NCBI GenBank assembly: GCA_034190875.2
Contig: CM067343.1
Location: 31,638,250 to 31,702,249, forward strand
Origin: Urechis unicinctus
Lineage: Eukaryota > Annelida > Polychaeta > Xenopneusta > Urechidae
DNA length: 64,000 bases
Reading direction: 5' to 3'
Shown: one piece after another, positions 1-64,000 of the stretch
Numbering within the stretch: the stretch's first letter is position 1
Layout of the letters: each line of letters starts with the position of its first letter
Program-made: the position numbers and the translations under genes
Notes under the pieces: generated by a model
What the model was told of the DNA's origin: nothing
Database searches by the model: none
What the model saw: only the letters and a program-made list of their open reading frames with translations

Positions 1-76
1 AGAACATATACAATTCATGTAAAGTAATCATTGTGTTTAACAGTGAAACAGTTCTTCGGGCTGAATCAGTACTAAC
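1..76 (+). repeat. Tail of tandem unit U0, left of transposon insertion
   Basis: These bases match 29,448-29,523 in the same direction, with differences such as GTGAAACAG versus ATAAAACAG. The match stops where the 10.7-kb transposon begins and resumes at 10,755. The window therefore opens inside an older unit of the tandem array. Confidence 0.85.
70..76. repeat. Target-site duplication, left (TACTAAC)
   Basis: TACTAAC directly precedes the left terminal inverted repeat and is repeated at 10,755-10,761. The empty homologous site reads TCCATAC. Confidence 0.85.
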
Positions 77-208
77 CACCCGATTCTGAAACCTGCAATG
101 CCAAGTAGCGTGTGCAGGTCTCCAACTGCTTATGCTAATAGACATTGCAGCTGGTCTTATCGTACCATGTGAGATACCTGCATTCGCCAATCAGCGTTGC
201 AGGTCGAA
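77..208 (+). repeat. Left terminal inverted repeat of the 10.7-kb element
   Basis: It starts CACCCGATTCTGAAACC and pairs in reverse with 10,623-10,754 over 132 bases with about three mismatches. Homology stops after GCAGGTCGAA. The repeat holds four CCTGCA/TGCAGG words in alternating orientation. Confidence 0.9.
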
Positions 209-1449
209 ATGCAACCAAAGACATGCAAGACCGGTATAGCGCTACGCCAATATCAGTAATATAATTTTTAAAAATATGGGATGTGGTCAATAATTATTAA
301 TTTATAATTGAATTACGAAACGATTATAGAAAGAGCATTCTGGGATGAATTGGAGTATAATGGATTGATTCAGGCCAACACAAAGTCATTAACTCTTGAT
401 ATACGATTCCCATAACTTAGCTATAAAGTTTTTAGATATTACATGTTTGAATCATATTCAGAAGCTCGTTGCTTAGGTTCTTGGACGGGGATGACGTTAG
501 CCTAGTGAAGTTTCAGTGATGGGTACATTTTTAAAAAGCATCATTGATCCAAACCCCTTCGACTTTTCAGGGCGGTTCGCCGCGGAAGCACCGTTATCGA
601 GCTAGTTTTTATGATCAACAAGCCTGTCGCATATCACGTGTGACGCAATGCAGTGTCTGTTCTAATGGACTGTACGAGTTATAATTCAGAGAATATTCAT
701 GGTATATGACAGGTACCTTACTCACATTGTTTCATATATACTCATTGCGTGTTGGTCTCTTGCATGTAGGTGAAGCCAGAGAAATACACTTTGTATTGAT
801 ATGAGCGATAATATAACAGTGGCTTGATAATTTCAGGCGAGTGCTGTGGCCCGTGTGGGTAAGGACTAGGGGGCGATGGTGTGTGTAGGTCGCAGGCCTA
901 AGCCCCGTTGGATGAGGTTGATTAAGCTTAATGAAAAAATTAGTCCTATATATTTATTGGTTACCGTCACATAATAATGCAGTAATGCTGTGTTGCCACT
1001 TTTATCAGCTGACATTTATTTACTCTTCTTGCTCGAGTACGTTCAAATAAAGCAGGTAGTTGGTAGTGGGATGGTCTCTTCCTCAATCTGCACTAGCAGA
1101 GGGTCAACTGAGGTTGACTCATCAATGGCTTTTGTTCTTTAGTTTGGGTCGACTGGCAATAAATTGGTCACCATATCTGACAAAACTTTCATGGCTAGAA
1201 AACCCTAACAGGATACACATTGTCATTTTACGGTTTGTCAGGTTAGCATTAGCATAATTATACATCCGCGTAGATTTTACCTCATTGCTATATTTAAGGA
1301 CACGTTTTGTGTTTTAATAAAGCAGCGGTATTAAATCTAGCATCGTTATTTATATTATACAACTGATTAATTCATCGTTTTCCAGCAATGTTGTTGCCCT
1401 TTGTTAGAACGTAAAATTCTGACGTTTATTTTTAACAAAGTTAGTATGT
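209..1449. other. Element interior, no recognisable feature
   Basis: AT-rich sequence with stops in all frames. The 65-codon frame at 1,060-1,257 has no recognisable domain. I see nothing else. Confidence 0.6.
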
Positions 1450-2017
1450 CAGGGCACGAAATTGGTTTTAAAAGTATATTCCACGGACTCATTTGTCACA
1501 TTTGTCGTCCGCCAGGCCGATAACTTTTCTGTTACCATGCTCGACGTCAAAAGATAAACATGTTGACAATAGCGCGATTGTTTGAAATTGTGAACTGATC
1601 CAATTGACTTGACCTGAGCTTTTATCCAGAGTACTTCGGTTATTTGTGTATTGACGAAAGCACACGATTATCAATGAATTTGTATAACTCGTTTTTATTG
1701 GTCAGTCTATGTCAAGTGCAAATGAGTGTCAGATGTTCCCGGCATTACAAGTCTCTGATTTGATACTTCACGCAAAATATTTTTCCCAAGTTTAACAACA
1801 ATGGACAAGTTTGTCAAACCTTTACCTGACTGCAACTGTGATGAATTAGAAAAAAGTCCACCTTCACTCAGCTTTTTCACTTCTACTTTCAGCATTGTGA
1901 ATAAAAAGGCCATTGAGAGGACCAGTTAAATACTGGTAGGGCCAGTTCATTTTGTTGAAGGGCCAGTTGAACAAAAAATTGAGGGCCAATTCACATATTT
2001 GCCAATTTCATGCCCTG
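1450..2017. mobile_element. Nested non-autonomous hAT-like element (568 bp)
   Basis: The left end reads CAGGGCACGAAATTGG and the right end is the reverse complement of CAGGGCATGAAATTGG, 15 of 16 bases matching. Both sides are flanked by TATGT (1,445-1,449 and 2,018-2,022). CAGGG termini are typical of hAT elements; the usual hAT duplication is 8 bp, so a 5-bp one is atypical. Near the right end the word GGCCAGTT or a one-base variant occurs four times (about 1,919-1,990), as expected for subterminal transposase-binding repeats. No transposase is present. Confidence 0.7.
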
Positions 2018-2502
2018 TATGTTTAATCGCCGCAGCTTCTTTTTTATATTGCACCGATAATTAAGCTAGCATAGCTGTTAAAATTACACCTTGGAGACCG
2101 GGGAGTTAGGCTACCAGAGTGCTCATTTTAGCATGATTTTTTTTAGTTCCTGATATGGACGTAAGTAAAACAACACTTCGTTAACATCTCCTCATGTTTT
2201 TCAATCAAGTCCTGCTAATTTTTACTAGTCCAATTAAAAAATATGACTAACAAGGAATTTACCGGAATCGCCGATCACCCTGTGAGTCTTGCAATGCAGT
2301 TAGTTTAGCCATTGATGTCGCAAACAGACAATTTAGGTATTCTTTTTTGGTAAACCGAACCCACGTTCCCAGGTATCGCTGATCGATCTTAATATACTTT
2401 GTTTAAAACAGATTTGAATATAAAAAATGACTTGTCCCATTGTACAAGTTAGATGGCAGCTTCACTTGTCCGATGGCTACCCTACTTGCCAGGGACATTC
2501 AG
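2018..2502. other. Element interior, no recognisable feature
   Basis: AT-rich stretch with several ACTTGTCC-like words near 2,430-2,480. It ends in TTGCCAGGGACATTCAG, a plausible splice acceptor for the next exon. Confidence 0.45.
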
Positions 2503-2673
2503 GTGATGGTTAATGTTTCACCCTGTAGCTGTAAGCGATATTGTTGTAATGGTTGCAATCATAAATAGTTGATTGATAGCAGACAGGGAGCACCATATAA
2601 TAACAACACTCACTGCTGGTGCTGTGACAGTACAGATGCACCCTATCTTTGTCCTGATTGCCTGTCTGCAATA
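2503..2673 (+). pseudogene. Cysteine-cluster exon remnant (CxC-like), one in-frame stop
   Basis: After the acceptor-like ATTCAG at 2,497-2,502, one frame encodes two cysteine groups: PCSCKRYCCNGCNH (C-x-C-x4-CC-x2-C), then a TAG stop, then HCWCCDSTDAPYLCPDC (C-x-CC-x8-C-x2-C). Clusters of this kind precede KDZ transposase domains ('CxC' clusters, probably metal-binding). The next likely exon of the same element (3,097-3,209) also looks KDZ-like, which supports the reading. The in-frame TAG and the TGA at 2,674 show decay or a wrongly guessed exon end. A different zinc-binding domain is possible. Confidence 0.5.
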
Positions 2674-2815
2674 TGATTCATGGCGCATTGAACACCCATT
2701 CATGAGTGGCAGGTATGGCTCCACTGCTGTATGTATTATTAATGAAGAAATAACTATTGCCGACAGTTACTTATGGTCCTTTTTGTATTGTGTTACTCTA
2801 TTCAGGGCGACCATT

Positions 2816-2898
2816 TTATCACTGCTGATCTCCCGGGTTCGAAGCAAATCAAGGATCCTCATGAATCCCCGGACGCACCATCATCTTTACTAATATTT
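2816..2898 (+). pseudogene. Possible small exon of the transposon gene
   Basis: A pyrimidine-rich TTACTCTATTCAG precedes an 83-base stretch that ends at GTAAGTT, a consensus donor. One frame is fully open (GDHFITADLPGSKQ...), rich in Asp, Pro and Ser, with no domain I recognise. It lies between the cysteine-cluster exon and the GFWPLTP exon on the same strand, so it may be an exon of the same gene. Only the splice-site grammar supports it. Confidence 0.35.
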
Positions 2899-3096
2899 AA
2901 GTAAGTTAACCGAAATAAGCCAAGCACCTAACCATTGCTTTCTTTCACACATTGATTGAACCTGACACAGCAAAAATGCATATGAATGGTTCATCGATTT
3001 GATATAAATATTATGGTAATACAATAAAAATGGTTAAAAATGTTAAGTATAAAAACATGCATATCTTATAAGTCTCTCTATTTGTGCATATTACAG

Positions 3097-3209
3097 CTAT
3101 GCAGGGTGCATCCACTCAGGTGTTGCAGCATGGAAGAGAGGGACCTCACAAATCTTTTGAGGAATGGCTTCTGGCCACTGACCCCTAACAAGCCAGGAGT
3201 TATAGCAAG
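3097..3209 (+). pseudogene. KDZ-transposase-like exon with GFWPLTP motif
   Basis: The exon follows GTGCATATTACAG and ends before GTAGCT. Its open frame contains CCSMEERDLTNLLRNGFWP and continues LTPNKPGVIAR. In KDZ/Zisupton proteins a short stretch of the form 'L...G(F/W)(F/W)PATP..P.TAF' follows the cysteine cluster, and this matches it well. That is recognition from memory, not a database hit. The two other frames have stops. No following exon with the conserved core region could be found, so the gene appears incomplete. Confidence 0.5.
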
Positions 3210-3513
3210 GTAGCTTGACCAACTGCAGTGCCTATCACTTGAGGCACAGATTTAAGTGCAGGCATTTGTCACTTCCACTGATATACACACATCCTTAAAG
3301 TTGGGCAAGGTAATTTGTGGTATATCTTAAAAATTGATTAACGAATGAGATAAGATTTGTGTGATCAATTCATATTTCCCTTTGTGTAACAAAAGGAATC
3401 TTTCACTCTGTTCCGTATCAGTCGCAGTGGAAAGATTCTTGAGTATCCACAACAAGTCAAGGTCCCCTAGCCTGAAGCCTGTGGGCGCTGTTTACATGTT
3501 ACTGATATTCAAT

Positions 3514-3553
3514 AGTCTCTAGGGCGAGAAGCGTAGCGGAACCCCTAGAGTCT
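3514..3553. repeat. Small foldback
   Basis: AGTCTCTAGGG at 3,514-3,524 pairs with CCCCTAGAGTCT ending at 3,553 across a short GC-rich loop. It may be the core of a short interspersed foldback element. No target duplication was identified. Confidence 0.35.
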
Positions 3554-4585
3554 GGGACGCAGACTAATCCACATCTGTGGCAGGAGATGAGGGCTGCCCC
3601 AATATCACTTTCATTGCCTGTTTCTTGGCTTATTGAATTTCCAGTCTGGGCTGCTAGACTCAGATGATGCAGACACAACCCTGAGGATTACACCTAAGCT
3701 CACCATGTATGTAACTATCATAAACAGTTTTTTTTTAGCTCTTCTGTTCAGCAGAGTTTACTAAGTACCTGTCTGTTTGTAAACTTTTGATGGCACAAAT
3801 TACACAAAGACCCACCTGTGACAATTGTACCCTGCAGACTAAAAATCTGCCCTGCATGACCTTCGCCGAGTTATTTATGAAAAAAAAAATTATGAATTAG
3901 TGTTTAACCCTGGTGTGTCATTAAATACTTTATCAAACCATAATAGTGATTAATTGTCCTCTAGTCATTACTTTAAATTGAAATTCATGCCAAAAGATGA
4001 AGAGATCCAAGGTATATTGACCTCTCAATTGAATGTTTTATATCTAGTTGTATTTTTTGCAAACAATGTCAGAAATGTATTTGATTACAGGTTTGACAAG
4101 AAGCTGACTGAAATTGGCAAGTAACATCAAGGTTGTTTGTTCTCTCTTCACTATGCAACCAAGGTCTACAGAACAAGGCTCGACAACCACCTTCAAGCTG
4201 TTGCAACATCTTGCACATTCTTTTTCAATTATCTCCATATTTTTGCACTCTTGTCAGCATGTCTGAAATAAAATAACCTGATATTATGAACTTTCTCATT
4301 TAGTGTTGATTTATGCATGGCTATCAAGCTTAAGGACTTATTGTGCCATCAATAATATCAATACAGTACCATGAAGATATTAACCGATGAATACACTAAA
4401 ATACATAGGGGAATGATGAATTATTCCACCTCAAGCTATGTGAACATTGACTAGAATAGCTCTGGCATTTGTGCTGGGTCTGCAAGTAAAATAACAAGAA
4501 TATCATAGCGTTTTGAGCTACAATATGGAAAATTTCTAACGTGAATTTATATGCTTTATAATTAAATCAATCGAATTTGACAGTG

Positions 4586-4621
4586 AAATAGAGGTCAGTC
4601 GATAGAGCACTCGCTAGAGCG
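4586..4621 (+). repeat. tRNA-like fragment, possible SINE head
   Basis: The words GTCAGTCGATAGAGCACTCG resemble the D-arm and A-box of a tRNA or tRNA-derived SINE. No B-box (GGTTCGANNCC) lies at the expected distance, so at most this is a degenerate 5' fragment. Confidence 0.25.
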
Positions 4622-6597
4622 TCCACATCGCTTTGCTAACGGAACTATTAGACACCGGATATATCAGGCTACAAAGTGATGCCGTTATTATCCCGTGCGA
4701 CCCCATGTTGCGCCCCGCAAAGATGCGAAAACCCCCACACTGGACCCAACAACATGAATAACTTTATTTTATGAGGCTACATAATGATGTCGTCATAATC
4801 AGCGATGTGACGTCACACTTGTTAGTCCTTTACATGTAAGATTTATATCAGTCTTATTCGTGGTCGTCGATATATAATCAAAGATAGTTCTAGTAGTATA
4901 TTTAAAATAACCCCCGGACATAACTATGTGCTACAGAAGAAGCACAAATGCGAGTGAAGACCATAGTCAATGATTAGATTGACGCGGTTCCGTTGACGTC
5001 ATGGACACGTTGGTTCTTATCGAAAATTAAATCGTGTTCCCTGACACGCGGCCAGATATAACTCTATATTTTAAATATATCTTGCAAACAGACCTGATGA
5101 ACGACCCTGACTAAACTTATACATCCCAGGTGGCGACAAATATTAACCTTTGCAAATTCACCACATGCGATTCCTGGTATTGTCGATACCATAGCTCATG
5201 TCCTTCCCCAGGCTGAGACGCTTAGCAAATCATGTTAAGTTGCTATAATTTCGCCAATAGCTAACTACTAATTCTATCCCAAAGTCTATGACAATATACT
5301 TGATGTAAATTGTAACATATATTCATCTTCGCTTTTATATTTTACCTTAAAGGGTTTTCATTGCTAGCTTTGCAACACGTGAGTCATAAGGGGGATGGCA
5401 ATTGCTTATGCACGATAAATCGGCAGATTCACGCCACCTCTTATCAGTTATTTTGGGATCAAAGGGAGTGGCGTTTATACCCCGGTAAAACTCACATTAA
5501 CGGATCAGCTGTCCACGGCAGAGCAGGAAACCATGGAGTGCATAACTTTACAACACTTTCGGAGTCCGCCACTGTACCCCAACTTAAATCCATATTAAAT
5601 ATTCGAGCTGCCTAAGATAACTTATGGTTTTAACAGGATAGATCCGACACAACTAGATTTTATATGATAGATGAGTATATCATATGGATGGCTTTTTGAT
5701 AAAATAACATTTTACTGCTAATCTGAAAACGCTTCATTTATCTCACATGCTACACCTTACCCTGATTAAACTAACTACCATAGTTAAATGTTTAGGATTT
5801 CTTGTCGGGGATAGAGAATATTCTGGCGTTATTATTAAAGTGACCGACAAGTGAACACAGGCTCCGATGTATAACAATCATTCCAAGAGTTAAATTTTAA
5901 CGCAGTATGTGTAGAATTATATGCTGGTATTTTTTCCAGAGATTAATTGCATAGTATCTTATATTGCCCTGCTTTGTATATTTGGACCATCATTAGGGTA
6001 TTCTATCATATGGGTGAACGAGACAATCTTGATTGAAATCTATTACGTCCACCTATAGCGAGTAGACTATTAATATCATGGTAACAGTTACCAGATTCAA
6101 ATATAATTTGCAGTCCATCGGCGAAATCACCACATACCTAGATCTGATTATTTGCTCTATGTGTAGTGCTTGTTTCACTGGATTATCGAATGTCGTGTAT
6201 TGCAGGGTGGCGATAAAAAATGTGGATAAAGTGCCTATATATGACTGTAATTGACGGGGCCATCACAGAGCCTGATATATTCAGATAGGGTGATCTCAGC
6301 GGCCTGGATCAGAGGTGTATGTTGAGCACGTGGCATGACTTGACATGTTGACTGCGCAGCAAGCGTCCTAACACCCCGACAAGCGGGTACTTTCAACTGT
6401 CTAGAAGTGGTGTGTTTCGTCAACATTAAGCATATTACATTGTTTAGTCCATGTTAAAGCGATACAAACTGGGTGCCCGAAATCTAAAGTACATCTTAGT
6501 ATAATAGATATTTTGCGGCCAGGTCTATTTCCTATCTTTTTAAATATGGTAATTTGTATAAGAATAGTATTTCAATATATATTTTTTGTATCATACC

Positions 6598-6835
6598 CAG
6601 CAAACACATAACGTTCCGCCAACGTTACTGTTAGTCACAGAATGTTGTTGCAACACAGATAGCACTACAACACTGGGCCAACACTGGCTTAACTGCTGGC
6701 ACCAAGTCGGCATACCAACATAGGCCCACCGTAGTCTTATCCGGCAGACCAATGTAGGCTTGCTAATGTTTTGTCAACGTTGGCAAGCCTACCTAGTCCC
6801 AGACCTAGTGTTCCAACGATTAGGTGGACATGGTT
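6598..6835. repeat. ACGTT-rich interspersed foldback repeat
   Basis: Starts near CCAGCAAACACATAACGTT and is rich in CCAACGTT, CCAACACTGG and CCAACATAGG words. It contains a perfect 10-bp stem, GTAGGCTTGC (6,754-6,763) with GCAAGCCTAC (6,783-6,792). The composition is clearly different from its surroundings. This suggests an inserted MITE-like sequence, but end repeats and a target duplication were not found. Confidence 0.45.
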
Positions 6836-6902
6836 GAACTGATTTAGTTGTAGTTTCCATGTGTATAAATAAATAACAACCAGATCTCAGAAAAACATCT
6901 AC

Positions 6903-6908
6903 TTTATT
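6903..6908 (-). promoter_or_regulatory. AATAAA polyadenylation signal, minus strand
   Basis: AATAAA on the minus strand lies 13 bases downstream of the stop codon of the putative terminal exon at 6,922-6,975. Confidence 0.4.
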
Positions 6909-6921
6909 TAGTGTCATATTT

Positions 6922-6975
6922 TTATTCTGAACCAGAATCTGAGTTCTCGCTGTAATTGCTTGGAGTCAAGTTTCG
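6922..6975 (-). pseudogene. Putative terminal exon of antisense gene (acidic Ser-rich tail)
   Basis: On the minus strand ATGTTTTACAG is followed by an open frame RNLTPSNYSENSDSGSE and a TAA stop, then AATAAA. The composition fits a disordered acidic C-terminus. It lies downstream, in the minus direction, of the DUF4806-like exons at 7,238-7,497, so it may be the last exon of that gene. The reading phase does not join cleanly to the donor at the end of the 7,238-7,329 exon, so the link is uncertain. Confidence 0.35.
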
Positions 6976-7206
6976 CTGTAAAACATAAGTACAAAATTGT
7001 GAGCTAAATAATGTAGAAAACATACAGAACAATGTGTTTTTCACTGAATCATCATATTGGAGAGAAGCCTAGACACTTATATGCTGGCTCGTTTCCTTTC
7101 ACCCACCCATCCGCACCACAAACCCACACACACACATACAAACAATCAAACAAAATTTGAAGCCTCCGACAGAAATATGGTGGTTACAGTTTACTATCTA
7201 CTGACA

Positions 7207-7240
7207 AAAATTCTTTTTTTCTTCTTCTTCTTCTTTTTTA
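7207..7240 (+). repeat. Short pyrimidine (CTT) microsatellite
   Basis: T-rich run with CTT repeats. On the minus strand it is the GAA-rich sequence directly after the DUF4806-like frame. Confidence 0.8.
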
Positions 7241-7329
7241 CCCTCCATTCCTGTCACTAGCTACCAAAAGCCATTTGTTGATGCATTCCTCAACATCTGC
7301 CTCCTTAATTGACAGCATTTTAGCCACAT
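7238..7329 (-). pseudogene. DUF4806-like C-terminal exon
   Basis: Minus-strand frame VAKMLSIKEADVEECINK continuing WLLVASDRNGG, then TAA (or splicing at GG|GTAAAA). It follows the acceptor-like TAATCAG. The pattern 'eve..I..WL..A.dR' is the end of the DUF4806 domain found in many animal genes of uncertain, partly transposon-linked, function. The preceding minus-strand frame at 7,402-7,497 carries the earlier part of the same domain. The match is from memory of the family. The function of the domain is not known to me. Confidence 0.5.
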
Positions 7330-7401
7330 CTGATTAAACATTTTATGCAGGTTATTGATAATTTATGGCAACTGAATATTATCATTAATCTACTAACCCT
7401 A

Positions 7402-7497
7402 CACAGCGCTGACAAGACCTTTTCTTGCCCAGTTGGAAGATCTGGCCAAGCTGTTACTCAGTAGTGAAAGGAGCATTTTCTCCACTGTATCTTTCAC
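7402..7497 (-). pseudogene. DUF4806-like N-terminal segment
   Basis: Minus-strand frame VKDTVEKMLLSLLSNSLARS followed by SNWARKGLVSAV and a TAG stop. The pattern 'l...L...la...NW.g.g' matches the middle of DUF4806 and lies just upstream of the exon with the domain's end (7,238-7,329). The frame is closed by a TGA just before it, and no donor gives an entirely convincing join to the next exon (AAAG|GTCTTG is in phase but weak). The gene is probably broken. Confidence 0.45.
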
Positions 7498-8319
7498 CCC
7501 AAATCAATGCAGGGAGCATAAATGAGTAACCTAAACACACACAACAACAATCAGACATTTTCCTGCTATGCTGTTAGTAATACACTCATGACAGTATCTA
7601 GCTATATGGGTTTTGTAATTGAAAACACCTACATGAAATAAATATTGATTGAATATTGACTCTAAGGTAATGTCCTGTGTGATTTAATATTGGGGTGCTA
7701 GTAGAATCAATGGGCTAGTTTACCTAGCTTATTCAATTGATAATAATGTAATATCAAGTATTATATTAATATCTGTTCAGAAGCATACACAAGAACTGAA
7801 ACGAACCGCTAAGATAAAAGGAATAAGGGTAAACACATCTTTAACAAGGCATATTGTTAGTGAAGCACCATACCTATTTGAAAATTACTGTCAAGAGTAA
7901 CTTAGTGTCATTAGTATTTATGTCGTTTTATTTACCTGCATTGTACTTTTTTAATTAAGATATGCTATGTTGAATGGTCTGTCGGTAAGTGCATTAGCTG
8001 AAACAATAGGGACACTGCGCAAATGTCCAAGGTGGAAGCTGGCAAGGTGCAAGCATTAGAAATGCCTTCTGGGGTTGTCTGTTAGCGACCAGGCAGTTAC
8101 AACCTGATTGAACTGGAAGCTGTTCTGTCCCACAGGAAAGACAAAGTTTGAGGGTACATACAACAATGTTCCAGACTGAACACTATTATTATATATTGAA
8201 TTATAGAAAAGATATGCAGCTATAGTAACTGATACCAATATCATTGAAAACAATAAGAGCACATATCATAGTCAGTCAGAACATCATACATATTGATGAT
8301 TAAATCACCACTGTTTCAG
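7498..8319. other. Element interior, no recognisable feature
   Basis: AT-rich sequence without a recognisable domain. The minus-strand frame at 8,056-8,262 starts with a hydrophobic run but is not supported by splice sites or homology that I can see. Confidence 0.5.
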
Positions 8320-8544
8320 TGGTCACCGACAAGATCCAGTGTAGGTCCACATTGGAAATAATTCCCTCCCATGAATGAGGTCCAGCCAACTGTTGACATG
8401 GAAACAAATGCTGTAGATGCTGTGAAGGACAAAAGCAAGGATACAAACACATGGGAACCATATTCCTTTGTCAAGGGAATTTTGGGGCAGGCGAATATTC
8501 TGTCGAGAGTGTGTGAAAAGCATAAAAAACTTATAGAGAGATAA
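8320..8544 (+). pseudogene. Chromodomain exon, copy 1 (N-terminal part deleted)
   Basis: Follows the acceptor CACTGTTTCAG and aligns with the exon at 8,682-9,024. From 8,371 a 57-codon frame starts MNEVQPTVDMETNAVD and ends DTNTWEPYSFVKGILG...KHKKLIER and stop. NTWEP is the conserved end of the chromodomain first part, followed by the C-terminal helix. The preceding YEVEDIL...KWLGY portion, present in copy 2, is missing. Chromodomains bind methylated histone tails and in mobile elements can direct insertion to heterochromatin. A stop upstream of 8,371 in this frame shows further decay. Confidence 0.6.
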
Positions 8545-8681
8545 TCAATCATTATTTTGGATATGTGGATCTTTAATGTCAACTCAGTTGAATTTAATAA
8601 TGTTATCAGTAGCATATGTTTCTTTTGAAATGTTATCGTCATTGATAATGGATAACTATGTTTGATTAAACACTGTTTCAG

Positions 8682-9024
8682 TGGTCACCAACAACTTTGA
8701 AGGTGCAGTGGAGGTCCACTTTGGAAATGACTCAATGAATGAGGTAGAGCCAAGTTTCGACGACCACAATAAGGTAATGGAAACAGTAGATTCTGTGGAG
8801 GACACCAGTACAGGTACAGTGGAAGGTGTTTGAAGAGAGTATTGAAAGAAAGGAGATATGAAGTGGAAGACATATTGAAACGGATGAAACGAGGACGAGG
8901 GTGGAGCTATTTAATAAAGTGGTTGGGGTATGACAAAACCACATGTGCACTATATTCTTTTGTTAAGGGAATTTTAGGGTCAGGTGAATATTCTGTCGGG
9001 AGAGTGAACATCACAAAAACCTAG
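8682..9024 (+). pseudogene. Chromodomain exon, copy 2 (frameshifted)
   Basis: After CACTGTTTCAG a frame is open from 8,682 to the TGA at 8,831 (VVTNNFEGAVEVHFGND...). A shift of one base near 8,824-8,832 opens the next frame, encoding YEVEDILKRMKRGRGW followed by SYLIKWLGYDKTT: a clear chromodomain start with the aromatic Y and W positions. The NTWEP of copy 1 is replaced by TCALYS, and an extra base after ILG shifts the C-terminal helix out of frame. It lies near the right end of the 10.7-kb element on the same strand as the KDZ-like exons and may be the end of that protein or a separate gene. Confidence 0.65.
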
Positions 9025-9188
9025 TTGTATATAATAATTTAATCAGCAGCATGTGTGTTATGAAACTATTCCAGCTATAAGCCCTTAATTATCGGCTGAC
9101 AAGAGACCGTGGACCAATGGCGTGGGCTGTTCAAGGGCCTCGGGGGAATACAACGACCGGGAGCACTATATAATCAGCCCGCTCATAT

Positions 9189-9486
9189 ACCCGGGGGGGG
9201 GGGGGGGGGGCACTTGGCCTTATTCTGAATAGGTGTGTGACGCGGGACCTAAAAAACCTGTACCCGTGGAACAAGGTCAAAATGGCCAAAAGCATACCCC
9301 GTCGTACAAGGTATTATGCGAATGTATAACCCTCCGAACAGATTTGAAGCTGAAAAAATTAACCCTGTTGTACAAGTATGAGACCAAAATAACCCGTTGT
9401 ACAAGTTGAGAGGCCGAAAAAACATACCCCGTCTCGCGGCACATATATACTACCTCTATACATTTAAGTGCCCCGCCCCCCCGGGT
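9189..9486. mobile_element. Nested 298-bp MITE with G-run termini
   Basis: The left end is ACCCG followed by an 18-base G run (9,193-9,210) and CACTT. The right end is the reverse complement, AAGTGCCCCGCCCCCCCGGGT. Both sides are flanked by CATAT (9,184-9,188 and 9,487-9,491). Inside, a word like ACCC(G/T)T(C/T)GTACAAG recurs about three times at irregular spacing (9,299-9,406). No coding capacity. It is inserted within the 10.7-kb element and is therefore younger. Confidence 0.75.
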
Positions 9487-9491
9487 CATAT

Positions 9492-10622
9492 CATTTCAAA
9501 ATTTATCTACGGCTATGCTTCACACACCAATATTTATGTTGATATTATGATATTAAACACTAGTTTCAAACTCACTCACTCGCGTACATTAAACACTCGT
9601 GTTGTTTTATTAATGCAGCGCCTGACCACTTCAAGTTACCGAACTAAATATTTCACGTCAATCGCTTTATCTGTTTATTATCGCCCATATCAAGTCACAA
9701 TGTTCAGACAAAACTCGCTGTAAATTATTAACAATGCTACCGATAAATTGACACTTGATCCCTTTGGATCGAGGAGATATCGCATATCATCTCCAATAAT
9801 GCTTTCATCCGCAAAACAAAATCACTTCAACAATTCGACAGCCTAAACTCTCCCATGTTCATGATGTTGTTGTTGGTTATTCAGATTTGAGTGGTTTCGG
9901 CAGCTTTTGCCATGTACCACCTAAATTCTTTCAACACCAGAGACGGTATATATGTCTGGGCGTCGTGTTTATAATATGACTGCGGAGACGTGTGATTGGC
10001 CTATAGAGGGGATTCCATGCCAGGATTCCATGACGTTGCCAAAAATGTCGCCTTTTTCTGCAGATACCCATTAAGACCTGTTACGGATAAGGAGCCAGTC
10101 GGATCGATTTTGTAATGAATAAGATGTATGGAAAACATGGATGGAAAAACAATGTTTATCCCTGGGAAACTACACAGCCAAATGTATATGACAGAAATCT
10201 GTCCCAAAAATCACTCCCGCTTGTACACCGGCAATACGTCACAAGATGTAGAATGTTAACGAACCCTCGAGTAAGGCTATTTAGGTTAAACATTGGCAAT
10301 TTATTAATGACCGATGTCCGAATTTCAGTATTAAACCGAAAAATTTGCTAGATGAGTTCACCGCGTATAAATAGTAACACCGATCATAAAGACAAGGATC
10401 ATTTAAAAGATTTATCCGGGGCCAAAATTAAAGTTTGAAGTAAAACATGAATAAAGTTGTAAAATGTGGCAACTAAAATACCAGATTTCATGCTTGCGTT
10501 TTCCATGATCGCAAAACGATTATCGAGGTTAACGAGATGGAGATCACGAGTGTCATTCGCTAGGTGGCGATACTCACGCTGCATCCAATCTCGCAGTTCA
10601 CCGCTCGCGTCACGAGATCTCG
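9492..10622. other. Element interior, no recognisable feature
   Basis: Right-hand interior of the transposon. The frames at 10,115-10,351 (plus) and 10,399-10,686 (minus, overlapping the terminal repeat) have no domain I recognise. Confidence 0.5.
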
Positions 10623-10754
10623 TTCCACCTGCAACGCTGGTTGGCGAATGCAGGTATCTCACATGGTACGATAAGACCAGCTGCAATGTCTATTAGCATA
10701 AGCAGTTGGAGACCTGCACACGCTACTTGGCATTGCAGGTTTCAAAATCGGGTG
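10623..10754 (-). repeat. Right terminal inverted repeat of the 10.7-kb element
   Basis: Reverse complement of 77-208 with about three differences. It ends AATCGGGTG, immediately followed by TACTAAC. Confidence 0.9.
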
Positions 10755-10761
10755 TACTAAC
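10755..10761. repeat. Target-site duplication, right (TACTAAC)
   Basis: Identical to 70-76. The sequence then continues ACTGTACTCCTGG, matching GCTGTACTCCTGG at the uninterrupted site at 29,524-29,536. Confidence 0.85.
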
Positions 10762-11165
10762 ACTGTACTCCTGGAATTTTTTAGAAGTAGCCGGTATAAG
10801 GCATCGTTGTTATTGCCATTGTATTAGGATGGCCAAGTATTATCTTTCCATCTAGCAAACATGTTTAATCGTGTGTGGCATATATGTTTGTTTGCAACAG
10901 GGTTTGTTGATTTCAACCCAGCTAGACGTAAGTGGAATCTGCTACATTAATTTCCCATGAGATAAGTCAGTAAACCACCATCAATGGCCTTCCTCAAATG
11001 CCGTTTCCTCGTCAAGGTTACAATGGGATTGCTGGATGGCATTATTGGGTTATGTGCGCTATTGTTTTGAAAGAACGAACGAGAAATGTTTTTGTGTGGC
11101 AAACATTAGTCAAGAATACAAATGCAATTTTGAATATCGGTGTCACGACAGGTGAAGACTGATAT
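10755..11165 (+). repeat. Tail of tandem unit U0, right of transposon insertion
   Basis: Matches 29,524-29,985 in the same order (TACTCCTGGAA, CAACCCAG, GATATGAGAAAA). It lacks the last ~1 kb of that tail (29,985-30,972) and passes directly into the start of U1. Confidence 0.8.
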
Positions 11166-11191
11166 GAGAAAAGGTGATTCTAATAGCGACA

Positions 11192-11347
11192 TACAACCGT
11201 GTGTTTACAGAGAACTTTCCATTTCACATACCACAACCTCGCCAATGTGATACAACAACGGGCGTCGATGCCTTCGCCATAATTACATTCTGCACGAAAC
11301 ATGAGACAATTAGCAACAGCAATGGAGGGCAAACATGTGACAATTAG
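11192..11347 (+). pseudogene. Reading frame shared with U2 (U1 copy, unrecognised)
   Basis: A frame open for 51 codons includes YNRVFTENFPFHIPQPRQ and TTGVDAFAIIT. The U2 copy at 47,379-47,576 keeps the same frame (YNRMFTEILPFHIPQYRQ, TTGVDAFAIIT) for 65 codons. Differences are both silent and replacement. In U1 the frame is ended by the 35-bp minisatellite starting at 11,299. No family recognised. It may be a former exon or simply conserved by recent common descent. Confidence 0.3.
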
Positions 11348-11402
11348 CAACAGCAATGGAGGGCAAAACATGTGACAATTAGCAACAGCAATGGAGGGCG
11401 AC
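11299..11402 (+). repeat. 35-bp minisatellite, three copies
   Basis: Three copies of ACATGTGACAATTAGCAACA plus CAATGGAGGGCAA start at 11,299, 11,333 and 11,368. The homologous place in U2 (47,491-47,533) has a single unit. Confidence 0.9.
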
Positions 11403-11796
11403 AACGTATTTGCAAACAGGCCTGGTTACCTAGTCATTCACCTTTAGAATACAAGACGTACTTATATACCACTTTTTTATAGCTCCCTTATTTGGCAGCA
11501 AGAACAAATTAAATTTCCATTTGTTGTTAACCGACATTATTTAAAAGAGTAACACATGTAACAATACTGTTGCAATCTGCGGTATTTTGTCAAATAGAAT
11601 GAATTAAATATTAAATTGAACTAACTCAGTTAACGGCTTTCGCCCCGATTGAATCATATGCATGTAAGTTTATTGGTATTTGTAATGCACATAGTCTGGA
11701 ATGCGCATAACCAAGTCTGATTGGGTTGCAATATATTGTTTTGACCGAACAGATATGTTAACCAGGTTCGTTCAGAGTGACAAATATCTTGGCACA

Positions 11797-12060
11797 TTAA
11801 GAAGAAGACGAAGAATAGAAAGAAAAAGAAGAAGCAGAAGAAGAAGAAGAAGAAGAAGAAGAAGAAGAAGAAGAAGAAGAAGAAGAAGAAGAAGAAGGAG
11901 AAGAAGAAGAAGAAGATGAAGAAGAAGAAGAAGAAGAAGAAGAAGAAGAAGAAGAAGAAGAAGAAGAAAAAGAAGAAGAAGAAGAAGAAGAAGAAGAAGA
12001 AGAAGAAGAAGAAGAAGAAGAAGAAGAAGAAGAAGAAGAAGAAAAAGAAGAAGAAGACGA
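11797..12060 (+). repeat. GAA trinucleotide tract (~260 bp)
   Basis: Nearly pure AAG/GAA purine run with a few interruptions. The U2 counterpart at about 47,906-47,995 is short and degenerate, so the run expanded in U1. Such purine tracts can form triplex structures. Confidence 0.95.
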
Positions 12061-14592
12061 AGTACTAGAATAAAGGAAGACGACGATAGGGATCACACAG
12101 CATACCCAGGCATTATCTCTAGCATTGTTTCATGTCAACATTCTTAGGTAGAATATTACGCTGCTCGTGTTGAATCCTGATACCATTACAATTATATTGG
12201 TGGCAAAATTTTTACAGAAGCTCTTTTGATACGAATTGCAGAGTGATACCCCATTCAATGTCACATTGAATGAATAAACCGGAATCCACACCAAGCTGTC
12301 TTTTACATGCATCGTGATCCTTTTCCACAAGGATTTAAAACCAGAACGGTTATTACCTCTAAGATACTTTGCTGTCCAAAACGGCGCAAAGTAATTGTAT
12401 CTAAGAATTTGACGGTAATTTTGTATTGTCATTGGCGATGCCAGTTCTTTATACTTCTCGCTCTTGATGGATATATTTTTTTCACAGATCACGATGAGGG
12501 AGGTGACAATGCGCAACGGTTATAGCCATACCTGCATGGCCTGGAGACAATAGTAGTAATGCACATTGTAGCACAACACCCGTTGATGTGTCTGTGCCGA
12601 GATACAATCGGCCAGATCATCATTGACGCAGAACCTTCATACACTTCACGCCCAAAAGTATGAAGCAAATGGCTGCATTGTTACAAGCTGATGTATTAGA
12701 TGAAAACATCTCGGAATGCCCAGATATATCCCCATTAACCTGTGAAGGTGTTACCTTACATAACCCAGATAGTGCCTATTTAGATCCGCTTCTCTAATGT
12801 CCGGCTGCTAAATACTGTCCTCACAATTCCCATAGGTTATTTTTCAAGGATACGACGAGATTTTAGCAGGTTTTTTTAACCTTTATTTAAATTTGTCTCT
12901 GTGAATGAAATTCCAATGAATCCCAAAATAAAATTTTTTGTTTTGTGATGATGCTCGTTGTGATGCCCGTTTTAGCCCTGAGGTGAGCAAAGACAATTGT
13001 TTGCAAAAAATGCTTTTTGATCGAAATCCAAGTCTCGACAAATGAAGAATGGCAGATCCATTCTATCAGTTTGTATAAAGACTGGCAAGCACCATCAACC
13101 ATATATATAGATATATAAATATGGATTAACTATGATGGGTAACTGTTCGATCGTGACAAAGTTTAGATACCATTGTAGCTTTACTCTGTAGCAACTGTTT
13201 AAGTCTTGCAATATTTTCATTATTCCATGCGTCTCCGGTCAAAAAATTATACCACACTTTTGCAGAATATTCCAATTGCTAATAAAATCGGTACTTTTCG
13301 TCTGACAGTAATAACAATGTTTATATTTACTGTTCCATTTACGCCTTTATAATTGACACTATTCAATAGTTTTCTCATAGCACAATGGCGTCACAAAACG
13401 TGAAGAAAGGGATAAAAAATGAATCCTTTGGAAATATAGCTCGAGAGTCTGGCGACACGATCCAGCGTCTTGCCAACTCGGCCTAGACCACATCTAACGC
13501 TAGCTGCAGTGTACAAAGAGAACAAGAAATGAATCATAAACAATGGATAAAGCTGTGAACTTATGTGATGGAAGACATCCCCGCTGACTCAGTAAAATAG
13601 TCATTACTCACTGCCATACATATCTAATCGCGTGTGCGTGCTACCGGCACGTGCAGGTAATTGTCTTCTGAATTTGATAGGTCAATCCATCGATAAGCCA
13701 TTGTGCCTTCCAATAAAACTACAACTAACATCAGAGAAAAGTAATAAATAGCTTCTGATGTTTGAGGTCTTCAAAACGATGATGAATCTATCCGGACATT
13801 GAAAACAATATAGTAAGGAAAAGCCAATAGGTCATACGCGTGGCTAATGTGAAGGCGCACAAGATCAAATTGCAATTAAATGGACTGAATAGTACAATAG
13901 GAAGAGAAATAGAACCATCCTTATTGTAATAAAAGGGGTGTTAGACCCTGTGTATGCTTCAAATGCTTTAACATGCATCATGCGACATCATTATGTTACA
14001 CTGAGAAACAGATTGAAACGATGCTGAGTGGCTGCAAATGAGTATGGCGCTATTGGCGCATGGTGAATACAGCACGCGTTCAACCTATGATAAATAATAC
14101 ATTTGGTCGCTTAAACAGAAATGATTTGCAGACCGCAGCATCTGGCGATGCGTTTTATAGTCAATTGTCCTTCATCGCAGACGCCGCATGGTATCTTGTT
14201 AAATCTAATCCCGATTAGAAAGGAAGCTATGGAGGCATTAAATTACCTGAGTAGCTGTTTGACAAAGCGGCAAAAACTGTAGCTTTCTGTAGGAAAATTC
14301 CTGCAAAACTGGGGCTGACAATAATCCTTTAAGCATCACGCTTTTGTCTGGATTGGCAACGAAATAAAATGCATTCCAGCCCGTCATCAATGGCTTTGCG
14401 TGACACAATAATGTTTAAATAATATTGGATGCTCGTCTTGTTTTGTCTTAAGCTTGATTATTGCCACTGATATTATCAATCATTTCATTCATTGTTCATA
14501 GTTTTTTAGAATAGCTAAGAAATAAAGCAGTCATTATCAAATAAAATATGGCTATTGACAAAACTGTTTTAATGAATAAAATGGGAATGTTT
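12061..14592. other. U1 unique sequence, no gene seen
   Basis: Collinear with U2 48,000-50,410. The minus-strand frame 12,130-12,516 (128 codons) shares GFKSLWKRITMHVKD with U2, but the frame is broken there (two pieces at 47,886-48,312), so I do not call a gene. Confidence 0.5.
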
Positions 14593-14709
14593 CGGTTTAT
14601 TTAGATTCAAATAAACCGCTGACTGATGTCAAAAGTCAATATTTATTTAATGTGATTGCAGAACATTAATATCAACCCTTTTTAATTTTAAAATTAGTCA
14701 GCGGTTTAT
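14593..14709. repeat. Three-arm foldback, U1 copy
   Basis: CGGTTTATTT (14,593-14,602) pairs with AAATAAACCG (14,609-14,618). The second arm, extended as ATAAACCGCTGACT (14,611-14,624), pairs alternatively with AGTCAGCGGTTTAT (14,696-14,709). U2 has the same arrangement at 50,411-50,526. Confidence 0.75.
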
Positions 14710-17700
14710 GCCATTGAAATAGTTATTCAATTAGCTAATCACTGACGGGAAACATGCTCTGTAGCATCAGGTAGATTGTCGCTAAAACTTCCCTGAGTGC
14801 TGCAGACGATGCGTTTTATTAAATACATACGTCACATTAGAAATGTTCAAAACTGGTTAAGTGAGGCATGCAAAGCAATGTGTCATACGTGGAGAAGTGT
14901 ATGCGGTATAAACGTGGTACAGGAAGTGTCATCAATAAAGCGTCTGTCACTCCACTAATTATTTCCGGACCCTGAGCTCGCTTATAACATAGTCTAGAAT
15001 TGGTGCCAATATGATTGATTACGTATCCCGTCAAGCACATTGGCCTGGATATCAATCATTGTCACAAAACTATAATCGCGTGTTAGTGGTGCGGTGTTAG
15101 ATCCCGTAGGCAGTGAAAATGTTGTGTTGAATTAATTGCTTAGATCTCTACATAGTGTCTTGTTATATGACCACAACCAGCACCAGACATCCTTTATGAT
15201 CAGCAACAATATACGATAAGAGGGCTTCATATTCATACAAAAGTAATTACAATATTGCTATGGTTTTAATTTTAATCCTGCGGTCTATAACAGAACACAA
15301 TGTGCATGACACATCATTGTTATATCTGATTGCTCTATCCTGGCGGCCGTTTAGGATTACTAATAACGGTTGTCTTTGAGCATCATGTCATTCATTCTGG
15401 CACGTCATTGTGAGTTTCTGTTAACGGATGTCCTACAACGTCCTCTCTTTTCCTGTAACACTGTAGACACCTAACACATGATAAATCTTGCTGTAAGTCG
15501 TTGACGTATTATTATGCTGAAACCTCATCTGGCGACATGTTTAAACAGTCTGTATTAGATGGCAACCAATTTATGATAAACATACAATCGGCGTAGCTGC
15601 TAAGCTGGGTAACTCTGCATAATATGTTTTGTGTCGATTTAAAATACGTTTTTGTTTAAGAGGATATGGATCAGTTTGTGTGTTGCGCTGATATTATATG
15701 GTTGACATAATTAGTACGAACCAATCTTAACAACACAATCCTATGTGCACCTAAGTCGTAAATGCAAATATCCAAGCAGTAAAAAGATTTACCTTACTAA
15801 ATAATTATATAAACCATTGGTTTCATTCAGAAGAACAACATCCTTTCTGTCACTGACGACCATAAAAGTCGTCATCTCATGGTTAAGTGTATACAAACAA
15901 GCTTAAGAGCTTTGAGATGGACATTTGCAGTAGCACATATATATAATATTATTTTCATGCAAAGAGTGATGGCCATATCGCCGATTGAGCGGGGATTAGT
16001 CATTTATCATATTAGCATCAAGCGGTAACCGTGGAATTGATCAGCTTCAAAAAACCTACGCTCGTTAATATTGCGATAAATTTATGATTGAAACACAGTT
16101 AAACCTTGTTGGTTAAGCGCTTTACCGCATTCATGTTGCAACTTTTGACCACCTAGCACCATTAACTTAAACATAATACGTTGCCAATTATTCTATTTAG
16201 GCCAAGTCGTGCAGTAAGTCACTCGAAAGCAACGTTAAGGCGTCTATGGCGTCTGCATTTAGATATCCACATGGAAGAAGCTTCCCTGTATAGAACATGT
16301 TTTACTCATTGTAGTCCAAAATTGAATATACAATTCAATGCACACAGCAGCGAAATAAAAGATGCAAATAGAAACTGAGAATATGTCAAAGTCAAATAGC
16401 GACTCTCCATTTCGTATGCGGCCATAGTGGAGCTGTGTGTCTCCATGTGCTCTTAGACGCTATCATTATTTATCGAGGACTTTATTAACTTGCTTATACC
16501 TCAAGAATAAAAGAAACCCGCCCCGTGACAAATGCCATGAATGATTTGGTAAAATTGATAAGTCAAACCAGAGCCCTGTATTATTTATTCATATTGCTTC
16601 ATGCTAGGCAGTGCTGGATGTGCGCATGGCTGGCATTGATCCCTAGCGTCACATGCGTAATAAATAGTGGGCCCAATCTTTTATCACGAATGGCGTAATT
16701 AACATATCAATTACCATTTTCCCGTCTCTGGCACTCGAAAACGAGCCAATTTATCAACGCATGCTCTGAAACGAGGAGTAATATTATTTGTTTTCCAGAC
16801 GTCGGATTTCCATTCTTTGGTCATTTACATTTGTGATGAACACCGCGACGGTGATAACCACTCAGACGTAGGAGTGGTGACTGGCTAGATTTTCCCATCG
16901 ATTATCATATGCGCTGAAATATGTATTCGTTATACATAAACTGAGATACGATGAACTAATCATTTGAGATCAATCATATTCAGAATGCAAGAACATTATA
17001 CGGATTGTGAACGCTGATTAAAATTTGAGGTGAGATAGTGTTTTATATTGAAACGTCTTTTTTACACATCTTTTGGCTTTACCGGTTTGATTGTCACAAA
17101 AATTGCATTACATCATAAAGCACAACAAACACATGTTCGCTTAAAATCGTCTATACATTCTGATTGCAAACAAAGTGTTCATTGTCAAGACTGCAGTCAT
17201 ATATTCGCTATTAAGGCTTTGCTTATACCTTGCTATTATTGAAGCCATTCCTAAGAAAATGTCTGTACCTATCTCCTACAATGATAGATGAGGCAGATGA
17301 AGAAGCATTCCTTATTTCAACAAACGAGCCAATCGCGCATGTGATGTCGGGACCACCACAATAATGCAGTTATCAGTTTGCTCCTGATGTTATTAAGCCT
17401 CAGCAATACACTCCTTGCTAAAACTGAATTATTGCACGGAGAGTATGGTCGACATAAACGAATGGAGTCTGCATTTGAGGCTTACACAAATTAACCGTGA
17501 ACTGTATATCAGGATTATTCATCAAGATCTCGGCTAAGTTCACAATGTTTGAAACAACAATACGCTTTTTCACCATATGGAATAGTTTATCAACCACGAT
17601 AGTTTGAGCCAATTCAAAGGACACTTTTTCAAAACTCGATAAGTATTTTAAGGACAAATGTCCAAACTGTTTGGCCAATTATTGGTCAATTGTTTGTAAC

Positions 17701-18841
17701 CATTAGTAAAACACCTACGGATATGGAGGTCAATTTGCCCTGCCAAGCAATCTTATAGGGCAAAATGATGTAAGAAAAATAGACGAAGCGATGAAATAAA
17801 TAATCCCCTTGAGAGATATATTCTGTTTAAGATAAAAGATGAGCCACCAGTTGCATTATATGTAGCCTGATATGAACATTCATTATTGTCATAATTGTTG
17901 CAGTTTGGCAAATAACTATTGTCTGCTGTTTAACTATGCGAATGCTCAAGCCTCAAATACAACACATTGCAAGACGAACAATATGATCTTTAACAGGGGA
18001 TAGGCTGCAAGGAAGTGATAAGGTGGTCTCATGTTGAAAGATGCAGTTGTCTAATAAAGGTTGTTCTTTCTTGACGAAAAGAACTTGCTAAAATGATGTG
18101 TGTGATTGCTACCATTATACAACGGCAGTAACATGTTGTTGATGCCACGCAGATATGTATCTCATACGAAATTGGCGGGCGGACATATAATACCTAGCCC
18201 TGAGCATTTCACCACAATGTAGCTGTATGCTAAGGCTTATAGTAATTTCGATAGAAGCTATTGCTCAACTGATCACCTGTGTTTCAATCTAGACATTTAA
18301 TTTGGCGACTGAAGATTCCACTCTATTTCTAAGAGAATATAATGATAACCGCTCATAGATTATGTCATTTCTCAGGTCTGAAAATAGTGATTAATTATTT
18401 GAAAATGAACAACACACCATCAAAAATTACGTTACATAATTTATGTTACATAATTTTGCCGTTTGATATAAGTGATTGAAATTCATCTCACCTTGTTGCC
18501 AACAAGATCTGCAACAATGATTTCCCCTCTGCTGTTGTTTTATAATAATGGCCATTTGTTTGATAAGGTCTAAAGTTAATTGCTAATTGTGGTGCGAATG
18601 CTCGCGGAGTTTTCGTAGCTCACAACAAACCACCCTCGAATGTGATAGCAATGAGAAGGAGCTTATAAGATTAAGTGATGCAATCAGCAGACAAGCTTCT
18701 TTGACAATAGATGCCGCAGAATGTCGGTTCGAAATATCCACTACAAATAGAGACAATAGACTAAATAAGTTTATAATTTCCAATTAGTTTATTGAAGCAA
18801 CATGGACGTGACTAGCAAATGGCATAACATATGAAGGGCTC
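14710..18841. other. U1 unique sequence, no gene seen
   Basis: AT-rich. Blocks match U2 at 50,527-51,860 and 55,880-58,100. Between them U1 has about 0.4 kb (16,200-16,600) where U2 has about 4 kb of unrelated sequence. Reading frames of 64-86 codons here are not conserved in U2. Confidence 0.5.
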
Positions 18842-19054
18842 ATGTCAGATATATCAAATGTATCTGATGACCTCGCTCTACCATCTCGTGACGTAGAATC
18901 AGACCTCGTGAACAGGCTGGTAATATATAAAACATATCTGACATTGATATATGCATCTGATCGGAAGATGGAAGACTTTTATAAAGTCATATTGACAAAT
19001 CTCTATACTCGACCAGTCAACCATTGGAGCCATAACGGCGTCTTGGCTATTTAG
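18842..19054 (+). pseudogene. Reading frame shared with U2 (U1 copy, unrecognised)
   Basis: A 70-codon frame containing ALPSRDVESDLVNR and ASDRKMEDFYKV. The U2 frame 58,079-58,288 keeps ALPSHDIESDLINR and ASDRKMEHFYKV in the same frame. Most substitutions are conservative (V/I, L/I, R/H). Outside about 50 codons the frames diverge. No domain recognised. No promoter, splice or polyadenylation context was found. Confidence 0.3.
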
Positions 19055-19393
19055 TGCGAATGCAACTGTCTCAGCTCCAAAGACTAAATATGCCTTGCCA
19101 GTAACCTTCAACCTCGATAAGTTTTGCGTTCATGGACGAGTGTCTTCGTCGAACGATTGGGCCATTTCTACTAATAGGACACATGCTACCCCTGAGAAAT
19201 TAGTATAACAAGTTTCAGTAGTGAGTAACTTTGCCAGTTGTTCATCAGATCTATGATGTACTAATCCGGGTTTAATGTAGTAATATATTTTGCTGCTCGC
19301 GTTAGCGCTGGTACTGATTTCGCTCTGCTAGTCCGTTAGGTAATATGATTGTACAGTCATTATTCCTTCGGAAGCAACATTCATTCGTCATGC

Positions 19394-19397
<4 letters not shown>

Positions 19398-19430
<33 letters not shown>

Positions 19431-19860
19431 TATATATAGAGAGAGATATAGATAGAGAGAGATAGATATATATATATATAGAGAGAGAGAGAGGGGGAGA
19501 GAGAGAGAGAGAGAGAGATAGGAGATCTAGAGAGATCTATTTAGAGACATCAGAGAGAGATCTCTAGAGAGAGAATCCCTTTCTCTCACAGAGAGAGACT
19601 ACGATCTCTATCTCTCAGAGAGAGAGATATAATGCATCTATAAAGAGATAGACCTAGAGAGAGATAAGATCTATATAGATAGACATATATCCCTCTATAT
19701 ATATATATATCTATCTATATCTGAGATATCTCTATATACAGAGATAGATAGATATAGAGATCTCTATCTCTCTATCTAGATATATATATATCTCTATATA
19801 TATATCTCTATCTATATAGATATATATCTCTCTCTATATCTCTCTATCTATATCTCTATA

Positions 19861-19915
<55 letters not shown>
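19398..19915. repeat. Compound AT / GATA / GAGA low-complexity tract
   Basis: About 520 bp of (TA)n, GATA and GA/TC words, including mirrored GAGAG...CTCTC blocks, ending in a perfect TA run. No counterpart at the collinear position in U2 (about 58,400-58,900). Confidence 0.95.
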
Positions 19916-19918
<3 letters not shown>

Positions 19919-22506
19919 GGGCTTGTGTCCGAACATATAGCTGCATATGTCAGCAGTCATAAGGAACTATGTTGTTATTTGCCGGTTTATTGAAATCACT
20001 GTATCATGACCTTGATCTGCAAATAGCGCACATACCTCGAGTGATATTTGGTTTTGGTTGATAGGTAGGTCTCGTGTGCAAGAATGACTCGGGGGTTTTT
20101 GAGGTAGGTGAATGCGTACAGCTCCGATTAATTTCATAACAATAACATGCAAACACACATACCTTAAGCCACTTTTTATTCTTTCATTCATTTCACTTAT
20201 TTACACCCAACCGTTTAATGTCAGCGGTGTCATGGCCTGAAAGAACCTATTTTCCAAACATACGCTGCTTGTGCTTTAATAGATATATATATATAAATAT
20301 CTTCGATTGAACTTATCTGCGTGTGTTAATACATTGGCGGAATCATTGAATATATATCTGCAAATACACCAACTATTAAAGCAATAATATAGCTCTATAT
20401 GGCATTGATTATACTTCTGATAAATTATAGATGCGAAACCTTCTTCACGACATTACCTGTTAAACTGGACTGAGGTGATATTAATCATAATCAGGAGCAG
20501 CTGTCAGTGCTTTGTGATAGTGGTCATTATCTTGCCAAGGTCAACAATACATTTTGATTTGTGATTCAAGATGAGTTGCGGGATGGCTCTAACGAAACCA
20601 TTAGATTACGCTTGTGACTAATAATCTCAGTGTTCATGCATTACTGTCAAAAGCTAAGGTGACAATGCTTTAGAATGAGGTGGCATTACCAACAAGATAT
20701 TGTAACGCTTTGTTGCTCCTGATTCTAAATGCATTGCACCGACACAACGCGGGAGTGTGTGGTGTGTAGCCTTGTCTTTATTGTCCAAGGACCTGCCACC
20801 ATTCATGCTATTAAACAATATTCCAATAATAACACGAGCGCTAACCCGTCTATGTTATTTCATCGATTATTTATGGTCCAGGTCAGTACATGTATATTCA
20901 TAGGGCGGCCAGCAACTCCGGCACATAGAAAGGTGCAGCTATAATCTTCGCATTTGTTGCATTCTCTTTTCCTCGTGATTATTTGGCCGGAACGAGAATG
21001 AATAATTATCTACGCTACAGTTTCGTCGATCCAAGTGACATGTTGATGGCAGCGAAGCGTTAGTCAATGAGGTATTCAACAAATATTGCATTGCATTGTG
21101 GTTGTACTAAAATGGTAGATTCCTTTGTTTTACAAACAGTTGTTTCACGTCGCGATATAATTTGTCAGTCTTAAAAAAATTGAATTTGAAATCAATAATT
21201 TCAAAGTCTCTTTGTTTACGAATACTGTGCATTGATGTCTGTTTAATGTTGATGTGCAAATAAAACAAAATACCTTCATTTACATTTTCTATTTCCTGCA
21301 TAGGCAGATGGAGCTGGAGATGAAGCCTCAACAATATATCACATCCCCGCATCTACACAACAGTGCCAGTCATCACCAACGGAAGCCACATTCGTGCCAT
21401 TGGTCATACGAAACGTAGGATCATATTAAACATTCCAACATTCCAGTATGTCCTCTCTGTAAAAAATGATGACGTCGCTTTTTGTGTACATTAAGAGAGC
21501 GTCCCGTCGATCTCCACTTCATCGTCAGTCTTTTGGCCCATTGTGCCGGGTACTATAGTCATACATTGAGTCAACCATAGGATGTGTAATGCGGCAAGGT
21601 TATTGAAATATAAGCTGCCCTTTAATGTGGCAATCTAGGAAGTACCTATCCTGGAGGAACAAGTCTACTTTATTATGACAATAAATTACTCAACAAGGTC
21701 GTACATAAATGGTCGATGATGGTGTTGGCCATAAATGGAACGATTTGATAGAACGCCACGTTGGTTGTTTCCGCGATTGTTCCCGTTGATCAGTGTGTTA
21801 TAATATCTGCAAATAATTGCTCTACCAATCTAAGGCTTCCCATTGTCTTTGTGAACCCTTTTCTTTACTTAACAGACGCAGCAGCTCTAGCTTGTGTATC
21901 CAAATTGAATATAATACATTATGAAAATAAACAATTAGCATAATTGTCGATTACAACGCATGATACAATCAATCATTTAGAAGGCATTAGGGACTCCCAG
22001 TTATTTGTCACATTTATTGATATGTACCCATGTCATTGTAAGATATCGTTTGAGTAATTCCCAAAAGCAATAACAGGAATTACATATTGAGCCCGTATCT
22101 GCTTCAATAAGCACGCGAGGGTGAGTAATTATGACTAAGGGTTTCTGTATATTGCATTTGTTGTGGATTTTCAATAATGTTTGATACGCTGAATTACATG
22201 AAAGGTGTACCCTAATTATTTTGCTTCATCCCACTGCAACATTCTCAAAATTTTGTTTGAATTGTGACGTTTTTACATGTGTCTTAATTAATAAGACATA
22301 TCATTTGATATTTATAAAAAATCTATTGCATAGTACCTTCATCAATCTTATATAAGTGATATCAATGTACTGACACGAAACAACAACTAAGAATACTGAA
22401 GACCGTAGATAAAATTTGACAGTACATAGTAGTCTAGTCCACTTCACTGGCTACGTCACCTCGGTGTTGTTTTCCTAGCTAGTGAGTCATTTCACATCCT
22501 GTTTGG
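19916..22506. other. U1 sequence, no gene seen
   Basis: AT-rich, with only the last ~300 bases clearly matching U2 (60,750-60,900). Short frames (60-81 codons) show no recognisable domain. Confidence 0.5.
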
Positions 22507-24660
22507 AATCCGTTCTCGCGAAATATTCGACTTCGTATGTTGAATTCGATTATTGATTTACATATATGATTAATATTATTATTTATCTTGCCACAGAAAG
22601 TCGGATAGATATCATCACGAAAAGCTCGTGTCTTTTCATATTAGTTGCTTATTTAATCGTATTGTGTCATGGTTAGGCTCCATATTGCTCCAATGACTCT
22701 AACAGAGCCATTCCAGACTTCTGTAGGTTTTTGATATATCTTACTACTCAATATACACGCGTATTCACCATATACGGTGCCATTGGGTTGTCAGGAATGA
22801 TGGAAACACCACGCTACTTCAGTTGTGACGCAATCGATTAGACGTCAACGCGTCAACAGTTGATGGAAATAGAAGAGATCATTGGAGATCAGGGAATCGA
22901 CGCCCACAGGCGTTGTCAGCAAATATATATAGTTTTAAATGTACCTGATGACGCAACAGCGCTAAATGTATATAAAGCCACTATTGCTTATGTCTATGTC
23001 AGACCAGTGTTGATGAGGGCGTGGTTGGTCAGATTATTCGTAATGTGACCTTATGATTATAAATCATGCACCCGATTGTTCGTCGCAAATTTGAATTCAA
23101 CGAAAATAGAGTGCAATGAAATGCATTGATACTTCTTGTTTGACATTAGTTAACTATATATAGTGGAAGAAATCGCCGTTTTCCCATCTTATTTCGATTT
23201 GTTGACCACGTAAGTCATATGTGCGCCAATACTTGTAAGCACCAAAGCATGCCGAACGACTTCCTGCAATTAAGAGTCGGCGAATATGAACCACAAATAC
23301 ATTTGTCCTGGTGATGTTCTCACCTTTCGAAGAAACTTCTTTAGCTAACTATGAGGAGGGTTGATGGTGTATTTAAAACGAATAACTTCTCAACATCTGA
23401 TTAACGTAAGACTTATATCTCGATTACTGTACCACCGGCTCTTACAGCGTCTGATAGCCTTTATATTGTTGTCTCGCCATCCTTAAACACCACATGCGGG
23501 TTTTTTCAACCTACAAAATGCAAATTATTTCAGAGCGCGTATGCCATTTAACGAAAACAATTACCGAATGCTATCCAGTATATCACATTCACCATTTGTT
23601 CCAGCTGAACCTCGCGTGTGCCAGTGTTTTCGACTGTTACAATTTATTTAACACGTACTCTTGATCTGGGTGCCGAGTATGTGCAACACAGATAAAGGAC
23701 GGGTTGATTGAAGTCATATCCATAATCAATATCAGCTGTCAGAATAATGTTGGCTGATGAATAACATTACAATTATCTTTCTTAACATCATGACAGGCTG
23801 GGTCGTAAAATGTTTGATTCGGTATCGTTTTCCCGAATGTCTGAAGGCAATTGTGCAATGGACTGGGTAATACTCACTCCAATAGCTGCGGGTTGCAAAA
23901 CAAATCAATTTTATGAGCGCTTTGAAGCAAGCAACTAAATGGAATGACAAGAATCGAAATTCAACTAATATTCATTTTGGCCACGTGCTAGGAATATACA
24001 ACCTATTTGCGGCTCTGTATAGACAAAGTTGCGATCTTCAAAGATAATCGTACTGCAATTTACACATACGGCTCAGCATATATTGTACGATTGCAGTTTT
24101 CTTCCGAGCTAACCCAACGCAGCTTCGCTGAATGCCCCTTGTCACGTCTGAATTGGGGCTAAAATGTTTTTTTAAGGTTTACACGGGGATCAATTGTGTA
24201 ATATATTTAGATTGAATAATATGGATAAGCAAACCTAGTTTTGAATATGGGGTATAGCTCTCGGTAATTTTCTGTTTGTCATCATTTGTCAGAAACGGCA
24301 GTTATTCTTGCTTGGCAACATATACAACTAAATTTAGCAAATGTCAAAAGCCGATGAATTGAATCCTTCTCTCTTGGATATCTGAGGCTGGCTTAACACG
24401 GCAACATATCGCCAGCATTCCTCGACCGCCTACACACAGGGACCTTATTAACCGTAAATTTTCTGTGCTGAATACAAATCATGAAAAAGATTCGACGTGA
24501 TGGGTATCAATCATGTTCAATTCATGCACGTTTTTGTAGCTCTGACTTTCTGATTCTAGTGGCAAACGCCGATCTCGAGTTGATTAATGGATTTATTTTT
24601 TGGACTTTAATGACCCATGCTGATGGCTTCTGCATACTAGAGTATGATAAATTGCCGTCT

Positions 24661-24678
24661 TATCATCATCGTCACTAC

Positions 24679-24745
<67 letters not shown>

Positions 24746-24841
24746 GTCATCATCGTCATCATCATCATCATTGTCATCATCATCATCACCGTCGCTATCA
24801 TCATCATTACCATAATGATCATCATCTGCATCATTATCATT
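24661..24841 (+). repeat. (CAT)n tract, copy 1
   Basis: Imperfect ATC/CAT trinucleotide run with a perfect central block. Frames through it give His, Ile, Asp or Met homopolymers that are not credible proteins. Confidence 0.95.
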
Positions 24842-27337
24842 AACATCATATGTAATAATTACCACCACCACCATCAGCATCATTAACATGATTTTTCATC
24901 GTCATCATCCTCGTCATCATCGTCGTCAATAGCGGCAACCACAGCATCAATACGCCCTATGACATATTGATCACGTTATAATAGTTGAACGATCATTGAC
25001 GTATCTAGATTGATAATGCTCGGCTCAGTCCGTTACAGCCTTCTTATGGATTCTTATCATTTTTCTTTGGGCAAATCGTTGCGTGTCTAATCCTGTCCCG
25101 GAGGTAACCACTGTCAGATTGTTTAGATCTGCCTATGACTTGGGTCATATATGAATATGTTTGGATGGGTTTCAAACGGAGGCTTGAGTTCTGCATATAT
25201 AACACATGGTAGACAGTCATTGTTCGACCATAAGTTGGTACTGTTAGGTTATGTTGAGAGGCTTTTATATATATTAAATATATGTACTGCTTAATGTGCA
25301 ATGGCAAACCTGCATTCGCTATGGTTCTAATTGCCTTTATGTGGTTCATCCGTCTATATATAAGTTCCTCTTCATACGTTTGTCTATGGATGCAGTATAA
25401 CCAACTGGCTTGTTTAGCATTGTACGTATGAGCATTTACCAATCCTACAGAATACACATATTTCCGCTACATAAGTCATTTGTTAATGACAGTCTGAACA
25501 ATGTGATCAAGTCTTGGGCTTTGCAGAAGCATAAATGAAATATTCTGCACTAAAACAGTCAATGATGTGTTTAGCTTGCATTTCATCCCTCATTACCAAA
25601 ACGGGTTGATCTTAAATGTTGAATTCAGCGGCGACTAAATAGTATTAATGTAAGCATATGCCCCAAAATTATGATTACTCTTAACTCGCTCCATCGGTCG
25701 GTGATTTTGTGTAAAGCCTCAAGCTCTGCTAGCCAAGACCTCCTCCTGATAAATTCACTACCTAGTATTTTATCAATTTGTATTACACATATTGTGTAAC
25801 GCATCATCACAATACAATATGTTGCACGACGTTAATACGGTAGTAATATAATTTTTCAGCCGTTTTTAGCACAAATTGGTTACATTTTACACGATCTGTA
25901 TCATTGCACATGATAATAAATCGTTAACGCGCACTATTCCACGTTTGTTTGCTGAAATATCAGATGACGCAACTGTGTAATACCCATAAGGTTGATTGTT
26001 TGCTAATCTCTTATTTGAAAGCCATTCATATAAATACATCAACCTTGTAACAGGAATATCTTGCCAATGACACTGGTAAGCTGTTTTGTTTTGTTTACTG
26101 TAATTAACCAAGCAATCTGATTTCATTAGCTCTCACCAATTCACAGAACAATAGCTTCAAGTGTCTGTTGTAATAATGGCGCGATAGGTGAAAAACAATT
26201 TGTGTACGCCAATGATTTTCAGCGAGTAATCCTTCGCTTAAGTTGGTTTCCCAAGCATATTAGCATGCATTCCTCAATTATCGTGACGTCAGCGATTTAA
26301 TCGAGCTGCACTGCAAAATTATATGCTTAAAATACTTACGTTTCTCTGCTGAGTGATTTAACTATTGCATAAAAATTCTCCGCCAATTTGGAAGAGCAAG
26401 CGCCCTCTTAACATTAGAATACCATAAAAGAAAGCTACTCAATGTTGCTTTGAGTACAAATCGAAAAAGAGTTTTAATGAATGAAAAGATATCTGACAAA
26501 CTTGTCGATTGGTGCCTATCGTACAGCTACGTTTGGTATGAACGTTATTACATACGACTTCTTTATTCTAGTACATCACATAATTGCTCTTGTTATAACG
26601 TGTGTTTGCTTGAACAAAATACCACATATGACGTGCTATAGAAGTGTGTTCTACAGATGACTGCTATGAATGAGTGGTGCCGGTCCGATACCATCCCCCA
26701 GGCCGCTTTATGTATTGCTCAGGCGATGATATTACTCATATCTTTGATACTCAACGTGAGCAGAAAACTGACTTATTGAATAGAGAAATCCATATATAGA
26801 ATACAAAACCCAAGCAGCATTCATTGTCAAATCAAGTGCGGTTATTACTCTGTCAGATGCGCTCACTGACCTTAGTAATATGATATCGACTAGTCTGCAA
26901 AGCAATGATAACAGCAGGGGGTAGTACGGTGTATGTCGTGACTGGCGCTTCCTACAAATGTAACTTTGTTACGAATGCAATGAGTTTCGCTATATTTCAT
27001 CCGCGAAATCATCCAATAATGCTCTAATGTAATAACTCGAATGTTCCCTGTAGTGATCAGACAATTATGTAGATTGGAGTTCGGTAGTATACGGCTGGGC
27101 TGTCTGCACGAAGCGGACTGTGAACATAAATCAAGCAAAACCACCCTGATGTACTATGCGCGTATCGTGCTTAGATAGTGAGTTTCACCTTGCTGGTGCA
27201 CAAAGGCACGTTAATGTTCTGCGATGGTTAATTAGTACTCTATTTGGAGGACTTCAATTTCTCTTAAACGTATTTATATTATAAATATTTGCGTCTATTC
27301 CCTCAATCACCGTCATGCTACTTAATTATTGTCAGTT

Positions 27338-27362
27338 CCGCACAGTGAGCAGTTCACTGCGG
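27338..27362. repeat. Short hairpin, present in all three copies
   Basis: CCGCACAGTGA pairs with TCACTGCGG across a five-base loop, with a two-base bulge. The loop changes to GCAGC in copy 3 (about 44,390). Confidence 0.5.
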
Positions 27363-28196
27363 AGAAGAGTTTTTGTATAACCCTCGGGGTTTTTGCCTTT
27401 TACAACAAACGAACTGAATAGTTCTCGGATTTCAGAATCATCCAATTGGCAGTAGAGTCAATTGAATCATTCTTGCTTCAGCAGTAGCAACAGACTCGTC
27501 ATTGTACATTAACTGTAATGAGACTTTAGCTGCTTTATAATGAATAATCAAAACAAGTGAAAAAGCCACACTCGCATCACCCATAACGGGAGTTTAAGTA
27601 CGACAATAAACACTCAGTATGCAAAACACGGGCACGTCACAAGGGGCAGAGCTTGTGCTTACACTTGTCCGTCAAGGTTTGCGTGATGATGAAACCATTC
27701 ACATTTTACACCCACTGTATATGGTCCAATTTCGACCCGCTTATCAAATTACAAAATATATAATCAAAAACACATATACTTACAGATGAGCAGGCAAGTG
27801 TAAATGTATGGGTAAGAATTAACATAATCGACCCTTTATTCAAGAACTAGAAACTTGAGGATCGTTTGTATTAGCATCCGGATTGTCATTGACAATAGTA
27901 ATTTTCTATTTGCTACAAATATTTAGGTTCTGCATAAGCATACTACATGCACAATCTCACTAAGTTTTCCCATTACTTCATATTTTATTGTACAACAGTA
28001 TCACTAGCAGTTCAATGAATTGTGTTGCCCAGACAAAAGGTTGAGCTTTCATAACTGAAAGCTTGCATGGACGCGGATGTTATCGGAAAGAGTCCCTGAA
28101 TCAGCGTTCCATTGGTGCTTACACAAAATCTCGTTGGTTGTGCAACATGTATCGTTAGGGCTGTGCAGGATTCCATTGTATTTGCCCAACAACGGA

Positions 28197-28227
28197 GTAA
28201 CCTTGTCATCACCTTGCACAAGGTTAC
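28197..28227. repeat. Short perfect hairpin
   Basis: GTAACCTTG pairs with CAAGGTTAC across 13 bases. Retained in the other two copies near 36,729 and 45,236. Confidence 0.5.
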
Positions 28228-30972
28228 ACGTAGACCCATATATAGCTGCTGTATTCCTCAAACAAAGCCTAATAGAGTACCCTTAAAGACCCCCATGCTG
28301 CTACCATTAGCAGCAATGTATTAATGTTTAATGACACATTAACTTAGACACCTAAGCTACAGGAACGTCTAGCTATTTGGGGAAATATTGCTATTTTAAG
28401 TCGGCGATCGTCTAACCAAGGCATGGATACTGACTTTAAAAAAGAGCAATGTTCCGGAGAGACAAATCAGTGTCAGTGATTACGCAAGTATATTCACATT
28501 ATAAGTAGGCGCGTGGACATGTTGCGCGTGCACATCGATCGCATCATGCCGTATTTCCACAGAGTACCTAGGAAGGCGAGTTCATTACTGTTCATATTAA
28601 CAGTGGGACTGCATAACAAATGTCACTGTTAATACATACTGCGTTGTGCAATATTGTAGAAATGAACATAACAATCAGCTGCTTGTAGTTCTTTTGTTCC
28701 TCACCTGATATATATTGCTTAAATCATTCACGCTTAGCATGAGGTGCGTGATTTGCCAACAGTTATGATGCAGTTTTTATCTGATTACGTTACAATGGGA
28801 CTAACACAGTGTCATGTAAAACATTATACCAACTGTCCTCAAAATTACCACAAACGTACCAACGGGTCGACATACATACTGCCTGCAGCCTAATGCACCT
28901 ATAAACAAAAGTCATGACTACCACTGCGCCATTACCCAATACCATGTATTGTTCGCGTGGATCCGCTGTAAATGACGATAGCAAGACTTGCTGCATCATC
29001 GCTCAAACAACAAGTTAACAAAATTTCAATGTCGGAAGCGTCTAATAAAAGTAAAATGCAAGAGCTGTCCTTATCATGTCACATTTGGATGCTGCTGCCA
29101 GACGAAGAAAACTAGTGCAATTAACTCCTTCAATGGCTGGTAGCAAGGGAAGTTGGCATTATATTTAATCAATTTATCAAAGCACGACGATACGCCATCC
29201 ATCTTTAAGACATACTGTACAGCGCCAACGTTGTGAATGCATTCGTGAATTGTATTGCCGGAAGCAGCATTTCACAGTGACGGTCGGTGAGTTAATAAAT
29301 ACTCTTGACGATCGTATAAAATCGTATATGTGTGGTTTTCAGATCTGGTCGTGTCTTGGTTGATGCAAATATCGGCGCACATTTGATGGACGGCCCTGGC
29401 ATCGCCATTACCTTGCCTTTGTTGAGTATCAATAATCCATGTGTTCGAGAACATATACAATCCACGTAAGGAAATGATTGTGTTTAACAATAAAACAGTT
29501 CTTTGGACTGAGTCAGTCCATACGCTGTACTCCTGGAAGTTTAAAGAGGCAGTCATTATTATTGCAATTGTATTAGAATCACCATGTTATATCTTCCCAT
29601 CTTGAAAACATGTACAATCATCTGTGGCGTATATGTCTATTCGTTTGCGACAGTGTGTGTTTATTTCAACCCAGTTATACGTAAAAAGAATCTGCTACAC
29701 TAACTTCCCATGAGATTAGCTTGTAAACCACCATTAATAGCTTTCTTCAAATGCCGCTGGCTCGTTAAGGCTAAAATAGGATTGTGGGATGCCATTATTG
29801 GGTTATGTGTGCGAACGAAATGTCTATTTAAGTGACATTCATTAGTCAAGGCCACAAATGCAATTTTGAATGTCGGTGTTAGAATGCCAACACTATTGTT
29901 TTGGTCGATGGTGCCTCATTTATCTGGCCATAAAATTCTTAACAGCACAGCGAAAAACTACACGACAGTTGAAGAATGATATGAGAAAAAGGGATTGTCC
30001 CATATTTAGCAGTTTGATTATATGAGGGTGCCACGTAAGCAAGGCACGGATTGGACGCTTAGAGCAAGTGCCTAAGCCACATTATGAAAACATAAATGGA
30101 CCTAGGGAGTATGGAAACATTTGCATCAATCATTTGACTCCGCAGGGTAAGTGATCTTGACACAGAAAACAAAACACCAACTAAGAGTCTTAGGTGGAAG
30201 AATCATTTTGTAACTTGCCATGCTTGATCAAAATCTACGACTACCATGGCGGACGCTAATGAATCAAACGTAGAATTATCTCAAAGCCTATTGAATTATT
30301 CCGGCATTCACATTCATGTGAAACTGTAATGAATCCAATTGTGAGTTCCCCAAATCCCTTCACCGCTTTGTTACCTATGATACTAGAGAAATAAGCACTG
30401 GTTGCCAGTTCATTGCAGTAATTTTATAATTACGTTATAAAAACATATTATCATAATTAAAGTAATATAAGACACTTTAAAGTCTATATCCAAATACTTG
30501 TCAGGGACGGTTTATTACCTTGCTCAATGTGCACACAATAACTTGTTTGTGTGATCCATCTTCAACCTTATACCTAACTACTATTAGCACAGACAAAACC
30601 CTTAAATTAACGGATGTTAACCTGGACAATTAGTGAGCTCCGTTGTCGCAGTGCACATGTTACATAAGTTGCCTAACTCCGTGTCAATGCTTGTTGACGA
30701 ATAGATCAACTGTTGATGCAGAACACAACTTACTCGTAACGCCCGCGTGTTTCTATTGTGCTCCTGTCGGTATTAAATATTGATAACAGTTCATTTGTCA
30801 AGATTATATACAGGCTAGTACTGATGCCTTTAGTAATCCGTTTATGAAGTAAAATTGTTGTAATCTTAACCTTCCTAAGAAGGCCGTTGAGCAGGCGTAC
30901 CTAGTGTCTATGATTATACATTGAGTGTAGCAAATGACAGTAGTCACCAACAAAAAACAGTTGAATTTATGC

Positions 30973-33202
30973 AATCCGTTCTCACGAAATATTCGACTTC
31001 GTATGTTGAATTCGATTATTGATTTACATATATGATTAATATTATTATTTATCTTGCCACAGAAAGTCGGATAGATATCATCACGAAAAGCTCGTGTCTT
31101 TTCATATTAGTTGCTTATTTAATCGTATTGTGCTATCAAATTGGTAACAGAATGCTGACGTGGCATTGACTTGTCATGGTTAGGCTCCATATTGCTCCAA
31201 TGACTCTAACAGAGCCATTCCAGACTTCTGTAGGTTTTTGATATATCTTACTACTCAATATACACGCGTATTCACCATATACGGTGCCATTGGGTTGTCA
31301 GGAATGATGGAAACACCACGCTACTGCTGCAAGCTTAAGATTTCAGTTGTGACGCAATCGATTAGACGTCAACGCGTCAACAGTTGATGGAAATGGAAGA
31401 GATCATTTGAGATCAGGGAATCGACGCCCACAGGCGTTGTCAGCAAATATATATTGTTTTAAATGTTCCTGATGACGCAACAGCGCTAAATGTATATAAA
31501 GCCACTATTGCTTATGTCTATGTCAGACCAGTGTTGATGAGGGCGTGGTTGGTCAGATTATTCGTAATGTGACCTTATGATTATAAATCATGCACCCGAT
31601 TGTTCGTCGCAAATTTGAATTCAACGAAAATAGAGTGCAATGAAATGCATTGATACTTCTTGTTTGACATTAGTTAACTATATATAGTGGAAGAAATCGC
31701 CGTTTTCCCATCTTATTTCGATTTGTTGACCACGTAAGTCATATGTGCGCCAATACTTGTAAGCACCAAAGCATGCCGAACGACTTCCTGCAATTAAGAG
31801 TCGGCGAATATGAACCACAAATACATTTGTCCTGGTGATGTTCTCACCTTTCGAAGAAACTTCTTTAGCTAACTATGAGGAGGGTTGATGGTGTATTTAA
31901 AACGAATAACTTCTCAATATCTGATTAACGTAAGACTTATATCTCGATTACTGTACCACCGGCTCTTACAGCGTCTGATAGCCTTTATATTGTTGTCTCG
32001 CCATCCTTAAACACCACATGCGGGTTTTTTCAACCTACAAAATGCAAATTATTTCAGAGCGCGTATGCCATTTAACGAAACAATTACCGAATGCTATCCA
32101 GTATATCACATTCACCATTTGTTCCAGCTGAACCTCGCGTGTGCCAGTGTTTTCGACTGTTACAATTTATTTAACACGAACTCTTGATCTGGGTGCCGAG
32201 TATGTGCAACACAGATAAAGGACGGGTTGATTGAAGTCATATCCATAATCAATATCAGCTGTCAGAATAATGTTGGCTGATGAATAACATTACAATTATC
32301 TTTCTTAACATCATGACAGGCTGGGTCGTAAAATGTTTGATTCGGTATCGTTTTCCCGAATGTCTGAAGGCAATTGTGCAATGGACTGGGTAATACTCAC
32401 TCCAATAGCTGCGGGTTGCAAAACAAATCAATTTTATGAGCGCTTTGAAGCAAGCAACTAAATGGAATGACAAGAATCGAAATTCAACTAATATTCATTT
32501 TGGCCACGTGCTAGGAATATACAACCTATTTGCGGCTCTGTATAGACAAAGTTGCGATCTTCAAAGATAATCGTACTGCAATTACACATACGGCTCAGCA
32601 TATATTGTACGATTGCAGTTTTCTTCCGAGCTAACCCAACGCAGCTTCGCTGAATGCCCCTTGTCACGTCTGAATTGGGGCTAAAATGTTTTTTTAAGGT
32701 TTACACGGGGATCAATTGTGTAATATATTTAGATTGAATAATATGGATAAGCAAACCTAGTTTTGAATATGGGGTATAGCTCTCGGTAATTTTCTGTTTG
32801 TCATCATTTGTCAGAAACGGCAGTTATTCTTGCTTGGCAACATATACAACTAAATTTAGCAAATGTCAAAAGCCGATGAATTGAATCCTTCTCTCTTGGA
32901 TATCTGAGGCTGGCTTAACACGGCAACATATCGCCAGCATTCCTCGACCGCCTACACACAGGGACCTTATTAACCGTAAATTTCTGTGCTGAATACAAAT
33001 CATGAAAAAGATTCGACGTGATGGGTATCAATCATGTTCAATTCATGCACGTTTTTGTAGCTCTGACTTTCTGATTCTAGTGGCAAACGCCGATCTCGAG
33101 TTGATTAATGGATTTATTTTTTGGACTTTAATGACCCATGCTGATGGCTTCTGCATACTAGAGTATGATAAATTGCCGTCTTCTTCATCATCGTCACGTC
33201 AC

Positions 33203-33282
<80 letters not shown>

Positions 33283-36200
33283 GTCATCATCGTCATCATC
33301 ATCATCATTGTCATCATCATCATCACCGTCGCTATCATCATCATTACCATAATGATCATCATCTGCATCATTATCATTAACATCATATGTAATAATTACC
33401 ACCACCACCATCAGCATCATTAACATGATTTTCATCGTCATCATCCTCGTCATCATCGTCGTCAATAGCGGCAACCACAGCATCAATACGCCCTATGACA
33501 TATTGATCACGTTATAATAGTTGAACGATCATTGACGTATCTAGATTGATAATGCTCGGCTCAGTCCGTTACAGCCTTCTTATGGATTCTTATCATTTTT
33601 CTTTGGGCAAATCGTTGCGTGTCTAATCCTGTCCCGGAGGTAACCACTGTCAGATTGTTTAGATCTGCCTATGACTTGGGTCATATATGAATATGTTTGG
33701 ATGGGTTTCAAACGGAGGCTTGAGTTCTGCATATATAACACATGGTAGACAGTCATTGTTCGACCATAAGTTGGTACTGTTAGGTTATGTTGAGAGCTTT
33801 TATATATATTAAATATATGTACTGCTTAATGTGCAATGGCAAACCTGCATTCGCTATGGTTCTAATTGCCTTTATGTGGTTCATCCGTCTATATATAAGT
33901 TCCTCTTCATACGTTTGTCTATGGATGCAGTATAACCAACTGGCTTGTTTAGCATTGTACGTATGAGCATTTACCAATCCTACAGAATACACATATTTCC
34001 GCTACATAAGTCATTTGTTAATGACAGTCTGAACAATGTGATCAAGTCTTGGGCTTTGCAGAAGCATAAATGAAATATTCTGCACTAAAACAGTCAATGA
34101 TGTGTTTAGCTTGCATTTCATCCCTCATTACCAAAACGGGTTGATCTTAAATGTTGAATTCAGCGGCGACTAAATAGTATTAATGTAAGCATATGCCCCA
34201 AAATTATGATTACTCTTAACTCGCTCCATCGGTCGGTGATTTTGTGTAAAGCCTCAAGCTCTGCTAGCCAAGACCTCCTCCTGATAAATTCACTACCTAG
34301 TATTTTATCAATTTGTATTACACATATTGTGTAACGCATCATCACAATACAATATGTTGCACGACGTTAATACGGTAGAATATAATTTTTCAGCCGTTTT
34401 TAGCACAAATTGGTTACATTTTACACGATCTGTATCATTGCACATGATAATAAATCGTTAACGCGCACTATTCCACGTTTGTTTGCTGAAATATCAGATG
34501 ACGCAACTGTGTAATACCCATAAGGTTGATTGTTTGCTAATCTCTTATTTGAAAGCCATTCATATAAATACATCAACCTTGTAACAGGAATATCTTGCCA
34601 ATGACACTGGTAAGCTGTTTTGTTTTGTTTACTGTAATTAACCAAGCAATCTGATTTCATTAGCTCTCACCAATTCACAGAACAATAGCTTCAAGTGTCT
34701 GTTGTAATAATGGCGCGATAGGTGAAAAACAATTTGTGTACGCCAATGATTTTCAGCGAGTAATCCTTCGCTTAAGTTGGTTTCCCAAGCATATTAGCAT
34801 GCATTCCTCAATTATCGTGACGTCAGCGATTTAATCGAGCTGCACTGCAAAATTATATGCTTAAAATACTTACGTTTCTCTGCTGAGTGATTTAACTATT
34901 GCATAAAAATTCTCCGCCAATTTGGAAGAGCAAGCGCCCTCTTAACATTAGAATACCATAAAAGAAAGCTACTCAATGTTGCTTTGAGTACAAATCGAAA
35001 AAGAGTTTTAATGAATGAAAAGATATCTGACAAACTTGTCGATTGGTGCCTATCGTACAGCTACGTTTGGTATGAACGTTATTACATACGACTTCTTTAT
35101 TCTAGTACATCACATAATTGCTCTTGTTATAACGTGTGTTTGCTTGAACAAAATACCACATATGACGTGCTATAGAAGTGTGTTCTACAGATGACTGCTA
35201 TGAATGAGTGGTGCCGGTCCGATACCATCCCCCAGGCCGCTTTATGTATTGCTCAGGCGATGATATTACTCATATCTTTGATACTCAACGTGAGCAGAAA
35301 ACTGACTTATTGAATAGAGAAATCCATATATAGAATACAAAACCCAAGCAGCATTCATTGTCAAATCAAGTGCGGTTATTACTCTGTCAGATGCGCTCAC
35401 TGACCTTAGTAATATGATATCGACTAGTCTGCAAAGCAATGATAACAGCAGGGGGTAGTACGGTGTATGTCGTGACTGGCGCTTCCTACAAATGTAACTT
35501 TGTTACGAATGCAATGAGTTTCGCTATATTTCATCCGCGAAATCATCCAATAATGCTCTAATGTAATAACTCGAATGTTCCCTGTAGTGATCAGACAATT
35601 ATGTAGATTGGAGTTCGGTAGTATACGGCTGGGCTGTCTGCACGAAGCGGACTGTGAACATAAATCAAGCAAAACCACCCTGATGTACTATGCGCGTATC
35701 GTGCTTAGATAGTGAGTTTCACCTTGCTGGTGCACAAAGGCACGTTAATGTTCTGCGATGGTTAATTAGTACTCTATTTGGAGGACTTCAATTTCTCTTA
35801 AACGTATTTATATTATAAATATTTGCGTCTATTCCCTCAATCACCGTCATGCTACTTAATTATTGTCAGTTCCGCACAGTGAGCAGTTCACTGCGGAGAA
35901 GAGTTTGTATAACCCTCGGGGTTTTTGCCTTTTACAACAAACGAACTGAATAGTTCTCGGATTTCAGAATCATCCAATTGGCAGTAGAGTCAATTGAATC
36001 ATTCTTGCTTCAGCAGTAGCAACAGACTCGTCATTGTACATTAACTGTAATGAGACTTTAGCTGCTTTATAATGAATAATCAAAACAAGTGAAAAAGCCA
36101 CACTCGCATCACCCATAACGGGAGTTTAAGTACGACAATAAACACTCAGTATGCAAAACACGGGCACGTCACAAGGGGCAGAGCTTGTGCTTACACTTGT

Positions 36201-39200
36201 CCGTCAAGGTTTGCGTGATGATGAAACCATTCACATTTTACACCCACTGTATATGGTCCAATTTCGACCCGCTTATCAAATTACAAAATATATAATCAAA
36301 AACACATATACTTACAGATGAGCAGGCAAGTGTAAATGTATGGGTAAGAATTAACATAATCGACCCTTTATTCAAGAACTAGAAACTTGAGGATCGTTTG
36401 TATTAGCATCCGGATTGTCATTGACAATAGTAATTTTCTATTTGCTACAAATATTTAGGTTCTGCATAAGCATACTACATGCACAATCTCACTAAGTTTT
36501 CCCATTACTTCATATTTTATTGTACAACAGTATCACTAGCAGTTCAATGAATTGTGTTGCCCAGACAAAAGGTTGAGCTTTCATAACTGAAAGCTTGCAT
36601 GGACGCGGATGTTATCGGAAAGAGTCCCTGAATCAGCGTTCCATTGGTGCTTACACAAAATCTCGTTGGTTGTGCAACATGTATCGTTAGGGCTGTGCAG
36701 GATTCCATTGTATTTGCCCAACAACGGAGTAACCTTGTCATCACCTTGCACAAGGTTACACGTAGACCCATATATAGCTGCTGTATTCCTCAAACAAAGC
36801 CTAATAGAGTACCCTTAAAACCCCCATGCTGCTACCATTAGCAGCAATGTATTAATGTTTAATGACACATTAACTTAGACACCTAAGCTACAGGAACGTC
36901 TAGCTATTTGGGGAAATATTGCTATTTTAAGTCGGCGATCGTCTAACCAAGGCATGGATACTGACTTTAAAAAGAGCAATGTTCCGGAGAGACAAATCAG
37001 TGTCAGTGATTACGCAAGTATATTCACATTATAAGTAGGCGCGTGGACATGTTGCGCGTGCACATCGATCGCATCATGCCGTATTTCCACAGAGTACCTA
37101 GGAAGGCGAGTTCATTACTGTTCATATTAACAGTGGGACTGCATAACAAATGTCACTGTTAATACATACTGCGTTGTGCAATATTGTAGAAATGAACATA
37201 ACAATCAGCTGCTTGTAGTTCTTTTGTTCCTCACCTGATATATATTGCTTAAATCATTCACGCTTAGCATGAGGTGCGTGATTTGCCAACAGTTATGATG
37301 CAGTTTTTATCTGATTACGTTACAATGGGACTAACACAGTGTCATGTAAAACATTATACCAACTGTCCTCAAAATTACCACAAACGTACCAACGGGTCGA
37401 CATACATACTGCCTGCAGCCTAATGCACCTATAAACAAAAGTCATGACTACCACTGCGCCATTACCCAATACCATGTATTGTTCGCGTGGATCCGCTGTA
37501 AATGACGATAGCAAGACTTGCTGCATCATCGCTCAAACAACAAGTTAACAAAATTTCAATGTCGGAAGCGTCTAATAAAAGTAAAATGCAAGAGCTGTCC
37601 TTATCATGTCACATTTGGATGCTGCTGCCAGACGAAGAAAACTAGTGCAATTAACTCCTTCAATGGCTGGTAGCAAGGGAAGTTGGCATTATATTTAATC
37701 AATTTATCAAAGCACGACGATACGCCATCCATCTTTAAGACATACTGTACAGCGCCAACGTTGTGAATGCATTCGTGAATTGTATTGCCGGAAGCAGCAT
37801 TTCACAGTGACGGTCGGTGAGTTAATAAATACTCTTGACGATCGTATAAAATCGTATATGTGTGGTTTTCAGATCTGGTCGTGTCTTGGTTGATGCAAAT
37901 ATCGGCGCACATTTGATGGACGGCCCTGGCATCGCCATTACCTTGCCTTTGTTGAGTATCAATAATCCATGTGTTCGAGAACATATACAATCCACGTAAG
38001 GAAATGATTGTGTTTAACAATAAAACAGTTCTTTGGACTGAGTCAGTCCATACGCTGTACTCCTGGAAGTTTAAAGAGGCAGTCATTATTATTGCAATTG
38101 TATTAGAATCACCATGTTATATCTTCCCATCTTGAAAACATGTACAATCATCTGTGGCGTATATGTCTATTCGTTTGCGACAGTGTGTGTTTATTTCAAC
38201 CCAGTTATACGTAAAAAGAATCTGCTACACTAACTTCCCATGAGATTAGCTTGTAAACCACCATTAATAGCTTTCTTCAAATGCCGCTGGCTCGTTAAGG
38301 CTAAAATAGGATTGTGGGATGCCATTATTGGGTTATGTGTGCGAACGAAATGTCTATTTAAGTGACATTCATTAGTCAAGGCCACAAATGCAATTTTGAA
38401 TGTCGGTGTTAGAATGCCAACACTATTGTTTTGGTCGATGGTGCCTCATTTATCTGGCCATAAAATTCTTAACAGCACAGCGAAAAAAACTACACGACAG
38501 TTGAAGAATGATATGAGAAAAAGGGATTGTCCCATATTTAGCAGTTTGATTATATGAGGGTGCCACGTAAGCAAGGCACGGATTGGACGCTTAGAGCAAG
38601 TGCCTAAGCCACATTATGAAAACATAAATGGACCTAGGGAGTATGGAAACATTTGCATCAATCATTTGACTCCGCAGGGTAAGTGATCTTGACACAGAAA
38701 ACAAAACACCAACTAAGAGTCTTAGGTGGAAGAATCATTTTGTAACTTGCCATGCTTGATCAAAATCTACGACTACCATGGCGGACGCTAATGAATCAAA
38801 CGTAGAATTATCTCAAAGCCTATTGAATTATTCCGGCATTCACATTCATGTGAAACTGTAATGAATCCAATTGTGAGTTCCCCAAATCCCTTCACCGCTT
38901 TGTTACCTATGATACTAGAGAAATAAGCACTGGTTGCCAGTTCATTGCAGTAATTTTATAATTACGTTATAAAAACATATTATCATAATTAAAGTAATAT
39001 AAGACACTTTAAAGTCTATATCCAAATACTTGTCAGGGACGGTTTATTACCTTGCTCAATGTGCACACAATAACTTGTTTGTGTGATCCATCTTCAACCT
39101 TATACCTAACTACTATTAGCACAGACAAAACCCTTAAATTAACGGATGTTAACCTGGACAATTAGTGAGCTCCGTTGTCGCAGTGCACATGTTACATAAG

Positions 39201-39504
39201 TTGCCTAACTCCGTGTCAATGCTTGTTGACGAATAGATCAACTGTTGATGCAGAACACAACTTACTCGTAACGCCCGCGTGTTTCTATTGTGCTCCTGTC
39301 GGTATTAAATATTGATAACAGTTCATTTGTCAAGATTATATACAGGCTAGTACTGATGCCTTTAGTAATCCGTTTATGAAGTAAAATTGTTGTAATCTTA
39401 ACCTTCCTAAGAAGGCCGTTGAGCAGGCGTACCTAGTGTCTATGATTATACATTGAGTGTAGCAAATGACAGTAGTCACCAACAAAAAACAGTTGAATTT
39501 ATGC
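30973..39504 (+). repeat. 8.5-kb tandem copy 2 (hybrid)
   Basis: Bounded by AATCCGTTCTC at both starts. The first ~1.6 kb, including the 41-bp (31,133-31,173) and 17-bp (31,325-31,341) segments, matches copy 3 almost perfectly. From about 33 kb onward it matches copy 1. It thus joins a copy-3-type head to a copy-1-type tail. Confidence 0.95.
33185..33380 (+). repeat. (CAT)n tract, copy 2
   Basis: Same tract as copy 1 but with a different start (TCTTCATCATCGTCACGTCA) and a longer perfect run. Confidence 0.95.
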
Positions 39505-41732
39505 AATCCGTTCTCACGAAATATTCGACTTCGTATGTTGAATTCGATTATTGATTTACATATATGATTAATATTATTATTTATCTTGCCACAGAAAGTC
39601 GGATAGATATCATCACGAAAAGCTCGTGTCTTTTCATATTAGTTGCTTATTTAATCGTATTGTGCTATCAAATTGGTAACAGAATGCTGACGTGGCATTG
39701 ACTTGTCATGGTTAGGCTCCATATTGCTCCAATGACTCTAACAGAGCCATTCCAGACTTCTGTAGGTTTTTGATATATCTTACTACTCAATATACACGCG
39801 TATTCACCATATACGGTGCCATTGGGTTGTCAGGAATGATGGAAACACCACGCTACTGCTGCAAGCTTAAGATTTCAGTTGTGACGCAATCGATTAGACG
39901 TCAACGCGTCAACAGTTGATGGAAATGGAAGAGATCATTTGAGATCAGGGAATCGACGCCCACAGGCGTTGTCAGCAAATATATATTGTTTTAAATGTTC
40001 CTGATGACGCAACAGCGCTAAATGTATATAAAGCCACTATTGCTTATGTCTATGTCAGACCAGTGTTGATGAGGGCGTGGTTGGTCAGATTATTCGTAAT
40101 GTGACCTTATGATTATAAATCATGCACCCGATTGTTCGTCGCAAATTTGAATTCAACGAAAATAGAGTGCAATGAAATGCATTGATACTTCTTGTTTGAC
40201 ATTAGTTAACTATATATAGTGGAAGAAATCGCCGTTTTCCCATCTTATTTCGATTTGTTGACCACGTAAGTCATATGTGCGCCAATACTTGTAAGCACCA
40301 AAGCATGCCGAACGACTTCCTGCAATTAAGAGTCGGCGAATATGAACCACAAATACATTTGTCCTGGTGATGTTCTCACCTTTCGAAGAAACTTCTTTAG
40401 CTAACTATGAGGAGGGTTGATGGTGTATTTAAAACGAATAACTTCTCAATATCTGATTAACGTAAGACTTATATCTCGATTACTGTACCACCGGCTCTTA
40501 CAGCGTCTGATAGCCTTTATATTGTTGTCTCGCCATCCTTAAACACCACATGCGGGTTTTTTTCAACCTACAAAATGCAAATTATTTCAGAGCGCGTATG
40601 CCATTTAACGAAACAATTACCGAATGCTATCCAGTATATCACATTCACCATTTGTTCCAGCTGAACCTCGCGTGTGCCAGTGTTTTCGACTGTTACAATT
40701 TATTTAACACGAACTCTTGATCTGGGTGCCGAGTATGTGCAACACAGATAAAGGACGGGTTGATTGAAGTCATATCCATAATCAATATCAGCTGTCAGAA
40801 TAATGTTGGCTGATGAATAACATTACAATTATCTTTCTTAACATCATGACAGGCTGGGTCGTAAAATGTTTGATTCGGTATCGTTTTCCCGAATGTCTGA
40901 AGGCAATTGTGCAATGGACTGGGTAATACTCACTCCAATAGCTGCGGGTTGCAAAACAAATCAATTTTATGAGCGCTTTGAAGCAAGCAACTAAATGGAA
41001 TGACAAGAATCGAAATTCAACTAATATTCATTATGGCCACGTGCTAGGAATATACAACCTATTTGCGGCTCTGTATAGACAAAGTTGCGATCTTCAAAGA
41101 TAATCGTACTGCAATTACACATACGGCTCAGCATATATTGTACGATTGCAGTTTTCTTCCGAGCTAACCCAACGCAGCTTCGCTGAATGCCCCTTGTCAC
41201 GTCTGAATTGGGGCTAAAATGTTTTTTTAAGGTTTACACGGGGATCAATTGTGTAATATATTTAGATTGAATAATATGGATAAGCAAACCTAGTTTTGAA
41301 TATGGGGTATAGCTCTCGGTAATTTTCTGTTTGTCATCATTTGTCAGAAACGGCAGTTATTCTTGCTTGGCAACATATACAACTAAATTTAGCAAATGTC
41401 AAAAGCCGATGAATTGAATCCTTCTCTCTTGGATATCTGAGGCTGGCTTAACACGGCAACATATCGCCAGCATTCCTCGACCGCCTACACACAGGGACCT
41501 TATTAACCGTAAATTTCTGTGCTGAATACAAATCATGAAAAAGATTCGACGTGATGGGTATCAATCATGTTCAATTCATGCACGTTTTTGTAGCTCTGAT
41601 ATTCCGATTCTAGTGGCAAACGCCGATCTCGAGTTGATTAATGGATTTATTTTTTGGACTTTAATGACCCATGCTGATGGCTTCTGCATACTAGAGTATG
41701 ATAAATTGCCGTCTTATCATCATCGTCACTAC

Positions 41733-41811
<79 letters not shown>

Positions 41812-44800
41812 GTCATCATCGTCATCATCATCATCATTGTCATCATCATCATCACCGTCGCTATCATCATCATTACCATAATGATCATCATCTGCATCAT
41901 TATCATTAACATCATATGTAATAATTACCACCACCACCATCAGCATCATTAACATGATTTTCATCGTCATCATCCTCGTCATCATCGTCGTCAATAGCGG
42001 CAACCACAGCATCAATACGCCCTATGACATATTGATCACGTTATAATAGTTGAACGACCATTGACGTATCTAGATTGATAATGCTCGGCTCAGTCCGTTA
42101 CAGCCTTCTTATGGATTCTTATCTTTTTTCTTTGGGCAAATCGTTGCGTGTCTAATCCTGTCCCGGAGGTAACCACTGTCAGATTGTTTAGATCTGCCTA
42201 TGACTTGGATCATATATGAATATGTTTGGATGGGTTTCAAACGGAGGCTTGAGTTCTGCATATATAACATATGGTAGACAGTCATTGTTCGACCATAAGT
42301 TGGTACTGTTAGGTTATGTTGAGAGCTTTTATATATATTAAATATATGTACTGCTTAATGTGCAATGGCAAACCTGCATTCGCTATGGTTGTAATTGCCT
42401 TTATGTGGTTCATCCGTCTATATATAAGTTCCTCTTCATACGTTTGTCTATGGATGCAGTATAACCAACTGGCTTGTCTAGCATTGTACGTATGAGCATT
42501 TACCAATCCTACAGAATACACATATTTCCGCTACATAAGTCATTTGTTAATGAGAGTCTGAACAATGTGATCAAGTCTTGGGCTTTGCAGAAGCATAAAT
42601 GAAATATTCTGCACTAAAACAGTCAATGATGTGTTCAGCTTGCATTTCATCCCTCATTACCAAAACGGGTTGATCTTAAATGTTGAATTCAGCGGCGACT
42701 AAATAGTATTAATGTAAGCATATGCCCCAAAATTATGATTACTCTTAACTCGCTCCATCGGTCGGTGATTTTGTTTAAAGCCTCAAGCTCTGCTAGCCAA
42801 GACCTCCTCCTGATAAATTCACTACCTAGTATTTTATCAATTTGTATTACACATATTGTGTAACGCATCATCACAATACAATATGTTGCACAACGTTAAT
42901 ACGATAGAATATAATTTTTCAGCCGTTCGTAGCACAAATTGGTTACATTTTACACGATCTGTATCATTGCACATGATAATAAATCGTTAACGCGCACTAT
43001 TCCACGTTTGTTTGCTGAAATATCAGATGACGCAACTGTGTAATACCCATAAGGTTGATTGTTTGCTAATCTCTTATTTGAAAGCCATTCATATAAATAC
43101 ATCAACCTTGTAACAGGAATATCTTGCCAATGACACTGGTAAGCTGTTTTGTTTGTTTACTGTAATGAACCAAGCAATCTGATTTCATTAGCTCTCACCA
43201 ATTCACAGAACAATAGCTTCAAGTGTCTGTTGTAATAACGGCGCGATAGGTGAAAAACAATTTGTGTACGCCAATGATTTTCAGCGAGTAATCCTTCGCT
43301 TAAGTAGGTTTCCCAAGCATATAAGCATGCATTCATCTATCATCGTGACGTCAGCGATTTATTCGGACTGCACTGCAAAATGATATGCTTAAAATACTTA
43401 CGTTTCACTGCTGAGTGATTTAACTATTGCATAAACATTCTTCGCCAAATTGGAAGAGCAAGCGCCCTCTTAACATTAGAATACCATAACAGAAAGCTAC
43501 TCAATGTTACTTTGCGTACAACTCGTACAAGAGTTTTAATGAATGAAACGATATCTGAAAAACTTGTCGGTTGGAGCCTATTGTACAGCTACGTTTGGTA
43601 TGAACGTTATTACATACGACTTCTCTATTCTAGTACATCACTTAATTAATCTTGTTATAACGTGTGTTTGCTTGAACAAAATACCACATATGAGGTGCTA
43701 TAGAAATGTGTTCTACAGATGACTGCTATGAATGAGTGGTGCAGGTCCGATATCATGCCCCAGGCCGCTTAATGTATTGCTCAGGAAATGATGTTTCTCA
43801 TATCTTTGATACTCAAAGTGAGCAGAAAACTGACTTATTTAATAGAGAAATCCATATATAGAGTACAAAACCAAAGCAGCATTCATTGTCAAATCAAGTG
43901 CGGTTATTACTCTGTCAGATTCGCTCACTGACCTTAGTTATATGATATCTACCAGTCTGCAAAGCAATGATTACAGCAGGGGATAGTACGGTGTATGTCG
44001 TGACTGGCGCTTCCTACAAATGTAACTTTGTTACGAATGCAATGAGTTTCGCTATATTTCATCCGCGAAATCATCCAATAATGCTCTAATGTAATAACTC
44101 GAATGTTCCCTGTAGTGATCAGACAATTAAGTAGATTGAAGTTCGGTAGTATACGGCTAGGCTGTCTGCACGAAGCGGACTGTGAACATAAATCAAGCAA
44201 AACCACCCTGATGTACTATGCGCGTATCGTGAGTTTCAACTTGCTGGTGCACAAAGGCACGTTAATGTTCTGCGATGGTTAATTAGTACTCTATTTGGAG
44301 GACTTCAATTTCTCTTAAACGTATTTATGTTATAAATATTTGCGTCTATTCCCTCAAGCACCGTCATGCTACTTAATTATTGTCAGTTCCGCACAGTGAG
44401 CAGCTCACTGCGGAGAAGAGTTTGTATAACCCTCGGGGTTTTTGCCTTTTACAACAAACGAACTGAATAGTTCTCGGATTTCAGAATCATCCAATTGGCA
44501 GTAGAGTCAATTGAATCATTCTTGCTTCAGCAGTAGCAACAGACTCGTCATTGTACATTAACTGTAATGAGACTTTAGCTGCTTTATAATGAATAATCAA
44601 AACACGTGAAAAAGCCACACTCGCATCACCCACATCGGGAGTTTAAGTACGACAATAAACACGGGCATGTCACAGGGGGAAGAGCTTGCGCTTACACTTG
44701 TCCGTCAAGGTTTGCGTGATGATGAAACCATTCACATTTTACACCCACTGTATATGATCCAATTTCGACCCGCTTATCAAATTACAAAATATATGATCAC

Positions 44801-47135
44801 ATATACTTATAGATAAGCAGGCAAGTGTAAATGTATGGGTAAGAATTAACTTAATCGATCCTTTATTCACGAACTAGAAACTTGAGGATCGTTTGTATTA
44901 GCATCCGGATTGTCATTGAAAATAGTAATTTTCTATTTGCTACAAATATTTATGTTCTGCATAAGCATGCTACAGGCACAATCGCACGGCTAAGTTCACT
45001 AAGTCTTCCCATTACTTCATACTTTCTGGTACAACAGTATCACTAGCAGTTCAATGAATTGTGTTGTCCAGACAAAAGGTTCAGCTTTCATAACTGAAAG
45101 CTTGGATGGACGCGGATGTTATCGGAAAGAGTCCCTGAATCAGCGTTCCATTGGTGCTAACACAAAATCTCGTTGGCTGTGCAACATGTATCGTTAGGGC
45201 TGTGCAGGATTCCAATGTATTTGCCCAACAACGGAGTAACCTTGTCATCACCTTGCACAAGGTTACACGTAGGCCCATATATAGCTGCTGTATTCCTCGA
45301 ACAAAGCCTAATACAGTACCCTTAAAGACCCCCATGCTGCTACCATTAGCAGCAATGTATTAATGTTTAATGGTACATTAACTTAGACACCTAAATATTG
45401 CTATTTTAAGTCGGCGATCGTCTAACCAAGGCATGGATACTGACTTTAAAAAAGAGCAATGTTCCGGAGAGACAAATCAGTGTCAGTGATTACGCAAGTA
45501 TATTCACATTATAAGTAGGCGCGTGGACATGTTGCATCATGCCGTATTTCCACAGAGTACCTAGGAAGGCGAGTTCATTACTGTTCATATTAACAGTGGG
45601 ACTGCATAACAAATGTCACTGTTAGTACATACTGCGTTGTGCAATACTGTAGAAATGAACATAACAATAAGCTGCTTGTAGTTTTTTTGTTCCTCACCTG
45701 ATATATATATAGCTTAAATCACTCACAGTCAGTATAAGACATCATTGTTATTGCAATTGTATTAGAATCACCATGTTATATCTTCCCATCTTGAAAACAT
45801 GTACAATCATCTGTGGCATATATGTCTATTCGTTTGCGAGAGTGTGTGTTTATTTCAACCCAGTTAAACGTAAATAGAATCTGCTACACTAATTTCCCAT
45901 GAGATTAGCTTGTAAACAACCATTAATTGCTTTCTTCAAATGCCGCTGGCTCGTTAAGGCTAAAATAGGATTGTGGGATGCCATTATTGGGTTATGTGTG
46001 CGAACGAAATGTCTATTTAAGTGACATTCATTAGTCAAGGACACAAAGGCAATTTTGAATGTCGGTGTTAGAATGCCAACACTATTGTTTTGGTCGACGG
46101 TGCCTCATTTATCTGGCCATAAAATTCTTAAGAGCACAGCGAAAAAATATACGACAGTTGAAGAATGATATGAGAAAAAGGGATTGTCTCATATTTAGCG
46201 GTTTGATTATATGAGGGTGCCACGTAAGCAAGACACGGATTGGACGCTTATAGCAAGTGCCTAAGCCACATTATGAAAACATAAATGGACCTGGAGAGTA
46301 TGGAAGCATTTGCATCAATCATTTGACTCCGCAGGATAAGTGATCTTGACACAGAAAACAAAAAACCAACTAAGAGTCTTAGGTGGAAGAACCATTTTGT
46401 AACTTGCCATGCTTGATCAAAATCTACGACTACCATGGCGGACGCTAATGAATCAAACGTAGAATTATCTCAAAGCCTATTGAATTATTCCGGCATTCAC
46501 ATTCATGTGAAACACTAATGAATCCAACTGTGAGTTCCCCTAATCCCTTCACCGCTTTGTTACCTGGTTGCCAGTTCATTGCAGTAATTTTATAATTACG
46601 TTAAAAAACATATTATCAAAATTAAAGTAATATAAGACACCTTAAAGTCTGTATCCAAATACTTGTCAGGGACGGTTTATTACCTTGTTCAATGTGAACA
46701 CAATAACTTGTTTGTGTGATCCATCTTCAACCTTATACCTAACTACTATTAGCACAGACAAAACCCTTAAATTAACGGATGTTAACCTGGACAATTAGTG
46801 AGCTCCGTTGTCGCAGTGCACATGTTACATAAGTTGCCTAACTCCGTGTCAATGCTTGTTGACGAATAGATCAACTGTTGATGCAGAACACAACTTACTC
46901 GTAACGCCCGCGTGTTTCTATTGTGCTCCTGTCGGTATTAAATATTGATAACAGTTCATTTGTCAAGATTATATACAGGCTAGTACTGATGCCTTTAGTA
47001 ATCCGTTTATGAAGTAAAATTGTTGTAATCTTAACCTTCCTAAGAAGGCCGTTGAGCAGGCGTACCTAGTGTCTATGATTATACATTGAGTGTAGCAGTT
47101 GACAGTAGTCACCCACAAAAACAGTTGAATTTATG
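39505..47135 (+). repeat. 8.5-kb tandem copy 3 (diverged tail, 0.8-kb deletion)
   Basis: Nearly identical to copy 2 up to about 41.59 kb, about 1% different to 43.2 kb, and several percent different with many indels afterwards. It lacks the ~0.8 kb corresponding to 28,735-29,545 of copy 1 (junction near 45,735). It ends at ACAGTTGAATTTATG, beyond which the sequence enters U2. Confidence 0.95.
41716..41910 (+). repeat. (CAT)n tract, copy 3
   Basis: Same tract. Its start agrees with copy 1 (TATCATCATCGTCACTACC) rather than copy 2. Confidence 0.95.
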
Positions 47136-47378
47136 GAACAAGCAATCATTGTTTGACATGCCTCAGCCTTGAAAGACTAGCTACTAGATGCGATGTCTTT
47201 ACTTTACAAATGTCTTAACCTGCTTATATCTTCGATGTATCGACGCAAACAGTTTTAGCTTCGATTATTAAATTGTTACCAGCGTGGCAATAATGCATCT
47301 TGAAACACATAGACGCCAAAAGAACGTAATTGTCCTGCTACTTGGTTATATAATCATAGATCTACAGACACGAATGTA

Positions 47379-47576
47379 ATGGTGCCATACAACCGGATGT
47401 TTACAGAGATCCTCCCATTTCACATACCACAATATCGCCAATTTGATCCAACAACGGGTGTAGACGCCTTCGCCATAATAACATCTTTCACAAAACATGT
47501 GACACGCTTAGCAGCAGCAATGCAAGGCGACAACATATTTGCAAATAGGCCTGGTTACCTAGTCATTTACCTTTAG
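47379..47576 (+). pseudogene. Reading frame shared with U1 (U2 copy, unrecognised)
   Basis: 65 codons from ATG to TAG, containing YNRMFTEILPFHIPQYRQ, TTGVDAFAIIT and GDNIFANRPGYLVIYL. The first ~38 codons correspond in frame to U1 11,192-11,310. No family recognised, and no splice or polyadenylation context that would establish a gene. Listed because it is one of only two frames preserved in both units. Confidence 0.3.
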
Positions 47577-47905
47577 AGTACCTATATACCACTTTTTTAT
47601 AATTCCCTTATTTGGAAGAAATAAAATTTCAATCGTTTGTTAACTAACATTATTTAATAGAGTAACACATGCAACAATATTGTTGCAATATGCGGTATTT
47701 TGTCAAATAGAATTAACTAAATATTTAATTAAACTAACTCAGTTAACGGCTTGAGCCCCGATGGAATCATCTGTATGTAAGTTTATTGGTATTTGTGATG
47801 CACATAGGCTGGAATGCGAGTACCCAATGTGTCATTGGGTTGCATCATACCGTTTTGACCCAAGCGATATGTCAACCAGGTTCGTTCAGAGTCGCAAATA
47901 TCTTG

Positions 47906-47995
47906 GCACATGAAGAAGACAAAGATGAAGAGGAGGAAGAAGAAGAAAACAAAAAGGATTGGGAGAAGAAGAACCAGAATACAGGAAGAGGACGA
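47906..47995 (+). repeat. Short purine-rich GAA/GAG tract
   Basis: Degenerate counterpart of the long GAA tract at 11,797-12,060. Confidence 0.8.
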
Positions 47996-49510
47996 TTTGG
48001 ATCACACAGCATACCCAGGCACCTTCTTTAGCATTATCCCATGTCAAGATTCTAAGGTAGAATATTACGCTTCTCGTGTTGATTCCTGATACCATTATAA
48101 TGATATTGCAGGCCAAACCTTCACAGATGCTTTCTTGGGCATGTGATACAGAATGATGCCCTCACATACAGTAGAATCTCCACCGATCTGTCTTTTACAT
48201 GCATCGTTATCCTTTTCCACAAGGATTTAAAACCCAAACATTTATTGCCTTTAATTGTATCCAATAATTCGACGGTAATTATTAGATTATTGGCTATGCC
48301 AGTTTTTCGCACTACTCACCCTTTGATTGTTTCACAGATCTTGAAGAGGGAGGTTACAATGCGCATAGGTTATAGTCGTACCATAATGGCCCGTCAACCT
48401 GTGACAGTGTTATTTTTTATAACCCAGGTAGTGCCTATTTAGACCCGCTTCTTTAATATCCCACAACTAATTACTGTCCTCACAATTCCCGTAGGTAGTT
48501 TGTTAAGGATACGACGAGGTTGATGCAGGTGTTTTTTTAACCTTTATTTGAATTTTTCTTGTAGGACGACGAAACTCCAATGAATCCCAAAATGACTTGC
48601 TATTTTTGAGTGGTGATGTTCTTTGTAATGCACGCTCTAGTCCTGAGGGAAGCAAACATAATTGGTCGAAACAATGGCTTGACGATCGAAATCCGAGTCT
48701 CGACAAATGAAGAATTGCAGACATGATTGGGTTGATACCAGAATATAACCGTTATGGGGCGATAAGACAAATAGACCACTGATGATTGGTCGATCCCATA
48801 AATGATTGTTGGCAACTTGATGATTATCACATAGGAAGTCGACGAATGCAATTAAATCATTGTGACGTTCCGTCGTGAAAACTATAATATGTGCCATTTT
48901 ATCAATTTGTATAGACACTGGCAAGCACCATCAAATAATATATAGATATATAAAGATTAATTAACTGTGGTGGGTAATTGTTCGATCGTGACAAAATTTG
49001 GAAATCATTTCAGCTTTATTTTGTAGCAACTGTTTAAATTTTGTAATAATTATCATTATCCCAAGCGTCTGCGGTCAAATAAATCATAGTTAAGTCTGAA
49101 GTTTGCAGAATATTTCAATTACTAATAAAATCGGTACACTACGTCTGACAGTAATAACAATGGTGACATTTAATGTGTAATTTTCTCATAGATAATGGGC
49201 TTATTGACACTATTCAATAGTTTTCTCATAGCACAATGGCGTCACCAAACGTGAAGAAAAATGAATCCTATTGAAATATAGCTCGAGTGTCTAACGACGC
49301 GATCCAGCGTCTTTCCGACACAGCCTAGACCGCATCTAACGCTCGCTAGAGTGTACAAAAAGAACAAGAAGTAAATTATATTCCATTGATATAGCTTTGA
49401 ACTAATATGTGATGTAGTCATAACTCATTACTGTGTGTGCTAACATGGTAAATGCCGAAACGGCCTCGTAATTGTCTTGTGAATTTGATTGGTCAATTCA
49501 TCCGTGAGCC
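47996..49510. other. U2 sequence, no gene seen
   Basis: Collinear with U1 12,090-13,690 at reduced identity. No domain recognised on either strand. Confidence 0.5.
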
Positions 49511-49708
49511 ATGATATCACACTGAGAATCAGATGGAGACATCACGCAATGATATCACAATGATAATCAGATTGAGCCATCACACAATGATATCACACTG
49601 AGAATCAGATGGAGACATCACACAATGATATCACACTGAGAATCAGATGGAGATATCACACAATGATATCACACTGATAATCAGATGGAGACATCACACG
49701 GTGATATC
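49511..49708 (+). repeat. 38-bp minisatellite, five copies
   Basis: Units beginning ATGATATCACACTGA start at 49,511, 49,549, 49,587, 49,625 and 49,663, with a partial unit after 49,700. U1 has one related unit at about 13,993-14,020. Confidence 0.95.
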
Positions 49709-50410
49709 TTGAAGGATATCTTAAGGCGTGTCGGTTTCGGCACCACGCCATGTTTTTTTTATATCATGCTGAGTGGCTGCAAATACAATTTCGACGTTAG
49801 ACAGCATGCCTCTATCGGCGTATGGTGAATACAGCACGCGTTAAAACCATAATGAATAATACATTTGGTCGCTTGTACAATAATGACTCACAGACCGCAC
49901 GTATCTGGAGATGAGTTTTATAGTCTTAATCAAACACCAACGCATCATGCGTCAGCATACTGACTGCTGTGTAATAGAAATAAACTCCGGTCTTCATCGC
50001 AGAAGACACATTGTATCTTGGCAGATCGAATCCCGATTAGAAATGAAGCTGTGGGGGCATTTATATACCTGAGGGGCTGGTTGGCAATGCGGAAGAAACT
50101 GCAGCTTTATGTAGGGTAATTCATCAAAACTGGGGCGGACAATATTCAATTAAGCATCACGCTTTTGTCTGGATTTCAAACGAAATCAGATGGATTACAG
50201 CCCGTCATCAATGGCTTTGCGTGGCACACTAATGTTTAAATAATATTGGATGTTCGTCATCTTTCGCCTCAAGCTTGGTTATAACCGCTGGTATTACAAT
50301 CATTTCATTCATTGTTCATACTTGTTTAGAATAGCTAAGAAATACAGCAGTCATATCAAATAAAATATAGCAATTAAGAGAACCGTTTTAATGGAAAAAT
50401 GAGAACGTTT

Positions 50411-50526
50411 TGGTTTATTTAGATTCAAATAAACCGCTGACTAATTTCAAAAGTCAATATTTTCACTGCGATCGCAGTACATTAATGTCAACTTCTTTTG
50501 ACTTTTGAGATCAGTCAGCGGTTTAT
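50411..50526. repeat. Three-arm foldback, U2 copy
   Basis: ATAAACCGCTGACTAATTTC (from 50,429), followed by AAAAGTCA, pairs with the arm ending AGTCAGCGGTTTAT at 50,526. The inner stem TCAAAAGTCA/TGACTTTTGA is better paired than in U1. The preceding GGTTTATTT also pairs with AAATAAACC. Confidence 0.75.
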
Positions 50527-51869
50527 GCCATTGAAGTAGTCATTTAAATAGCTGATCACTGATGGGAAACATGCGCTTTAGCTTCAGGTAGATTGTCGCT
50601 TTAACTTGTTAGACTTTCCTGAATAGCACGCTCAATGGCGTACAAGTGCTGCAGATGATGCTATTTATCAAACACATACGTCACATTAGTTTGTTCTAAA
50701 CTGGTTAAACCAGGCATGCGAAGCAATGTGTCATAAGTGGAGAAGTGTATGCAGTATAAACGTGGCAAATGAAGTGTCATCAATAACGCATATGTCACTC
50801 TACTAATTATTTACGGACCCTAAGCTCGCTTATTACATAGTCTAGGTTTGGTGCCAATATGATTGATTACGTATCCCGTCAAACTCATTGACATAGACAT
50901 TAATCATTGTCAAAAAACTATAATTGCGTGTTAGTGACGTGTTATTATATCCCATAGGCATTGCAAATGTTGTGTTGAGTTAATTGCGCAGATCTCTGCA
51001 GAGAGTCGTGTTAAATGACCACAATCAGCACCAGACATCATTTATGATCACCAACAATATACGATAAGCGGGCTTCCTATTCATAAAAGAATAATTACAA
51101 TTTTACTATGGTTTTAATTATAACCCCGCATCATTGTTAGGTCTGATTGCTCTATCCTGACGGCCGTTTACGATTCCCAATAACGCTTGTCTTTAAGCAT
51201 CATGTCCTTTATTCTGGCACGTCATTGTGATCTTCTCTTAGCAGATGTCCTAACAACGTCCTCTATTGTTCTTGTCGAATAGATAGCTTTACTAGAAAGG
51301 CACAATTGTGACAGAGCTTTACCAAATACCCTGGTTGTGTGTGGGACGCGGCATAAATGTGTCATTTCTGAGGCTCGGGCTGTTTTAGATATTAATATGA
51401 TTCGATGATTGTGGCCAAACGATTGCTTCCGTTAAAAGTTGCTACATTTGCTTGTCTGACCAAACTGCAACGCAATTACAAAACAAATGCATCCTCACAT
51501 CTGTATAATGCAATAACCCACCTGGCTGCTTTTTGACTCCTTCAGCTACTGGAGTCAGCTTTGAGAAGGACATCCGCCGCAGCACATATATACAATGTTA
51601 TTTTTATGCGCAGAGTGATGGCCATATCACCGATTGAGCGGGGTTCAGTCATTAATCATATTAGCAACAAGCTGCAACCGTGGAATTTATCAGCATCAAA
51701 AACGCTACGCTTGTTAATAATGCGATAAATGTATGATTGGTACACAGTTCAACATTGTTGGTTCAACGCCATACCGCATTCATGTTGCAACTTTTGCCCA
51801 CCTACCAACAATACCTTAAGCATAACACGTTTCCAATGATTCTGTTCAGGCAGGTTCAGCAATTCAATG
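50527..51869. other. U2 sequence, no gene seen
   Basis: Collinear with U1 14,710-16,200 with scattered indels. Nothing recognised. Confidence 0.5.
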
Positions 51870-54800
51870 TGTTGAGCCACGTATCATATTATGAGTGTTG
51901 TTAAATTGAATTATATGCCGTTGTTCCTACGGATTATCTGCTACTGCTTGGAGAACAAATCGTGTACTGCTGGTAAGGAGAAGGGGCGGTATCAAGTATT
52001 AGGGCACGCCATCATCAAATACCTGCATAGCTCTATCACACTGTTTTAGTGGTTGGTTAACAGTAATTATCAGCGATAACGGAGGCATTTTATTTCGTAA
52101 AATGGTCCTGAAATTTTTTTTTACACACCAATGAGGCAAATAGCGTGTCATGATAAGATTTTCAGCTGTGTTCAATCAATTTTTGTCACGCATCTAGCAA
52201 CTTACCATTAATGGTAAATATTGATAACTCAAACGTGCTCACCTCCTTCCATTGATAAGGATAAATGAACCATAAGGTTAAAACGATGAGACGTTTCCAT
52301 CAATCATCAGCACAAAACATCAAAGTGCTCCCGGTTATGGTGTAATCTAAAATGCTGAAAGGTAACATAGTTTTCTTATGCACTTATATATGTGAGTATA
52401 CCATTCTATAAAGTTAACTTGATTGCCATGTTTGCAAGATAATACTAACATGAATAATCGTATTCTAATATCGTTTTCCTTTAAAGGCTTCATCTGGCTG
52501 TTGTTAATATCCGTGTCCTAGATGAATTATGCAGATATTATGCAAGGAATATCATTGGGAAGAGAAATACGTGTTTGTGCCTAAGGCTCTTGCTCTTATA
52601 TTGTACTTTCCATATAGCAGTCATTGACGTCGCAGCTTCGCATATGGCAGCACTATTAAAGTCAATAAGTCCATTTTAGTGTTGTATATGCGACATGATA
52701 CCGATATAACACTGCAATCATGACCATCAGCGTGTAATCCATTTAGTTGTGGTGGAATATAAAGTTACTTACACCAGCCTCGGGTGGGTGTGAGGGTCAT
52801 TTCCTGTAGCGAGTAATAAGCTACACAATTCTATGCTGGTTATTGATAGGAATGACGATGACAAACAGGCGTTTATCTTTCCAAGCCGTATCATGTATCG
52901 GCTCTTCAGCCCAACCCTAAAGACGTTGACGTTGGTACCACTTTCAAATTGTGTTTATCAGTAACTCCGCGGATGGTTTCAGCATTTTTCCTTTTTTAAA
53001 TATGCTTTTAACGCGCAATGCACTGCTTACATCTAGTGATCAATGTCAGTTAATATAACCGACATAATTATTTCATGCAGGACCGATGGGGTTGATTCTA
53101 AGTGAATAGGAGACATTAATCACTTTAGCCCTCAGCGGTATGCATCATGGAATGTCACTTTTCACATCATGTGATTTGTAAAAAACGTATACAAAGAACA
53201 TGAACACAAATTATTAGTGTACAATCCACCATCGTAACAAAATCAAATCGATGCAAACATCACATAACTTTCGGTTGCTATCATTAAGTTGTTCAGCCAG
53301 GTTATATTTGTATCCATTCGATGGAAGCACATATGTTTGATTCCACAGTCCCGTGTATTCTATTTGCATAAATAAGATGTATGTCGCCAACTGTATGTCA
53401 TCACCAAATCGTTGCAGCAGTATAAACAGACAATGTGGAGCAAATATTTGAATGTATCACCAATTATATAAATATCTGACACATGCCAAAACACATTTGC
53501 ATCTGTGCGGTAGGCCTTGTTAATGCCGAACAAAAATAAGCATACAACTTATCTCAGCAGTTTCTGTATCAAAGTAAAGCTGTAGCAAAGAATTTCAAAC
53601 GAAGCATTAGATTAATACATGGGTTAAAGAACCTGACAAGCGGTTACCTATCTTATATTCTCAAATCACCTCATGTAATTTGATAACATGAAGCAATTAA
53701 TGAGCTTTGCCTATCCTTCAAAACCATCGATTCATTTTTTTAAAGTGTGGATGCGTTCAGTTACTTTAATGAGATAAAACAGAAGCACCTACGAACCAAT
53801 TAATTAATCATTTTAAACATTGCCAATCACCAATAGCTCAAGTTAAGCAGTAGAAAACTGGCCTCAGCACTCAGATCCTGGTCAGGGGTTTACAAATTAT
53901 TCACCGAAATTTCCACTCTGGTGTGTCCCTCGTCCAACCATCCTGTGCGTGAAATGTTTATTGAACTCCATGCCATTTTTTAAAATAGAGTTTATCTCAA
54001 ATCTTATATATTCTTAACCTCCATCTTGCACTGGCAACTATTATATGTCTCTCAGTTTTATGTTATAAAAACCTTGGCATTGATATGCTTCATCGATAAA
54101 CATGATGCACTGCTGCTCGATAAGACGTCATTTGAGAACTTAAACAATGCACAACACGCATTCAGCTAATAGCGGATTTTATGGTAAGATATGCAATCCA
54201 AGATTAATCTACTGGAGAGCATATCATGGCCGATTTTCCACTACTTTTGGGTTGGCATCCTTAAAATCAGTGTGTACAACTATGCCTAAAGTTGTTGTAA
54301 GTACCGATTGCGTATTTTCTAAAAACAAATGTGAATTACTACATGTAGGTCGGACAAACGAAATATTGATTACACATGGTGTCGGCCTTCTCGCAGCTAA
54401 GCATATCAAATTAAGAATCGCACCACAAGATGTGGTCTAAAACAAATTCCATTTTTGATAGCAAATAGCTTAACACATCATGGATCAAAAGGCGACTGTC
54501 TCTACGATTGATATACCGGGACACTTTTAAACGGTTTTGTGATATTTTTTTCGTTTAGCATGGTGCCGCTGTAAGTAGAACTTGGCTGACCCAGTGGACT
54601 AAAATTTTTATAGGGAGTCATTATCTTTGGTTTATTCATGAATAAGCGCAACAGGAAACTAGCAAGATAATTTGCTGCGTGGATCAATATTCTTGTCTGC
54701 AGCTTGTTTTTGACGAATATCGTATAAACGGTCGATTTCAATCGTTATAACAGATCAAGACAAGCACTGACTCGTTTTTGGTCCGACCAATTCACTTTCC

Positions 54801-55850
54801 ATTGTTGTTTGTCAGCTATCAGCTATATATATAACCACATATTTGTAATGCTTATTTTCTTGAACTTCATTACAAATGGCTGACATTGTGACAATGTCAT
54901 TGTTGTAAAAATCTTGCCAGGTTTCCACAAGTTATGGCAATGTATCTTAGTATGTAATAACTTATTTGAGCTAAATATATTTCATTCATTTTCCCGTTCG
55001 TAGAAATAAAATTACTGAACAAGCTGTCTGCGTAATGCAACAGGATATTATTAAAGAATCGTGTATCGTCTGTCACACAGTTTAATTAGTTCACAAAATC
55101 TGAGAGTGCCTTCATTTGACAAACATACTGAAAATAGATCCAATACCAATCGAAAACTAAAAGCTATCAAAACGATGAAGCGTTTTCTAATATACACACC
55201 AACAACTATTAAATTATCCTTAAGTACCTTACACAACTTCCAGCTGCATTACCTGATACATGAAAAAGACTCGGTATGCTAAGCGGCAGAAGCAAAAGCA
55301 ATAGAAGCTTCTTCTTTAGGAACGTAACAACATTCTTATAATCGTCAGCAAAGAAGAAGGCAGGTCTGGCTAAATCCGGTGCAGCAAACCACATGGACAC
55401 AGCAGAATGTAATGTTGCTTCGCGTTTTGCCGTTAACTTCCACGACCATAGGCATCTAATAAGACCCACCTGCTCGCAATTACATTGCTAAGATGGAACC
55501 GCAGACCAATTACAAAATTACAAAATTGTCTTCAATTTAGGGAAACTGCCTCATGAATGCAATTCAACCCGGATCTTTTCTGTCCGTGTGGATCACTGAT
55601 TTCTTCTCCGTAAGATAATTACAATACGATTTCACTTGGCGAAGCACTGCGTACCATCATCGTTGTTATATTTGGCTTATAGTTAGCTTAAAACACAGAG
55701 GCATTACATAGAACATTGTATTTATGGGAATGAAGTCGATGTGGTGATAATAGTCGGGTCAACAGAAATATCCGGTTCTTAAACGCATCAGTCAAACTCA
55801 TTTATGGCATCATCGTATATTTCAGCAGGAATCACTTATAAAAGTATATC
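51870..55850. other. U2-specific ~4-kb segment
   Basis: No match in U1, where only ~0.4 kb lies between the flanking homologous blocks. I found no terminal repeats or target duplication, so insertion in U2 and deletion in U1 cannot be told apart. The 97-codon frame at 54,147-54,440 has no recognisable domain. Confidence 0.5.
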
Positions 55851-58078
55851 AAATATCGCGTATTTTGGCGGACATACTAGTAATTATTCACAGGCAGTGT
55901 TGGATGTGCGAAACTAATCGCTTGAGATCACAAACGCAGCGCTGTCAAACGCATAGTAAATGGCGGACCCGATATTTAATCACGAATGGAGCAAAAAAAC
56001 GTATCAATTACCATTTTTCCAAATCTGGCACGCGACAACAAGCCATATTATCGAAGCATGCTCTGGAACGATGAGTAATATCACGTGCTTCCGGGACGTC
56101 CCGTCTCTATTCATTGGTCCGTTAGATTTGTGATGAACCCATCGACGGTAATAACAATGCAGGCGTAGGAGTCGTGATTGCCTAGATTTCCACATAAATT
56201 ATCATATGCGCTGAAATATGTATTCGTAGTACACAAAACTGAAATATGATGACCTATACATTTGAGGTCAATCATATTCTGAATAAAAAAACAATAATAA
56301 GATATTACGGATTGTGAATGCTGATTGATATTTTCAGAGAAAAAAAGTGCTTTATACTAAATAATCAGTTTAACACCTATTTTAGCTTTACAAGTTTGGT
56401 TGTTACACCCACCTCATGACATTGGGCGGCATCACGAGCACATGTTTGCTAAAAATCGTGTATATATTCTGTTTGCAAACACAGTGTTCATTGTCAAGAC
56501 GGCAGTCACATATTTGGTATCAAGACTTTGCTTATACCGTGTTATCAATAAAGTGATTTCTGACTTGGTTGGTAGTGTCTAGATTATGTATTCGATACCC
56601 CTGAACCACTCGTTGCAATTGTTTATAAAAAATGATCTATTGGTTGAGTTTGTTATTTATCGGATAATGATTTGTTGTATGCATGCGAGGAGAAAAGCGT
56701 AAAGTCAGTTGGGCGATATGTCCACTCTTTCGTTCAGCATATTTATTTTCAGATTAGTTGTAAAGGTTGTAAATTTTTATTAATCATTTAGTCAGGATGG
56801 TGCAAAAAGCCATTGTGTGCAATGTCGGCATTGCTACCCCTTATAACTAAGCGCGCCAATGATTCTAAAACAGAATAAAACATAACAACACTGAAAACAA
56901 TTTCTTCTTCACCCTTGATATCACTAATGGTACAGATCGTTTTAATAAGCATTCACGAGTGACAGTGATAGTTTAGGCTGACGGCGAAACCATGATGCAA
57001 GCTTCTCTCGCCACAAGTATTCACGCATAACAATATCGCGCAAAGGCCAGCATTCGTTAATATATCATGATTGCATAGCGATGAAGTCCAGCTAACATTT
57101 CCCTTGCTTTAACCCAATAACTGTTATTAAAAAGAGTGACATGGCATTTCCGGATGCGTATGATATACAACTTCCCCTTGATTGATATCCTGTCAAAGAT
57201 ACACCAGTTGCATCCCGTGTGTGCTTGATATGAAATTTCTTAATTGTCAAAATGGTTGCAACTTATTGCAAGACGAACAATGCTACCTTTCCCAAGAGAT
57301 TAATTGCTAGCAAGTGTTAAAATGGTCTCATGTTGTAAGATGCAGTTGCATAATTAAGGTTGTTTTTTTACTGACGAAATGAAATTGCTAAAGTAATTTG
57401 TGTGATTGCTAGCATACGAAAACGGCAGTAAAATATAGAGGGCACTTTGTATCACACAGGAATTTGCGGGCGTGCATATCTTGTTTTCAGCATTTCAACA
57501 CGATGTGGTTGTATGCTAAGGCTAATAGAAATTCCTCCGCTGATCACCAGTGTTTCTATCTTGACATATATTTTGGCTATTGAAGACTCCACTCTAATAC
57601 CAAATGCGAATAATGATCACCGCCAAGCGATAATATCATCTCTCATGTCTGAAACATTAATCAACTATTTGAAGACGAACAAAGAATCAACAAACATGAC
57701 CTTCCATATATCCCGGTATACTTTCGCCCTTCACATAAGTAACAGCACTGTAACCTTGATTTCCCTTAAGAATATCAGCAAAAACTGCTGTTATTGCTCT
57801 ATAATACTGGTCATTTGTTTGATAAGGTCTCAAGTTAATTGCTAATTGTTGTGCGAGCACACCCGAACCTCCGGTAGCTCATAACAAACCACTCTAGATT
57901 GTTATAGCAATGAGTAGGGGACTATTAGGTTAATTGATGCGAGCGGACTACAAGCTTCTTCGACAATAGCTGCAACAAGCCTATTGTTCGGAATTACCGC
58001 TACCAAATAAGAATATGTACTAAGTATGCTTATTAATTATAAGGTACTATATTGAAGCAGCATGGGCGCAACTGGTAA
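55851..58078. other. U2 sequence, no gene seen
   Basis: Collinear with U1 16,600-18,840. The longest frame (57,447-57,845, 132 codons) is interrupted at the same place in U1 and is not supported. Confidence 0.5.
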
Positions 58079-58288
58079 ATGACTTACCATTTGAAGGGCT
58101 CGTGTCAGGTGAATGTATCTGGTGACGTCGCTCTACCATCTCATGACATAGAATCAGACCTCATTAACAGGGCAGGAATGCATAAAACATATTTGACATT
58201 GCTGGATGCATCTGATCGGAAGATGGAACACTTTTATAAGGTCCTATTGAAACTTATCGACCCGACCAGTCAACCAATAGAGCCTTAA
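58079..58288 (+). pseudogene. Reading frame shared with U1 (U2 copy, unrecognised)
   Basis: 69 codons with ALPSHDIESDLINR and ASDRKMEHFYKV, aligned in frame with U1 18,842-19,054. The start region differs between the units, so the true start, if any, is unknown. Confidence 0.3.
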
Positions 58289-61200
58289 TGGGGCCTTACC
58301 TTTCGTGCGAATGCAACTTTTTCAGCTCTCGAGTCTAAATATCCATTCCAAGTTACCATTTACTACGATAGGGTTTGCTTACATAGAGAATCGCCTTGAC
58401 GAGACATATTTTCTCATTGGCTAGGTTGCAAAATGTTTTGGCCGAGGTTATCAATTAATTAATTGCAAGAGGGAGTATCAACGCCAAGAGCAATTCAGCA
58501 ATTTCGTCTATTCGAGAATATGACACGAGATCAGCTACCAACTATCCAAAGTACCTAAACATTGCCTGATGTTCTGATTCTCATAAGTTCGGCCAAAGTA
58601 ATGGACGGAAAGGTAGATATTTCCCTTGTGATGTATACGCTGCTCTACAGGATCATACACATATTGTCGATGTTGGTGTTAGCGATGCGTGTCATGACTT
58701 GATTGGACGAAAACCTTGAAATAACAAACATTACATTTCTAACATCTGTAATTGCTAGCTCTAGGTTTTAATTGTCGCATTAGATGTACATAAAGACTTG
58801 CTAGTTATCTTAAAAATAGCTAATTTGGACAGCAAATATGTTCCAACTACATGAAATTGTTTTCTAGCTTGTTTGCCTCACGTCTGTTCAAAATTGCATT
58901 CGTGTAATTTTATAATCAGGATCCAAGGAGGGCCACTTAATTGCGTATTTACCAACCGATAAAATATCCAGTTAATAGTACTCGGTCGTGCCTAGTGGCA
59001 ATTCCAGTAGGCATACCCTGATTGATTGGGTAGGTACCAAACGCTACATGAGCGATCGTGGCTCTCTGTTTCATTGTAATGGTACACCAGTCACATGGCT
59101 GCATATTTTTCTAATTTTTTAAGTCTTCATCTTTATTGCAGTGACTGCACATTCAGTGTTGTTTGTATTATGCTGCTTTCGATCATGGATATCCTTGATT
59201 CGAGAATAGTTTATGGCTGCTTCATTACATATGATTCAGCACACCGGACCTGAAAAATACAATGGTTGATTTGAGATGACGCATAATACACTTATCGTTT
59301 ATTATTTCTCATATAGCATGACATAGAAATATTACAAAGAGTTCACTAGTGTGCTGCAAAGCTTTTAACCGATATGTCTGATTTAAGTAACGTAAGAACA
59401 CGGAGTGCACTCGTTAGTAGGAGTAACATATCTCTAACTAGTCTCTGTGCGGAGCTAATGCAGGTTTACCAAATGTTCAATAGATTAGATTATATCAGTT
59501 TTGATTTGTTTAAATTGTCGAGACATGTTCTGACAAAGGGATTGAGTGACTACATTTGCCAAATATATGTTACTGATAAAGAATAAAGATTGTTGCCCTC
59601 AAAACGTGCATCTCTTGAAAGAAAATGTATTTGATGTATAATACTCAAGATGTAGAAATTAGTAATGCGTTTGGCACCCATAATGGGATCTTTACCCTTT
59701 TCTGTAGTCACCATATAACACACTAGTGTTGGTGTGCCGTTATACCCTACACTTACCTTACCAATAATAATGAGATTATTCAACAATAGAAGCCGCTTTG
59801 TTGGCAGAAAAGCGCTGGCAGTTTGCAGCAATAAATTGTGTGAAATGATAAGATCAGATACAAACCATTAATCTTGTCGTGATTGCTCCAATGACCTCGA
59901 CCTCGGCCGATTACTCTTTCTTTGAAGTAAACGCCAAGTGACACTGTTGAGATGTCTTGGTTATTTTCATGATTGGCATTTTATATTTGCGTCAGACCTC
60001 GATGATCTCATATGGGTACATGATATGTTGTCGAGGGCCTGATCTGCTTAATTGTGTGAAACTTGAACTGAGAGGAAATTTTCACCTCTAAAACAATAAC
60101 AATAACTTACGAGTACATATAGTGTCGTTCTGTCACAATGTATATACCCATTGTATATAAAAATGGATATGTTTTCGTAAACGCTGATAACAATAAGTTA
60201 AATAATATGATATGATACACAACACAAAATAAATGGTGCAAGAGTAACGTACAGATCGAAAACAGTCTGCAGTGTCTTGCATAGCTCTTATCTTAAGTAC
60301 ACGCGAAATTAAAATGAAATACAGCGAATGAATAAAAAAAATCCATGTATAATCCAAAAATAGGCTTCAAAGAGTCTCATCTATCTTTTCACACCAGCTG
60401 GTAATGATGATGTCCCAAGGGAAGTACATGACCAGCAATCTTGAAAGCTAATCTGCCCCTTGTTTAAGTGGTTTTTCACTCGGCAAGGACAGTCATAAAT
60501 TGTTGATGGTGTTGTACGCCGTAAGTCACATACATAACGGGATTGATAAAAGTGTCGATATAACTGTTTCCTTGTAGGTTGCTGCATTGTGTTTAGACTT
60601 CATCTAATTGCAAATTCAACAATCAATATCGAGATGTATGTATTGCCTGGCACATTAATGCTCTCTGCGTATCGGGTTTGTTGAACTGTTGTTGTCGTCT
60701 TCGACACGGACACACTGAAATATATAAAACAAAAATTGTAATTATTTATATTTATCGACTCATTGCAACATACTTTAAAAGTTGTTTGAATTGGGACGTT
60801 TTTGTGTGTTAGCCTTTATTGGTTAATTGTCAAATGTTGACGCGTCATTTGATCTCGTTCTATTGCTTATCTTCATTAAAGTGATAAATATGTAATAGCA
60901 CAAAACAAATACCACTTATCGTGAAAGTACATATAGGGATGAGTATAATAACACATTGTCAACCATTGATGACAGCCTTTGGTGAACAAAAATCCCGCGG
61001 GCGGCACATGTATCCTACCGCTTTCAGTAATTGTATGAACAGGCACAATACCCGGATTCTCTATCGCATACTGATACAGAATAAATGCGTCGTGCTTCGA
61101 CAATGCATTACATATACACCTGTAATTATTTAACATATTGTTTTCATCTTTTTATACGGCAAAATATTTTAAGTTTGTTACCGCAAAAGTTTATCAAGAA

Positions 61201-63841
61201 TAAAACAATACCGAATGTGGCTGAATCAGCCCTAGAACAAGAAACATTACTCGGCATCACATCATCTCGTAGGTGAGGCAAAGCAACCCTGGGACAATGG
61301 TAAATGGTCTTGTCAAATTGATTTTTGTCCTTCTGATAACCATGTTGCCAAAACTGCGCCGACGTAATTATTCACATCACTCCCTGCTCGGCGTTATTGC
61401 GCGCGAGCGTGACCGAAACATATTGCGTTGCATGAGGTCACACCTGCAGTGTTCCCGAACGCTTATTCCATTAAACGTAACAATCAACCGAATGTTGTAC
61501 AGTGCATCCCATTCACCATCTGTCTACGCTTTCCAACTGAACCTTAGGTGTTAATGCCATTGTTTTGCGACGGTTGCAATTGATTCAACGCGTTCAAGGT
61601 GCCGAAGTGCGACGTTAATGTGCGATACAGATCAAAGACGGAATGATTAAAGTCATATCCGTAATCAATGTCAGAATGATGTTGATTGATGAATACCAAT
61701 ACAGTGATTTTCTTAAGATCATGACAGGCTGTGTCATAAAAACATGTATAATTCGTTATCTTCGTTCAGAATGTCTGAAGGCAATTGTATGATTGATTGG
61801 GTAATATTCACATCAAAAGCTGCGGGTTGCAAAATATATCTGCGTAGGATCCATTATTAATAAGATAAGCGCTTTGAAGCAAACAACTGCACTGAAATGA
61901 AAATATGAATATGCAACCTATATTATGCTCTGTATTGACCAAGATGTAATCTTAAAATATAAACGTACTACAATTACAAAAAAGGCTCAGCAAACATTTT
62001 AAAATTGCAATTTTCTCAAAGCTAACCCCACGTAACAGTACTGCATTACCCTTGTCACGTTTAAATTTTGGCCATGTCGATTTTGTAAGGTTTACAAATT
62101 ATATCGTTGCAATGCCGATGTCTGTGCTTTGCTGGACCATAGACCTGTGTTAAGGAATCAAACGAGGACAGGGACAGCAATACACGCGCACAGCAGATAC
62201 ATGGCCTATTCAGGAAGCGCTGCGGAACATTCGTTATTGGCTTCCACACGGGGAACAAATGTTTAATATATTTTGATGAATAATTTTGATAAGCAAACTT
62301 AGTTTTGATTTTGGGGTTTGGCTCTCGGTATTTTTCTATGTGTCATCGGGTGTCAGCAACGGCAGCATTTCTAGCTTGGCAATATATACAATTTGCTATT
62401 GTCAATAAGCCGACAAATTAAATTCTTGGATACCTAAGGTTAATGGCTGGTTTGATGTGGCAATAAATTACCAGCATACCTTGACCGCCTAAATTTCTGT
62501 ACTGAATACAGTTCATAGAAAGGATTGAATGTGCTGGGTATTAATAATGTTTCATTTATGGTCGTATTTTGAGCTGTGACTTACCCATTCTAGTGGAAAA
62601 CGCCAATTTCAAGTTGTTATGTTAGTAATTAAAGTCAAGGGGATCCATCCTATAGTAAAGCTTTACTTTTGCTTTGTTAAAAACTTTATAATCGTATGTG
62701 AAAACGAGTTTGTCTTAATATGATCGTTTTGCATTATAAGAACTCTCACAATCCACCTTCAATCATTAGAACCCGGTAATACACGCGAGTATTTGCTCCG
62801 GGTTGCATTACGTATGTTAACTATTTTGGTTAAGCTATACTCTGTACCCTGGCTCTCTAGCACCTTCATCCGCATGGCTGTTTTCTCTAATCCAATATTG
62901 GTTATAGAAACACAAACATTTTTGGCTGCTTTTTGAACCGACGTATGTAATGGGTATCGCTATATATTATCCGCAACATCGTCCGATATCAAATTTTCCC
63001 GTCGATGATTGGCCAATTATGTTGATTGGACTTATGTAGTATCCAGCTGGGCTGTCTGCACGGAGCGGACTGTGAACATATATCAAGCAAAAACATGAAT
63101 GATCTGTGATGGTTGATAAGTACTCTATGTGGTTGGCCTATAGCTCTCGAACACTTCTTGACAAGGGTCGTGATGAATCATGCTTCATCGCGTCATGGCG
63201 GATAACATAAATTAGATGATTGCAGCCAAAACCGGAGCCAAGCTGTTAGTTGCACAATGTTTTTACAATGCAAATTGGTGATCCCTTCAAAGAGCAAGGT
63301 AAACATGGTGCTTATAACAGTGACTTCTATTTGGCGATTTATTTTCATTATATTGTGTCGACATTGTTTCCATAAAAAAAGAACGACAGGGCACGGAACG
63401 ATTGCACAAAGACATAAATGTAAATATTTTCTATTTACGTAGTTATATCTCAACCAAAATATATGTGTTATTACTTGTCATATCGGTTGTGTATAGGAAC
63501 TTGTTCCAGTTCGTCAAGAGGAAATAACCACACGTTCTCCGTTTAAGTAATGATAGCATTCCGAATGTTATTGACAGTTGGAATTTCATAAAGTGGTATA
63601 ACTATGTGGGTTCTGCAAGACTATGCTCCAGGCAAAATCGTATAGTTCATTATGTCTTCTCATTATTTCATATATCATATTATAACGCCTAGCTTTAAAG
63701 CAAACTAATGGTTATTTAAGTAATGTCCTTCAGTGCAAAGAACGAGATGTTTCAGAGCGTTAAAGCGACAAAGAATGAGTGAATTATCGCCTGCAAAACT
63801 CGTGGTCCAGGAAATCAATGAATGTGCCCGTATGAACAGAA
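58289..63841. other. U2 sequence, no gene seen
   Basis: The part after about 60,750 matches the beginning of the 8.5-kb copies at reduced identity; 58,400-60,700 has little clear match to U1. Reading frames of 60-93 codons have no recognisable domain. Confidence 0.5.
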
Positions 63842-63903
63842 TTATATATATATATGTATATATATATGTATATATATATATATAGATATATATATATATA
63901 TAT

Positions 63904-63964
<61 letters not shown>

Positions 63965-64000
63965 CGTATATATATACTATATATATATATATATATATAT
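63842..64000. repeat. (TA)n microsatellite at window end
   Basis: At least 159 bp of TA repeats with occasional GTA, GATA and CGTA interruptions, running off the end of the window. Confidence 0.95.

Follow-up and report, generated by a model that had tools for sequence, protein, structure and literature searches.

A probable chimeric KDZ transposon with borrowed ends and no KDZ domain of its own in Urechis unicinctus

The window, a 64-kb stretch of the Urechis unicinctus genome, carries a 10.7-kb insertion that looks dependent on a KDZ transposase and encodes no KDZ itself. On balance we read it, with good confidence, as a copy of a KDZ transposon that is young, non-autonomous and chimeric, in that the ends of one family (C-type) would enclose the body of another (A-type), the KDZ exons being missing. 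The evidence lies in its ends and duplications, in the homology of ends and body to other elements, in joints common to its copies, and in KDZ-bearing partners with the same ends.

That this is a precise insertion of a transposon had been proposed by the sequence-only reading and is borne out, the element lying between two copies of TACTAAC:

70..76, no strand: left copy of the 7-bp target-site duplication (TSD), TACTAAC
77..208, + strand: left terminal inverted repeat (TIR), 132 bp, first letters CACCCGATT
91..119, + strand: palindromic module ACCTGCA-N15-TGCAGGT in the left TIR, a transposase site by inference
10623..10754, - strand: right TIR, 132 bp, last letters AATCGGGTG
10755..10761, no strand: right TSD copy, 7 bp, TACTAAC, direct
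29448..29879, + strand: paralogous uninterrupted site, 75.1% across the joint; second copy at 37978-38409

The two TIRs differ at three positions over 132 bp. A second module lies at 176-204 of the left TIR and the right TIR mirrors both (10627-10655 and 10712-10740), giving two per TIR; these are putative transposase binding sites. The same reading had also named two empty sites in the window. Uninterrupted homologues do exist, in that the flanks plus one TSD copy align across the joint at both places (75.1%), but both belong to a tandem unit of ~8.53 kb, whose successive copies are 99.6% identical over 8519 columns and place the two sites 8530 bp from each other; the sites therefore count as one diverged paralogous witness rather than two independent ones. 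Their 7-mer is TCCATAC, which agrees with TACTAAC at 4/7 letters, and a third tandem unit is without the left half of the site. In six frames, one tandem unit gives a SpoIIIAH-like match only (E 0.083, below cut-off), and Rfam at gathering scores gives no match anywhere in the 64-kb window.

Searching the 1.19-Gb host genome with the terminal repeat, as had been suggested, recovered further copies. With the left end as query there were 348 first-look candidates, on which copy numbers rest, and the best 40 of these are all 100% identical over 132 bp. Twenty of these 40 loci were compared over 9.9 kb each, inward from the left end; in every one, a first block of at least 511 bp matches the window element at 94.6-99.1% identity. 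The right end is present in three (L013, L016, L023), stops at the same final base in 3/3, and is accompanied in each by its own 7-bp duplication, so that a 7-bp duplication is found in all four window-family copies with both ends covered. Copies differ by a median of 1.53% in substitutions (136 pairs). The window element is so a member of a young, apparently chimeric and non-autonomous family with many near-identical host copies. Codon-position substitution rates were tried as a sign of selection among the copies and set aside: high-ratio windows were scattered, their phase shifted, and there was no control.

The ends and the body of the element lead to two different sets of KDZ-related sequence in this genome:

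77..1272, + strand: left end common with C-type KDZ elements (element 1-1196), 93% to C11:41118128 onward
1355..10019, + strand: body matching an A-type KDZ element (element 1279-9943), in interrupted, mostly colinear blocks of 69-90%
3642..3648, no strand: KDZ-exon joint, where ~1.97 kb of A-type sequence with the KDZ exons is missing
10065..10754, + strand: right end common with C-type KDZ elements (element 9989-10678), 93%

The C-type element at C11:41118128-41135609 is 17.5 kb long, is flanked by the 7-bp duplication ACTTGAT, and encodes a KDZ domain (PF18758, E 7.1e-26, 91.7 bits, cut-off 26.6) together with CxC1 (1.6e-4) and CxC2 (4.6e-4) matches that both fall under the curated cut-off; the KDZ assignment of the superfamily thus holds in a partner with near-identical TIRs. 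It has in common with the window element the first 1.2 kb and the last 0.7 kb, the left TIRs agreeing at 97.7% over 128 bp and the right TIRs also at 97.7%. Outside the TIRs, the divergence between C-type ends and the window family is 7-8%, far above that within the family, whose direct source is thus not among the C-type copies seen. There are eight places (C11, C3 twice, C8, C5, C14 twice and C13) with KDZ exons inside C-type ends or no more than 10 kb from them, and a 7-bp duplication accompanies 3/5 C-type end pairs, those at C3 and C16 having none and the right end at C16 reading GGGTA.

The A-type element at C1 (L029) is 16.95 kb long, with 88-bp TIRs (96.6%) that diverge from those of the window element after CACCCGAT, and with the duplication TAAAAAG. 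It has two KDZ matches (2.8e-12 and 2e-9), a CxC1 match (0.0071), a GTF2I-like exon (PF02946, 1.4e-4, below cut-off) and a chromodomain exon (Pfam 1.2e-4, below cut-off; chromodomain proteins head its PDB matches, 1.5e-5). Its match to the window body covers the cysteine-cluster and chromodomain exons. The window body is nevertheless evidently not a plain copy: nothing in the A-type matches element 6558-7536, the match of element 9410-9534 breaks the order, and A-type 7117-9140, 11730-14250 and 15876-17331 have no clear in-order counterpart in it. An HMG-like stretch of the A-type (B 13781-14083, seen by eye) has no match in the window element. The body is without the 88-bp TIRs of the A-type, and the ends of the window element apparently come from the C-type family.

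The joints between these sources recur among the copies. The KDZ-exon joint is crossed by 14/14 aligned segments from 13 of the 20 loci and is the same in each, the left joint is crossed by 17 segments from 15 of the 20, and the right joint by three segments from three loci. Spacers of 82 bp (left) and 45 bp (right) separate C-like from A-like sequence. Not all left-joint segments are clean: one of the two from L024 has 18 gaps and 88% identity, and one of the two from L018 has three gaps.

A different history could produce the same arrangement, and we consider it unlikely, though by some way the strongest of the alternatives: the window element would have arisen by simple internal deletion from an autonomous KDZ family, a third and unseen one, with C-like ends and an A-like body, and the recombinant would be that older family. 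In its favour, a body 69-90% like the A-type and ends 93% like the C-type indicate that neither is the direct parent, and the TIR evidence consists, in each search, of the best 40 of 348-353 candidates, so that there may be, unseen, an autonomous element that joins C-like ends to the window body. Against it, among those best 40 of 348-353 ends, a small part of the candidates, only eight C-type places are within 10 kb of a KDZ match, the A-type element L029 has TIRs of its own, and the 4.7 kb read upstream of KDZ in another A-type locus, L031, contains no C-type end.

The coding content of the window element consists of relics:

2611..2733, + strand: CxC (cysteine-cluster) exon relic of the A-type KDZ gene, E 1.9e-9, with stops
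3124..3318, + strand: relic of the next KDZ-gene exon ('GFWPLTPNKPG'; LLRNGFWPLTPNKPG...), E 8e-28, 72% identity, with stops
8026..8142, + strand: GTF2I-like (TFII-I repeat) exon relic of the second gene, E 7.8e-17 to the A-type exon
8297..8531, + strand: diverged partial duplicate, in tandem, of the exon region of the second gene, with TWEPYSFVKGIL, self-match 73-81%
8666..9021, + strand: second-gene exon with chromodomain, E 1.6e-45 to the A-type exon

The cysteine cluster and the chromodomain of the sequence-only reading both find counterparts here, although Pfam Chromo on the latter exon stays below cut-off (1.3e-4) and the exon runs in two frames that switch between 8830 and 8845. Its description of the element as complete and KDZ-type holds for the ends, the insertion and, through the two KDZ-gene relics, the family kinship; it does not hold for the coding part. 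Over 220-10219, translated in all six frames, the KDZ profile it had suggested (PF18758) finds no domain; with KDZ exons of both partners as four queries, three have no match in the element and one has a 12-residue match (E 0.26). Open frames inside the element do not exceed 122 aa, which, with the missing KDZ domain, makes it non-autonomous. The antisense DUF4806-like gene of that reading was not recovered: a search of the window frames for DUF4806 (PF16064) at E 5 finds nothing, and the relic at 8026-8142 is GTF2I-like and on the + strand. The host genome gave no DUF4806 match at E 0.01, which does not prove absence given that the control was silent too, and 14 control genomes gave 0 matches for KDZ, GTF2I and DUF4806 alike. 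The missing KDZ domain and long frames could also suggest an unrelated large non-autonomous element with captured host genes, its KDZ likeness arising by chance, but we find this very improbable because ends and body match KDZ-bearing elements in DNA over kilobases. Least credible of all is a Polinton-like or virus-like element, which size, the chromodomain relic and DNA_pol_B_2 frames adjoining copies L016 and L019 might evoke, since the matched part in L016 lies beyond the element's right end, the L019 frame lies beyond the breakpoint, and the 7-bp duplication agrees with KDZ, as do the ends and the partners.

The second gene recurs in the partners. In the C-type its GTF2I-like match is above cut-off (PF02946, 7.7e-10), and 10 of 20 GTF2I-like exons in the host genome sit 6-8 kb from a KDZ exon, in convergent orientation. 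Of 12 PDB sequences listed for profile A3, 10 belong to the TFII-I family (best 1.3e-9), and a structure model of the repeat is of low confidence (mean pLDDT 46.4, pTM 0.27). The TFII-I repeat is best known from vertebrate transcription factors. A report of KDZ paired with a GTF2I-like gene is absent among the literature matches listed. It is a speculative and rather doubtful thought that KDZ elements are a home of this DNA-binding repeat, and that the repeats of vertebrate GTF2I, GTF2IRD1 and GTF2IRD2 derive from the second gene of a transposon, a dedicated partner sometimes equipped with a chromodomain.

To return to the chimeric origin that we favour, the founder was probably a broken C-type element in which an A-type element served as template for filling the gap, a repair that internal end-joining deletions probably accompanied. 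The window family is probably moved by a C-type transposase, which would recognise the C-type ends through the two TIR modules, cut the element out and reinsert it with a 7-bp duplication, while the GTF2I-like/chromodomain second gene may have a helper role.

In the Ac/Ds system, Ds elements contain other sequence between ends that the partner's transposase can use. The available part of PMC8277862 describes the same for Pack-TIR elements; here, unlike in both, the interior is a second transposon's body, and this transposon belongs to the same superfamily. Likeness to KDZ transposons lies in partners with a KDZ domain, CxC matches under cut-off, apparently many exons, TIRs and the 7-bp duplication, while the GTF2I-like second gene and the exchanged ends are absent from the available part of PMC12730594. 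According to that part, fungal Kyakuja elements have 7-bp duplications, CA..TG termini and no TIRs, and Zisupton has an 8-bp target duplication. The CACCC...GGGTG termini and 7 bp here resemble Kyakuja (apart from C3 and C16 without duplication, and GGGTA at C16), whereas the 132-bp and 88-bp TIRs do not, and 7 bp (4/4 in the window family, 3/5 in the C-type, 1/1 in the A-type) sets them apart from Zisupton. Ectocarpus and Chlamydomonas have giant KDZ elements which, in the accessible text of PMC12477816, exceed 10 kb and carry extra genes, a frequently pseudogenised transposase and nested insertions fixed among copies. These are points of likeness; the window element differs in the deletion of its KDZ exons and in having relatives of both donors within a single genome. 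In Pristionchus, Zisupton-like elements resemble those here, by the available part of PMC9297572, in having KDZ genes (of 18 to 31 exons) and TIRs, with no target duplication detected, unlike the 7 bp at most end pairs here. Dada elements (6-7-bp duplications) are no fit: the available part of PMC3706591 describes insertion in small RNA genes and no terminal inverted repeats.

The window element would thereby document, at base level, the swapping of a DNA transposon's ends between two families of one superfamily, relatives of both donors being found in one host genome. With its ends exchanged, such an element has probably exchanged its driving transposase as well. The link of the TFII-I repeat to mobile KDZ elements, in turn, makes the origin of that domain testable.

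The window element probably belongs to a chimeric non-autonomous KDZ family, with ends like those of C-type (KDZ elements of the same genome with window-like ends), a body like that of A-type (a KDZ element at C1 with its own TIRs) and the C-type transposase as its mover. Its ends are precise: as the sequence-only reading had claimed, the element (77-10754) is bounded by inverted repeats of 132 bp that differ at 3 positions and lie inside a direct 7-bp duplication, TACTAAC, at 70-76 and 10755-10761. Of the two empty sites also claimed, an uninterrupted homologue stands, the flanks joined minus one TACTAAC aligning at 75.1% through the joint to 29448-29879 and 37978-38409; however, both sites lie in consecutive copies (8530 bp apart, 99.6% identical) of one tandem unit and therefore make a single paralogous witness, whose 7-mer differs from TACTAAC in 3 of 7 letters. 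Tandem copies of this ~8.53-kb unit occupy 22504-47138, and the one unit scanned gave no domain over the cut-off. A long GAA-type simple repeat lies near the element, at 11797-12129.

Searching the host genome (1.19 Gb) with the terminal repeat did recover further copies, with 348 first-look left-end candidates. The left-end 132 bp is 100% identical in all 40 scored, the best 40 of the 348, a set biased to perfect ends that gives no measure of the full spread. Twenty of these were fetched as 9.9-kb stretches starting at the left end, and the first block of all 20 is 94.6-99.1% identical to the window element. Six (L010, L011, L012, L015, L017, L028) reach at least element 9394 (counted from the left end) with at most one deletion of ~300 bp, L012 having a short insert; the other 14 are internally deleted, interrupted or broken off, or their stretch ends earlier (N content: L014 100, L025 7795, L026 6043). 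The right end was located in 3 of the 20 stretches, with 7-bp duplications GTGGATA (L013), CCCATTT (L016) and TGGTACA (L023). Substitutions between copies have a median of 1.53% (range 0.13-2.26%; 136 pairs sharing at least 1500 bases), the least-diverged pair being neighbours within one array. No frame of at least 150 aa is present in the six nearly full-length loci; the other 14 hold two that fall within the element, one of 213 aa in L013 (antisense across the region of the second gene) and one of 154 aa in L023, both of which we take for chance. At L017/L018 (C10:74483580-74507363) the element shows an apparent self-insertion at its position 4617, and its left 4.6 kb recurs head to tail, with four left ends at ~4.6-kb spacing. 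The L022 copy contains a nested transposon (~770-5380) with DDE_Tnp_4 and HTH_Tnp_4 domains. Polymerase-B-like frames occur in 4 of the 20 stretches; Pfam DNA_pol_B_2 confirmed those of L016 and L019, Pfam found no match in those of L013 and L024, and in L016 the copy's right end overlaps the end of the frame.

With A-type exons as queries, relics were found in the window element, among them the chromodomain that the sequence-only reading had recognised.

Exon relics in the window element
2611-2733, + strand, CxC exon relic, E 1.9e-9
3124-3318, + strand, GFWPLTPNKPG exon relic, E 8e-28
8026-8142, + strand, GTF2I-like relic, E 8e-17
8666-9021, + strand, chromodomain, E 1.6e-45 to the A-type chromodomain exon

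An HMG-like A-type stretch found nothing in the element, nor did three of four KDZ exon queries, the fourth giving a 12-residue match (E 0.26). Pfam on raw frames of the element gave Chromo (1.3e-4) and, on the same residues, DUF3487 (3.8e-3), both under cut-off, and nothing else. The A-type element itself (C1:1704500-1724300; L029+L060+L061) measures 16,954 bp and carries TIRs of 88 bp (96.6%), flanked on both sides by the duplication TAAAAAG; its ends start CACCCGAT, as the window element's do, and differ otherwise. The body match begins at element 1279 (A-type 2435) and runs to 9943 (18003), its blocks being 69-90% identical. Two stretches depart from the A-type order, one at element 9410-9534 and one of 41 bp at 8538, and the tandem copy in the body, at 8220-8437 and 8582-8943, gives cross-matches. 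Element 6558-7536 has no A-type match, and A-type 7117-9140, 11730-14250 and 15876-17331 have no clear in-order counterpart in the window element. At the KDZ joint (element 3566-3572), flanked on both sides by a short imperfect repeat (CAG.CTG), the A-type match jumps from 4326 to 6298, skipping a part that holds KDZ matches (4588-5609). Of the 20 loci, 13 span this joint, in 14 aligned segments all with zero inserted bases, and 7 do not; the left C/A joint is crossed by 17 segments from 15 of the 20 (gaps in one L024 and one L018 segment) and the right joint by 3 segments from 3. Window 9200-9482 (element 9124-9406) recurs inverted in the C-type left subterminal part (91%) and near the A-type right end (84%); this repeat, common to both partners, could be a seed of recombination. 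A-type-like KDZ exons also occur as three repeats with 1088-bp spacing at G000:C1:1077792-1080357.

At exon level the genome gave 82 matches to KDZ (PF18758), the strongest at 2.3e-13, with 150 of 160 candidates scored. One locus, L030 on C11, matches the leftmost 1196 bp of the window element at 93%, and its TIR as query gave 353 candidates, 40 of which were scored; among these 40, single C-type ends lie near KDZ at C3, C14 (twice) and C13.

C-type end pairs
C11, 17.5 kb around KDZ exons, duplication ACTTGAT
C3, 17.0 kb around KDZ exons, no target-site duplication
C8, 13.7 kb around KDZ exons, duplication CCAGTAG
C5, 17.8 kb around KDZ exons, duplication GTTCGGT
C16, 9.1 kb, no KDZ match between, no target-site duplication

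The C11 element matches element 1-776 and 767-1196 at the left and 9989-10678 at the right (93% each), the TIRs at 97.7% on each side and the subterminal parts at 92-93%. Six-frame Pfam of this stretch gave KDZ (7.1e-26), CxC1 (1.6e-4) and CxC2 (4.6e-4), the last two under cut-off, and on the opposite strand a GTF2I-like repeat (7.7e-10, above cut-off) and a weak EAD4 match (E 0.31, under cut-off).

This GTF2I-like second gene recurs with KDZ. In the genome PF02946 has 20 matches at E 0.01. For ten of them (C10, C11, C13, two each on C5 and C14, three on C3) a listed KDZ exon lies 6.3-8.2 kb away on the other strand, the two being convergent; one more sits between the C16 ends, and nine have no KDZ exon within 10 kb among the KDZ matches listed, so that position ties only 11 of the 20 to an element. 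By simple arithmetic, taking the 82 KDZ places as independent and adding 10 kb each side gives ~0.14% of the genome, and ~0.03 of 20 exons would therefore be expected near KDZ. The 17 exons read (C11, in L034, and 16 fetched) fall into three groups, by eye on translations with 7 of the 17 aligned: C-type (10), the C5:36576760 KDZ group (5) and A-type-like (2). All 17 thus resemble element-borne exons, and none of these 17 of 20 was recognised as a TFII-I host gene. Against PDB, the C-type exon matched TFII-I repeats at 7e-6 (TFII-I family, 10 of 11 sequences listed), and a 7-sequence profile did so at 1.3e-9 (10 of 12). The A-type GTF2I-like and chromodomain exons are on the same strand as KDZ. 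A third KDZ group (G000:C5:36569132-36578070, C3:35332897, C10:74202849) has its own GTF2I-like exon group on the opposite strand. We found no report of a GTF2I-like gene in KDZ elements among the papers listed in the literature searches, most subscription journals lying outside them; the hAT transposons misannotated as GTF2IRD2 (PMC10641963) are a separate matter.

The window family thus has precise ends, 7-bp duplications, common joints and KDZ-bearing partners with the same ends. That the window element is a plain internal deletion of a third, unseen autonomous KDZ family we consider unlikely. For a chimeric family, we hypothesize that the founder arose when a C-type break was repaired from an A-type template, plus end joining. 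The C-type transposase would then move the family, with the two ACCTGCA-N15-TGCAGGT modules in each TIR as its putative sites (their halves each occur once elsewhere in the element), and the second gene may help to bind or target DNA.
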